This document shows positions 1 to 64,000 of a DNA stretch of 64,000 bases, piece by piece. The stretch is from Hysterangium stoloniferum (lineage: Eukaryota; Basidiomycota; Agaricomycetes; Hysterangiales; Hysterangiaceae): the NCBI GenBank assembly GCA_015178975.1, contig WHVD01000152.1, forward strand, positions 1-64,000, written 5' to 3'. The notes beneath the pieces were generated by a model that did not search any database, was not told the DNA's origin, and was given only the letters and a program-made list of their open reading frames with translations. Made by a program: the position numbers and the translations under genes. Numbering within the stretch: the first letter of the stretch is position 1; each line of letters opens with the position of its first letter.

Positions 1-472
1 GAGAAATGGACGGAGGTGCCGTGGGTTCCGGGGAAGCTGTGGGTGCCGTAGGGATCACAGGAGTCCTCGAGACTGCAGGTGCCGGGAAGGCCATGGGTGC
101 CGTGGAGGCCGAGACAGGCGCAGTTTCCTCGGTCGCCGCGGGAGTTCGGAATGTTATACTGTTAGCTATCCAGTCAATCAACGGATTGTAGCGGGTAAGC
201 CAGTTATGTCCTAGAACCACCGAGCAACTTGAGTCTAACTGGGTCACATAGAAAGTGACCAATTGAGATGTTCTACAAGGGAAACTGATGGGTAAATCAC
301 AAGCTTGGGTAACAACCGAATTACTTGTGCCATCGAAGAGGCGGAGAGCGACGGGATTTATCGAATAAGTTGACAAAGAATTTTTTTGCGTGAATTTTGT
401 ATCTAAAAAACAATGAGTCGAGCCGGAATCTATGAGAGCTGAAAAAACGAATTTCGGAAGCATATTAGACAT
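1..472 (-). CDS. Element A pol, N-terminal aspartic protease (partial)
   Basis: Reading minus from ATG at 472 gives an open frame to the window edge. It contains the retropepsin motif ALIDSGSTHCFLD near residues 11-23 and the second conserved block VVLGHNWLTRYNPLIDW near residues 80-96, then a proline/alanine/threonine-rich linker. It matures Gag and Pol in the particle. The frame differs from gag (gag stop 591-589) and stays open upstream into the gag end, so a frameshift or re-initiation could link them. The start codon is a guess because the frame has no upstream stop nearby. RT, RNase H and integrase would lie beyond position 1. Confidence 0.8.
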   Translation of the reverse strand, partial: MSNMLPKFVFSALIDSGSTHCFLDTKFTQKNSLSTYSINPVALRLFDGTSNSVVTQACDLPISFPCRTSQLVTFYVTQLDSSCSVVLGHNWLTRYNPLIDWIANSITFRTPAATEETAPVSASTAPMAFPAPAVSRTPVIPTAPTASPEPTAPPSIS

Positions 473-588
473 AAGTTTAATGAAAAATGAATCAGAATGT
501 GAAAGAGCGGATGCGTTGAGGCGAGTGAACTCTTGAATGCGCGGAGAGGCAACGCAACCCCTAACCCGCGCGGAGTCCGCGGGGTTGC

Positions 589-1881
589 TTACTCTTTTTT
601 CGAATCGGCAGCCGGTTTGTCCTTCGACGGGGTTTCCGTGGAGGCCTTGGCTGTTCGACCCTTTGAAGAGTTTGCTTTTGCCAGCGGACATTCCGGGACT
701 CGATGACCGGGTTTCCCGCACAAGAGACAGAGGTTGTTGTCCATACGACGTTGTCTTTCTTGTGGAGTTAATTTGCCATCAGGTCCGAGTTTGCCTGAGA
801 GGTCGGGTTTTCCGGCTTGCTTGCCGGACTGTTGACCCTTGTTGTTGTCCTTATTGTCCTTATTGTTGTTGTTGTTGTTTGAAGACTTTTTATCGTTCTT
901 CTTGTCGGATTGCGTGGAGTTCTGGTTGCTGGTTGACGAATTGGTGTTATTGTTTTTGTCCTTGGACTTATTTATTTTGTCCGCGGATGTCTCGCGGGCA
1001 ACTTCCGCGCGATGTTCCCAATAACGTGCGTCCGCGTTTTGAGCTTTGAGGCGCATACGGGACAGGGTTTTTGGCTTGCCATCTTCTCCTTTTGAGACTT
1101 CGTCTTTAAGGCGGGACGGCAGACCGGCGTAGAATTGGTGGCGGAGAGCGGGATCGCCCCACTGACAACGAGCTGCAAGATTATTGAATTGGACGATGTA
1201 GTCCGTGATGCGCTGCGTGTCCTTCATACGAAGATTTGTGAGACTATTCTCGGCTTCTCCTGTCGGGTCATACGGGCCGAAGTTGGTTTCAAGCTCCTCA
1301 ACAAAAGCTTCCCAATTTTCAAGCCAGAGCGGCTCTTCCTCGGTAATCCCGCTAAAAGCCGGTTCGAACCATTTCAACGCGGATCCCGACAAATATGAAA
1401 GTGCGTAGTTGACTTTTCGGGAGTCCGTGGAGAATGCAGCGGCGCGATCGCGGAAATTGAAGCGACATTGCATGAGGAAAGTAGAGAGTTTGTTTGGGTT
1501 GGAACCCGTGAAGGGTTCCGGAGCATTGACTTTTGACCGTGGAGGTTCTTGTTCCTTTCTTTTTCGTTCTTCTAGCAGGTGCGTCATGAATTTATCTATA
1601 GTACCTGCTAAAAACTCAGAAGTAGGATCCCTCGTGTTCGGTCGTTGAAAAGGCGGAGGATTTTCAAGAGGGATTTCGACACCTTTGCCCTTGTCGGGGG
1701 CCACGGAATCGTCCTCGCGCTCGGATTCGTCCAGGTCTTCCGGGATTTCTTCGATGCGGGCTTCTTCCATGGGTTCCGACTGGTTCGCAAGCGTCTGACT
1801 GGTATACAGAGTTAACGGGGAATGAAGAGTCGACGGTCCAGGCATTGATGACTGTGCGCGTGTACTTCTTCTTGGTGGCAT
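589..1881 (-). CDS. Element A Gag (capsid/nucleocapsid polyprotein)
   Basis: An intact 430-residue ORF starting MPPRRSTRAQ, 36 nt inside the LTR. Residues about 95-270 match the retrotransposon Gag fold: helical, with KWFEP, NFGPYD and FNNLAARCQW, then FYAGLP. An Asn/Lys-rich low-complexity stretch follows (about residues 300-345). A CCHC zinc knuckle of form CLLCGKPGHRVPEC lies near residues 385-400, and the tail is lysine-rich. It forms the cytoplasmic virus-like particle and binds RNA. No stop or frameshift is seen, so this copy may be young. Confidence 0.88.
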   Translation of the reverse strand: MPPRRSTRAQSSMPGPSTLHSPLTLYTSQTLANQSEPMEEARIEEIPEDLDESEREDDSVAPDKGKGVEIPLENPPPFQRPNTRDPTSEFLAGTIDKFMTHLLEERKRKEQEPPRSKVNAPEPFTGSNPNKLSTFLMQCRFNFRDRAAAFSTDSRKVNYALSYLSGSALKWFEPAFSGITEEEPLWLENWEAFVEELETNFGPYDPTGEAENSLTNLRMKDTQRITDYIVQFNNLAARCQWGDPALRHQFYAGLPSRLKDEVSKGEDGKPKTLSRMRLKAQNADARYWEHRAEVARETSADKINKSKDKNNNTNSSTSNQNSTQSDKKNDKKSSNNNNNNKDNKDNNKGQQSGKQAGKPDLSGKLGPDGKLTPQERQRRMDNNLCLLCGKPGHRVPECPLAKANSSKGRTAKASTETPSKDKPAADSKKE

Positions 1882-1917
1882 AATGAAAACAATCTGCGAA
1901 TATTAGTCAGAAAATAC

Positions 1918-2738
1918 TGTTAGGATACACACTCAGGCCGGGTTTCCAGAGAAACCTGCGGGATATCCGGTAGGACTTGGCTTCAGCTTATAGGCTGCGC
2001 CCTCGCTAGATCGTGTTGTCCAATTTCAGACAGGCGGACGGGAATCCCGGGGAGTCCGGGCGGGGGTTCGTGGGTCGTGAGTCGTAGGTTGTGAGTCGAG
2101 AGTCGTGAATCGAGATAGTCGAGAGAGATAGATGCGCCGGAGCCCGTGGGCTCCGACTAGTGCGAGCGGTCTGATGAGAGTAGGGTTTTTAGAGAGGAAA
2201 ATGTATTAGATTACTGGGGGGAATCTAAGCTAATTTTCTGACTGGATTGTATGTACAACATCTGCCAGTTTATATAGACCGTGGAATGCATGACATACCG
2301 AATCCAGTAATAATGAGACGAGACGAGCAAAACATAAAACGGGAATAGTAAACACCAAATTGGTGTTAGGAACGGGACGGAACGGAGCGGAGTCCGAATC
2401 ATGACAAAGCATAACCCATAACGGGAAACGGAGCGGGAGCGGAGTCCTAAATCGTGACAGGTCATTTGACTAAAACGGGAACGGGGCTCGATTAGAGCGG
2501 TGACGGGATTCTAAGCGGGTCCGGTGACTGATGCGTGGGACGAAGACGGACATAGACAGAGACGGGGTCCGGGGGAAGTCCGGTGACTGATATGTGTCTT
2601 AATGAGGTCGAACGTAACGAGTCTTGACGTAACGGAGTCCGGGCGGGAAATCCTATAAACAGACGATTGGTGCTTGTAGCGCGTGGGGGCGTACGAGTTA
2701 GTGCCTGGAGTCCGGCGGGATTTGTCCGGGTCGTAACA
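1918..2738 (-). repeat. Element A 5' LTR
   Basis: An 821-bp LTR bounded by TGTTA...TAACA. The same sequence recurs as a solo LTR at 21498-22338 and as a split copy at 30572-30974 plus 49478-49904, which fixes both ends. On its right is the integrase sequence of element O, on its left the leader and gag of A1. I see no clear match to a common tRNA primer-binding site just inside the LTR. Confidence 0.85.
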
Positions 2739-3313
2739 GCTCCTTGATGAGTGGTGCGGTTGACCTTGGTCTTTTGGCAGATATCACAGGTATGTGCGTA
2801 CGTCACACAATCTTGCAGCATCTTTGGCCAAAAGAACCAGTCTTTCATTAGCTTGAACAGCCGCTGACCTCTGGCATGTGCTCCTTCAAAAGGGTTATCA
2901 TGTTGGTACCAACCTTAAGATGGAGTTAGTCATGGTACCGGGCACACAGACTCAACTTTTCCAGTCTGAGTCATAAAAGTACAGAAGTTTGTTTGCTCCT
3001 ACAAAGTAGTGAGAAGGAGTAACGACTGCATTGGGTGAAGGGGTATCTAGGGCATAGAGGTTCTTGAAAATGGGGTCTTTCGAATAGCCCTCTAGAAATT
3101 TCTTTATATATCTCTCCTCGATACTTATTAGCAACTGAGGGTGATGCAATGCAAAGTCAGACTCATCTTCCTGATCATTTCTTACTGCATTATGAGAATC
3201 CCATTCTGACTGTCGGACCTTTTGGGTCGCTCCAAAAGGTTCCATAGAATCGTGTATGATGGAGAAGACCACCCTCTTAGCAGGTTCATCCTTCCATAGA
3301 TTTTGTTTGGTAC
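2739..3313 (-). pseudogene. O integrase N-terminus (zinc-binding region), disrupted
   Basis: This matches the intact-frame copy in B2 (11291-12313): SDFALHHPQLLISIEE, then the HHCC zinc region ending CDICQKTKVNRTTHQGA, where element A1 cuts it at 2739. Two lesions are visible against B2: TGA at 2952-2954 where B2 has CGA, and a 4-bp TTGG insertion near 2903-2906 that shifts the frame. Integrase would have inserted cDNA into the genome; this copy cannot. Confidence 0.8.
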
Positions 3314-3701
3314 TCTTGTGTGAAGAGTGGTAGAAGTTCTAACCGTTCTATATACGAAGAATATCGACTGTTTAGGTACGATACCAGGAAGTATTGACTG
3401 TCTAAGTCTAATACAGACTGAACGTGTATTGACTGCTTAGTTCAATACGGTAGAGAGAAGTGGCTATCTAAAGTAGGTAGATAGCTAGAACGAATAAGTA
3501 GAATCGACTGTTAAGTGCAATTCTGAACGACTGCTCAAGGCAAAGTAGAGTAACTAGAGAGTCGAATAATAGAGTAGCGTGGATGTAGTCCACACGGGTT
3601 GAGATAAGGATTGAGTTTTGACTGGTACAGTTCGAAACTCAGATTGAGTAGATAGCTAAAGCCTGTCTGTGATGGTCGAGACGATACACCAATCACAACT
3701 C

Positions 3702-3952
3702 TGTTAAAGGCATAGAAAAGAATTGACCCAGCCTGGGATTGAACCAAGGACCTCCTGGCTTTATATGCAGGTGCTCTTAACCACTGAGCTACTGGACCTA
3801 TAGTCTAGTATTATATGATGGATTATATATACATATATATAAGGACTTATGTTGCCAACTTGTGCTCTTATAACAGTTTATATAACTGATGGCAAACCTG
3901 GGTCTTATAACAGTCTGTCACATATAGATATTGTATTTTCCCATTTCTAACA
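3702..3952 (-). repeat. T-family TRIM solo LTR (T1) with tRNA-like sequence
   Basis: A 251-bp unit bounded by TGTTA and TAACA with an exact 5-bp duplication AACTC (3697-3701, 3953-3957). The related LTR at 27072 shows the uninterrupted target. The full element at 62854-63421 proves that this unit is an LTR. The tRNA-like part is at 3725-3798. Confidence 0.88.
3725..3798 (-). other. tRNA-like sequence inside T1 LTR
   Basis: 74 nt folding as a 7-bp acceptor stem (GGTCCAG/CTGGGTC), a D stem (GCTC/GAGC) and a 5-bp T stem around TTCAATC. The box A-like TAGCTCAGTGG and box B-like GGTTCAATCCC are intact. The anticodon stem has an unpaired C and no credible anticodon, so it is not a working tRNA gene. 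It may act as an internal Pol III promoter. Confidence 0.75.
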
Positions 3953-4202
3953 AACTCACAGGACACTAACAGGTGTCTGGGTAAGTCGTGGTTGTGGTGT
4001 AAAAGTGTCTGAGTTCTAAACTACAGGCGCTAGAATACATAAGTCTGGCGTGTGTGTGCCCACAAGAGTCAATGTACCGTATACATAGGTCGTCGAACTA
4101 ATTATAGATATAATAAAAGAGAGAAAACAGAAATAATAAAGGAAATATAGTAAGAGCTCATCCGACTATATTTCCTGAGTGTATTTCGCCATACCTCTCA
4201 CA

Positions 4203-7200
4203 TCTTGTCCAGAGAGGTCGATGTGATAGCTTGCAAGTCATCTCTAATAGGGCTCACAAAGGCTGGTACTCGAGGGAGTCTGGACAGTGGGTCCACATTG
4301 CTGTGAGCTCTTCCTGCTCAGTGTAGAATCTCGAGACCTGGAAATACAGCGTATATCGCCCCCCATGTGGCTAGTCAACGATTAGTGTTCTCGTACGATC
4401 TAGCCCATTGCAGAGCTGCATGATCCGTAATGAGCAGGACATGTTCACCTTCAATGAATGGTTGGAAGTGGACTAGTCCCTCCTTTGCTGCTAACACTTC
4501 CCACTCAGTAGCGGAATAGTTACGTTCAGCGCTTTTCAGAGTGCAACTCCAATATGCGATGACTCATTCAACAGTAACTTCGGTCTCCTCAAAAGTGGGA
4601 CCCCACAAGTCCGACCACTCAATCTCGCGTTGCTTGGTTTTATACTGATGAATGAAGGATGGCATGTTCTGTGCACGATCGAAGGCTAACTTGGCTTGAG
4701 TGTAGATTTTAGTATCCTTTAAGTCTCCTAAAGCCATCTTCTGGACTTGTTGAAGACAACAACCTAGAGCGAAATCCGAAGCATCTGTATACAGCCGATA
4801 GGGCATCCCGCTAGCTGGATGTCCCAGCACTGGTACTGATCCTAGTGTGGCTTTAACATCTTCATAAGCTTGGACATGTTCAGCGGTCCACGTCCAGGGT
4901 GTTCCCTTTCTTAGAAGTGAGAATAAAGGGGACACCATCCATGAATAGAATGGTATATACACCGAAAAGTAAAGGACCATCCCAAGGAACCGTTGCAGTT
5001 CAGAAACTTTAGTGGGTGTGGCCAGCTTCAATATGGCGCGGACTTTCTCTTGGTGGGTCGAGAAACCCAACCTGGATACCTTATGGCCCAACAACAAGAT
5101 CGAATTATATCCGATAAAACATTTCTTGGGAGAGAGAGTGATGCCAGCCGAAGCAATAGTGCCGAGCACCTGATTTAGGTGATGCAGATGATCCTCCCAA
5201 TTCTGAGAAAATATTACTATATCATTGATGTAGATGAGACAAAAAGTCCATAGATAGGGTGCTAAAACTGTTTGCATAATGCGCTGAAATGTGGAGGGGC
5301 CGTTTCTGAACCCGAACGGCATCCTTTTGAATTGCCACAGCCTCCTGTGAGATCTGAAGGCTGTTTTGGGCTTATCATCCTCCAACATTTCTAATTGGGT
5401 AAATCCAGCTAACGCATCAAAAGAAGAGAGGACGTTTGACCCTGACAGTGCTTGCATGATCTCCGATTGACATGGTAAAGGGAATTCATTGGGAGCGGTG
5501 AGATGACTGAGCTTTCGATAGTCAATGACCACCCATGGTTTACCATTACAATATACCACGAAGGCCGGTGCCCCCCAGGGACTTTTAGATGGCTCGATTA
5601 CACCCTGCTCGACCCAGGTATCCATTTGCTCGTCTATAACCTTCCTATTGGCCAGGGAAGAGGGGAACATAGGTGTGGAGATGGGTTGGACACCCTCTTT
5701 CAGGGGGATAGGAACTCTACATTCCACTTGCCCTAACCGTCCGTTGACTCCGAAAGCCTTAACATTCTCAGTCAAGACTGATCTGAGATGTGGCAGGACT
5801 TCCGTTGGAATATCTGGTCCCAAATTGACTAGCTGATGGAGGTCCTCTGAGGCAGATTTCTCATTATCAGCCACCGCTGCCGTCTTAGGACCGGGCGGTT
5901 CAAAATCGTCCGCAATCTCTGGTTCAACAGGTGGCTTAGGCCTTTCTGAGGTGACTTGATGGTCCTCCTCAAGTTGAGAGAGACTTTCAATAAGGTGTGC
6001 AATCTTGGTCGCACTTGCTGCCATTAAACCCCTCTCCTCAGGTGACCTGGGCTTGTGAGCCCAACGAGCGGGGTCGTGGATTATCCCGATTGTCTCCCCT
6101 TGTCATATAATATTAGGGGTTAACGACAGGTTGGCCAAGGGTACTGCCGTGCTATTCCTTAAAATCGCCGTGGTTGGGGTGGCTAATATGGAACCATCTT
6201 CATTTTGCAATACAATTCCTTCGACAATCCACTCCTCACCCATTAGGTCTCCGACAAAAACAGGCACTAGTCTGGCTGACTCCAGGTCGATGACGCAGTC
6301 TTCCAAGGCTCGCGCGACTCTTTCAGTATGCACGCCTTTATCGGGAAGAGAGGTGAGCTTGAGTTGCTCCTTCTGAAGCTTCCCGAAAGGGGCCTTGTTG
6401 ACGGTAAAGGTCAAAGGTTGGGGTTCCTTAGAAGAGCTGGCTGAAATTAAACCCTGTCGTCCAGGGAGAATAAGCCTAGATCCCAATGGCTGATCTCTTA
6501 GGGTACCAATTTCGTAGTTGACTTGGAAATCCTCTCCTAAAAGAATTGGCATTGTCATTCCTCTCACAACATAAGTTTCCACTGCAAACTTCAGTAAAAT
6601 TCCACTGTCGTCCTCCAGGTAGATAGGAATATTAACATATCTGATAACCTTGGTGTTACCCGTGAGCTGGATTAGATGTAGCTTGAGTCCCTGTTTCAAC
6701 TCGTACTGGCCCTGTAGCTCCTTATAAAATTCCTCCGATATGAGAGAAAGATCTGGTCCAGTGTCCATTCTGACCTTAACACATTTGGGTAAATTGGGAG
6801 TTCCTACAGGACTGAAAACATGGAGTGCAGCAACTCCTATGCTAGAGTAACCACTGGGAGGATCCCATTTTCGATAAAGGATTGTAGTATCCTCCTTCAT
6901 CAGTCGACTGGGATGGGGGTACTGGATTCTAGGTCTCCTACCTTCCTTGCATAGGGACAGGCTTATGTTCCTGTGCTCACTTCGACAAGGAATGTATTTC
7001 GAGGAGGAACCTGATACCGGATCACTGTTGCTGTCCTCCGAATCTGAGTCATCATACAGTAGTAAGTCGGGGGGGTTTCCAGGATCAAACGGAAATGTGT
7101 CAATGTCAGCTCTGGGTGAACAGGGCAGATCCGCGTTGATTGGTTCGTGATGATCCTGGGTCTGATGTGGTTCTTGGTCAGGCCTTCAAGGTCCTGCCGG

Positions 7201-7221
7201 TGTGCACTCAACCAATCCCCC
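4203..7221 (-). pseudogene. O gag C-terminus, protease, RT and RNase H, broken
   Basis: From 7221 downwards: the gag-pol linker (DQLSAHRQDLEGLT-like), the aspartic protease with RMDTGPDLSLI (B2 has DTGAD), the RT with the catalytic box altered to YINDIV (B2 has YIDDIV), then RNase H with YSATEWEVLAAKEG. Nonsense codons occur at 6103-6105 (CGA in B2 becomes TGA) and at 4564-4566 (TGA, shared with B2, probably from CGA). A further stop lies in the RNase H region. The changed RT aspartate and these stops make it non-functional. RT would copy genomic RNA into cDNA in the particle. Confidence 0.85.
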
Positions 7222-7864
7222 TGTGAAGAGTCGATAGATTCTGACCGTTCAATATACGAAGAATAGTGTTTATTCAACTACTATTAGCAGGTATTGACCG
7301 TACAGTACAATACCGTAGATTACTAGACTGGCAGTACTAGTAAGGAGACACGCTATGCGTCACAAGAGCAACTGTACAGTTGCTCTTGACGGCTAGAATG
7401 AAAGAAGGAAAGAGTTGACCTTCACAGTACAACTCGTAGCTAGACGTAAGATAGATAATCAACAAGAAGCTGAATATCTAAAGTAAAGAGATAGTAGCGC
7501 GAGTCGACTATAGTGTCGACGAGCGCAAAGACTTTAAAGGGGAACTCAACCTTCGCGGTTCGAGTTCAAAGTACGTTAGTATGCGAGAGAACACTACCTT
7601 TATAGGTAGTTGAGACGTTACCCTTGACACCTCTCGCTATTCAACGTCTGGGTCATTTACGAGGTGGTGTCTGCTGGGTAAAAAGTGTCTATCATTTGGC
7701 GCCGAGAGCGCCCATACGTATACACAAAGCTTCGAACTACAAAATAAGGGTATGCTCGAAATATAGAAAGAATGTAAATGAAGAAAATAAAAGGTAAATA
7801 ATAAAGTACTATAATCTAACTATTATTCCTTAGTCCAATTATGCATATATGCATACCCTTCACA
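7222..7864 (-). repeat. B2 3' LTR
   Basis: 643 bp, TGTGAAGAGTC...CCTTCACA on the plus strand, nearly the same as 20234-20875. The purine tract just right of it marks it as the 3' LTR of a minus-strand element. Confidence 0.88.
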
Positions 7865-7889
7865 GTGCCCCCCAGTTCGAAGGGATGTG

Positions 7890-10010
7890 CTATACAAGGT
7901 GTTGAAGAGCATCTGGGACGCCGCCCCAAGCTTCCTGTGAGGATCCCCCAAGGTCCAAAATGATGTTTCCCCATCGTTCCCTTTTTACTCTGAAAGATTC
8001 AGCTATTCTCGCCCAAGCCAAATCACTAGAATTCCTGTACAAGGAGTCGGCCCATCATCTGTAGGCTTTCTCTCTGCAACGAATGACTGCGCGGACACTA
8101 ACCGGCGGAGCGGAAATCCGCGCGAGAAGAGGAGCATTGGGGAGGGGAAACGAAGACGCGGGTAGCGGGGCAGGAACGTGTGGCTGCGTGGTGGTCTCTG
8201 TGGGAGGTGTCAGGACGAGGGCCTCGAGTAAATCTACTAAGCCAGCAATAGAGAGGACACTCGCTGAGTCTGGGGGCAGACGGTGAAGCTCCACTATGAT
8301 GTGCCGGAACATAGAGAGTTTAATCTCCTGTGCTGCTCACGCAAAGTTCTTCCCCTCTGCGAGATCCTCGAAGGAGAGATAGAAATCCTCCATTATCTCT
8401 GACAACGGAGCCAGACCGCGACAACCCTTAAGGCTCCCTTGAAGGACCGGTTGCTGAAGTACTGGCATGAGCTGTGATAGCACCCTTCTGACAGGAAACT
8501 GTTTGGAAGGGTAGTTGACAGCTACTCGCATCCAGAAAGTTGTGGATACGGGCTCAGTGGGGGGAAGCGGGCTGTCGAGGATGGGAATAGGGGATTGTTC
8601 TCGGAGAGGAGTGGTGGCTTTCTGCATCTCCTTCGCCTTTCTGCTTGCCATGGGAACGATGACATCCGGTGTAGGAGGGTCCAAATCGACATCCATTCGC
8701 TCTGGTGGAAGGTCCTGGATAGGGCTACCTAAGGACACGCAATATGAATACGGAGAGTCGGGAGGGATACCCGGTGACGGTGGAAGTGGGGTCGGGACCG
8801 GTATAGCTTTCGGGGAGGGAGAGAGACGAGGCGCCAGAATCGGGGCTGAGGGAGTGTGTGCCGGAAGAAGGATGGGAAGGGGCCTCGACATTGGTGAAAG
8901 GCATGGGACTGGAATCGGGGAAGGTTCGCGTTGGGCTGAGGAAGTGTGTGCCGGGTGAAGGATGGGAGGGGGCCTCGACATCCTAAGTGAGGTTGGGACC
9001 GGTACAGCTTTTGGGGAGGGAGGTAGATGAGGTGTTAGAATCGGGGCTGAGGGAGTGTGTGTAGGGTGAAGGATGGGAAGGGGCCTCGACGTTGGTGAAA
9101 GGCGTGGGACTGGAATCGTGGAAGGTTCACGTTCCAGTGACTGTTGACTAGGGCAGTGACCCCTCCATACTCTGGATGACGGTCTCCGCGTTTGTCTTTG
9201 GTTGGGGTTGCTGGTTATGAAGCGAACTTTCGACAGGAGAAGGAACCCTTCATGGCAATCCTCTCCCAGATATTGGATGCTATACACACCGTTCCTATTC
9301 TCGTCTTCCTCCTCATCCTCATCCGAGGAAAAATCAATTGGTCCTCTACAGTATCCCTTTTCTTGCTGGGGCAACGTTTGACCCTCCCCTCGGGTAAGAA
9401 CTATTCGTTGCAACTTAATGCGTCGAAGTAGTTCCCAGTCATAAAAGATGGTACCCTCCTTCTCCTTCCAGCTCTTGGTTCCCGTCATCCTAATGCAAGG
9501 CGTCCCACCCTCACTATCATCGGTCTCCGCGAAGTCGGCCCATTTCTCTCCCGGGGGGGGAAGGATCGGCGCAGAAGCTCTGTTTCCGAATTGTGCTCTG
9601 TACTCACGCCGCTGTCACTTGGAGGGGACTCCTTCTCTTGCTCCTCTCACCTCCTGTTGACTTCTATACTCAGCGCGCCTTTCTCTTTTGCAGGTGAGCC
9701 TCCTTGCGTTGTGTTCTTCCATAAACATTTTCTGCTTCCGCATAATAGCAGCGACTTCCTCTGATGACGGTCTGACGGAGGGCCCTAACGGCTTGCTCCA
9801 ATCCGTACCGGTATTTCCCCCCGGCTCATCACCAAAGGAGAAAGTCGACAGGGGGGTTGATTCTTGGGTACCCCGATTGCTCTCGACATTGTCTGTACGA
9901 GGCATGTGGGTGATGAATCCCCTGCCGGTCGTGGATGTACTGGCTGTCGGGGCTCGCAGGACCTTTTTGAACTTAGGGAGGACTTGCTTGTTTTGTTGGA
10001 AAGGGAGCAT
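7890..10010 (-). pseudogene. Extra ORF between B2 pol and 3' LTR (unknown product)
   Basis: A single frame of 706 codons starting MLPFQQNKQVL at 10010 and ending TAG at 7892-7890, interrupted only by three TGA codons (9617-9615, 8339-8337, 8057-8055). Each fits a CGA->TGA change. The N-terminal third is basic and Ser/Thr-rich. An acidic run DFSSDEDEEEDE follows at about residues 212-223. Then come Pro-rich near-repeats (about residues 290-420) of the type PIPVPxLSPxSRPLPIL. The C-terminus is helical and basic, with AVIRCREKAYR and WARIAESFRVKRERW. I recognise no domain: no transmembrane segment, signal peptide or envelope feature. It lies directly before the purine tract, in the slot where some LTR elements hold env or additional ORFs. 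It may be a captured host sequence or an accessory protein. Confidence 0.55.
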
Positions 10011-10114
10011 TATAGCACGATAAAGTGGTGAAGTTGAAGATAGAGGGAAAGGCTGTAGATAGGTGAAGGACGTGGTATGAAAGATAAAGAAAATTTATGC
10101 GAATTTACATGTAC

Positions 10115-10128
10115 TTTTTTATATATAT
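10115..10128 (-). promoter_or_regulatory. TATA-like box upstream of the extra ORF
   Basis: Reads TATATATAAAAAAG on the minus strand about 105 nt before the ATG at 10010, in an AT-rich spacer after the pol stop (10370-10368). A separate promoter for the extra ORF is plausible, but AT-rich sequence gives such matches by chance. Confidence 0.3.
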
Positions 10129-10419
10129 TGAATTGAAACTCCACTCGGTTGGTCGTTAAATAAAATTCATTAATTGTGGCTGGGTTTTGGGTAAATGTGT
10201 CCGCCGCCAATTAGTGGTTGTCCCAATTGACCAGAGGGATAGAAAAATGAAAGAGAATAAAAGCCAATGAGATGGCTCGCTGAATGACTGAGATATTTCT
10301 GAAGGGAAGTTATGAAAGAGATGGAATAAATGATAGAATAGATGATTCCTTGAGCGCATATATCCCATTAAATTTTGAACAGCACCTTGTACGCCCTCAG
10401 AAGTGCCAGAGCATTTCTG

Positions 10420-10725
10420 TGTTAAAAGTGACCTGTGACTTACTGTGACACGTGACACACACAAGTCTGAGGAAAGTTGTTACTATTCAGGTCACTAACT
10501 ACAAGCTTAGTTATACATCAGTAGGCTTGTCAGCTGTCATAAGTGACAGCTGATTGACAGCTTGAATGGAAACTGACAGCTGATTGACAGCTGGAATACA
10601 AAGTGACAGCTGATTGACAGCTGTCATGGGAAATGAACTGGGAATACCCTGGAACATGCTGGAAGCTTCTAGAAGGTTCTAGAAGGTTCCAGAAGGGTTT
10701 GGAGACAGTGGAGGCAGTTTTAACA
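10420..10725 (-). repeat. G-family copia solo LTR in the B2 chromodomain
   Basis: 306 bp, TGTTAAAAG...TTTTAACA, with an exact 5-bp duplication TTCTG (10415-10419, 10726-10730). It is shorter than the 349-bp G1 LTRs because it has fewer CAGCTG repeat units. It contains the heat-shock-element array at 10661-10695. Confidence 0.9.
10661..10695. promoter_or_regulatory. Heat-shock-element array in G solo LTR
   Basis: Seven contiguous alternating pentamers of form nGAAn/nTTCn without a gap. Three such units already bind a heat-shock factor trimer. The same array occurs in every G LTR here. Confidence 0.7.
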
Positions 10726-12403
10726 TTCTGAGGTCAGTGCTGCTTAACCACGAATCCTCTTCGGGTCCATAACCTTTCCAGCACACCCTAAATAGCAGAC
10801 GATTTCGCTGTTTTCTATGTCCAACAATAGCTTCGACTTCATATTCTTCATTATCTGATTTCAACTCTCTTAGGTTCTCAAGTTGGGGTCTTGGACCTAG
10901 GTTGGGAGGAGAGGGTTGATATTTCTGCAGATGATCCCGATTAATGACTGGATGCATCGGATACTCCAGGGGAATCTTAAGCCTAAATACTTGAGAGTTC
11001 AATTTCTCAAGGACCTCGAATGGTCCAATCCGTCTTTGTATTAGTTTCTTCCCCATTCCCTTGACTTCCACCAGTTCGAGGGAGTGGGGGTTCACCAATA
11101 CAAAGTCTCCCTCGGAGATATCTTCTACGGGTCTTTGCTTCTTGTTATACGCTCATGCTTGAATCTCTTGGGCTCGAGCGATTGAATCCCACGCCATCTG
11201 CCGATGATTTTCTAGCTCGAGGATCCATTGGTTGGCCATAGGGCTGTCTGATAGTTCTCTAGGAACTAGGGGTTCGTCACCTCCTAGAACTCAAGACATT
11301 CCTCTTGGGAGGTATCCCATTAATAAGAAGGCCGGGGCGTAGTTTGTGGAACTGTGAACAGTCGAGTTGTATGCGTGAACAACTACCTCAATCCACTGGG
11401 ACCAGCTTTCCTTAGCAGAAGCACAATAGGCTCGAAGCATCTGTTCTATGGTCGCATTCATATTCTCCGTTTGCCCATCCGTTTGAGGATGATGAACCGA
11501 AGATACCGCAAGGGTGGTACCATAGATCTTACAGACTTCCCACCAAAACCTGCAGGTCCATCTCTTATCCCGGTCACAGATTATTCGAGAGGGCAGTCCG
11601 AAGGGGCTTGCCACCTGTTTGACAAATATTTGTGCGAATCCTTCAGCCGTAAGGTTCAAAAAGGTAGGTATTGTAATAGCGTAACACGTCAATTTATCAA
11701 CGGCAATGAAGACTGCAGAATACGAATCCTTTCCTGAGTTGGGTAGTCCAGTGATTAAGTCCATAGAAACTACCTCAAATGGCCTAAAAGGTACATCAGC
11801 CGGTCTGAGGGCTCCTTGACGAGCGGTGCGATCGACTTTGGTTTTTTGGCAGATGTCGCAGGTACGCGCGTACGACATGCAATCTTGTAGCATTTTTGGC
11901 CAAAAGAACCGGTCTTTCATCAGGTTGAACAACCGCTGGCCTCCGGCGTGTGCTCCCTCAAAAGGGTTATCATGTACCAACCTTAAAATCGAGTTAATCA
12001 TGGTTCTGGGTACACAGACTCGACTTTTCCAGTCCGAGTCACGAAAGTACAGGAGTCGGTTTGCTCCCACGAAGTAGTGAGAAGGAGTAACAACCGCATT
12101 GGGTGAAGGGGTATCTAGAGTGTAGAGATTCCTGAAAACGGGGTCCTTTGAATAACCCTCTAGAAATTTCTTTATATATCCCTCCTCGATGCTGATTAGT
12201 AGCTGAGGATGACGCAATGCGAAGTCAGACTCGTCTTCCTGGTCGTTCCTTACTGTGTTATGAGAATCCCATTCTGACTGTTGGACCTTTTGAGTTACTC
12301 CGAAAGGTTCCATAGAATCAAGTATGGTAGAGAAGACCGCCTTCTTAGCGGGTTCGTCCTTCCATAGTTTTTCCTCAGTATGTTAAAGGCATAGAAAAGA
12401 ATT

Positions 12404-12477
12404 GACCCAGCCTGGGATTGAACCAAGGACCTCCTGGCTTTATATGCAGGTGCTCTTAACCACTGAGCTACTGGACC
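12404..12477 (-). other. tRNA-like sequence, first LTR of T2
   Basis: Same 74-nt fold as T1: acceptor, D and T stems intact, anticodon arm degenerate. Confidence 0.75.
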
Positions 12478-12721
12478 TATAGTCTAGTATTATATGATGG
12501 ATTATATATACATATATATAAGGACTTATGATGCCAACTTGTGCTCTTATAACAGCTTATATAACTGATGGCAAACCTGGGTCTTATAACAGTCTATCAC
12601 ATATAGATATTGTATTTTCCCATTTCTAACACTTCCCCTGAAATCAATATCTAGTCTATACCCTACGCAGCAGATGAAGCTGAACGGGGCCCATAACCTG
12701 TTAAAGGCATAGAAAAGAATT

Positions 12722-12796
12722 GACCCAGCCTGGGATTGAACCAAGGACCTCCTGGCTTTTATATACAGGTGCTCTTAACCACTGAGCTACTGGACC
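12722..12796 (-). other. tRNA-like sequence, second LTR of T2
   Basis: 75 nt, with one extra T in the anticodon region compared with T1. Boxes A and B are kept. Confidence 0.75.
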
Positions 12797-12951
12797 TATA
12801 GTCTAGTATTATATGATGGATTATATATACATATATACAAGGACTTATGATGCCAACTTGTGCTCTTATAACAGTTTATAGAACTGATGGCAAGCCTGGG
12901 TCTTATAACAGTCTGTCACATATAGATATTGTATTTTTCCCATTTCTAACA

Positions 12952-13196
12952 CTTCCCCTATTGTTTAAGGCTGGAAGCCAACGTTGGCTTAGTGGTTTCC
13001 AACATAAAGTAAACTCCGATACTCCGAATACCCCACAAGGTCGTGAGTTCAATCCCCACCCATACCAATAGTTTCAAGCCCAAAAATAAGTGGCAAAAAT
13101 AACTTATAAGTGGCATTAAGAGGGATAAAAATTACTTAATATATATGTTGGCCCACACAATGTTGGCTACCGGCCTTAAACAAGTCATAGGGGAAG
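12952..13196. other. Second interior of T2 with another tRNA-related segment
   Basis: The outer ends are inverted copies (CTTCCCCTA...TAGGGGAAG, plus GTTTAAGGC/GCCTTAAAC). Inside, TTGGCTTAGTGG near 12984 and GAGTTCAATCCCCA near 13044 resemble tRNA A and B boxes about 60 nt apart. No matching 5' acceptor strand is visible, so this is a tRNA-derived remnant (SINE-like) at best. Confidence 0.45.
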
Positions 13197-13314
13197 TGTT
13201 AGAAATGGGAAAAATACAATATCTATATGTGACAGACTGTTATAAGAGCACAAGTTGGCATCATAAGTCCTTATATATATGTATATATAATCCATCATAT
13301 AATACTAGACTATA

Positions 13315-13389
13315 GGTCCAGTAGCTCAGTGGTTAAGAGCACCTGCATATAAAAGCCAGGAGGTCCTTGGTTCAATCCCAGGCTGGGTC
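13315..13389 (+). other. tRNA-like sequence, third (inverted) LTR of T2
   Basis: 75 nt on the plus strand with acceptor, D and T stems as in T1. Confidence 0.75.
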
Positions 13390-13417
13390 AATTCTTTTCT
13401 ATGCCTTTAACACAGTA

Positions 13418-16302
13418 CTCTTGTCCAGAGAGGTCGAGGTGATAGCTTGCAAGTCATCTCTAATAGGGCTCACAAAGGCTGGTACCCGAGGGAGTCTGGA
13501 CAGTGGGTCCACGTTGCTGTGAACTCTCCCTGCTCGATGCAAAATCTTCGCCCCCTATGCGGCTAGTCGACGATTAGTGTTCTCATAAGATCTAGCCCAT
13601 TGCAGAGCTGCATGGTCCGTAATGAGCAGAACATGTTCACCTTCAATGAAAGGTTGGAAGTGGACTAGTCCCTCCTTTGCTGCTAACGCTTCCCGTTCAG
13701 TAGCAGAATAGTTACGTTCAGCGCTTTTCAGTGTGCGACTCCAATATACAATGACTCATTCAACAGTAACTTCAGTCGCCTCAAAAGTGGGTCCCCACGA
13801 ATCCGACTACTCAATCTCGGGCTGTTTGGTTTTGTACCGATGAACAAAGGATGGCACATCCTGCACACGGTCAAAAGCTAACTTGGCTTGGGCATAGATT
13901 TTAGTGTCCACTAAGTCTCCTAAAGCCATCTTCTGGACTTGTTGGAGACAACAACCCAAGGCAAAATCCGAAGCGTCCATATACAATTGATAGGGCATCC
14001 CACTAACTGGATGTCCCAGCACTGGAGCTGATCCTAATGTGGTTTTAACATCCTCATAAGCTCGGACATGTTCAGCGGTCCACGTCCAGGGTGTTCCCTT
14101 TTTTAGGAGCGAGAATAAAGGGGACACCATCCATGAATAGAATGGTATATACGCTGAAAAGTAAAGGACCATTCCAAGGAACCGTTGTAGTTCAGAAATC
14201 TTAGTGGGTGGGGCCAGTTCCAATATAGTGTGAACTTTTTCTTGGTGGGTTGAAAAACCCAACCTGGATACTTTATGACCCAACAACAAGATTGAATTAT
14301 ATCTGATAAAACATTTTTTGGGAGAGAGTGTGATACCGGCCGAAGCGATAGCGCCAAGCACCTGATTCAGGTGAAGCAAATGATCATTCCAGTTCTTAGA
14401 GAATATGACTATGTCATCGATGTAGACTAAACAAAAAATCCACAAGTAGGGTGCTAAAACTGTTTGCATGATGCGCTGAAATGTGGAGGGGCCGTTTCTG
14501 AGCCTGAACGGCATTCTTTTAAATTGCCACAGCCCTCTATGGGATCTGAAGGCTGTTTTGGGCTTATCGTCCTCCAACATTTCTAATTGGGTAAACCCAG
14601 CTAGCGCATCGAAAGAAGAAAGAACATTTGATCCCAACAGTGCCTGCATGATCTCCGATTGATGTGGTAAAGGGAATTTGTCTGGAACAGTGAGATGATT
14701 AAATTTCCGATAGTCGATGACCACCCACGGTTTACCATTGCGATATACTACAAAAGCTGGCGCTCCCCAGGGGCTTTTAGATGGCTCAATGACACTCTGT
14801 TCGAACCAGGTATCCATTTGCTTGTCTATAACTCTCCTATTGGCAGGGGACAAAGGGAACATAAGCATGGATATGGGCTGGGCTCCCTCTTTCAAGGGGA
14901 CAGGGACTCTACATTCCACTTGCCCTAACCGTCCGTCGACTCTGAAAGCCTTAATGTTCTCAGTCAAAACTGATCTGAGACGTGGCAGGACCTCCATTGG
15001 TATATCCGGTCCCAAATTGACTAACTTGTGAAGATCCTCTGAGGCCAATTTCTCATTATCAGCCACTGCAGCCGTCTTAGGACCAGGCGGTTCGAAATCG
15101 TCCGCAATCTCTGGTTCAACAGGTGGCTTAGGCCTCTCTGAGGCGACTTGACGGTCCTCCTCAAGTTGAGAGAGACTTTCGATAAGGTGTGCGATCTTGG
15201 TCGTGCCTGCTACCATTAAACCTTTCTCCTCGAGTGACCTGGGCTTGTGAGCCCAACGAGCGGGGTCATGAATTATCCCTATTGTCTCCCCTCGTCGGAT
15301 AGTCTTAGGGGTTAGTGATGGATTGGCTAAAGGTACTGCCGCACTATTCCTTGAAATTGCCGTGATTGGTGTAGCTAATATCGAACCGTCCTCATTTTGC
15401 AATACAATTCCTTCAACAATCCATTCCTCGCCCTTTAGATCTTCAACAGAAATAGGCACTAGTCTGGCTGACTCTGGATCGATAGTGCAATCCTCCAAGG
15501 CTCGTGCGACTCTTTCAGTATGCACACCTTTATCAGGGAGAGAGGTGAGCTTGGGTTGCTCCTTCTCATGCTTCCCGAAAGGGGCCTTATTGATGGTGAA
15601 GGTCAAAGGTTGAGATTTCTTAGAAGAACTGGCTGGAATAAAACCCTGTCGTCCCGGGAGAATAAGTCTAGATCCCAACGGCTGATCTCTTAGAGTACCG
15701 ATTTCGTAATTAATATGGAAATCCTCTCCTAAAAGAATTGGCACTGTCATTCCTCTAATGACATAAGTTTCCACCGCGAACTTCAGTAACGTTCCACTGT
15801 CGTCCTCCAGGTAAATAGGAATATTAACATATCCGATAACTTTAGCGTTACCTGTGAGCTGGATTAGATGCAACTTGAGTCCTTGTTTCAACTTATATAT
15901 GCCCTGCAGCTCCTTGTAGAATTCCTCCGATATAAGGGAAAGATCCGCTCCCGTGTCCATTCGAATTTTAACGCGTTCGGGTGAATCGGGAGTTCCTACA
16001 TGACCGAAAACATGGAGCGCTGCAACTCCTATGCTAGAGTAACCACTGGGAGGATCCCGTTTTCGATAAAGGATCGTAGTATCCTCCTTCATCAGACGAC
16101 TGGAACGAGGGTATTGGATTCTAGGCCTCTTACTTTCCTTGCGCAGGGACAAGCTTACATTCCTGTGCTCACTTCGGCAAGGAACATGCTTCGAAGGGGA
16201 ATCCAATACTGGATCATTGTCACTGTCCTCTGAATCCGAGTCCTCGTATGGTAGTACATAAGTCGGGGGGGTTCCCGGGATCAAACGGGAAAGTGTCAAC
16301 AT
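13418..16302 (-). pseudogene. B2 protease, RT and RNase H
   Basis: An 831-residue open stretch (16302-13807) holds the protease RMDTGADLSLI (about residues 115-125) and the RT with PFRLRNGPSTFQ and the catalytic YIDDIVIFS, then the start of RNase H. It is followed by stops at 13807-13809 (TAG where O has TGG) and 13756-13758 (TGA, shared with O). RNase H continues with YSATEREALAAKEG to the T2 insertion. The gag frame joins this frame only if a small indel near 16245 is corrected. O reads through there, so gag-pol was probably one ORF. Confidence 0.85.
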
Positions 16303-16656
16303 CAGCTCCAGGTGAACAGAGCGAATTCGAGCTGATTTGTTCGTGAGAATCTCCAGTCTGACAGTAGTTCTCGGTCAGGCCTTCAAGGTCCTGCCGATGA
16401 GCACTCAGCTGGTCTCCCTTTTCGAAGAAATCTGTGGTGAGTATGGATACATTAACTTCAGACGGAAGAGCTTCACCAGTCATTCAATTTTCCTCCCTTA
16501 CTAATTTGTCTCCGACTTGGGGTGTATAAATGGAAACAAAAGTCAATTCGTCATCAGAGCTATTTACTTGTCCTTGTATAGATAGTCCATGAACCGCTTC
16601 ATATAACCTTTGCTCCTCAGCTTCCTCCAACATATCCTGTGCAGAGCATTTGTTGA
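16230..16656 (-). pseudogene. B2 gag C-terminal part and gag-pol linker
   Basis: Encodes NKCSAQDMLEEAEEQRLYEA, GLSIQGQVNSSDDEL, then TTDFFEKGDQLSAHRQDLEGLT, matching O's 20881-21120 and 7221-7130. FEKG/DQLSA is exactly where B2 entered O. The frame is interrupted near 16483-16500 and near 16245. Confidence 0.75.
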
Positions 16657-16846
16657 TAGGGAGGATAACCGAAAACTTTAAAAGTTGTTTATTCACTAAA
16701 GTATATATATTTATATTGTTTGTTGTAAAATTAATATTTAATCAAATTCAGCCTATCAGATAATATTCTGGAGAATAAGGAAATATTAATATTTATCTTG
16801 TATCTGACAAAAGTTAGTCAAACAAACATATATAGATTATCCTTTT

Positions 16847-17135
16847 TGTTAAATGTGACCTGTGACTTACTGTGACACATGACACACACAAGTCTGAGGA
16901 AAGTTGTTACTATTCAGGTCACTAACTACAAGCTTATATATGTTATACATCAGTAGGCTTGTCAGCTGTCATAAGTGACAGCTGGTTGACAGCTGGTTGA
17001 CAGCTGTCATCAGTGACAGCTGATTGACAGCTGTCATGGGAAATGAACTGGGAATACCCTGGAACATGCTGGAAGGTTCTAGAAGGTTCTAGAAGGTTCC
17101 AGAAGGTTTTGGAGACAGTGGAGGCAGTTTTAACA
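16847..17135 (-). repeat. G-family copia solo LTR in the MITE-like element
   Basis: 289 bp with an exact 5-bp duplication CTTTT (16842-16846, 17136-17140). It is the shortest complete G LTR in the window, with the fewest CAGCTG units. The heat-shock array is at 17071-17105. Confidence 0.9.
17071..17105. promoter_or_regulatory. Heat-shock-element array in G solo LTR
   Basis: Seven contiguous nGAAn/nTTCn pentamers. The second unit is GTTCT instead of CTTCT, so core positions are kept. Confidence 0.7.
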
Positions 17136-17576
17136 CTTTTGGGGATAAATTCCACAACATGGATTGGTTGGCCAGACAGTTCTGGTTAACTTTCTAAACC
17201 AAATAAATTTAAATTATATGAAATATATTTGAAAGTTTGTATAATATACAAGAGAATGCATCTCATCCCAAAGATTAAGTCATAACCCAAATAATTTTGG
17301 TTAACTATAATGTTTGTGGACATTTTAAAAGTCATGGAGATACTAGAGAATGTATTTTATCCCAAAGATTAGGTAACAACCCAGATAATCTTGTATAACC
17401 ATGACATTTTTGCATATTTTAAGGGAGTGTACAAGTCTTAAAGATGAAATTTTGGTTTAATGAAATATAAATTTCTAAAACATGTATTCATAGCCAGGAG
17501 AAATAGTCTCACCTAAAAATATGAGGAGCTTTTCATAAAATTTTGTGTATTCAATGAATTGTGACTATCCTCCTAG

Positions 17577-20156
17577 AGACATAATGAGACATTTTGCCAG
17601 CTTGAGGGCAGTCTATCTTGAAATGCTCCGGACTTCCGCATATCCAACATTCCTTAGTGGGTTTGACCACGCTCTTCTTGTTACTCCTCTCGAAGAACAT
17701 TTTTCCGTGACGCTTTCCCTGCGTTGGATTAGCGATGTCAGGGACGGTCCTTCTCGTCGAGCCTCTCTCGTTAGTCTCACTAACGAGAACCTGGTTAGGT
17801 GAAGAGAAGTCGTCGGTGACTCTAAAATCCACTTCCTGACCCTCTGCTAACATTACGTGCGGTTTCTGGAACCTGTAAGGTTCCCGGTGTGTTTGGACCC
17901 AAGCGTTAATCAGAGCTTCTTGCAGGTTATTAGCATAAGTCTGCAAACTCATGATATCGTCGATGGGTTGTCCTTGAAGAAGGTAGAGCCATTCCGTAGG
18001 CAGCGTGAGAATGAGTCTGCGTGTCTCATCTCCTCTGTCCTGGTGGAACCCGTACAGAAAACGATAGAGTTTAACTCTCCATTGGATGTAGTGGACGGGT
18101 ATCTCACGATCGTGACCAACTTGTCGAAATTTCATGGCTTCCCATTCTAAGGCCAAGGATTCACGCCAGCGAGTTCCAAGCAATCCTTCCACAATGCCCC
18201 AGAGAAATGACCCGTGAGATTGACTGAATTCAGTACGATGCTCACGGTCTAGGGTGCTCCACCAGACCTTAGCGTTTCCCGTAAGTCGTCTTGGTAGAGC
18301 GAGTCCTAACATCACACTCAAAGAGTCTGATATCTCCGCAAGACTCATGATGTCCATGATATAGTCCAAGGCCTCCTCTCTCTTTCCTCCAGCAAGTGTG
18401 TGTACCATTCCGTGCATGTACCATTTTTTCTTTCTTTGTCCTCCTCTGATCATCCTCCTCTCTTTCTCCAGGTCATGTGTGTCCCCTTTCCTTCTCTCTT
18501 CAACCTCCTCTCTTTCCTCCAGCTAGTGTGTGTATCATTTCCTTCTCTCTCCGTCCTCTAATCAGCCTTGGATTGGGCTCCATCGTATTCGGGGAGGTCA
18601 GACCATTTGATCCTGAGGTCGCTGGTGTTAAGAGTGATCTTCTTGTCCTTAGGTAAGTCGTCAATAAGCGCACTAGCTTGAGACCGCATCGGAGTTCGAA
18701 AAGGGGTGTTAGGCACTCTATTGTGGCGCTCCCCACATCCCGAGTTTCCTCCTCGGTCTGAAGTGCTCGAACTCCCAGATGAATCACTAGGGGGTCCTCC
18801 TGATGGCAAGAAGGAATTTGAAGTGATCGGCAGAGAATGGCAGGGACCGTCTGGATTCAGCGATCCTCAACCAGCAACTGGGCCAGCTATACCCTCAGTG
18901 AACGCCGTAGAGAAGGACGGTTGACCCTTGCTGGCGACTGATCGATTTCTGACAGTGGTCACCTCGTTCCCGACGTTAGGGCTGTTTGAAACTCCCTCAA
19001 ATGCGACGCGAGAGCGAGGATCTCCCTGCAAAGGCATGGGACCAGATTCCATCGCGATTTGTCTCTCCATCTCCATCGTGTTCAGGAGTCGATGTGGCTG
19101 AGGTTGATGAAAGGGAGCACAGACCTCAATCCTCTTTTCTTGAAGGCATTCTATCACCTGCATCCTCAAGTCCAGCGGAAAATCCTCCATTATCACAGGA
19201 CGGTTGAGAGAAGATAGGAAACGAGTATCTGGAGACCCATTTAGGTTGCGAACAAACGAATCAGTCGTGGAGATAGGCGAATTGGGGACCTGAATTGAGT
19301 TGTTATAGGGGAGGAGTACCTCTAAAACCATCTTATCGAGTCTTCTTTGATTTCGTTTCAGCCGACCCCTTAGAGTGAAGTATGCAAACGACAGATTTGG
19401 CATGACTCCATTGAGAGACTCCTCCAACATGCGGATGTACATGTACTGGTAGTCGACCTTAGGCACGACATGATCTCCGCCAAGCAGGACGTGCAGGATC
19501 TGCAATGCATCATCATGCGTACGAAGTGCCTCAAGGAATAGAGAAAACACTTCCCGCTTGAGAATCCTGCTTCCTCCTTCCGTTGCGGTAGTCACCTCAT
19601 TCGACCATTCGGGAATCGATCGGGTCAAGTCCTCGAGGTTCCCTGGTCGCGTGAATAAATCTCGCGCCTATAAGATCGCTTGGTAACGACCCAACCAAAC
19701 TGCTACAGTCACTGGTAAAATAGGATAATCCGTATTGTACTCCTCTACAAAGGGGGTAACCAGATCCTCGGAGATTCGATTGGTGTAGTACATATCCCAT
19801 TGTACGTCAATGGGCTGAGCATAAATCATATGGCCTCTGAGGAACTGCTTGAGGATAACTTGTCTCGGAGGGAACCTGAGAACAGGCAAGGATGCTCGAC
19901 CAGGCTCAACGTTGGTTCCAGGGGCATTCAACTGCCCAGGTGACGAGCGTTCTTCAGGTGGGTCGGGTGGAATGTTCGTTGACAATTCCGCTACTACTCC
20001 GGAAGGATCCTCCAGAGGAGTTGATCCTTGGAGAGTCGAGGAAGACTTCCTCAAAGTGACATTATGGGGTGGTTCCAAATTAGCGGATTTTTGACGAGGC
20101 ATGGAGCTACTCGGAGCTGATGAAGACCTGGGTATTTGATTCTTGCCCGTAGTCAT
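17577..20156 (-). pseudogene. B2 Gag (large, with CCHC knuckle), broken
   Basis: Starts MTTGKNQIPRSSS at 20156. The N-terminal Ser/Pro-rich segment is followed by a unique domain (LKREVFSLFLEALRTHDDAL ... YMYIRMLEESLNGV). Then comes a retrotransposon-Gag core (NAKVWWSTLDREHRTEF ... WEAMKFRQVGHD ... WRVKLYRFLYG) and a CCHC knuckle CWICGSPEHFKIDC near 17620. At about 850 residues it is long for a gypsy Gag. Breaks: TAG at 19668-19670, TGA at 18867-18869 (O keeps CGA there), and a purine-rich insertion at about 18374-18566. It would form the particle shell and bind RNA. Confidence 0.8.
18374..18566. repeat. Purine/pyrimidine-rich insertion with internal repeats in B2 gag
   Basis: About 190 bp absent from the O copy, where AAGGC runs straight into TTGGAC. 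It contains repeated CTTTCCTCC and GTGTGTGTA(T/C)CATT motifs. No target duplication longer than GCC and no clear splice sites are seen. It may be tandem expansion or filler DNA. Confidence 0.55.
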
Positions 20157-20213
20157 TCGCGTGTTCGGGTTTTAGTAGTCCAATAATAAGATCTTTCTTC
20201 ATAGGAAAAGAAC

Positions 20214-20232
20214 GGTCCGGCTCGGATCACCA
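20214..20232 (-). other. B2 primer-binding site
   Basis: One base inside the 5' LTR the minus strand reads TGGTGATCCGAGCCGGAC, which begins with TGG (complement of a tRNA CCA end). The O element has a mutated version at 24402-24420. The priming tRNA species is not identified. Confidence 0.55.
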
Positions 20233-20233
20233 C

Positions 20234-20875
20234 TGTGAAGAGTTGATAGATTCTGACCGTTCAATATACAAAGAATAGTGTTTATTCAACTACTATTAGC
20301 AGGTATTGACCGTACAGTACAATACCGTAGATTACTAGACTGGCAGTACTAGTAAGGAGACACGCTATGCGTCACAAGAGCAACTGTACAGTTGCTCTTG
20401 ACGGCTAGAATGAAAGAAGGAAAGAGTTGACCTTCATGGTACAACTCGTAGCTAAACATAAGATAGATAATCAACAAGAAGCTGAATATCTAAAGTAAAG
20501 AGATAGTAGCGTGAGTCAACTATAGTGTCGACGAGCGCAAAGACCTTAAAGGGGAACTCGACCTTTGTGGTTCGAGTTCAAAGTACGTTAGTATGCGAGA
20601 GAACACTACCTTTATAGGTAGTTGAGACGTTACCCTTGACACCTCTCACTATTCGACATCTGGGTCGTTTACGAGGTGGTGTCTGCTGGGTAAAAAGTGT
20701 CTATCGTTTGGCGCTGAGAGCGCCCATACGTATACACAAAGCTTCGAACTACAAAATAAGGGTATGCTCGAAATATAGAAAGAATGTAAATGAAGAAAAT
20801 AAAAGGTAAATAATAAAGTACTATAATCCAACTATTATTCCTTAGTCCAATTATATGCTATGCATACCCTTCACA
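20234..20875 (-). repeat. B2 5' LTR
   Basis: 642 bp, TGTGAAGAGTT...CCTTCACA on the plus strand. It differs from the 3' LTR mostly at CpG-derived sites, for example GCGCGAGTCGAC versus GCGTGAGTCAAC. Confidence 0.88.
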
Positions 20876-20880
20876 CCCCC

Positions 20881-23800
20881 TTTTCAAAGAAATCAGTGGC
20901 GAGTATGGATATGTACGCCTCTGACGAGGGAGCCTCATCATATGTTCTATCTCTCTCCCTTATTAGATCATCTCCAACCTGGGGTGCATAAATGGGAACA
21001 ACAGTTAATTCGTTGTCAGAACTATTTACTTGTCCTTGTATAGATAGTCCGTGAACCGCCTCATACAATCTCTGTTCCTCAGTCTCTTCCGACAAGTCCT
21101 GTGCGGAGCATTTGTTGACAGAAATATAGTGAGACATCTTGCCTGCGTGAGGACAATCTATCTTAAAATGCTCTGGGCTCCCACATATCCAGCATTCTTT
21201 AGAAGGCTTGACTAAACCTTTCTTATTGTTTTTTTCAAAGAACAGCCTTCCATGACGTTTTCCCTGCATCAGGTTGACGGAGTCTGTGCCAGTCCTTCTC
21301 GTAGAACTTCTCTCCCTAGTCTCACTGACGAGAATGTGATTGGCTAAAGGGTGACCAACCGTCCGTGGCTCTGAAGTCCAAATCTTCACCTTCTGATAGC
21401 ATGACCCATGGTTTCTGAAATCGATAACGTTCCCGATGTGTTTGGACCCAAGTGTTAATCAAAGCCTCTTGTAAATTGTTAGCATAGGTCTGCAGGCTGT
21501 TAGGATACACACACAGGCCGGGTTTCCGGAGAAACCTGCAGGTTATCCGGTAGGACTTGGCTTCAGCTTATAGGCTGCGCCCTCGCTAGATCGTGTTGTC
21601 CAATTTTGAACAGGCAGACGGGGATCCCGGGGGGTCCAGGCAGGGTTCGTGGGTTGTAGGTTGTAGGTTGGAGGTTGGAGGTCATGGGTTGGAGGTCGTG
21701 GGTCGTGAGTCGAGTTGGTTGAGAGAGATAGATGCGCCGGAGCCCATGGACTCCGACTAGTGAGAGCGATGTGAATCAAGCAAGGTTTTAGAGCGGAAAA
21801 TGTTATTAGATTACTGGGGGGAATCTAAGCTAATTTTCTGACTGGATTGTATGTACAACATCTGCCAGTCTATATAGACCGTGGAATACATGACATACCA
21901 AATCCAGTAATGACAAAACGAAACTAACAAAACATAAAACGGGAATAGTAAACACCAAGTTTGGTGTTAGAAATGGGACGGAACGGAGCGGAGTCCGAAT
22001 CGTGACAAAGCATAACCCATAACGGGAAATGGAGTGGGAGCGGAGTCCTAAATTGTGACAGGTCATTTGACTAAAATGGGAATGGGGCTCGATTAGAGTG
22101 GTGACAGGATTCTAAGCGGGATCCGGTGACTGATGCGTGGGACGAAGATGGACATAGACAGAGACGGAGTCCGGGGGAAGTCCGGTGACTGATATGTGTC
22201 GTAATGAGGTTGAATGTAACAAGTCTTGATGTAATGGAGTCCGGGCGGGAAATCCTATAAACAGACAATTGGTGCTTGTAGTGCATGGGGGCGTATGGGT
22301 TAGTGCCCGGAGTCCGGTGGGATTGTCCAGTCATAACACAGGCTCATTATGTCGTCAATAGGTTGTCCTTGTAAGAGGTAAAGCCATTCCGTGGGCAACG
22401 TCAAGATAAGTCTGCGCGTTTCATCCGTTCGATCTTGATGGAAACCATACAGGAAATGATAAAGTTTAATCCTCCATTGAATATAGTGAACAGGAGTCTC
22501 GTGATTGTGGCCGACTTGTCAAAATTTCATGGCTTCCCATTCCAAGGCTAAGGATTCACACCAATGAGTTCCAAGCAATCCCTCCACGATGCTCCAAAGG
22601 AACGACCCGTGAGATCGACTGAATTCAGTATGATGCTCACGGTCCAGGGTGCTCCACCAGACCTTAGCATTGCCAGTGAGTCATCTTGGCAGAGCGACTC
22701 CTAACAATGCACTCATGGTGTCTGATACTTCCGAGAGACTCATGATGTCCATGATGTAGTCCAAAGCCTTGGACTGAGTTCCATCATATTCGGGAAGGTC
22801 GGACCATTTTATCTTGATGTCGTTGGTGTTAAGAGCAATCTTCTTATCCTTAGGTAAGTCATCTATAAGCATGCTGGATCGAGGCTGCATCGGAGTATGA
22901 AAGGGAATGTTAGTTACTCCGCTGTGGTGCCCCCCACGTCCTGAATTCCCTCCACACCTAGCTCCCAGATGAATCACTAGGGGGTCCTCCTGCTGGCAAG
23001 AAAGGATTTGAAGTGATCGGCAAAGAATGGTGGGGGCCGTCTGAGTTCAGCGATCCTCGACCAGCAACTGGGCCAGCTATACCCTCAGTGAATGTGGTTG
23101 AGAAAGACGGTTGACCCTTGTTGGCGACCGATCAGTTTCTGACAATGGGTACCTCATCGCAGAGGTTGGGGCTGTTCAAGACTCCTTCAAACGCGACGTG
23201 AGAATGTTGGTCTACCTGAAGAGGTGCAGGACTGGGTTCCATCATAATTTGTCTCTCGATCTCAGTCGTGTTCAGAAATAGATGTGGCTGAGGCTGATGG
23301 AAAGGAGCGCAGATCTCAATCCTCTTTTCCTGTAGTCGGTCAATCACCTGCATCCTCATATCCAATGGGAAATCCTCCAATATCACAGAACAGTTGAGAG
23401 AACGTAGGAAACGAGTATCAGGAGACCCATTTAGGTTGCGAACGAATGAATTAGTCATGGAGAGAGGCAAATCGGGGACCTGAATCGAGTCATTATAGGG
23501 GAGGAGTACCTCTAAAACCATCTTATCGAGTCTTCTTTGGTTTCGCTTCAACTGACCCTTAAGGTGAAGTATGCAAACGATAGGTTCAGCGTGACTCCAT
23601 TGAGAGACTCCTCCAGCATACGGATGTACATGTACTGGTAGTCAACCTTAGGCACAACATGATCCCCACTGAGCAGGATGTGCAAGATTTGCAACGCATC
23701 ATCATGAGTACAAAGTGCCTCAAGGAATAGAGAGAACACCTCCCGCTTGAGAATCCTTCTTCCTCCCTCCATAGTGGTTGTCATCTTGTTCAACCATTCA

Positions 23801-24390
23801 GGAATCAATCAGGTCAAGTCCTCAAGGTTCCCTGGTTGCGTGAATAAATCCTGCACCGATAAGATCGCCTGATAACAACCTAACCAGACTGCTACAGTCA
23901 CCAGTAAAAGGGGGTAATCCGTATTGTACTCCTCCACAAAGGGAGTAACCTAATCCTCAGAAATTTGATTGGTGTAGTACATATCCCATTGCAAGTCGAT
24001 GGGCTGAGCGTAAACCATATGACCTCTGAGGAACTGCTTAAGGATAACCTATCTCAGAGGGAACGTGAGAATGGGCTCGGGTGCGAGACTAGGCTCAATG
24101 TTGGCTCCAGGGGTGCTCACTTGCCCAGTTGATGAGCATTCCTCAGGTGGATCAGGGGGAATATTCATTGACAATCCAGCTGCTACTCCAGAGAGATCCT
24201 CCAGAGGAGCTGATCCTTGAAAGGTCGACGAAGAGTTCCTCAAAGTGACATTACGGGGTGGTTCTAGGTTAGTAGGTCTTTGATGAGGCATGGAACTGCT
24301 TGGAGTTGACGAAGACCTCAATGTTTTGTTTTTACCTGTAGTCATTCGCATGCTAAAGACTTGATAGTCAAATAATAAGATTTTCCTCAT
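20881..24390 (-). pseudogene. O Gag, heavily broken and split by an A solo LTR
   Basis: Homologous throughout to B2 Gag: MTTGKNKTLRSSSTPSSS near 24345, LKREVFSLFLEALCTHDDAL near 23740, FHTPMQPRSSMLIDDLPKDK near 22880, then after the A LTR the CCHC knuckle CWICGSPEHFKIDC near 21170. It ends at TDFFEKG at 20881, where B2 entered. Stops occur at 24049, near 23940 and near 23810, and other frames change, so it is dead. It has no purine-rich insertion or MITE, which dates those to B2 only. Confidence 0.82.
21498..22338 (-). repeat. Element A solo LTR in O gag
   Basis: 841 bp, TGTTAGGATACAC...CATAACA, exact 5-bp duplication CAGGC (21493-21497, 22339-22343). It shows more CpG-to-TpG/CpA changes than the A1 LTR and a longer purine/GT stretch. 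Confidence 0.9.
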
Positions 24391-24421
24391 AGGAAAAGAA
24401 CGGTCTGGCCTGGATCACCAC

Positions 24422-25082
24422 TGTGAAGAGTCAATAGATTCTGACCACTCGATATATGAGGAATAGTGTTTATTCAACTACTATTAATAAGTATTGACCA
24501 TTCTGTACAATACTGTAGGGTACTAGACTGACAGTACTAGTAGAGAAGCACGCTACACATCACCAGAGCAACTGTGCAGTTGCTCGTGACAGTTGAATAA
24601 GAGAATAATAGAGTTGACCATTGCAGTACACCTTGCAGCAAGAGGGAAGAAAGGAAATCAGCGAAAGATAGAGTATTTGGAATAGAATGAAAGAAGCACG
24701 AGTCGACCACAGTGTCGACGAGCACAAAGACTTGAGTGAGGGACTCGACCTTTACGGTTTGAGTCCAGAGCTTATCAGTAGGTTAGGAAGTACTACCCTT
24801 GAAGGTAGATGAGATATCACCCTTGATGCCTCTCGCTATTGGACTTCTGGATCGTTACGAGGTGGTGTCTGTTGGGTAAAGAAAGGTCTACTGTTTTGGC
24901 ACCGAGAGCACCCATAGCTATACACAAAGCTTCGAACTAAGAAATAACGGTATGCTCGAAAGATATAAAGAATTAAAGAAAAGAAATAAAGAATTAAAGA
25001 AAAGAAATAAAAGCAGATAATAAGGTACTATAATATGTCTAGTATTCAACAGTCCAATCATGGTATATGCATACCCTTCATA
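24422..25082 (-). repeat. O 5' LTR
   Basis: 661 bp, homologous to the B2 LTRs, ending TTCATA instead of TTCACA. A short AAAGAATT(A) direct duplication occurs near 24965-25015. Right of it, 25083-25207 is unrelated sequence with no feature I recognise. Confidence 0.85.
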
Positions 25083-25207
25083 CCTAGAACCCATGTCATT
25101 TAGAAGTTACATTTTATTATTTAAGACTTAATAAGTTTATTTGAGAATTAATACCACTCAAGGAAGGGCTAAAACTAAGTATGTGCCAATTAAAGTGGTG
25201 CACAAGG

Positions 25208-25603
25208 TGTGAAGAGTGGTGGATGTTTTGACCATTCTATATATGAAGAAATAAATAGAAGGGGAGGAAGAATGATTCGAGTGGAGGCCTCGACTGTTAT
25301 AGTTTGAGGCCAGAAGTGTTCGTTAGTTCAGATAATGCTACCTATGTGGTAGCTGACACCTTATCCTGATCACCACTCACTGTAGACCTAGTTTATGTCT
25401 TACAAGTGGGTGTACTTGGGTAAAAGTGTGTCTCCCTGTTTGGTGTTGAGTGCACCCACAAGTATACACAGAGCTTTGAACTAATGGTGCAATATTCGAA
25501 GAATATAAAGGATAGAAAAATATGAATAAAATGTGTAAAATATAAATAAAATAAAAGGAGTGTTTTACCACAATGAAACTGTGGTAAAAGCATACCCTTC
25601 ATA
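25208..25603 (-). repeat. Short related LTR (B/C superfamily), decayed
   Basis: Starts TGTGAAGAGTGG and ends CCTTCATA, about 396 bp. The sequence to its right (GTGCCCCCCAGTTCAAAGGGATG) matches the purine tract and last codons of the B2 extra ORF, so it is the 3' LTR of a relative on the minus strand. Confidence 0.7.
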
Positions 25604-27071
25604 GTGCCCCCCAGTTCAAAGGGATGTGCTATACAAAGTCCCGGAAAGTTTCTGGGATGTCTCCCAGGTATCTTGTGTGGAGCCTCCCAAACTGCAAGGT
25701 ACCAAGATCCCAGCACTTGAAGAGAGGTTGGTGGGTTTAGAGGTGGTAAGGGAAGATGTTGATGTGGAAAAAAGGGGGGAGGGGAGGAAAGGGGGAAAAA
25801 AATGGATCCATTCTTTTCCTTCAGTCCCACTCCTTCAGTCCTAAAATCCTTTGAATGGCAAATGGACCACTCGATAGCCTCCTAGACACTGCCACATTAT
25901 TTCCTTCTAGGATGTAAGGCATTCCTCATAGTAGATGTCCTGTAGGTGGACAGGCTGTCGCATAACTTGTTGGGCGGTGTATCTTGGGGTTAGGAGAGTA
26001 GGCTATCGTTAGAGTCCATTGGAATCACCTCCTTCTTAAATGAGTGCCAGAGGAGGTTCATGATGCTTCACTGTGGCCAGGTAGTGTAAGACTCAGGATT
26101 TTGATCTTTCCATGCTGCTAGTCTATAGAACCTAGCAGCATACATAATGCTGTGAGCCTTCCTGGCCAGGATGTATACCCTATACCCCCTATACTGCCCC
26201 CCATTTGTGATATTGTGGTTCTACAACAATCTCACAAATTAACCATTGTTGTGCACAGTTAGGTTGCAATCTGTGTTCCCGAAAGGTGTAGCCCATGGTG
26301 GGTCTAGAATGTGTCCATAAATGCTGTGAGTAGGTAGGTGGGTTCAGAGGAAAAAGAAAAAATCACAAAATTGACTGAGTTCAGTGCAATTGTGATAGTG
26401 AACCCAAATATGGCACTGAGGTTGGGTATGTACACTTTCCTCAGTTCCCTCCAGATGTATCCAGTCTAGGTGTTGCCCTGTGAGTTATTGGACCTTTTGC
26501 AGTTAGTCGACCACCGATGAAAGTAAAGTGGAGGGGGTGGAGGGGAAAGGGTCTGTGTCCATTGGTGAGATATTGTTAGGGCACAGTGTTGCGAAGGTTA
26601 GAAAGGCAAAGCTTTGACTATTTCAGTACAAAGCTTTAGCAGAGGGGAAGGCTAAGAGTAGGTGACCTTGAAAGTCAAGATGGTGTGAAGGCTTCATTGT
26701 GAGGTGACACGGCCCTGCATCCACATATGTCCACAAGTTTTGGAGGTCAGTCCTTTACTCTGTTTCATACTCGACTGTCGACCTCACACCATCTCCTTGT
26801 CATTGGAAGGACTGGGTAAGGTATCTTAGCACTGACATGTAGCAGTCACCCATCTCTACACAGTGCCACGGGATGGCTCTTTGAAAGTAGGCCCACATCT
26901 GCTTCTCTGGCCTGAATCACTTGTCACTTTGAGGGTATCTCCCCAGTGACCCAAACCTGCACCCTTATGTCACCTTGCTCTGTGGTGCCGTCTGTTTCCA
27001 TTGATCCAGTCACCCTTCAAACCATAGCATGTGCTATGCACCTGCACAGTGCACCCTCGAACCACACCCAT
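25604..27071 (-). other. Decayed interior of a B-related element
   Basis: The first 100 bp align with the end of the B2 extra ORF: minus-strand codons read DLGTLQFG... ending DFV-stop, against DLGGSSQE...HLV-stop. The rest has no ORF and no motif I can place. It may be the remnant of the extra ORF of a diverged element. Confidence 0.45.
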
Positions 27072-27844
27072 TGTGAAGAGTGGTGGAAGTTCTAACCATT
27101 CTATATATGAAGAATATCGACCGTTTAGGTACAATATGAAGATGTATTGACTGTCTAAGTCTAATACAGACCGAACACATATTGACTACTTAGTTCAATA
27201 TGGGTGAGTGAAATAGCTATCTAAGGTAGAGTAGAGAGCTAAGACGAATAAGGGGAATTGACTGTTAAGTATGATTCTAAATGACTGCTCGAGTGTAGAA
27301 GAGAGTAATGAGAGAGTCCAGTAATAGAGTACTGCGGATGTAGTCCGCACGGATTGAGATATAGATGGATTTTCAACTAATACAGTTCAAAACTCTGATT
27401 GCATAGATAGTTAAAGCCCGTCTGTGACGGTCAAGACGATATCCCAATCACAACTTACAGGACACTAACTGGTGTCTGGGTAAGTCATTGTAAAGGGTCG
27501 AGTAGTTTACCACTCAATGTGTGGTTGTTATCCACTAGTAGTAGTACAAATTACAATCGACTAGTAGTTTTAGGTAGTCAAGATGTAGGTTACAATCAAC
27601 CTTTAAGGTGCGATCAGTAGATAATTACAAGGCCGGATCGACCTTACGGTACGATCTGACTCTGTAGCTAGCTGGGCTGATGGCCAAGTAGATAAGAGAA
27701 ATTATATATTGCGAGAGAGAGAAAGAATATCCTAATAAAGTGAGCTATGATGGATATTCTTACTGTATGAAGCAAGAGCTTGAACTCGAGTCGAGTAGTA
27801 GTGACTGACTTTGACTATTTCAGTGCGAAGTATAGCTACTATGG

Positions 27845-28095
27845 TGTTAGAAATGGGAAAATACAATATCTATATGTGACAGACTGTTATAAGACCCAGG
27901 TTTGCCATCAGTTATATAAGCTGTTATAAGAGCACAAGTTGGCATCATAAGTCCTTATATATATGTATATATAATCCATCATATAATACTAGACTATAGG
28001 TCCAGTAGCTCAGTGGTTAAGAGCACCTGCATATAAAGCCAGGAGGTCCTTGGTTCAATCCCAGGCTGGGTCAATTCTTTTCTATGCCCATAACA
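27845..28095 (+). repeat. T-family TRIM solo LTR (T3)
   Basis: 251 bp, TGTTAG...CATAACA, with an exact 5-bp duplication TATGG (27840-27844, 28096-28100). Confidence 0.88.
27999..28072 (+). other. tRNA-like sequence inside T3 LTR
   Basis: 74 nt, plus strand, same fold and boxes as T1. Confidence 0.75.
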
Positions 28096-28918
28096 TATGG
28101 ATCTATGAAAAGAGATAGAGTGAAGACTTGTCATAGACGAGACCCTGAACCAGTACTTGCGTATGTAGATGATGGTTACATGGACTCTCGAACTAATAAA
28201 AGGGGTATGACAGTATTTATGAGTAATAAAAAGGAGAATAAAAAATATAAAACATAAAGGGAATAATGGCATTATAAAGCAGCTAAGGGCTAAGGGCTTT
28301 TAGCTGTGCCTCCTATGTGACCTATCCTTCACAGTCGTGGTTGTGGGGTAAAAAGTGTCTGAGTTCTAATTACAGGCGCTAGAATACATAAGTCTGGCAT
28401 GTATGCACCCACAAGAGTCGATATACTGCATACATAGGTTGTTGAACTAATATAAGTGTATAATAAAATAGAGAGAAAGAAGAAATAATAATGGAAATAC
28501 AGTAGGCAACAAAACCGTTCGGATGTTTCTTTGTTTTGGAAAGACCCTTTAGCATTAGCCCCAAAATAAATTCTAAAAATTCTGAATAAATTATGATAAA
28601 TGCTCTAATATCACAAAATGTTGATTACATAACCATGATGTCATATGTCCATTTATGGCAATGTAATAATAGGATTAATGAAGCTTGTACATCCAAACAG
28701 TTTTGTTGCCTGTATTTTATAAACCCTATATACTAAACTAGTACTTGGTATACCCTCCCTTGGCCTTAATTACAGCTTCAACTCTTCTAGGCATACTTTT
28801 TATCAAGTTCTGACATACCTCTTTTGGTATCTTCTCCTATTCCACTTGACAGTGTTCTCAAAGCTCCTCCACTCCACTAGGTAGTGTATTGTAGTCAGTT
28901 AGCCTCCTTTTCAAGGGT

Positions 28919-29110
28919 TTAGATCTGGAGACTGTGCTGGTCATTGCATAACAGTATAGCCATGGTCATCAAACCACTTTTGAGCAGTTTTCTGGTATGC
29001 TTTGGCCCATTATCCTGCTGGAAGATGGTATCAGATGGAGTTTCTTTGTAAAACTCAAGGGATTGCTGAAGTTCATCCTCCAAGATGGAGCAGTAAAGCT
29101 GTGAATCCAT
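28919..29110 (-). pseudogene. Tc1-type transposase fragment, left arm
   Basis: 63 residues with LYCSILEDELQQSLEFYKET and FQQDNGPKHT, the second catalytic Asp block of Tc1-like DDE transposases. It is the inverted duplicate of the right arm and keeps the Asp that the right arm has lost. Confidence 0.75.
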
Positions 29111-29239
29111 CTTCCCTTAAATACTAGTGACATATCCAATGCCTTCCCAATGCATGCAACCCCACATCATTACACTACCACCATCAAACTTCAATGTTCC
29201 CTCCACCTCACAGGAGGGAGAGGCTACAGTGGGCAGAGA

Positions 29240-29822
29240 GACATCAGGAGTACACTCTGGAGGTCTGGAAGAGTGTTGTATTCTCTGATGAGACCAAAAT
29301 CAATTGTCTTGGGTCAGATGGAAGGAAGTGGTTGTAGAAAAAGGTGGGGGAGGGGTTGACCGATAGGCAGGTGGTGGTGGTGGTAGTGTGATGATGTGTG
29401 GTTGCATGCATTGGGAAGGCATTGGATATGCCATTAGGATTGAAGGGAAGATAGATTCACAGCTTTACTGCTCCATCTTGGAGGATGAACTTCAGCAATC
29501 CCTTGAGTTTTACAAAGAAACTCCATCTGATACTATCTTCCAGCAGAATAATGGGCCAAAGCATACCAGAAAACTGCTTAAAAGTGGTTTGATGACCATG
29601 GCTATACTGTTATGCAATGACCAGCACAGTCTCCAGATCTAAACCCTTGAAAAGGAGGCTAACTGACTACAACACACTACTTAGTGAAGTGGAGGAGCTT
29701 TGGAAGCACTGTCAAGTGGAATGGGAGAAGATACCAAAAGAGGTGTGTCAGAACTTGGTAAAAAGTATACCTAGAAGAGTTGAAGCTGTAATTAAGGCCA
29801 AGGGAGGGTATACCAAGTGCTA
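29240..29822 (+). pseudogene. Tc1-type transposase, C-terminal two thirds, broken
   Basis: VVFSDETKINCLGSDGRKWL near 29275 carries the first catalytic Asp. A stop and frameshifts follow. MCGCMHWEGIGYAIR and FQQNNGPKHT come next, with Asn in place of the second catalytic Asp. The SPDLNP box near 29630 is followed by a frame change before the C-terminal end LKRRLTDYNT...VIKAKGGYTKC, a typical Tc1 terminus. No N-terminal paired-like DNA-binding domain is present. It would cut and paste the element, but is inactive. Confidence 0.8.
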
Positions 29823-30059
29823 GTTTAGTATATAGGGTTTATAAAATACAGGCAACAAAACCATTCAGATATACAAGCTTCATTAATCCTATTATTACAT
29901 TGCCATAAATAGACATATGACATCATGGTTATATAATCAACATTTTGTGATATTAGAGCATCTATCATAATTTATTCAGAATTTTTAGAATTTATTTTGG
30001 GCTAATGCTAAAGGTCTTTTCAAAACAAAGAAACATCCGAACGGTTTTGTTGCCTACTG

Positions 30060-30568
30060 TATTTCTTTCATTTCATTAGTTTGAAGCCCTGTGTATACTT
30101 GTGGGTGCACTCAGCACCAAATAATGACAGACACTTTTTACCCTGCAACCACGACTTACCCAGATACCCATTAATGTCCTGTAAGTTATGATTGGGGTAT
30201 TGTCCTTGACTGTCACATATGGGCTTTAACTATCTACGCAATCAGAGTTTTGAACTGTACCAGTCAAAACTCCATCTATATCTCAATCCGCATGGACTAC
30301 ATCCACACTACTCTATTATTCAACTCTCTCGTTACTCTCTTCTACACTCGAGCAGTCATTCAGAATCATACTTAACAGTCGATTCCCTTTATTCATTTTA
30401 GCTCTCTACTCTACTTTAGATAGCTATTTCACTCAGCCATATTGAACTAAGTAGTCAATACCCGTTCAGTCTGTATTAGACTTAGACATTCAATACATCT
30501 TCGTGTTGTACCTAAACGGTCAATATTCTTCATATATAGAACGGTTAGAACTTCCACCACTCTTCACA
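30060..30568 (+). repeat. C-family LTR in inverted orientation, truncated
   Basis: Its reverse complement starts TGTGAAGAGTGG and follows the 27072 copy (roughly 90% by eye) up to GTGTCTG, after which it looks more like the B-type LTR. Together with 27072-28499 it makes a large inverted repeat around the Tc1-like palindrome. Confidence 0.7.
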
Positions 30569-30571
30569 CTG

Positions 30572-30974
30572 TGTTAAGGATACATACACAGTGGGTTTCC
30601 AGAGAAACCCACAGGAAATCCAGTAGGACTTGGCTTCAGCTTATAGGCTATGCCCTCATGAGATCGTGTTGTCCAATTTCAAACAGGTGGACAGGAAACC
30701 CAGGGAGTCCGGGCAGAGTTTGTGGGTCAAGGGGTTGTAGGTTGGGGATTGTGGGTTGAGAGGTCGGGGAGTTGAGATAAATAAGTTGGAGGTTAAGAGA
30801 TAGATGCATCGGAGCCCGTGGGCTCCGACTAGTGAGAGCAGTGTAATTCAAAGAGGAGTTTAGAGCGGAAAATGTACTAGATTACTGGGGAGAATCTAAG
30901 CTGATTTTCTGACTGGATTGTATGTACAATATCTGCCAGACCATATAGACTGTGGAATGAATAACATACCAAAT
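30572..30974 (-). repeat. Element A solo LTR, left part (right part 49478-49904)
   Basis: Begins TGTTAAGGATAC and aligns with the A LTR up to ACCAAAT, where an F solo LTR interrupts it. The interruption is flanked by CAAAT at 30970-30974 and 49473-49477. Adding 49478-49904 gives an 830-bp LTR, comparable to the 821- and 841-bp copies. Confidence 0.82.
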
Positions 30975-31110
30975 TGTTGAAACAGTTGAATAACTCTTGA
31001 TAAACACCTGTGAATGTGAGGAAAGTAAACACTAAGGAGACTTTCCCACACCCACAGTGGAGTATGCTGTAGGGTGCTTACCTAAGCACCTACACATCAG
31101 TTACCTTACT
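30975..31110 (-). repeat. F solo LTR, left part (right part 49360-49472)
   Basis: Begins TGTTGAAACAG and matches the F LTR up to CAGTTACCTTACT. The rest (AGGTAACTCACTC...TCTAACA) is at 49360-49472. Together they make 249 bp, the 305-bp F LTR minus one internal repeat unit of about 56 bp. Duplication CAAAT. Confidence 0.85.
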
Positions 31111-31117
31111 TACTTCG

Positions 31118-31128
31118 CCAGATTTACC
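31118..31128 (+). repeat. Left terminal inverted repeat of element Y
   Basis: CCAGATTTACC, 7 bp from the left edge. It is followed by GCGGCGCGGGG. Confidence 0.7.
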
Positions 31129-32360
31129 GCGGCGCGGGGGGGGTGCGCCGCGTGGTCGGGTGGTGACGCGAGTCGGCTCGAGTCAGGTGGCCGGCCGCCT
31201 TACCCGACCACCCGGCCCACCCCGCCACGGCCCACCCCGCACACGTGACCTGGTTTCAAAAACGAACCCCCCTCGTTCCCCTACACACACCGCCCTCCGT
31301 CCTGTCCGTCCTGTCTTGCTCTCGGGGCCGGCCTGCTGGACCCGATGTGAGCGTCCTCACTCATCCCCTCGTTCCCCACCACACACACCGCCCTCCGTCT
31401 CTCGCGGCTCTCTCTCTCTCTCTCTCTCCCTTCTCTCTCGGCGGCCTGGCGGCTCTCCCTCTCTCTCCCTCCCTTGGCCTGGCTCTCTCCCTCTCTCTCT
31501 CTCTCTCGGCCTGGCTCTCTCTCTCTCTCTCTCTCCCTCCCTCTCCCTCTCCTTGGGGCCTTCAGGTGCAGGTGAGCCAGACATCCTCGAACATTATGAC
31601 ACGAACTCATATTGGCTTTCACCCAAGCCAGCTTACTCTTCACCAAAAACAACTCTCCTCTCGTTTAAGCAACTTGAACACATAATTGCACCATGTCTGC
31701 TGAGCAGCCAAGGTTCTCCTCCCCGCCTCAGCCCCAAATGCGGCGGAGCTAATCACGGATGGCTGAAGACTTTCCACACATTCTCTCGTTCACATCGTTA
31801 GTGCGTACTTTCTCGTTTAAGCAACCATGCACACTCCACATGGTCTCCTTTTCTACAGGCTGTACTCGACTACTTGAGCCACACCCCATCTTCAACTCGC
31901 CCGGTTTCTTTGGTCCTATTTGTCGATGAGAAATGTGTTTGCTTTTGCCAGCCAGTGATGAGTGATTATCTGCTTTGATTATTATGCCGATTACTGATCT
32001 CTCTCCCTTTTTTCTTCCTCCTGGTGTTTTTGGGTTTCCACTTCCGCTCCCCTCCACTCGCTCCACTCGCTCCCCTTGCCGCTACTGCGCCCTCCTCTCC
32101 AATCCAACCCCACCTTCAACCTGCCTTAGTGAGCGCGCGCGCGCCCCCCTTTCCCCCCTCAACCACACTTTTATCGTCGTGGTACATAATCGATTGTTTT
32201 GTCCGTATATTAAAATAGTATAAATAAATTCGGATTGAAACGGCTTGTGTTTGTGACTGGGTGTATAAAATTGACACTGAGACTGAAATGACTTAGTGTA
32301 ATATAATGATTGAAACGATGGGTGGCGTTGTTGCGTATATCATGTCATGAATTTTTATTT
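31129..32360. other. Left part of element Y without a confident gene
   Basis: GC-rich start (31129-31260), then a long CT/GA microsatellite-like tract (about 31405-31555), then mixed sequence. Long open frames here are low-complexity on both strands and I do not call them. An ATTTTT-rich run at 32350-32390 overlaps the end of the recombinase gene. Confidence 0.5.
31405..31555. repeat. CT-rich microsatellite tract
   Basis: Runs of CTCTCTCT with interspersed GGCCTGGCTCTCT units, probably slippage-derived. Confidence 0.7.
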
Positions 32361-34805
32361 TTATTTTTTATTTTTATTTTTATTTTTGATTTGACCTTTA
32401 TGGCTTTTTCGCGACTTGATGACCTCCCTGTCCTTCAGATCGTCCGTGATTGCTTCAAGCAATTTCTTGGGACCTTCATGGGCGGCCGGCCATTTGGTGA
32501 GAAATACAGTGTCGTCTTGCTGGCATCTGCGCAACGGTGAATGTGGTGAATTGAGAAAATCAAGCAAGGAACGGCACTGAGTGAGATACTGTAGATAGAT
32601 GGAGATGAACTGTGAGACCTGACTCGCCTTTCAATATATTCCATCACGACGAGCTTTCTTTGGCGGTACTTTATGCCGAATGTCGTTCGATTTTCTCCTC
32701 TCAACCACTCAGGATCCCAATCCTTGAGCGGGACATAATGGCCACGGGATGGATCGGCACTTTCCCAATCGTGAATTATCTGTTTCCAGCACAAATGGAG
32801 TGGGCCTTTCCGTGCGATTGAGGGTATACAGCCTGCAGTTTTCTGGCAAGGTGAGCATGGCAGGGTTTTTTGTGTTTGCGTTCGCATTGATCTCGTTTGG
32901 TGTCATTTGGGATGTTCGAGAATGTGGGCCAGGATTGTCCCCTGCTGCTGCGTGGCCGGTATTTGTGTCGCCTGAAGCAGCAAAGGCGATGGGGGCAGCA
33001 GTTAAAGAAGTGAGGATTTTTTCTTCGAGTGCTTTTGCCTGTGCCACCATTATCTCACGTAGCTCAGATTTGGAAGGTGGCCGTGACTCGACGTGTTCAC
33101 TGAGAAAGGACTTATCGGCTTCGTGAGAGATCGGCCGGAGTGCATCGCCGTGTGATTCTTCATAATGGTATAGTTCATCCAAAAGGTACCGAATCAGGGT
33201 GTCCCGCTGTGATTATTGTGGGGTTAGGGGTTGGGTTAGGGGGTTTAGTTAGAGGTTGGTTAGATATCTGTTCCAAAACATTAAAAAAATAAAGCCTACA
33301 TACGTGTTCTCCTTCAGCCCACCCTCCCCACCATCGAATGATTGCCAGACTCCATCGCTTCCCAAAGTGTGCGTACATAAAACGATACTGCGCTCCACCT
33401 CGGCGAAAACAGTGCGTGGTCAGCCGGCCTCGACCTAAATTGATCTCGCATGCCTCAACAAACTCGTCGAGCCATTTTTGAATGGTATCGTGGGGAATGG
33501 GAGTCTCGATCCGGGCAATTCCATTCGAGCCTATGGCAGGGAAAATATAGTCGTCCGCTTCCAGCGGACGGTGGTAGATGAATTGGTTGGAAAATTGGAG
33601 CCATCGAAGAAAGTGGAAGTGCATGTCGATATTTGGATTCTCCGGCTGCTCGTATATATGATATTCGTGCCCTTTTTTGTAATTCATTTCCAAATTAAAA
33701 TATATACATCAGAGTGGGTCATTCAAAGAGAGAGTGAACTAACCGTGTATAATTTCATCCCTGGTTTGATGGTGAGCCCAGTTCTTCCTATCGAGTAAAG
33801 AGACCTTGAAGTAGGCGTATTTGTAATCGTCATTTGTCTTGAGGTCTAGGGTGATATGTTTATACTGTAGCTTGGCGAGTTCGAAATTTCTGAAATAAAT
33901 TAAATAGTTCAAATTCGCGGGCACTTCACTTCTATTTATATGTAGCTACAAAGACGCACCGGGTCCATAGGGTGAATCCGCTTGTAGCAAATGCACGCAT
34001 CATAAAGTGCTTCACTACAAAGGGAAGTTCCTTCCAGTATTCTCCCTGGGATAGCTTCCCCAGTTCTTCTAGCATCGAATCTGGACAGAGTTGATTTGAC
34101 CATTGAATTATTTTGTCCATATCCTGCTTCGTCATTGCCGTGGAGTGTGAACGGCTTCCCTCGTTTCCGTCACGCTGTTTGATGGCGTCAATGATGCGTT
34201 CGACATCTCGAGAATTGGCTGGATTGCCACAACCAGTCCCTTTCTCGTGATCCCACTGCCAGGGGCCAGACCATCTTCCGTTAGGGTCCCTAATTATATA
34301 TATATATGTACCATACAACATCAGTAGAAGAAGACACAAGTAGTTTTATTTTTACATACACAGTTTCCCACACCTGTTTGAATGCTGCATGTATCTGCCA
34401 TGCTGTTGTCACTTTAGTCTTCTGGGTGAAGCACTTGTATGCAATGAATAATCCAAGAATCCAAGGTGAAGCCCGAGTTGGTATATTGTTGAAAGCGCCT
34501 TCTAGCTCTCCTGGCGTCCAGTCAAAACTGCCTAGGTGGCAACCTAGTTCATTAGCCCCTGGAGGAATAGTCGGGGATTGTTCGGTTTCCACCAGCTCCT
34601 TCAACCACATTCTTGCCTCACGAAGCCGTTGGTTATATTTAATATTTGTCGTTTTGGCAAATCCGTGCTCTTTCATTGAGATGTCTTTGACCGTTTTTAA
34701 CTCAGCAACGGACAGTCTTGCCGGCTTTGGCTTATTTTTTGTCATAGAACGGCCACATTTCTTCGTTGAAGTAGTTGTATGCATGTGCTTCAACTTTGGC
34801 GACAT
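32361..34805 (-). CDS. Tyrosine recombinase of the agaricomycete Crypton-like family
   Basis: Exons I can support: 34805-34360, 34289-33960, 33889-33744, 33671-33304, 33205 onward. Introns are 70-99 nt, most with GTATGT/GTGCGT donors, and the frame holds across all four junctions. The N-terminal half is helical (SAM-like: RLREARMWLKELVE, LGLFIAYKCF). The catalytic half has Arg in TLWTRNFEL (residue 259), HCFRRGGAQYRF (about residues 392-403), RWWGGWAEGEH, and the likely nucleophile in DTLIRYLLDEL (Tyr about 436). This is the R..HxxR..H/W..Y set. The C-terminal block YVPLKDWDPEWLRGENRTTFG (about 32780-32690) is in another frame, and TVFLTKWPAAHEG (near 32510) lies after a probable further intron; a frameshift near 32850 or an undetected intron is needed. 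It would cut and rejoin DNA at element ends. Confidence 0.78.
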
Positions 34806-35360
34806 CCCTTTGACAAACCTTGAGAAGGCAGAGGCAAACTTTGCCCTTGTTACTCAATAAATCAATCTGAGACAATACACGAATACAGTGACTTTTTCAA
34901 AGTGATCATTCACATAGATTGGTTTAAAATACATCCAATGTGGCGATATTTAACTACATATACAAGAAAAATACCGCAATTTGGTTCTACCCCTTCTTTT
35001 CCCCATTGATCCCACCCCGCCCCAGAATCAAGTCCAGCTCTTATCTATCGCCACCTCATTGATGGTGCAGAAGGAAAAGGGGTGGGAGCTCCTCTTCGAC
35101 TTCACCACCCATACCATATCACATTTGTTATAGTGATGGTAGTGGTGGTAGTGGTGGGTTGGTAAGGTGTTACGTTGTCAGACATTGTTTCTCATGCTGT
35201 GAATGCTTTGCCACTAAAATGATTATATTATAGGGGTCAGTAATCATCGAAAGAAACTGTATTTGGAGGAAACGTACCATGTATGTCCTGCATAACATGA
35301 TGTTTAACTCAGGCCCTTAAGACCGTTGTTTTGCCACCATGTATGATGAAAAACAGGACA
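34806..35360. other. Spacer between recombinase gene and next gene-like segment
   Basis: Contains ATG-less AT-rich sequence and a GTGGTGGTAGTGGTGG stretch near 35140. No ORF or element is recognised. The recombinase promoter should lie here. Confidence 0.4.
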
Positions 35361-35997
35361 TCACCAATAAGCAAACATGACCTGTTGACGATCAGCATTT
35401 TGACTAGTGAGATAGTAGTTCAAGTAGTTACACGCACCATGTGTTGCACCCGCATTCCTTGTCGATACCCTAGCGCTTGCAGATGTGCTTCCTAGGCCTG
35501 ATCCTTTTGCTGCTGATGGTGATGGTTTGGTGGTGGGCGGCGTTGGTTTTGGCATCGGAAGAGGACATCGTCCTGAAGAGGGCAAAAGAGGACGATGATG
35601 ATGCTGGGACGGAGGAATCCTCAGGAGCGGTATCTGTAGCTTTCTGGGATGGGGGCAGGCTGATGGAACGGAAGATGCAGTAGTAGGGTTGGTAGACGTG
35701 TCCATAATGCTTGGAACCTAATAAAATACCATTAGAATCCAGTCACATTTCCAAAACAGGGTCAAGAAACTCACAACTACATCTCGCCCACAGCAAGAGA
35801 GAGAGCAAGGCGATTCATGGTAACAACCTGACCTCGTGTTGCCCCCAGTGGGTCATATCTTCCGTTTCGGATGCACTCCAGTTTTCCGTGATGAAGGCAT
35901 ATCGTGTCCAGTCGTCAGTTAGACCGCGAATGCAGAGGTAGCCCGCATAGGAATGAGGAGCTAAAAGTCCACATCCTATGTAAGTAAAACGGAGCAT
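35361..35997 (-). CDS. Hypothetical two-exon gene fragment (unknown product)
   Basis: Exon 35997-35833 encodes LLAPHSYAGYLCIRG and ENWSASETEDMTHWGQHE. A GTCAGG...TTATTAG intron (35832-35718) joins it in phase to 35717-35361, Pro/Ser-rich (VPSIMDTSTNP...). The composite is 173 residues and ends at 35361. It may be part of a longer gene: further exons could lie right of the G1 insertion (47129 on), since the frame is open upstream. No domain is recognised. Confidence 0.35.
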
Positions 35998-36099
35998 TAG
36001 TACTGTAAATAGATGTTAAAAGTGACCTGTGACTTACTGTGACACGTGACACACACAAGTCTGAGGAAAGTTGTTACTATTCAGGTCACTAACTACAAG

Positions 36100-36109
36100 C
36101 TTATATATG
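36100..36109 (-). promoter_or_regulatory. TATA box of the G LTR
   Basis: CATATATAAG on the minus strand, downstream of the heat-shock and CAGCTG arrays in element orientation, as expected for the U3 core promoter. Present in the other full-length G LTRs. Confidence 0.55.
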
Positions 36110-36119
36110 TTATACATCA

Positions 36120-36262
36120 GTAGGCTTGTCAGCTGTCATAAGTGACAGCTGGTTGACAGCTGGTTGACAGCTGTCATAAGTGACAGCTGATTGACAGCTT
36201 GAATGGAAACTGACAGCTGATTGACAGCTGGAATACAAAGTGACAGCTGATTGACAGCTGTC
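36120..36262. repeat. CAGCTG-containing repeat array in the G LTR
   Basis: Imperfect tandem units built on TGACAGCTG(A/G)TTGACAGCTG, each with the palindrome CAGCTG (E-box core). Unit number differs between copies and explains LTR lengths of 289, 306, 338 and 349 bp. Confidence 0.8.
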
Positions 36263-36297
36263 ATGGGAAATGAACTGGGAATACCCTGGAACATGCT

Positions 36298-36332
36298 GGA
36301 AGCTTCTAGAAGGTTCTAGAAGGTTCCAGAAG
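36298..36332. promoter_or_regulatory. Heat-shock-element array in G1 3' LTR
   Basis: Seven gapless alternating nGAAn/nTTCn pentamers, with an eighth GGAAC one pentamer away. Confidence 0.72.
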
Positions 36333-36461
36333 GTTTTGGAGACAGTGGAGGCAGTTTTAACAGACCCCCCTGATCTCACATGTCTCCAAAGAAAAAGAAA
36401 CAGAGAGAGAGAGAGAGAGAGACTTTGCTAAACTACAGAGAGTAAGAAAGAAAACAAGAAA

Positions 36462-38870
36462 CTAAGTCCTTATACCCATTCCATCACGGCAAAATTGAAC
36501 CTTGGGAGTGGATAGAGGCTTGGTTAGAATATCTGCAATTTGTTCTGCAGTAGGAATATAGGAAGGAGCAATACACTTGGCATTTACAGCATCCCTAAGC
36601 CAATAGTAGCGCAGGTCAAGATGTTTCATCCTTCCATGATGCTCAGGATTCTTAGCAACACTGATGGCAGACTGGTTGTCAATGTGTAGAGTGGAGGGTT
36701 GATCAACTTGGTAGCCAAATTCACCTAGGATTTGCCGCATCCAGGCAATCTCCTTGCCAGCTTCTACAGCAGAGACAAATTCTGCTTCAGTTGTAGAAAG
36801 TGTGACAATACTTTGCAGTTTACTACTCCAGCCAATAGCACCTCCAGCCATCATAGTGACATAACCACCAGTGGATCTTCCAGAATCAATGCAATCACCA
36901 TGAGCAGCATCAGTGTATGTGGTGAATAGTTCAGAGCCACATTTACCAGAGTAATGCAACTTGTAATCCAGTGTACCTTTTAGGTATCTGAACAAGTGCT
37001 TCACTGCTGTCCAATGCTTTGGTCCAGGATTGCCATTAAAACGTGCCAAGTAGGACACAGTATAAGCAATATCTGGACGGGTCATAGTAGCCAGGTATTG
37101 TAAAGACCCAACAGCACTGAGATAAGGAACACTATGCATGAAATCCACCTCTGCAGCATTCTCAGGACCCATTTCTTTGGAAAGAGATGTACCAGGTGTC
37201 ATAGGTGTGAGAACTGGATGACAGTCAGACATGTTATAACGCTCAAGCATGTTGAGAATAAACTGTCGCTGATCAAGAGTAAGGAGTCGCTTAGAGCGAT
37301 CTCTGCCAACTCCCACACCAAGTAAATAAACAGTGGATCCAAGATCACGGCATTTGAAATGCAGGGACAATTGCTTGACAGCTTTGTCAATGGCAAGAGT
37401 GGACTTGGATGCAAATGTAATATCATCAATGTAAATGGGTACAAAGATCTTCACCTCTCCATTTGAATAAATGTAAACAGAGGTATCAGATTCAATTCGT
37501 TTGAACTCCATTTCAGTAAGTGCACCATGTAACTTGATGTTCCATTGACGAGATCCCTGCTTGAGACCATAAAGTGATTTCAAGAGTCTGAGAACCTTAT
37601 TAGGACCTCCTTGATGGAAGCCTTCAGGTTGTCTCATATAGATTGTCTCATCAAGGTCACCATGGGTGAAAGCAGCAGAAATGTCAACAGAGCGCAAGTC
37701 CATATCTTCAATGGCAGCTAGGGCCAGAATCAAACGCAGAGTTGCAGGTCTAAAAGTAGGTGCAAACACTTCATTGTAGTCAATGCCAGGACGTTGTGAG
37801 TATCCTTTGGCAACAAGACGAGCTTTATAACGCTCAATTGTGCCATCTGCATTGTGTTTGACTTTAAACACCCAACCCGAACCAATTGCCTTTGCACCAA
37901 CTGGAAGATCAACAAGTTCCCATGTCTTGTTCTCTACCAGTGTATTATACTCTGCATTGATAGCTTCTTGCCATTTATCTGCATCATCACCTTTCATAGC
38001 CTGCTTGTAGTTTTGTGGATCAGCAGTTGAAGCTGTTCCAACAAACTGTACTTCCTCATAATCAATGTCCTCATCATCATCCTCAGCTAGAGCTGGAGCT
38101 GGTTGTACTTTCCACCATTCACCCGGTTGCTTTGAAACACGCTGAGAGCGACGAAGTGGTGGTTCTGGTGCAGGTGGAGGAGGCAGTTGAATGGGTTCTT
38201 CAACCCCAGGAGGAGGCAAAGGTGGTTCAGGAAGTGCAGGAACATGAGCAGGAGGTATAGGAATATGAGCAGGAGGTGCAGGAATATGAGTAAGAGGAAC
38301 AGAAATATCATTATCCCCCTGTACTTCTGGCACAAATGAAGAAATGTCAGAGTGTGGTGTATTTGGGACAAGCCTGATATTAGGCATTGGTCCAGTAGTA
38401 GATAGACCAGGAAAGTGGCGTTCATCAAATACAGCCCGTTCAGAGATGATAAACTTCTTTGTAACAGGGTTGTAGAATTGCCAACCTTTGTATCCCACAG
38501 GATAGCCTAGAAAGAGGCATTTCTCCATGTGTGACTGAAGTGACTTCCTTTTGTCCTTTTGAATGTAAACATAGGCAGTACACCCCCACACTCGCAAGTT
38601 ACTCACATCTGGTTTCTGCTTGTACCATTGCTCATAGGGTGTAGTTTTAGGTAATGGTGCCGTAGGCAGACGGTTCCAGACATAAACATAAGATGTCACA
38701 GCATGGTTCCAGAAAGAAGCAGGCATACGCGCCTCATGCATCATGGCAGTGACATGCTCAGCCATAGTGCGATTGGCTCTTTCTGCAACTCCATTCTGTT
38801 GAGGGCGATTGCGAGTAGTATGGCGGCGTACTATTCCACATTCATCTGTAAACTTGATAAAGGCATTTGA
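36462..38870 (-). pseudogene. G1 Pol, C-terminal part: integrase end, RT, RNase H
   Basis: Open frame from AFIKFTDECGIVRRHTTRNR (integrase) through RPQQNGVAERANRT and a Pro-rich hinge. The RT follows with RPATLRLILALAAIEDMDLR, LYGLKQGSRQW and the catalytic YIDDITFASKS, then RNase H (TYTDAAHGD, TTEAEFVSAVEAGKEIAW, LHIDNQSAISVAKNPEHHG). The stop is at 36464-36462. The frame is intact, but the N-terminal part lies beyond the F1-H insertion. Confidence 0.9.
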
Positions 38871-39175
38871 TGTTGAAACAGTTGAATAACTCTTGACAAA
38901 CACCCTGTGAGTGTGAGGAAAGTAAACACTTAATGTATTCAACTGTGAAATAACTACATACCTGTGAGTGTGAGGAAAGTAAACACTAAGGAGACTTTCC
39001 CACACCCACAGCGGAGTATACTACAGGGTGCTTACCTAAGCACCTACACATCAGTTACCTTACTAGGTAACTCACTCAATACTGCACCTACAGTGCTGGG
39101 AAAAATACTACAAATATCAGAAAAATATAGGGAACATCATAGACTATGTAAGAGCTGTAATATCATACTCTAACA
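38871..39175 (-). repeat. F1 3' LTR
   Basis: 305 bp, TGTTGAAACAG...CTCTAACA on the plus strand, apparently identical to the F2 LTRs. It contains a partial tandem repeat of GTGAGTGTGAGGAAAGTAAA. Confidence 0.92.
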
Positions 39176-39196
39176 CTCCCACCTGATGAGACAGCT

Positions 39197-42100
39197 CTAT
39201 GCTAGTCCCAGTAGTTTTCGTAAGTATTCTACCTTTGGCTTAGCCAATGGTTTTGTCAATAAATCAGCAGGCATCTCTGAAGTAGGGAGATGAACAACTT
39301 TGATCTTCCCACTATCAACTTCCTGCCTTAACCAATATGTTCTCAAATCCAGATGCTTCATACGGCCATGATGTTCAGGATCTCTGGCAACTGCAATAGA
39401 AGATTGGTTGTCAAGATACAAAGTGGATGCAGTCTTTTGAGGATATCCCAATTCCTCAAATAAGTTTCGCAACCATAGCACTTCCTGACCAGCTGACACT
39501 GCTGCAATATACTCTGCTTCAGTAGTAGAGAGAGTTACAATAGTCTGGAGTTTGCTCTGCCAGCTAATGGCTCCAGTACCCATCTTAACCACATATGCAC
39601 CAGTAGATTTTCCAGTTGACTTATCACCTCCATGGTCAGCATCTGAATAAGACACAAACAATTCCCTGTCATTACTAGGGCCAAAGGTCAAGCCCAAGTC
39701 AAGGGTGCCTTTGAGATATCGAAAGAGATGTTGTACTGCTAGCCAATGAGCCTTTCCTGGATTGTGATTAAATCTGGCTAATACTCCAACAGTATAGGCA
39801 ATGTCTGGACGAGTGGCAACAGCCAAATACATAAGAGAACCAACAGCATGGATGTATGGAATGTCCTTCATGTATGCAATCTCTTCAGGAGACACTGGAG
39901 CCTGGTCTTTACTCAATTTTGAGTTAGGTATCATAGGTGTACCAATGGGATTGCAGTCAGCAAGACCATAACGCTGTAACATGTCCAAGATGTATTGACG
40001 CTGTGATAGAGTAATAGTACGCTTTGTCCTGTCTCTTTCAATGCCAACACCTAACAAGTAAGAAGTAGGACCAAGATCATGCAATTTGAAGTGGCTCTTT
40101 AGATCATCTTTGAGCTTTTTGATAGCCTCCTTGGATTTAGATGCAATAGTCATGTCATCTACAAATACTGGTATAATGACTTTGACATCACCCTTTTGGA
40201 AGACCCAAATGCTATGATCGCATAGCACTTGTTTGAAACCCAAACTGAGCAGGACAGCATTCAACTTCTTGTGCCAGATACGAGGTGACTGGCGTAAACC
40301 ATATAGTCCTTTCAGAAGAAGTAAGAACTCATCACGAGCACCTTGGTGAAAACCTTCAGGCTGCTGCAAGTATACTTCCTCTTCAAGTTCACCATTCAAG
40401 AATGCAGAGGAGATATCTACACTCTCAAGTTCCATGTCCTCCAGTGCAGCCAATGCTAGGACAGCACGCAAAGTGGCCCATTTGGCAGTAGGAGCAAAGG
40501 TATCAGTGAAGTCAAACCCTGGTCGTTGTGCATAGCCTTTTGCAACAAGACGAGCTTTGAACTTGTCAATTGACCCATCCTTCTTACGCTTGATCACAAA
40601 CACCCAACGAGAGCCAATAGCTTTACGACCCTCAGGTAGTTTAGCAAGGCGAAAAGTGCCATTTTCAAGCAGGGATTGCATTTCTGCATATGCAGCGTCA
40701 TACCACTTGTCAGCATCAGGACTTTGTAAGGCCTCTTTGAGAGTTCTCGGTGCATCATCATGAGCACTGGCCTTGTAGGCAAACTCAAAGGCTTCATCCA
40801 CACCAATGTAAAGATCTCCCTCACTGGCAGCTAGGGCTTCTTCCTCAGACTCAACTGGAGGAGGAGAATGTAGTGGAGAATCCTCTGCCTCATCACTGGA
40901 CTCAACTACAGGAGTAGATTCTCTATAGTTGTGGATGTGAGCAGGGTCAACTTGCCAGAAACGCTTAGGAGGAACTCTGTTTCTGGGTGGATTGCGACGT
41001 GGTTGAGGAGGAGGACTCGGTGAACGTTCAGAATGTTCAGAATTAGAATCAGAGTTGGAACTAGGACCAGGAGGCAAAGCATTATTCTGACCATCTCCCA
41101 CTGGATTTGGTTCCTGTGGAGCTCCCATCTGATTAGGCTGGGCTCCCACCTGAATAGACCTAGAGGGTCCAGGAATAAACAAATCAATAAATTGTGGAGT
41201 ATCAGGAAGAACATCAGGAGCAGTAGGAGTAGAAGGTATGGCAGGTTTAGACAAGCCTGGTAAGACTCTCTCATCAAAGACAGCATTATTACTGATAATA
41301 GTCTTCTTAGTCAAGGGATTGTAAAACATCCAACCCTTATAATCTGGAGGATATCCAATAAAGACACATTTCTGTGTATGAGAGCCAAGTCCAATACGTT
41401 GATCCTTCTGTACATGCACATAAGCAGTACAGCCAAATACCCTAAGATGTGATACTTCTGGTTTCCTACTATGCCAAACAGTATAAGGCACAGAATGCTT
41501 AAGAGCAGTGGTAGGTGAGCAGTTGCGCACATGAGTAATGGCAATGACAGCATGTCCCCAGAATGAGGGAGGGAGGTGGGATTCAGCCATAATTGAAGTA
41601 GCCCCTTCTTCCAATGTTCTGTTGAAGCGTTCAGCAACCCCATTCTGATGTGGTTCATTCCGCACAGTATGCTGCCGGCTGATGCCAGCAGTGGAAAGGA
41701 AGGTATCAAACTCCTTAGACATATATTCTCCACCCTTGTCATCTCTGAATATCTTGATCTTCTGACCAAGCAAGTTCTCCACTTTAGCCTTATATTGCTT
41801 AAATGCCTGAAAGGCATCACTCTTATTTTTGAGTAATGCAATCGAAGCATAGCGTGAGGCATCATCAATGAAAGTGATCCAGTAGCGAAACCCTTCCACA
41901 GTTTGTGTAGGCAAGGGACCATGAACATCACTGTGAATGAGTGCAAGTGGTTTAGTATAGCGTGTTGTTGCTATTTTATTAATCACTCTGTTCTGTTTTC
42001 CAGCCAAACAAGGTTCACAAATAGGATCAGGAGACGTGTGAGAGTCAATCTTTATCCCACCAACCAAATCACCTTTGAGGAGCTTCTGGATATCGGCATG

Positions 42101-43441
42101 ATTGAGATGATTAAAGCGACGATGCCAAAGTGTGGAGTCCAAGGGACAGGTTGTAACAAGACCTGCATAATCCGTCATAGGTACCGTCATTCCATCCAAA
42201 TAGGCCTGGTTATGTTCATTGACTGTGGCAGTGAAACGCAAGACCTTTCTCAAATAGAAAGACATGGTGGAATGAAAGATAGAGACACGGAAATTCTTTC
42301 TCTTTGTCAAATACAAGACAGAGAGGAGGTTACTTGTGAGATGGGGAACATGGAGAACCCTTTCAAACTCTATTATTACATTTCCATTTCCTTTAGGCTT
42401 AAACCGCACTGCTCCTATCCCTGCAGACATAACTATTTGTCCATTTGCAACTTGGATAGGTGTTTGAAACGGGGTATAACTTGAAAACCAATGACGATGG
42501 GGAGTCATGTGCGAAGAAGCACCTGTGTCAGCAGTCCAGTCAGAACTAGCATTGACAAGGAGAGCACAAGATGGATCGGTAGAGTCAGGGATAGAAACAC
42601 TTGCATTTCCAGCACTCTCTGGTTTCTTCTCCTCTGATACCTTGTCAGACGCATTAGCTTTGTCAGCCTTAGCAGTCTTTCTTTCTTTATACTCCTTTTT
42701 CTTCTGCTCAACTTTGGCCTTTGCCTGTTTCTGTGCATTTGCATACTCGTAACAATTGTCTTGGGTGTGGGTGGAACCATTGCAGAATGTGCAAGGAACT
42801 TTACCAGAAGTGTTGGAAGTCTTTGACACAATTTTGTTCGCCGTCTCTAAACTTCTGGCAGACTGCAAACTCTCTTGTGATGCAAAGTGAGTTTTGACAT
42901 CAGAGAATGTGATAGCAGTATTCATCATTAAAGATGAAGTCCACACAGAGTCAGATTCAGGCAGAGAACGAAGTAAAGTGAGAGCAGCAAGCTCATCATC
43001 CAGCATGGCAAGAGTGTACCCCTTTGGACGCAAGTTCTGGACACGTGCACAAACCTTGTCAACACGACTCATTAATGAAGTTAGAGATTCATCAGGTTCC
43101 TTCCGAATATTAAAGAGGTCATTGTAGGCACTAAAACGAACTGCAGGGAGTTGTTTATTATGTGCCTTATCAATTTTAGACCACATATCATCAGGACCAT
43201 CATCAATGTCAACATGGGTGCGCTGTGTAGGTCCAAGAGAGCGCCATATGATACCAGCTGCTTTATTGGAGCGCTCCAACCAGGCAGACTGTAAACTAGT
43301 CTCACTAGGTTGTTTTTCTTTGCCAGTGGCAATAGAGAGACAGTTCTCCATACGCAAAAGACCAATTACGTCATGTCTCCAATCCTCATAATTATTCTCT
43401 CCCAATATGATACTACGTTTGTAAGTATCACTGGATGCCAT
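39197..43441 (-). CDS. F1 Gag-Pol polyprotein (intact)
   Basis: A 1414-residue single ORF from MASSDTYKRSIILG. Gag with UBN2-like core; zinc knuckle CTFCNGSTHTQDNC (about 217-230); protease DWTADTGASSHMT (about 300-312); integrase zinc region LWHRRFNHLNHADIQ ... CEPCLAGK and core HSDVHGPLP, FIDDASRY, DDKGGEY (about 500-572); RT with FVDDMTIASKS (about 1091-1101); RNase H SYSDADHGGDKS, TTEAEYIAA, LYLDNQSS. All catalytic residues are present and length is normal for a copia polyprotein, so the protein should be functional. It lies in the integrase gene of G1. Confidence 0.95.
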   Translation of the reverse strand: MASSDTYKRSIILGENNYEDWRHDVIGLLRMENCLSIATGKEKQPSETSLQSAWLERSNKAAGIIWRSLGPTQRTHVDIDDGPDDMWSKIDKAHNKQLPAVRFSAYNDLFNIRKEPDESLTSLMSRVDKVCARVQNLRPKGYTLAMLDDELAALTLLRSLPESDSVWTSSLMMNTAITFSDVKTHFASQESLQSARSLETANKIVSKTSNTSGKVPCTFCNGSTHTQDNCYEYANAQKQAKAKVEQKKKEYKERKTAKADKANASDKVSEEKKPESAGNASVSIPDSTDPSCALLVNASSDWTADTGASSHMTPHRHWFSSYTPFQTPIQVANGQIVMSAGIGAVRFKPKGNGNVIIEFERVLHVPHLTSNLLSVLYLTKRKNFRVSIFHSTMSFYLRKVLRFTATVNEHNQAYLDGMTVPMTDYAGLVTTCPLDSTLWHRRFNHLNHADIQKLLKGDLVGGIKIDSHTSPDPICEPCLAGKQNRVINKIATTRYTKPLALIHSDVHGPLPTQTVEGFRYWITFIDDASRYASIALLKNKSDAFQAFKQYKAKVENLLGQKIKIFRDDKGGEYMSKEFDTFLSTAGISRQHTVRNEPHQNGVAERFNRTLEEGATSIMAESHLPPSFWGHAVIAITHVRNCSPTTALKHSVPYTVWHSRKPEVSHLRVFGCTAYVHVQKDQRIGLGSHTQKCVFIGYPPDYKGWMFYNPLTKKTIISNNAVFDERVLPGLSKPAIPSTPTAPDVLPDTPQFIDLFIPGPSRSIQVGAQPNQMGAPQEPNPVGDGQNNALPPGPSSNSDSNSEHSERSPSPPPQPRRNPPRNRVPPKRFWQVDPAHIHNYRESTPVVESSDEAEDSPLHSPPPVESEEEALAASEGDLYIGVDEAFEFAYKASAHDDAPRTLKEALQSPDADKWYDAAYAEMQSLLENGTFRLAKLPEGRKAIGSRWVFVIKRKKDGSIDKFKARLVAKGYAQRPGFDFTDTFAPTAKWATLRAVLALAALEDMELESVDISSAFLNGELEEEVYLQQPEGFHQGARDEFLLLLKGLYGLRQSPRIWHKKLNAVLLSLGFKQVLCDHSIWVFQKGDVKVIIPVFVDDMTIASKSKEAIKKLKDDLKSHFKLHDLGPTSYLLGVGIERDRTKRTITLSQRQYILDMLQRYGLADCNPIGTPMIPNSKLSKDQAPVSPEEIAYMKDIPYIHAVGSLMYLAVATRPDIAYTVGVLARFNHNPGKAHWLAVQHLFRYLKGTLDLGLTFGPSNDRELFVSYSDADHGGDKSTGKSTGAYVVKMGTGAISWQSKLQTIVTLSTTEAEYIAAVSAGQEVLWLRNLFEELGYPQKTASTLYLDNQSSIAVARDPEHHGRMKHLDLRTYWLRQEVDSGKIKVVHLPTSEMPADLLTKPLAKPKVEYLRKLLGLA

Positions 43442-44042
43442 GACACGTCAATATCCACCAAGAATTTAACTTAAAAAGAACTAAGTAATTGGACTCGCAG
43501 TTGTAACACCGCCTTGCTCAACAGGGTTACCGTGATATTGCAAGGAAGGTAAAAACAAAGGCCCACTGAAGAGCACAATGCCAACAGTTCAAGTTCAATG
43601 TATCTAAAAGACCGTGTTAAAAAGGGAAAATGACGTGGCACAGACCCAGATGATACTGTGAAGTGCTTGAGGTGTGAGGGAAGAGTGTGACTGGAGAGAG
43701 AGGTGACAGGGTGTGACAGGGTGAGTCACAAGGGTGATAAAAATGAAGTTGCCCAAAAAAGGGAAATTGAGCGACGACAAGCGATTTGGAGCGTGGGAAT
43801 ATATTTCCTTTTATGGACTCGGGCGCCTAAATGGGCGAAAAATGCGCACAATCACAGGTGTGAGATGTGAGTTGAAAAAGCGACCAAATCAGGCCAAAAT
43901 CCAAGGAGATATAACCAAAATAAAATCCAAACGCAATGTAGAGTGTTTTGGACAAGTAGAAGTTGTCAGAAAAGATGTGCAAAGTGATGGATTGCGCAGA
44001 TGACAACTGGATGTACCGGTTTAGAAGCCGGGGCCCATAACC

Positions 44043-44335
44043 TGTTGAAACAGTTGAATAACTCTTGACAAACACCCTGTGAGTGTGAGGAAAGTAAACA
44101 CTTAATGTATTCAACTGTGAAATAACTACATACCTGTGAGTGTGAGGAAAGTAAACACTAAGGAGACTTTCCCACACCCACAGCGGAGTATACTACAGGG
44201 TGCTTACCTAAGCACCTACACATCAGTTACCTTACTAGGTAACTCACTCAATACTGCACCTACAGTGCTGGGAAAAATACTACAAATATCAGAAAAATAT
44301 AGGGAACATCATAGACTATGTAAGAGCTGTAATAT
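44043..44335 (-). repeat. F1 5' LTR, truncated
   Basis: Matches the F LTR except that its outermost 12 nt are missing. At 44336 it passes directly into the T-arm region of the H LTR tRNA-like sequence. Primer-binding site at 44029-44042. Confidence 0.88.
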
Positions 44336-44800
44336 GTTCAATCCCCAGTCTGGCTATTCATTTTCTACATTACTCATGTTTTCTAACATGGTAGCAACTC
44401 CAAGGTTAACTTGGTTTGGCTGTATTTGTGTGTTTGGTATAGTGGACAAGTCTGGACGAAAAAGAGCCAGAGAGGACCTATACTGGCATGTGATATAGTT
44501 AATACCCAAGATCGAACCTGGAGTGTAGAATGAACAATGCTGGCATTAAGGGGGTGTGTTAGATTATATAATACCAACCATTGTTCCAACTGGGACCATA
44601 TGGTGTACAGCTCTGAGTTCAGTGTGTATATGATCTAATAGGAATGGCGCTTAGGGTTATATCCTTAAGTACAGTGTAAGACCAAACCTACCCAAGGTCA
44701 GATGGTGTAGTGGTTAACACCTTCGTTATGTAATCGAGAGATCCTGGGTTCAATCCCCAGTCTGGCTATTCATTTTCTACATTACTCATGTTTTCTAACA
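44336..44800 (+). mobile_element. H: second TRIM family with tRNA-like LTR (5' LTR truncated)
   Basis: A 3' LTR of 244 bp (44557-44800, TGTTAGATTA...TTCTAACA) and a 5' LTR tail (44336-44388) that repeats the last 53 bp of it. Between them is a 168-nt non-coding interior starting TGGTAGCAACTCC (a conventional tRNA 3'-end primer-binding site) and ending in the purine tract AAGGGGGTG. It has no coding capacity and unrelated sequence to family T. Its right end carries the TTTGA that pairs with the left end of F1. Confidence 0.8.
44696..44767 (+). other. tRNA-like sequence in the H LTR
   Basis: 72 nt with an acceptor stem (GGTCAGA/TCTGGCT), D stem (GGTG/CACC) and perfect T stem (CTGGG/CCCAG around TTCAATC). 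The anticodon arm is poor. It lies at LTR offset 140-211, nearly the same as in family T (155-228). Confidence 0.72.
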
Positions 44801-46532
44801 TTTGACATATACTCCCCCCCTTTGTCATCCTGCAGAGCTTTGACCTTGCAACCCAGAAGATTCTCAGCATAAGCTTTGTATCTCCTGAATGCTTCAAATG
44901 CATCACTCTTCCGTTTCAAGAACAAAACAGCTCGCAACTTGGTGCAATCATCAATAAAGGTTATCCAGTAGTGGTAACCCTCAGTTGTTTGCACAGGAAG
45001 TGGTCCATGTAGATCACTATGAATAAGTTCAAGTGGTGTCTGAGAATGACTTGGTGAGATAGGGAATGGACTAGCAGTCATTTTGCCAGCAAGGCAAGGT
45101 TCACAGATAGGATCAGGTTGTTCCTTTGAGTCAAGGTTTAAGCCAACCACCAATCCTTCTCTGATCATCTTCTGGACATCAGCATAGCTGTGGTGTCCAA
45201 GACGGCGATGCCAGAGATTGATATCAAAGGGAAGGGTGGAGACAGCACCAGCTTGCTCAATAATAGGTGCAGTGACACCATTGAGGATACCTGCATTCTG
45301 TGCAGTAACTCTGGCTGTAAACATAGTCTGTCCAGAGTGTTTGAAATGCATTGTTGTTCGATCAATGTGTATGAGTAGTCCTTTGTGCCTTGTCAGATAA
45401 AGACAAGACAGTAGGTTACTGCGCAGTTGTGGTACATGCAAAACTCTTGTAAGCTCCACAGATCGCGATTTCCTTCCATTTATAACTGGGTTGAATACCA
45501 CAGAACCAACTCCTGCAGAGTAGATAACAGTGTGATCTGCTAACTTGATTGGACACATAATGGTGTGTAGTTACGCAGCCAATGACTATGAGGAGTCATA
45601 TGACTACTAGCACCTGTATCAGCAAGCCAATCATAGTCAGAACCATTCTGCAGGGTGGAGGAATCGGATGAGGAGAAAGCAAGTGCATTTCCAGTATATT
45701 CAACATTGTTCTGAGACATTGTCTTCTGAGGCCTATTTGGCTTCTTCTTCCCTTTAGCACAATTGGTAAGGACACTCTCCTGTGCTTCCTGCTGCTTCTT
45801 GATGAAGCGATGACACTTGTCCATTGTATGGTTGGTCATGGAGCAGAAAGTACATTTGAGAAATGCAGTGGATGCATTGCCCTTTACAGTAAGTGCAGAT
45901 GCAACTGCAGGAGCTTGTGAAGCCCGATGACGGCGTTGTGACTCTTCTGTGACAAAAGCTTGTTGGATAGTAGCCTTGTCCAGCTTGTCCATCAGAAGGA
46001 GAGAAGAGGCAAAGTTGTCAAACTGCTCAGGAAGTGCCCTGATCATTGCCATTGATGCAAGTTCCTCATCAAGTTTGGCAAGATCAAAATTCAATGGGCG
46101 CAGATCCTGGATGGCACGGATGGCTAGATCCACCCGATTCATCAGAGTTTGCAAATTCTCATTCTCTTCCTTTCTGATGGAGAAGAGATCATCATACGCA
46201 TTGAAGCGCATGCCAGGGCGCTTCTGCAAGTGTACATCACACAGACTGGTCCACATCTTGACCGGATCACCCTCAATCCCTTTAAGATGAATCTTTTGAT
46301 CATCCTCAACACTCAAGTACATCCAACCTGCTGCTTTGTCTAACTTGAGAGCCCAAGCATCAAATGCAGTTTGCTGAGCCTCTGTGGGAGATGAGGATAG
46401 TGCAGGTGCAATGGAGGTGGCCTCAACAATGCGCCAGACACCCTGGGCACGAAGCCAAGCCTGCATCTCACCAGACCAGGTGTTGTAGTTATGAGAGTTG
46501 AGTTTAGGGAATTGGGGGATGGAAGATGACAT
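44801..46532 (-). pseudogene. G1 Gag, protease and integrase N-terminal part
   Basis: Starts MSSSIPQFPKLNSHNYNTW at 46532; an in-frame ATG also lies at 46559. UBN2-like Gag, zinc knuckle CTFCSMTNHTMDKC (near 45850), protease DWLADTGASSHM (near 45610), then a frameshift near 45555 between NYTP and PIKLADH. Integrase zinc region LWHRRLGHHSYADVQ...CEPCLAGKM and core HSDLHGPLP, FIDDCTKL, DDKGGEYMS end at the F1-H insertion. The frameshift and the insertion both disable it. Confidence 0.88.
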
Positions 46533-46760
46533 TGTAGTATACACAGAGCAAACTCGCAAAGAAGTTCAGAAAAAAGGTATTTAACTCGAGGTCCAGACGG
46601 TAGTCTCGAGGGAAACTCAGCCTTAGTGGCGTACAAGTTCCTCCCTACTAGCAACAGCAATAAGGCTGGGCCTGGCAGGGGAATATAAAAGTATAGGCTG
46701 AAACTTACTCAAAAGAAGCGAGTTTGCAAAACGTTATACTGTACTAGAGCGCTTAGAGCG

Positions 46761-46774
46761 CGGGGCCCATAACC
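46761..46774 (-). other. G1 primer-binding site (half-tRNA type)
   Basis: GGTTATGGGCCCCG on the minus strand directly inside the 5' LTR. Its complement CGGGGCCCATAACC contains the CAT anticodon followed by AACC, as in the anticodon arm of initiator tRNA-Met. The same 14 nt occur in F and T. Confidence 0.7.
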
Positions 46775-47123
46775 TGTTAAAAGTGACCTGTGACTTACTG
46801 TGACACGTGACACACACAAGTCTGAGGAAAGTTGTTACTATTCAGGTCACTAACTACAAGCTTATATATGTTATACATCAGTAGGCTTGTCAGCTGTCAT
46901 AAGTGACAGCTGGTTGACAGCTGGTTGACAGCTGTCATAAGTGACAGCTGATTGACAGCTTGAATGGAAACTGACAGCTGATTGACAGCTGGAATACAAA
47001 GTGACAGCTGATTGACAGCTGTCATGGGAAATGAACTGGGAATACCCTGGAACATGCTGGAAGCTTCTAGAAGGTTCTAGAAGGTTCCAGAAGGTTTTGG
47101 AGACAGTGGAGGCAGTTTTAACA
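46775..47123 (-). repeat. G1 5' LTR
   Basis: 349 bp with the heat-shock array at 47059-47093, the CAGCTG array and the TATA box. Duplication ATAGA follows at 47124. Confidence 0.92.
47059..47093. promoter_or_regulatory. Heat-shock-element array in G1 5' LTR
   Basis: Seven contiguous nGAAn/nTTCn pentamers about 190 bp upstream of the TATA box in element orientation. As the 5' LTR copy it would drive transcription of the element. Confidence 0.72.
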
Positions 47124-47339
47124 ATAGAATGTTGACATATCTACATAGCATGATAAGAAATGACGAGCATTCAGAGGCAGTCGTCGTGGTTCAACTTCAA
47201 CCGCTCTTTGTAGAAGCGGAGAATACGCACCACGATGGTGACAGACACCTCATAGCTGCTCCTCCCGCTCTCTTGTGTGCCGCCAAACGTGGCGCTGGGA
47301 TATAGGCAGTCCTGGCTGTACGACAGCGTGGCTTGGCGG

Positions 47340-48010
47340 GGTTGATGGCGGTGTAAACTGGGACTCTTTGTCTTGGTGGTGCGGCGGGATGGAGATGGAT
47401 GGACGATACAAGTACCGAGACAGGCGAGAATGCCGGAAGAGGGGGAGAGAGAGAGAGAGAGACATGGGGTGCGGTAGGGCATCGGTGCGTCCACCGCCGC
47501 GTCCTCGATCACGACGTGATGTCTTTCTTGGAGTGGAGATGGGCGATACGGGGGTACCGTGACTGGCGAGAATGCTGGAAGAGGGGGAGATGAGAGAGAT
47601 ATGGGGTGGGGCTGGCGGGCTGGCTGGCGGGTGCGGTAGGGCGCTGGTGCGTCCGCCGCCGCGTCCTCGATCACAACGTGGTGTCTGTCTTGGAGTGGAG
47701 ATGGGCGATACGGGGGTACCGTGACAGGCGAGAATGCCGGAAGAGGGAGAGAGAGAGAGAGAGAGATGGGCGAGAGATGGGCGATGCGAGTACCGTGACA
47801 GGCAGGCGGGAGAGATGGGGTGGGGCTGGGAGAGATGGGGTGGGGCTGGGGAAGTGCGGTAGGGCATCGGCATCGGTGCGACTTATTTCTGTAGGTAGTG
47901 ACTTACTCGGTAGGTTTCAGGTTTTGTTATTGTATCCACCACCGCGTCCTCGATCACGATGTGGTGTCTCTCTTGGAGTGGAGATGAGCGATACGGGGGT
48001 ACCGTGACTG
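47340..48010. repeat. Tandem repeat region in element Y (unit roughly 150-170 bp)
   Basis: About four imperfect copies containing CGCGTCCTCGATCACGACGTG, CTTGGAGTGGAGATGGGCGA and GTGACNGGCGAGAATGC, with GA microsatellites between. The minus strand is open in more than one frame (RHHVVIEDAA...DAPxPYRT), so it could be a repetitive exon or a satellite. I do not call a gene. Confidence 0.6.
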
Positions 48011-48019
48011 GCGAGAATA

Positions 48020-49353
48020 GCCAGGTGACCTTGACAACGCGAGGTCACCAGCGTCCACCAGAGCGCCGCTGGGCGGACCACCACCTTATCACTCGCCGCA
48101 AACAGTTGTCTCCGAAGATTGAACTTTGTCAGCTAGTGTAGAGGGTGGCTAGGGGAAACGGGATAGTAACGGTTTCGAGCCGACGAGAGCTCTCATCAGG
48201 GGGATACCGCTACCCCAACCGTTTCGCCCATCCAGAATTACTGATTAGGAGTCTACTACTGAGCCTGGTCCAAAGGGAGTGATAAGATAGTCGATTCGTG
48301 CCGACCTACGCGTGCATCGAACTCTGAGAATCTTGGTGACCCAGTGGTGGGTAGTATACGGTTGGGAGCGTGTACCGAGGCCAGCAGGTTTCCCTGCTGG
48401 ATCGGATTTGTCGATGTCCATACAGCAAGACGATGGTGGAATCGAGAATGCCACGTTCTGAACCGTACCAAGCCAGACCAGAGAAGCCGCGTTACATGGA
48501 ATGAAGATGGATGGATGTGCGAAGACATGCTGAGTCAATCGGGCGCTTCAAAGTGGTCGAGGTTGTGGGGGTGGTTTGAACCATTACGTAAGCAATTTCG
48601 CTGAGAGTGACATGACGAGGAGCAACTGCCCGTGCAAACTTGCACTAGATTAATCAATTTTTTGTATAGAAATATATATATATTTGTTGGTTATAAATTA
48701 TAATTTTTTTGAAGAACCATTTGGAAGTGTGCCACCCGGATGTGTAAATCTACGGTAAATCCACGGTAAATCTACCTGTAAATCTCGCTAAGCGCTCACT
48801 TACCTCCTATCTTACCTGCTCTTACCACTGTAAATCTAGCCAAAATGAAAACAGATGGCTATATAAAAAATCAAGGAGCATGCCGTGCTCTCCCAGAAAT
48901 GGGACTCATGTAATTTATATTGGTAATTTGAATATGGCAGGGTCTATACGTCCCATAAATGATATAACAAAACTCATCGCCGCCCCCCCCCCTACCCAAT
49001 GAAAAAGAATTCGCTAGAAAAAATAGTTTTTTGGTGGTGCAAATGGAAATAATTATTTATTTATTTATATATATAAAATAAAATAAATCGCACTGCGACT
49101 TTGTTGGTGGTGCTATCTTACTACGACAAAAGAAAGAGAGAGGAGTGTGTGTGTGCGTGCGTGCGAGCGCGGAACCCGCGTGAGTGAGCGGCGGTGTAGA
49201 AGTGAGTGAGTTGCCAAAGGTCCCCTAAAGCCGGGTCCCCGGATGTCGCTGCCGTGCGGCGGGGCGCGGCCGTCGTGCCGGCGCGATGCCGCAATTTACG
49301 GGGGTCGACGAGATTTACGCCGCGTGATGGGTAAATCTGGACAAATATAGTGA
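48020..49353. other. Right part of element Y without a confident gene
   Basis: No ORF with recognisable domains. Notable are repeated GTAAATC(T/C) motifs at 48745-48835 and their inverse at 49294 and 49311, an AT-rich zone at 48660-48720, and a GC-rich end (49240-49330). The motif is part of the terminal repeat, so these look like subterminal repeats. Confidence 0.5.
49330..49340 (-). repeat. Right terminal inverted repeat of element Y
   Basis: GGTAAATCTGG, exact inverse of 31118-31128, 13 bp from the right edge. Confidence 0.7.
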
Positions 49354-49359
49354 CTTACT

Positions 49360-49472
49360 AGGTAACTCACTCAATACTACACCTACAGTGCTGGGAAAAA
49401 TACTACAAATATCAGAAAAATATAGAGAACATCATAGACTATGTAAGAGCTGTAATATCATACTCTAACACA
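49360..49472 (-). repeat. F solo LTR, right part
   Basis: Continues the LTR begun at 30975 (AGGTAACTCACTC...CTCTAACA), followed by the CAAAT duplication. Confidence 0.85.
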
Positions 49473-49477
49473 AATTC

Positions 49478-49904
49478 AGTAATAATAAAACAAAACTAGC
49501 AAAACATAAAATGGGATAAGTAAACACCAAATTTGGTGTTAGAAACGGGATAGAACAGAGTGGAGTCCGAATCATGACAAATCATAAACCATAATGGGAA
49601 ACGGAGCGGGAGTGGAGTCCGAATCATGACAGATCATTTGACTAAAATGGGAATGAGGCTCAGTTAAAGGGATGATGGATTTTCCAAGTGGGGTCCAGTG
49701 ACTGATGTATGGGACAAGGTCAGACATAGACAGGGAGTCCAGCAGGTATTCCGGTGACTGATACATGACGTAACAAAGTCAAATGTGGACAAGTCTGACG
49801 TATGGAGTCTGGTGAGAATTCTGGTAAACTGACAATTGGTGTATATAGGGCATGGATGCATATAAGTTAGTGCCTGGAGTCTAGCGGAAATTCCAGTCGT
49901 AACA
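49478..49904 (-). repeat. Element A solo LTR, right part
   Basis: Continues the LTR begun at 30572 and ends CGTAACA. It is strongly CpG-depleted. Right flank TGCTG lies in the F4 gag sequence. Confidence 0.82.
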
Positions 49905-50814
49905 TGCTGTGTAAGTCCAAGAGAGTGCCATATGATACCAGCTGCTTTATTGGAGTGTTCCAACCAGGCAGACTGTAAACTAGTATCACTAGGTTGTTTT
50001 TCTTTGTCAGTGGCAATAGAGAGATAGTTCTCCATATACAAAAAACCAATTATATCATGTCTCCAATCCTCATAATTATTTTCTCCCAATATAACACTAC
50101 ATTTGTAAGTATCACTGGATGCCATGACATATCAATATCCACCAAGAATTTAACTTAAAAAGAACTAAGTAATTGGACAAGCAGTTGTAACACCGCTTTG
50201 CTCAACAGGGTTACCGTGATATTGCAAGGAAGGTAAAAAAAAGGCCCACTGAAGAGCACAGTGCCAACAGTTCAAGTTCAATGTATCTAAAAGACCATAT
50301 TAAAAGGTAAAATGATATGGCACAGACCCAAATGATACTGTGAAGCACTTGAGGTGTGAGGGAAGAGTGTGACTGGAGAGAAAGAGGTGACAGGGTATGA
50401 TAGGATGAGTCACAAAGGTGATGAAAATGAAATTGCCTAAAAAAAAAAAAGCAAAATTGAGCAACGACAAGTGATTTAGAGGGTGGGAATATATTTCCTT
50501 TTATGGACTCGGGTGCCTAAATGGGCGAAAAATGCGCACAATCACATATGTAAGTCCAAAAAGTGGCCAAATCACAAAATCCAAGGAGATATAACCAAAA
50601 TAAAATCCAAATACAATGTAAAGTGTTTTGGACCAATAGAAGTTGTCGGAAAAGATGTGCAAAGTGATGGATTGTATGAATGACAACTGGATGCACCGGT
50701 TTAGAAGCCAGGGCCCATGACCTGTTGAAACAGTTGAATAACTCTTGACAAACACCCTGTGAGTGTGAGGAAAGTAAATACTAAGGAGACTTTCCCACAC
50801 CCATAGCAGAGTAT
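49905..50814 (-). pseudogene. F4: decayed F element fragment (gag start, leader, LTR part)
   Basis: Minus-strand MASSDTYKCSVILGENNYE at 50125 runs about 70 codons to the A solo LTR. The leader (50126-50708), a mutated primer-binding site, and the first 92 bp of the LTR (50723-50814) follow. Relative to F2, many CpG sites are TpG, CpA or TpA, marking an old copy. Confidence 0.8.
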
Positions 50815-51098
50815 TGTGAAGGGTATGCATATATCTGTTAAGATTGACAGCTGTTATGGGAAATGAACTGGAAATACTCTGGAACATGCTGGAAGCTTCT
50901 AGAAGGTTCCAGAAGGTCTTGGAGACAGTGGAGGCAGTTTTAACAATATCATGATCAGACTGTTGAATATTAGATACATTATAGGTCATAGATGGGCTTC
51001 AACTATCTACACAATCATAGTTTCGAACTGTGCCAGTCGAAACTCCACTTATATCTCCATCAGTGCAGACAACATCCACGCTACTCTATCATTTGTGA
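50815..51098. repeat. Mosaic of LTR fragments, including a short G solo LTR
   Basis: TGTGAAGGGTATGCATAT (B-type LTR start), then an internally deleted G LTR at 50836-50945 with an exact duplication ATATC (50831-50835, 50946-50950) and a five-unit heat-shock array, then about 100 bp like the C LTR in inverse orientation (50990-51090). Confidence 0.65.
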
Positions 51099-51285
51099 CT
51101 GGAAATACTCTGGAACATGCTGGAAGCTTCTAGAAGGTTCTAGAAGGTTCCAGAAGGTCTTGGAGACAGTGGAGGCAGTTTTAACAGACCCCCCTGATCT
51201 CACATGTCTCCAAAGAAAAAAAAAGAGAGAGAGACAGAGAGAGAGACTTTGCTAAACTACAGAGAGTAAGAAAGAAAACAAGAAA

Positions 51286-53283
51286 CTAAGTCCTTATACC
51301 CATTCCATCACGGCAAAATTGAACCTTGGGAGTAGATAGAGGCTTGGTTAGAATATCTGCAATTTGTTCTGCAGTAGGAACATAGGAAGGAGCAATACAC
51401 TTGGCATTTACAGCATCCCTAAGCCAATAGTAGCGCAGGTCAAGATGTTTCATCCTTCCATGATGCTCAGGGTTCTTAGCAACACTGATGGCAGACTGGT
51501 TGTCAATGTGTAGAGTGGAGGGTTGATCAACTTGGTAGCCAAATTCACCTAGGATTTGCCGCATCCAGGCAATCTCCTTGCCAGCTTCTACAGCAGAGAC
51601 AAATTCTGCTTCAGTTGTAGAAAGTGTGACAATACTTTGCAGTTTACTACTCCAGCCAATAGCACCTCCAGCCATCATAGTTACATAACCACCAGTGGAT
51701 CTTCCAGAATCAATACAATCACCATGAGCAGCATCAGTGTATGTGGTGAATAATTCAGAGCCACATTTACCAGAGTAATGCAACTTGTAATCCAGTGTAC
51801 CTTTTAGGTATCTGAACAAGTGCTTCACTGCTGTCCAATGCTTTGGTCCAGGATTGCAATTAAAACGTGCCAAGTAGGACACAGTATAAGCAATATCTGG
51901 ACGGGTCATAGTAGCCAAGTATTGTAAAGACCCAACAGCACTGAGATAAGGAACACTACGCATGAAATCCACCTCTGCAGCATTCTCAGGACCCATTTCT
52001 TTGGAAAGAGATGTACCAGGTGTCATAGGTGTGAGAACTGGATGACAGTCAGACATGTTATAACGCTCAAGCATGTTGAGAATAAATTGTCGCTGATCAA
52101 GAGTAAGGAGACGCTTAGAGCGATCTCTGCCAACTCCTACACCAAGTAAATAAACAGTGGATCCAAGATCACGGCATTTGAAATGCAGGGACAATTGCTT
52201 GACAGCTTTGTCAATGGCAAGAGTGGACTTGGATGCAAATGTAATATCATCAATGTAAATGGGTACAAAGATCTTCACCGCTCCATTTGAATAAATGTAA
52301 ACAGAGGTATCAGATTCAATTCGTTTGAACTCCATTTCAGTAAGTGCACCATGTAACTTGATGTTCCATTGACGAGATCCCTGCTTGAGACCATAAAGTG
52401 ATTTCAAGAGTCTGAGAACCTTATTAGGACCTCCTTGATGGAAGCCTTCAGGTTGTCTCATATAGATTGTCTCATCAAGGTCACCATGGGTGAAAGCAGC
52501 AGAAATGTCAACAGAGCGCAAGTCCATGTCTTCAATGGCAGCTAGGGCCAGAATCAAACGCAGAGTGGCAGGTCTAAAAGTAGGTGCAAACACTTCATTG
52601 TAGTCAATGCCAGGACGTTGTGAGTATCCTTTGGCAACAAGACGAGCTTTATAACGCTCAATGGTGCCATCTGCATTGTGTTTGACTTTAAACACCCAAC
52701 CCGAACCAATTGCCTTTGCACCAACTGGGAGGTCAACAAGTTCCCATGTCTTGTTTTCTACCAGTGTATTGTACTCTGCATAGATAGCTTCTTGCCATTT
52801 ATCTGCATCATCACCTTTCATAGCCTGCTTGTAGTTTTGTGGATCAGCAGTTGAAGCTGTTCCAACAAACTGTACTTCCTCATAATCAATGTCCTCATCA
52901 TCATCCTCAGCTAGAGCTGGAGCTGGTTGTACCTTCCACCATTCACCCGGTTGCTTTGAAACACGCTGAGAGCGACGAAGTGGTGGTTCTGGTGCAGGTG
53001 GAGGAGGCAGTTGAATGGGTTCTTCAACCCCAAGAGGAGGCAAAGGTGGTTCAGGAAGTGCAGGAACATGAGCAGGAGGTATAGGAATATGAGCAGGAGG
53101 TGCAGGAATATGAGTAAGAGGAACAGAAATATCATTATCCCCCTGTACTTCTGGCACAAATGAAGAAATGTTAGAGTGTGATGTATTTGGGACAAGCCTG
53201 ATATTAGGCATTGGTCCAGTAGTAGATAGACCAGGAAAGTGGCGTTCATCAAATACAGCCCGTTCAGAGATGATAAACTTCTT
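51286..53283 (-). pseudogene. G2 Pol remnant: hinge, RT, RNase H
   Basis: Open frame with MPNIRLVPNT, the Pro-rich hinge, RT catalytic YIDDITFASKS and RNase H, nearly identical to G1. It has no integrase or protease because of the deletion at 53284. Confidence 0.88.
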
Positions 53284-54044
53284 TGAGAATTGGATGAGGA
53301 GAAAGGACGTGCATTTCCAGCAGATTCAACATTGTCCTGAGACATTGTCTCCTGAGTCCTGTTTGCCTTCTTTCCTTTGGTACGATTGGTACGGACACTC
53401 TCCTGTGCTTCCTGCTGCATCTTGATGAAGCGATGACACTTGTCCATAGTATGGTTGGTCATAGAGCAGAAAGTACATTTGAGAAATGCAGTGGATGCAT
53501 TGCCCTTTACAGTAAGTGCAGATGCAACTGCAGGAGCTTGTGAAGCCCGATGACGGCGTTGTGACTCTTCTGTGACAAAAGCTTGTTGGATAGTAGCCTT
53601 GTCCAGTTTGTCCATCAGAAGGAGAGAAGAGGCAAAGTTGTCAAACTGCTCAGGAAGTGCCCTAATCATTGCCATTGATGCAAGTTCCTCATCAAGTTTG
53701 GCAAGATCAAAATTCAATGGGCGCAGATCCTGGATGGCACGGATGGCTAGATCCACCCGATTCATCAGAGTTTGCAAATTCTCATTCTCTTCCTTTCTGA
53801 TGGAGAAAAGATCATCATACGCATTGAAGCGCATGCCAGGGCGCTTCTGCAAGTGTACATCACACAGACTGGTCCACATCTTGACCGGATCACCCTCAAT
53901 CCCTTTAAGATGAATCTTTTGATCATCCTCAACACTCAAGTACATCCAACCTGCTGCTTTGTCTGACTTGAGAGCCCAAGCATCAAATGCAGTTTGCTGG
54001 GCCTCTGTGGGAGATGAGGATAGTGCAGGTGCAATGGAGGTGGC
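53284..54044 (-). pseudogene. G2 Gag, C-terminal part
   Basis: MYLSVEDDQKIHLKGIEG...CTFCSMTNHTMDKC... then out of frame into the hinge at 53284. The N-terminal part resumes right of F2 (59527-59637, start MSSSIPQF at 59637). Confidence 0.85.
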
Positions 54045-54349
54045 TGTTAGAGTATGATATTACAGCTCTTACATAGTCTATGATGTTCCCTATATTTTTC
54101 TGATATTTGTAGTATTTTTCCCAGCACTGTAGGTGCAGTATTGAGTGAGTTACCTAGTAAGGTAACTGATGTGTAGGTGCTTAGGTAAGCACCCTGTAGT
54201 ATACTCCGCTGTGGGTGTGGGAAAGTCTCCTTAGTGTTTACTTTCCTCACACTCACAGGTATGTAGTTATTTCACAGTTGAATACATTAAGTGTTTACTT
54301 TCCTCACACTCACAGGGTGTTTGTCAAGAGTTATTCAACTGTTTCAACA
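54045..54349 (+). repeat. F2 5' LTR
   Basis: TGTTAGAGTATG...TTTCAACA. It contains two copies of GTGTTTACTTTCCTCACACT about 55 bp apart; one is lost in the F solo LTR at 30975. Confidence 0.95.
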
Positions 54350-54363
54350 GGTTATGGGCCCCG
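54350..54363 (+). other. F2 primer-binding site (half-tRNA type)
   Basis: GGTTATGGGCCCCG directly after the LTR, the same 14 nt as in G and T. It fits the 3' end of a 5'-half of initiator tRNA-Met. Confidence 0.7.
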
Positions 54364-54950
54364 GCTTCTAAACCGGTACATCCAGTTGTCATCTGCGCAA
54401 TCCATCACTTTGCACATCTTTTCTGACAACTTCTACTTGTCCAAAACACTCTACATTGCGTTTGGATTTTATTTTGGTTATATCTCCTTGGATTTTGGCC
54501 TGATTTGGTCGCTTTTTCAACTCACATCTCACACCTGTGATTGTGCGCATTTTTCGCCCATTTAGGCGCCCGAGTCCATAAAAGGAAATATATTCCCACG
54601 CTCCAAATCGCTTGTCGTCGCTCAATTTCCCTTTTTTGGGCAACTTCATTTTTATCACCCTTGTGACTCACCCTGTCACACCCTGTCACCTCTCTCTCCA
54701 GTCACACTCTTCCCTCACACCTCAAGCACTTCACAGTATCATCTGGGTCTGTGCCACGTCATTTTCCCTTTTTAACACGGTCTTTTAGATACATTGAACT
54801 TGAACTGTTGGCATTGTGCTCTTCAGTGGGCCTTTGTTTTTACCTTCCTTGCAATATCACGGTAACCCTGTTGAGCAAGGCGGTGTTACAACTGCGAGTC
54901 CAATTACTTAGTTCTTTTTAAGTTAAATTCTTGGTGGATATTGACGTGTC
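54364..54950 (+). other. F2 untranslated leader
   Basis: About 590 nt between primer-binding site and ATG with no long ORF of its own; probably holds the packaging signal. Confidence 0.5.
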
Positions 54951-57900
54951 ATGGCATCCAGTGATACTTACAAACGTAGTATCATATTGGGAGAGAATAA
55001 TTATGAGGATTGGAGACATGACGTAATTGGTCTTTTGCGTATGGAGAACTGTCTCTCTATTGCCACTGGCAAAGAAAAACAACCTAGTGAGACTAGTTTA
55101 CAGTCTGCCTGGTTGGAGCGCTCCAATAAAGCAGCTGGTATCATATGGCGCTCTCTTGGACCTACACAGCGCACCCATGTTGACATTGATGATGGTCCTG
55201 ATGATATGTGGTCTAAAATTGATAAGGCACATAATAAACAACTCCCTGCAGTTCGTTTTAGTGCCTACAATGACCTCTTTAATATTCGGAAGGAACCTGA
55301 TGAATCTCTAACTTCATTAATGAGTCGTGTTGACAAGGTTTGTGCACGTGTCCAGAACTTGCGTCCAAAGGGGTACACTCTTGCCATGCTGGATGATGAG
55401 CTTGCTGCTCTCACTTTACTTCGTTCTCTGCCTGAATCTGACTCTGTGTGGACTTCATCTTTAATGATGAATACTGCTATCACATTCTCTGATGTCAAAA
55501 CTCACTTTGCATCACAAGAGAGTTTGCAGTCTGCCAGAAGTTTAGAGACGGCGAACAAAATTGTGTCAAAGACTTCCAACACTTCTGGTAAAGTTCCTTG
55601 CACATTCTGCAATGGTTCCACCCACACCCAAGACAATTGTTACGAGTATGCAAATGCACAGAAACAGGCAAAGGCCAAAGTTGAGCAGAAGAAAAAGGAG
55701 TATAAAGAAAGAAAGACTGCTAAGGCTGACAAAGCTAATGCGTCTGACAAGGTATCAGAGGAGAAGAAACCAGAGAGTGCTGGAAATGCAAGTGTTTCTA
55801 TCCCTGACTCTACCGATCCATCTTGTGCTCTCCTTGTCAATGCTAGTTCTGACTGGACTGCTGACACAGGTGCTTCTTCGCACATGACTCCCCATCGTCA
55901 TTGGTTTTCAAGTTATACCCCGTTTCAAACACCTATCCAAGTTGCAAATGGACAAATAGTTATGTCTGCAGGGATAGGAGCAGTGCGGTTTAAGCCTAAA
56001 GGAAATGGAAATGTAATAATAGAGTTTGAAAGGGTTCTCCATGTTCCCCATCTCACAAGTAACCTCCTCTCTGTCTTGTATTTGACAAAGAGAAAGAATT
56101 TCCGTGTCTCTATCTTTCATTCCACCATGTCTTTCTATTTGAGAAAGGTCTTGCGTTTCACTGCCACAGTCAATGAACATAACCAGGCCTATTTGGATGG
56201 AATGACGGTACCTATGACGGATTATGCAGGTCTTGTTACAACCTGTCCCTTGGACTCCACACTTTGGCATCGTCGCTTTAATCATCTCAATCATGCCGAT
56301 ATCCAGAAGCTCCTCAAAGGTGATTTGGTTGGTGGGATAAAGATTGACTCTCACACGTCTCCTGATCCTATTTGTGAACCTTGTTTGGCTGGAAAACAGA
56401 ACAGAGTGATTAATAAAATAGCAACAACACGCTATACTAAACCACTTGCACTCATTCACAGTGATGTTCATGGTCCCTTGCCTACACAAACTGTGGAAGG
56501 GTTTCGCTACTGGATCACTTTCATTGATGATGCCTCACGCTATGCTTCGATTGCATTACTCAAAAATAAGAGTGATGCCTTTCAGGCATTTAAGCAATAT
56601 AAGGCTAAAGTGGAGAACTTGCTTGGTCAGAAGATCAAGATATTCAGAGATGACAAGGGTGGAGAATATATGTCTAAGGAGTTTGATACCTTCCTTTCCA
56701 CTGCTGGCATCAGCCGGCAGCATACTGTGCGGAATGAACCACATCAGAATGGGGTTGCTGAACGCTTCAACAGAACATTGGAAGAAGGGGCTACTTCAAT
56801 TATGGCTGAATCCCACCTCCCTCCCTCATTCTGGGGACATGCTGTCATTGCCATTACTCATGTGCGCAACTGCTCACCTACCACTGCTCTTAAGCATTCT
56901 GTGCCTTATACTGTTTGGCATAGTAGGAAACCAGAAGTATCACATCTTAGGGTATTTGGCTGTACTGCTTATGTGCATGTACAGAAGGATCAACGTATTG
57001 GACTTGGCTCTCATACACAGAAATGTGTCTTTATTGGATATCCTCCAGATTATAAGGGTTGGATGTTTTACAATCCCTTGACTAAGAAGACTATTATCAG
57101 TAATAATGCTGTCTTTGATGAGAGAGTCTTACCAGGCTTGTCTAAACCTGCCATACCTTCTACTCCTACTGCTCCTGATGTTCTTCCTGATACTCCACAA
57201 TTTATTGATTTGTTTATTCCTGGACCCTCTAGGTCTATTCAGGTGGGAGCCCAGCCTAATCAGATGGGAGCTCCACAGGAACCAAATCCAGTGGGAGATG
57301 GTCAGAATAATGCTTTGCCTCCTGGTCCTAGTTCCAACTCTGATTCTAATTCTGAACATTCTGAACGTTCACCGAGTCCTCCTCCTCAACCACGTCGCAA
57401 TCCACCCAGAAACAGAGTTCCTCCTAAGCGTTTCTGGCAAGTTGACCCTGCTCACATCCACAACTATAGAGAATCTACTCCTGTAGTTGAGTCCAGTGAT
57501 GAGGCAGAGGATTCTCCACTACATTCTCCTCCTCCAGTTGAGTCTGAGGAAGAAGCCCTAGCTGCCAGTGAGGGAGATCTTTACATTGGTGTGGATGAAG
57601 CCTTTGAGTTTGCCTACAAGGCCAGTGCTCATGATGATGCACCGAGAACTCTCAAAGAGGCCTTACAAAGTCCTGATGCTGACAAGTGGTATGACGCTGC
57701 ATATGCAGAAATGCAATCCCTGCTTGAAAATGGCACTTTTCGCCTTGCTAAACTACCTGAGGGTCGTAAAGCTATTGGCTCTCGTTGGGTGTTTGTGATC
57801 AAGCGTAAGAAGGATGGGTCAATTGACAAGTTCAAAGCTCGTCTTGTTGCAAAAGGCTATGCACAACGACCAGGGTTTGACTTCACTGATACCTTTGCTC

Positions 57901-59195
57901 CTACTGCCAAATGGGCCACTTTGCGTGCTGTCCTAGCATTGGCTGCACTGGAGGACATGGAACTTGAGAGTGTAGATATCTCCTCTGCATTCTTGAATGG
58001 TGAACTTGAAGAGGAAGTATACTTGCAGCAGCCTGAAGGTTTTCACCAAGGTGCTCGTGATGAGTTCTTACTTCTTCTGAAAGGACTATATGGTTTACGC
58101 CAGTCACCTCGTATCTGGCACAAGAAGTTGAATGCTGTCCTGCTCAGTTTGGGTTTCAAACAAGTGCTATGCGATCATAGCATTTGGGTCTTCCAAAAGG
58201 GTGATGTCAAAGTCATTATACCAGTATTTGTAGATGACATGACTATTGCATCTAAATCCAAGGAGGCTATCAAAAAGCTCAAAGATGATCTAAAGAGCCA
58301 CTTCAAATTGCATGATCTTGGTCCTACTTCTTACTTGTTAGGTGTTGGCATTGAAAGAGACAGGACAAAGCGTACTATTACTCTATCACAGCGTCAATAC
58401 ATCTTGGACATGTTACAGCGTTATGGTCTTGCTGACTGCAATCCCATTGGTACACCTATGATACCTAACTCAAAATTGAGTAAAGACCAGGCTCCAGTGT
58501 CTCCTGAAGAGATTGCATACATGAAGGACATTCCATACATCCATGCTGTTGGTTCTCTTATGTATTTGGCTGTTGCCACTCGTCCAGACATTGCCTATAC
58601 TGTTGGAGTATTAGCCAGATTTAATCACAATCCAGGAAAGGCTCATTGGCTAGCAGTACAACATCTCTTTCGATATCTCAAAGGCACCCTTGACTTGGGC
58701 TTGACCTTTGGCCCTAGTAATGACAGGGAATTGTTTGTGTCTTATTCAGATGCTGACCATGGAGGTGATAAGTCAACTGGAAAATCTACTGGTGCATATG
58801 TGGTTAAGATGGGTACTGGAGCCATTAGCTGGCAGAGCAAACTCCAGACTATTGTAACTCTCTCTACTACTGAAGCAGAGTATATTGCAGCAGTGTCAGC
58901 TGGTCAGGAAGTGCTATGGTTGCGAAACTTATTTGAGGAATTGGGATATCCTCAAAAGACTGCATCCACTTTGTATCTTGACAACCAATCTTCTATTGCA
59001 GTTGCCAGAGATCCTGAACATCATGGCCGTATGAAGCATCTGGATTTGAGAACATATTGGTTAAGGCAGGAAGTTGATAGTGGGAAGATCAAAGTTGTTC
59101 ATCTCCCTACTTCAGAGATGCCTGCTGATTTATTGACAAAACCATTGGCTAAGCCAAAGGTAGAATACTTACGAAAACTACTGGGACTAGCATAG
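54951..59195 (+). CDS. F2 Gag-Pol polyprotein (intact)
   Basis: 1414 residues, same sequence as F1. Zinc knuckle about residues 217-230, protease DTGASS at about 304, integrase HSDVHG (about 503), DDA (about 527) and DDKGGEY (about 567), RT FVDDM (about 1093), RNase H SDADHGG (about 1266) and TTEAEY. Gag and Pol are fused without a stop, as in most copia elements; the Gag:Pol ratio must be set otherwise (splicing or proteolysis). Stop 59193-59195, 21 nt before the 3' LTR. Confidence 0.95.
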   Translation: MASSDTYKRSIILGENNYEDWRHDVIGLLRMENCLSIATGKEKQPSETSLQSAWLERSNKAAGIIWRSLGPTQRTHVDIDDGPDDMWSKIDKAHNKQLPAVRFSAYNDLFNIRKEPDESLTSLMSRVDKVCARVQNLRPKGYTLAMLDDELAALTLLRSLPESDSVWTSSLMMNTAITFSDVKTHFASQESLQSARSLETANKIVSKTSNTSGKVPCTFCNGSTHTQDNCYEYANAQKQAKAKVEQKKKEYKERKTAKADKANASDKVSEEKKPESAGNASVSIPDSTDPSCALLVNASSDWTADTGASSHMTPHRHWFSSYTPFQTPIQVANGQIVMSAGIGAVRFKPKGNGNVIIEFERVLHVPHLTSNLLSVLYLTKRKNFRVSIFHSTMSFYLRKVLRFTATVNEHNQAYLDGMTVPMTDYAGLVTTCPLDSTLWHRRFNHLNHADIQKLLKGDLVGGIKIDSHTSPDPICEPCLAGKQNRVINKIATTRYTKPLALIHSDVHGPLPTQTVEGFRYWITFIDDASRYASIALLKNKSDAFQAFKQYKAKVENLLGQKIKIFRDDKGGEYMSKEFDTFLSTAGISRQHTVRNEPHQNGVAERFNRTLEEGATSIMAESHLPPSFWGHAVIAITHVRNCSPTTALKHSVPYTVWHSRKPEVSHLRVFGCTAYVHVQKDQRIGLGSHTQKCVFIGYPPDYKGWMFYNPLTKKTIISNNAVFDERVLPGLSKPAIPSTPTAPDVLPDTPQFIDLFIPGPSRSIQVGAQPNQMGAPQEPNPVGDGQNNALPPGPSSNSDSNSEHSERSPSPPPQPRRNPPRNRVPPKRFWQVDPAHIHNYRESTPVVESSDEAEDSPLHSPPPVESEEEALAASEGDLYIGVDEAFEFAYKASAHDDAPRTLKEALQSPDADKWYDAAYAEMQSLLENGTFRLAKLPEGRKAIGSRWVFVIKRKKDGSIDKFKARLVAKGYAQRPGFDFTDTFAPTAKWATLRAVLALAALEDMELESVDISSAFLNGELEEEVYLQQPEGFHQGARDEFLLLLKGLYGLRQSPRIWHKKLNAVLLSLGFKQVLCDHSIWVFQKGDVKVIIPVFVDDMTIASKSKEAIKKLKDDLKSHFKLHDLGPTSYLLGVGIERDRTKRTITLSQRQYILDMLQRYGLADCNPIGTPMIPNSKLSKDQAPVSPEEIAYMKDIPYIHAVGSLMYLAVATRPDIAYTVGVLARFNHNPGKAHWLAVQHLFRYLKGTLDLGLTFGPSNDRELFVSYSDADHGGDKSTGKSTGAYVVKMGTGAISWQSKLQTIVTLSTTEAEYIAAVSAGQEVLWLRNLFEELGYPQKTASTLYLDNQSSIAVARDPEHHGRMKHLDLRTYWLRQEVDSGKIKVVHLPTSEMPADLLTKPLAKPKVEYLRKLLGLA

Positions 59196-59205
59196 AGCTG
59201 TCTCA

Positions 59206-59216
59206 TCAGGTGGGAG
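59206..59216 (+). other. F2 polypurine tract
   Basis: CAGGTGGGAG immediately before the 3' LTR primes plus-strand DNA synthesis. It resembles the T (CAGGGGAAG) and G (CAGGGGGGTC) tracts. Confidence 0.6.
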
Positions 59217-59521
59217 TGTTAGAGTATGATATTACAGCTCTTACATAGTCTATGATGTTCCCTATATTTTTCTGATATTTGTAGTATTTTTCCCAGCACT
59301 GTAGGTGCAGTATTGAGTGAGTTACCTAGTAAGGTAACTGATGTGTAGGTGCTTAGGTAAGCACCCTGTAGTATACTCCGCTGTGGGTGTGGGAAAGTCT
59401 CCTTAGTGTTTACTTTCCTCACACTCACAGGTATGTAGTTATTTCACAGTTGAATACATTAAGTGTTTACTTTCCTCACACTCACAGGGTGTTTGTCAAG
59501 AGTTATTCAACTGTTTCAACA
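59217..59521 (+). repeat. F2 3' LTR
   Basis: Identical to 54045-54349 by eye. Followed by the GTGGC duplication. Confidence 0.95.
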
Positions 59522-59879
59522 GTGGCCTCAACAATGCGCCAGACACCCTGGGCACGAAGCCAAGCCTGCATCTCACCAGACCAGGTGTTGTAGTTATGAG
59601 AGTTGAGTTTAGGGAATTGGGGGATGGAAGATGACATTGTAGTATAGACAGAGCAAACTCGCAAAGAAGTTGAGAAAAAAGGTATTTAACTCGAGGTCCA
59701 GACGGTAGTCTCGAGGGAAACTCAGCCTTAGTGGCGTACAAGTTCCTCCCTACTAGCAACAGCAATAAGGCTGGGCCTGGCAGGGGAATATAAAAGTATA
59801 GGCTGAAACTTACTCAAAAGAAGCGAGTTTGCAAAACGTTATACTGTACTAGAGCGCTTAGAGCGCGGGGCCCATAACC

Positions 59880-60217
59880 TGTTAAAAGTGACCTGTGACT
59901 TACTGTGACATGTGACACACACAAGTCTGAGGAAAGTTGTTACTATTCAGGTCACTAACTACAAGCTTATATATGTTATACATCAGTAGGCTTGTCAGCT
60001 GTCATAAGTGACAGCTGGTTGACAGCTGTCAGAAGTGACAGCTGATTGACAGCTTGAATGGAAATTGACAGCTGATTGACAGCTGGAATACAAAGTGACA
60101 GCTGATTGACAGCTGTCATGGGAAATGAACTGGGAATACCCTGGAACATGCTGGAAGCTTCTAGAAGGTTCTAGAAGGTTCCAGAAGGTTTTGGAGACAG
60201 TGGAGGCAGTTTTAACA
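59880..60217 (-). repeat. G2 5' LTR
   Basis: 338 bp. Heat-shock array at 60153-60187; fewer CAGCTG units than G1. On the right it abuts F3 at GTCATCTCTG. Confidence 0.88.
60153..60187. promoter_or_regulatory. Heat-shock-element array in G2 5' LTR
   Basis: Seven contiguous nGAAn/nTTCn pentamers. Confidence 0.7.
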
Positions 60218-61375
60218 GTCATCTCTGAATATCTTGATCTTCTGACCAAGCAAGTTCTCCACTTTAGCCTTATATTGCTTAAATGCCTGAAAGGCATCAC
60301 TCTTATTTTTGAGTAATGCAATCGAAGCATAGCGTGAGGCATCATCAATGAAAGTGATCCAGTAGCGAAACCCTTCCACAGTTTGTGTAGGCAAGGGACC
60401 ATGAACATCACTGTGAATGAGTGCAAGTGGTTTAGTATAACGTGTTGTTGCTATTTTATTAATCACTCTGTTCTGTTTTCCAGCCAAACAAGATTCACAA
60501 ATAGGATCAGGAGACGTGTGAGAGTCAATCTTTATCCCACCAACCAAATCACCTTTGAGGAGCTTCTGGATATCGGCATGATTGAGATGATTAAAGCGAC
60601 GATACCAAAGTGTGGAGTCCAAGGGACAGGTTGTAACAAGACCTGCATAATCCGTCATAGGTACTGTCATTCCATCCAAATAGGCCTGGTTATGTTCATT
60701 GACTGTGGCAGTGAAACGCAAGACCTTTCTCAAATAGAAAGACATGGTGGAATGAAAGATAGAGACACGGAAATTCTTTCTCTTTGTCAAATACAAGACG
60801 GAGAGGAGGTTACTTGTGAGATGGGGAACATGGAGAACCCTTTCAAACTCTATTATTACATTTCCATTCCCTTTAGGCTTAAACCGCACTGCTCCTATCC
60901 CTGCAGACATAACTATTTGTCCATTTGCAACTTGGATAGGTATTTGAAACGGGGTATAACTTGAAAACCAATGACGATGGGGAGTCATGTGCGAAGAAGC
61001 ACCTGTGTCAGCAGTCCAGTCAGAACTAGCATTGACAAGGAGAGCACAAGATGGATCGGTAGAGTCAGGGATAGAAACACTTGCATTTCCAGCACTCTCT
61101 GGTTTCTTCTCCTCTGATACCTTGTCAGACGCATTAGCTTTGTCAGCCTTAGTAGTCTGTCTTTCTTTATACTCCTTTTTCTTCTGCTCAACTTTGGCCT
61201 TTGCCTGTTTCTGTGCATTTGCATACTCGTAACAATTGTCTTGGGTGTGGGTGGAACCATTGCAGAATGTGCAAGGAACTTTACCAGAAGTGTTGGAAGT
61301 CTTTGACACAATTTTGTTCGCCGTCTCTAAACTTCTGGCAGACTGCAAACTCTCTTGTGATGCAAAGTGAGTTTT
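60218..61375 (-). pseudogene. F3 Gag end, protease and integrase start
   Basis: About 99% like F2 by eye: zinc knuckle CTFCNGSTHTQDNC, protease DTGASS, integrase zinc region with CESCLAGK (F2 has CEPCLAGK) and core up to IFRDD. It is cut at both ends by insertions. Confidence 0.88.
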
Positions 61376-61421
61376 TGTTAAAACTGCCTCCACTGTCTAG
61401 TTACATGGTGCACTTACTGAA

Positions 61422-62471
61422 ATGGAGTTCAAACGAATTGAATCTGATACCTCTGTTTACATTTATTCAAATGGAGAGGTGAAGATCTTTGTACCCATTT
61501 ACATTGATGATATTACATTTGCATCCAAGTCCACTCTTGCCATTGACAAAGCTGTCAAGCAATTGTCCCTGCATTTCAAATGCCGTGATCTTGGATCCAC
61601 TGTTTATTTACTTGGTGTGGGAGTTAGCAGAGATCGCTCTAAGCGACTCCTTACTCTTGATCAGCGACAGTTTATTCTCAACATGCTTGAGCGTTATAAA
61701 ATGTCTGATTGTCATCCAGTTCTCACACCTATGACACCTGGTACATCTCTTTCCAAAGAAATGGGTCCTGAGAATGCTGCAGAGGTGGATTTCATGCGTA
61801 GTGTTCCTTATCTCAGTGCTGTTGGGTCTTTACAATACCTGGCTACTATGACCCGTCCAGATATTGCTTATACTGTGTCCTACTTGGCACGTTTTAATGG
61901 CAATCCTGGACCAAAGCATTGGACAGCAGTGAAGCACTTGTTCAGATACCTAAAAGGTACACTGGAATACAAGTTGCATTACTCTGGTAAATGTGGCTCT
62001 GAATTATTCACCACATACACTGATGCTGCTCATGGTGATTGCATTGATTCTGGAAGATCCACTGGTGGTTATGTAACTATGATGGCTGGAGGTGCTATTG
62101 GCTGGAGTAGTAAACTACAAAGTATTGTCACACTTTCTACAACTGAAGCAGAATTTGTCTCTGCTGTAGAAGCTGGCAAGGAGATTGCCTGGATGCGGCA
62201 AATCCTAGGTGAATTTGGCTACCAAGTTGATCAACCCTCCACTCTACACATTGACAACCAGTCTGCCATCAGTGTTGCTAAGAACCCTGAGCATCATGGA
62301 AGGATGAAACATCTTGACCTGCGCTACTATTGGCTTAGGGATGCTGTAAATGCCAAGTGTATTGCTCCTTCCTATATTCCTACTGCAGAACAAATTGCAG
62401 ATATTCTAACCAAGCCTCTATCTACTCCCAAGGTTCAATTTTGCCGCGATGGAATGGGTATAAGGACTTAG
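61422..62471 (+). pseudogene. G3 Pol remnant: RT palm and RNase H
   Basis: 349 residues from MEFKRIESDTSVYIYSNGE with YIDDITFASKS and the complete RNase H, near-identical to G1. It lacks everything upstream. Confidence 0.88.
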
Positions 62472-62570
62472 TTTCTTGTTTTCTTTCTTACTCTCTGTAG
62501 TTTAGCAAAGTCTCTCTCTCTCTCTCTCTCTGTTTCTTTTTCTTTGGAGACATGTGAGATCAGGGGGGTC

Positions 62571-62853
62571 TGTTAAAACTGCCTCCACTGTCTCCAAAAC
62601 CTTCTGGAACCTTCTAGAACCTTCTAGAAGCTTCCAGCATGTTCCAGGGTATTCCCAGTTCATTTCCCATGACAGCTGTCAATCAGCTGTCACTTTGTAT
62701 TCCAGCTGTCAATCAGCTGTCAGTTTCCATTCAAGCTGTCAATCAGCTGTCACTTATGACAGCTGTCAACCAGCTGTCAACCAGCTGTCACTTATGACAG
62801 CTGACAAGCCTACTGATGTATAACATATATAAGCTTGTAGTTAGTGACCTGAA
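62571..62853 (+). repeat. G3 3' LTR, first part (rest 63427-63492)
   Basis: TGTTAAAACTGCC..., heat-shock array at 62601-62635, CAGCTG array, TATA box near 62825, then interrupted by T4. Confidence 0.9.
62601..62635. promoter_or_regulatory. Heat-shock-element array in G3 3' LTR
   Basis: Seven contiguous nTTCn/nGAAn pentamers starting 30 bp from the LTR edge. Confidence 0.7.
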
Positions 62854-63007
62854 TGTTAGAAATGGGAAAATACAATATCTATATGTGACAGACTGTTATA
62901 AGACCCAGGTTTGCCATCAGTTATATAAACTGTTATAAGAGCACAAGTTGGCAACATAAGTCCTTATATATATGTATATATAATCCATCATATAATACTA
63001 GACTATA

Positions 63008-63081
63008 GGTCCAGTAGCTCAGTGGTTAAGAGCACCTGCATATAAAGCCAGGAGGTCCTTGGTTCAATCCCAGGCTGGGTC
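63008..63081 (+). other. tRNA-like sequence, T4 first LTR
   Basis: 74 nt, acceptor/D/T stems intact, sense orientation. Confidence 0.78.
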
Positions 63082-63104
63082 AATTCTTTTCTATACCTTT
63101 AACA

Positions 63105-63118
63105 GGTTATGGGCCCCG
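63105..63118 (+). other. T4 primer-binding site (half-tRNA type)
   Basis: GGTTATGGGCCCCG directly after the first LTR, shared with F and G. Confidence 0.7.
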
Positions 63119-63324
63119 TGAGCTTGGTGCGCTGCATAGGGTATAGACTAGATATTGATTTCAGGGGAAGTGTTAGAAATGGGAAAATACAATATCTATA
63201 TGTGACAGACTGTTATAAGACCCAGGTTTGCCATCAGTTATATAAGCTGTTATAAGAGCACAAGTTGGCATCATAAGTCCATATATATATGTATATATAA
63301 TCCATCATATAATACTAGACCATA

Positions 63325-63398
63325 GGTCCAGTAGCTCAGTGGTTAAGAGCACCTGCATATAAAGCCAGGAGGTCCTTGGTTCAATCCCAGGCTGGGTC
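63325..63398 (+). other. tRNA-like sequence, T4 second LTR
   Basis: 74 nt, same as the first LTR. Confidence 0.78.
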
Positions 63399-63492
63399 AA
63401 TTCTTTTCTATGCCTTTAACACTGAATAGTAACAACTTTCCTCAGACTTGTGTGTGTCACGTGTCACAGTAAGTCACAGGTCACATTTATCA

Positions 63493-64000
63493 GTTTTGAC
63501 ATCAGAGAATGTGATAGCAGTATTCATCATTAAAGATGAAGTCTACACAGAGTCAGATTCAGGTAGAGAACGAAGTAAAGTGAGAGCAGCAAGCTCATCA
63601 TCCAGCATGGCAAGAGTGTACCCCCTTGGACGCAAGTTCTGGACACGTGCACAAACCTTGTCAACACGACTCATTAATGAAGTTAGAGATTCATCAGGTT
63701 CCTTCCGAATATTAAAGAGGTCATTGTAGGCACTAAAACGAACTGCAGGGAGTTGTTTATTATGTGCCTTGTCAATTTTAGACCACATATCATCAGGACC
63801 ATCATCAATGTCAACATGGGTGCGCTGTGTAGGTCCAAGAGAGCGCCATATGATACCAGCTGCTTTATTGGAGCGCTCCAACCAGGCAGACTGTAAACTA
63901 GTCTCACTAGGTTGTTTTTCTTTGCCAGTGGCAATAGAGAGACAGTTCTCCATACGCAAAAGACCAATTACGTCATGTCTCCAATCCTCATAATTATTCT
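63493..64000 (-). pseudogene. F3 Gag N-terminal part (runs off window)
   Basis: Encodes EDWRHDVIGLLRMENCLSIA through VKT, matching F2 residues about 19-185. One visible difference is RPRGYT for RPKGYT. The start codon lies beyond the window. Confidence 0.88.

Follow-up and report, generated by a model that had tools for sequence, protein, structure and literature searches.

The window, a stretch of 64,000 nucleotides, belongs to contig C60 of Hysterangium stoloniferum, whose genome was searched as 554 contigs totalling 111 Mb. Positions 31111 to 49353 interrupt a solo LTR, the two parts of which lie at 30975 to 31110 and 49354 to 49470 and are bordered by the previously proposed CAAAT duplication (30970 to 30974 and 49471 to 49475). 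The direct repeat CTTACT flanks this block on both sides, at 31105 to 31110 by the earlier definition and at 49354 to 49359; both copies correspond to the target's core, which is single in the empty sites. When the flanks of the block were joined through one CTTACT, the uninterrupted target was recovered over 170 of 170 bases at 96 to 98% identity in 41 of the 42 matches listed (40 of 563 candidates scored), and three of the empty-site copies read GTTACCTTACTAGGTAAC. Single-CTTACT empty sites had been forecast, and they are also present for two other copies: the joined flanks of L023 (contig C162) retrieve the uninterrupted site in 19 of 41 matches, at 95 to 99% identity across 184 or all of the 185 bases, and those of L036 (C511) do so in 3 of 42, at 100% over 185 bases. 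L024, L029, and L030 share a left flank, and in it the target of L022 can be seen without an insertion. For L021 (C223), none of 40 matches spans both sides, and one enters the left flank by only about 7 bases.

The ends of the block carry 11-bp inverted repeats on the forward strand, CCAGATTTACC on the left (31118 to 31128) and GGTAAATCTGG on the right (49330 to 49340), the latter also seen in other copies. Both were correctly recognised in the preliminary description, but they do not sit at the extreme ends; instead, they lie 3 nt (left) and 12 nt (right) inside the core. The left core common to other copies is ACTTACT (31108 to 31114), which is read as carried by the element. A left-end pattern allowing up to two mismatches matches the genome 42 times, compared with 6 times for the reversed control, so that the ends occur beyond chance. 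The left junction of the window (31105 to 31114) reads CCTTACTTACTTCG, which exceeds by 4 bp what a simple model of a single core followed by the end of the element would give. These extra bases are absent from L022 and L023, and our guesses are slippage or a longer joined-end junction.

Searched against the genome, a 150-bp query from the left end gives 11 matches and a 154-bp query from the right end gives 26. As forecast, the two ends pair near 7 kb in copies free of the passenger described below, on C223 (7,187 bp), C536 (6,865 bp), and C162 (7,207 bp); these recent copies are nearly identical to the window (about 95 to 99% in long pieces). A further copy on C135 has both ends paired at 7,427 bp and is about 90% identical, and the ends pair at 11 kb in C268 and at 18.2 kb in the window, passenger included. 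The BLAST matches of the close copies L021 to L023 begin at window position 31108 and end at 49358 to 49359 despite differing flanks. On the evidence of the single-core empty sites and of the paired copies with common boundaries, the block from 31111 to 49353 is a discrete insertion, as had been claimed.

The passenger is an LTR retrotransposon (36014 to 47123) separate from the element, with TG..CA ends, identical end repeats of 349 bp, and a 5-bp target site duplication, ATAGA (36009 to 36013 and 47124 to 47128). Nested within it, at about 38871 to 44335, is a further LTR element, whose repeats are identical over 293 bp; the copy of this repeat at 44043 to 44335 appears short of its last bases relative to that at 38871. 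The identity of both pairs of repeats indicates that the nested LTR elements are young. The passenger is missing at the corresponding place in L021 to L023, and its frames, judged by eye, look like Copia Gag-Pol. Its removal with one copy of the duplication leaves about 7.13 kb, which refines the earlier estimate of about 7.1 kb. The element had been called cargo-bearing, a description that was abandoned: the extra 11.1 kb is the nested retrotransposon, and no second gene was recognised among the ten non-YR frames of the C536 copy that were scanned. A cargo-bearing Starship was rejected on the same grounds. In the right part of the element, repeats offset by about 160 bp occupy 47398 to 48022, and they are partly missing in L022.

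The one recognisable gene of the element encodes a tyrosine recombinase (YR) on the reverse strand, from 34805 to 32709, and is read from the inside toward the left end. Its five exons (34805 to 34360, 34289 to 33960, 33889 to 33744, 33671 to 33304, and 33206 to 32709) are separated by GT-AG introns, and the HCFRRGG and RWWGGW motifs are both present, which confirms the intron-bearing recombinase originally described. Compared with the C536 copy, the last exon of the window copy changes frame near 32830; in C536, the gene model extends further, over sequence corresponding to positions down to 32364. The best protein match of the window YR is P0001, also from Hysterangium stoloniferum (99%), and a Pfam search of these two proteins at an E value of 1 matched no family. 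Searches of PDB sequences gave nothing credible (an alpha amylase at an E value of 0.1 and a tRNA-splicing endonuclease at 0.069).

The predicted structure of the YR nonetheless resembles the Cre/lambda-Int fold. The TM-scores among the best 15 Foldseek matches are modest (0.25 to 0.29 normalised by query and 0.42 to 0.50 by target), and the structure matches from VIA-align are based on the families shown among its results. The candidate catalytic residues R259, K294, H394, R397, W425, and Y437 are at least 90% conserved across 56 of the 120 homologues listed. This R-K-H-R-W/H-Y set was assigned by us and not by residue-level superposition of structures, and both W425 and Y437 fall within a stretch (425 to 444) that the model predicts with a pLDDT below 50. 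At the level of sequence, the gene also bears the signature of purifying selection.

Inward of the right end by about 0.5 to 0.6 kb lies an array of five GTAAATC motifs on the forward strand (48744 to 48836), with starts at 48744, 48755, 48766, 48778, and 48830 and therefore spacings of 11, 11, 12, and 52. The array is helically phased, and its motif is the GTAAATC of the inverted repeats. The C536 copy contains nine occurrences of GTAAATC/GATTTAC, versus a mean of 0.8 and a maximum of 6 in 300 dinucleotide shuffles. Among 16 right ends, the full spacing is found in 11 (window, L021, L022, L023, L024, L026, L031, L033, L035, L038, and L040), part of it in three (L032, L034, and L036), and none in two (L037 and L039). 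An alignment of ten right ends that have at least three sites shows many of the substitutions between the sites. By analogy, the array resembles the arm sites of integrases and may be a set of putative arm-type sites bound by the recombinase.

The family is abundant in this genome, with at least 175 matches to YR exons (150 of 196 candidates scored) that range from 95% to 33% identity among those listed. For half of the left-end matches (21 of 42), a YR exon lies inward on the other strand, no more than 9 kb away; 19 of these are counted as firm, because at C1:4098083 and C135:238277 the exon is about 8 kb distant and doubtful; a right end lies within 20 kb in 12 of the 42. On C45, C514, C32, and C1, the YR is 60 to 61% identical to that of the window, and the same left repeat adjoins CTTATG, not CTTACT. 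The left repeat thus goes with the recombinase, and the core varies.

Some elements have both ends but enclose none of the listed YR matches; these lie on C453 and C535 (2.9 kb each) and on C38 (4.2 kb). C135:238277 (4.0 kb) is probably another, as is L033 on C507, with an altered left core and a further insert. The preliminary description had regarded ends found without the recombinase as evidence against its proposal. Taken literally, such ends exist (C453, C535, C38, and C507/L033), but they look like non-autonomous deletion derivatives and form no argument against a YR transposon.

On C268, a copy abuts the right end of another element across one ACTTACT (L025, 1 to 983; L026, 3550 to 4300), and the sequence of the neighbouring element recurs, inverted, past the other side of the copy. 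This arrangement looks like an insertion into the end of another element. On C511, two diverged copies (L036 and L040) occupy the same CTTACT of one repeat family; for these, and for the left flank common to L024, L029, and L030, either one target site was used repeatedly or the region was duplicated. Right beside the core, the targets in the right flanks of L022 and L023 and at about 490 to 520 of L025 contain a CTCTCAGCGA...TCGCTGAGAG type of hairpin, perhaps the end of another repeat.

Both ends could be read at nine loci (window, L021, L022, L023, L024, C268, L036, L038, and L040). All nine have CTTACT as their left core, but the left ends of L036, L038, and L040 were located with a pattern that contains CTTACT (three changes allowed), so the nine loci are not a blind sample and the uniformity is partly selected. 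Six also have CTTACT on the right, the exceptions being L021 (CTTACC), L024 (CTCATC), and C268 (CTTCCT). L024 is the one exception with a readable target and is informative in this respect: that target, uninterrupted and seen in the flank of L022, reads CTTATC, and a plain target duplication would have placed CTTATC on both sides, yet its left core is CTTACT. A target duplicated on both sides is compatible with the window, L022, L023, L036, L038, and L040, whereas L024 is contrary to it. From this one clean case, it seems that the left CTTACT core is carried by the element and that the right core comes from the target. Later mutation may account for single bases, as in the right cores of L021 and C268. 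In L038, the left end (about position 9459, reverse strand) reads CTTACTGAATCAG in place of CTTACTTCGCCAG, and the right flank also starts with CTTACTGAA, possibly a trace of strand exchange past the core.

These cores bear on the reading of the insertion as a DDE-type TIR transposon with a 6-bp target site duplication, in which the YR would be a passenger or a resolvase and the transposase would act in trans. The inverted repeats and the direct repeat do look like TIRs and a target site duplication, and Tec elements contain both enzymes, according to the available text of PMC3212892. Such an element is nevertheless highly improbable here. A target site duplication is expected to leave the target sequence on either side of the insertion, which the differing cores of L024 contradict, so that simple duplication by a DDE enzyme is disfavoured; in addition, the core sequence is strongly preferred, the inverted repeats lie inside the very ends, and the same left repeat is kept with YRs that are only about 60% identical. 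The C536 copy has 22 frames of at least 91 amino acids, of which four are YR exons and four overlap the YR; ten of the other 14 were scanned. The Pfam scan of the ten non-YR frames (E value of 0.1) gave no match, and hence no DDE transposase, reverse transcriptase, or cargo among them.

The elements are, very probably, a compact family of DNA transposons in which the YR is the sole recognised gene and which move by site-specific recombination, probably via a circle. When the ends are joined in silico, the order is GGTAAATCTGG, 12 nt, ACTTACT, TCG, and CCAGATTTACC, which places the core between inverted repeats, as in the crossover sites of recombinases. The recombinase would bind the GTAAATC-containing inverted repeats beside the 6- to 7-bp core ACTTACT and probably also the phased array. 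The element would be cut out, most probably in circular form, by recombination between its two end cores; a second recombination, between the core of the circle and a comparable one at another site (CTTACT or a close variant), would leave the element's own core on the left and that of the target on the right. Binding, excision, the circle, strand exchange, and movement itself are all inferred from DNA sequence. The only genomic junction of a right end, ACTTACT, and a left end is that of C268, for which insertion into the end of the other element also accounts.

Homologues of the YR number 357, and the 120 listed are all from Agaricomycetes. In a tree of 56 of them, the 21 sequences from Hysterangium, Sphaerobolus, Gautieria, Ramaria, and Clathrus, which we take to be Phallomycetidae, are separated from all the others by a branch supported at 100/99. 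This tree comprises proteins of the family alone, with those of Cryptons and Starships left out, and its root serves for drawing only. Within the 21-sequence side, the Hysterangium proteins require at least three changes. The pattern fits an old and mostly vertical inheritance of the YR genes, with several lineages in one genome.

Cryptons, as far as they are described in the available text of PMC3212892, have direct repeats of 4 to 6 bp and no TIRs, and CryptonF proteins combine a YR with a GCR1_C domain. Elements of this kind resemble the present family in being single-gene YR DNA transposons with short direct repeats and a proposed circular intermediate (PMC3212892), and these features would suit a diverged Crypton in which inverted repeats were acquired and GCR1_C was lost or replaced. 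The THxxR and GGW motifs even line up with those of CryptonF-like proteins, within a profile comparison that is not significant (E value of 0.41). This origin is doubtful, since CCAGATTTACC and GGTAAATCTGG lie beside the cores here, and a Pfam search (E value of 1) detects no GCR1_C in either the window YR or P0001; only 2 of 56 relatives match this domain, weakly (best E value of 0.074), versus 17 of 19 proteins of the CryptonF-like set.

Starships present a DUF3435 captain, direct repeats, sometimes TIRs, and a variable and often sizeable cargo (available text of PMC12134995). They share with the present elements a YR, direct and inverted repeats, empty sites, and perhaps one repeat copy carried by the element (PMC12134995, PMC12506042, and PMC13066641, each as far as available). 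A diverged or reduced Starship relative, with a recombinase that is a remote DUF3435 cousin and a cargo lost or never present, is unlikely. In its favour, 15 of the 56 relatives show a weak DUF3435 match (E value of 5e-4 at best) and a DUF3435 gene exists in the same genome; however, the three matches viewed in detail cover only 40 to 43 residues and fall below the curated cut-off, comparing profiles with a set of 11 DUF3435 proteins gave no significant similarity (E value of 0.36), and neither the window YR nor P0001 matches DUF3435. The elements measure about 7 kb with no cargo gene recognised in the ten frames scanned, and their YR is read toward the left end from inside, which also sets them apart. 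The earlier likening to Starships thus found no backing in domain or cargo.

By the defining domains and contents (GCR1_C; DUF3435 and cargo), the window family is neither CryptonF nor Starship. Kinship is not disproved by this: weak matches to DUF3435 (15 of 56) and Phage_integrase (13 of 56) keep a distant link open, and the profile test cannot settle the matter because the DUF3435 and CryptonF-like sets are also not significantly similar to each other. The genome contains a gene of the DUF3435 Starship-captain type (L050, C539:156800-159800), with homologues in other Agaricomycetes and two ascomycetes, and a CryptonF-like gene (L051, C35:1034500-1038500) whose protein has NDC10_II and GCR1_C. 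Three kinds of YR therefore coexist in it.

Novelty in a basidiomycete had also been claimed. The sequence supports the movement, in this one, of a YR element that has inverted repeats together with a direct repeat of 6 bp, but a first for basidiomycetes should be claimed with care, given the Starships with captain, direct repeats, and TIRs reported in 2026 from the basidiomycete Tremella fuciformis (PMC13066641, in the text available) and the DUF3435 and CryptonF-like genes of the present genome. No description of the family was found among open-licence PMC papers, and its YR is of a kind little described so far. What seems new here is the left core carried by the element with the right one from the target, the phased GTAAATC array, the YRs with a CTTATG core, and the two-ended derivatives without a YR. 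Because relatives of the recombinase occur in many mushroom-forming fungi, a further fungal YR lineage beside Cryptons and Starships is possible. With chances close to even but short of that, the family may stand apart from these two as a third major lineage of YR DNA transposons in fungi, Agaricomycetes-wide, mostly vertically inherited, and integrase-like in style (element-carried core, inverted core-type sites, and phased arm array). If so, the mushroom proteins without a Pfam family that are named "DNA breaking-rejoining enzyme" or "Integrase" would be its recombinases. A large family of proteins that lacks a Pfam model and is dispersed over mushroom genomes as hypothetical proteins acquires a likely role, along with DNA ends by which annotators could identify such genes as transposons. 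The circular intermediate supposed for fungal YR elements, which the available text of PMC12506042 gives as not yet reported for Starships, would become testable in a plasmid excision assay, for which the core and the repeats are conveniently short.

The tyrosine recombinase is likewise found in the retroelements named in the available text of PMC3783388, DIRS and Ngaro. The ten scanned non-YR frames of the present element gave no reverse transcriptase match, which distinguishes it from them. DIRS and Ngaro are YR retrotransposons. Lambda and Tn1549 are integrative elements with arm-type sites, and the resemblance to these lies in core-type inverted sites by a short crossover core, a core carried by the element, and extra phased copies of the putative binding motif. 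Here, however, the gene is eukaryotic and intron-bearing, and the array, whose arm role is putative, repeats the motif of the core-type sites themselves.
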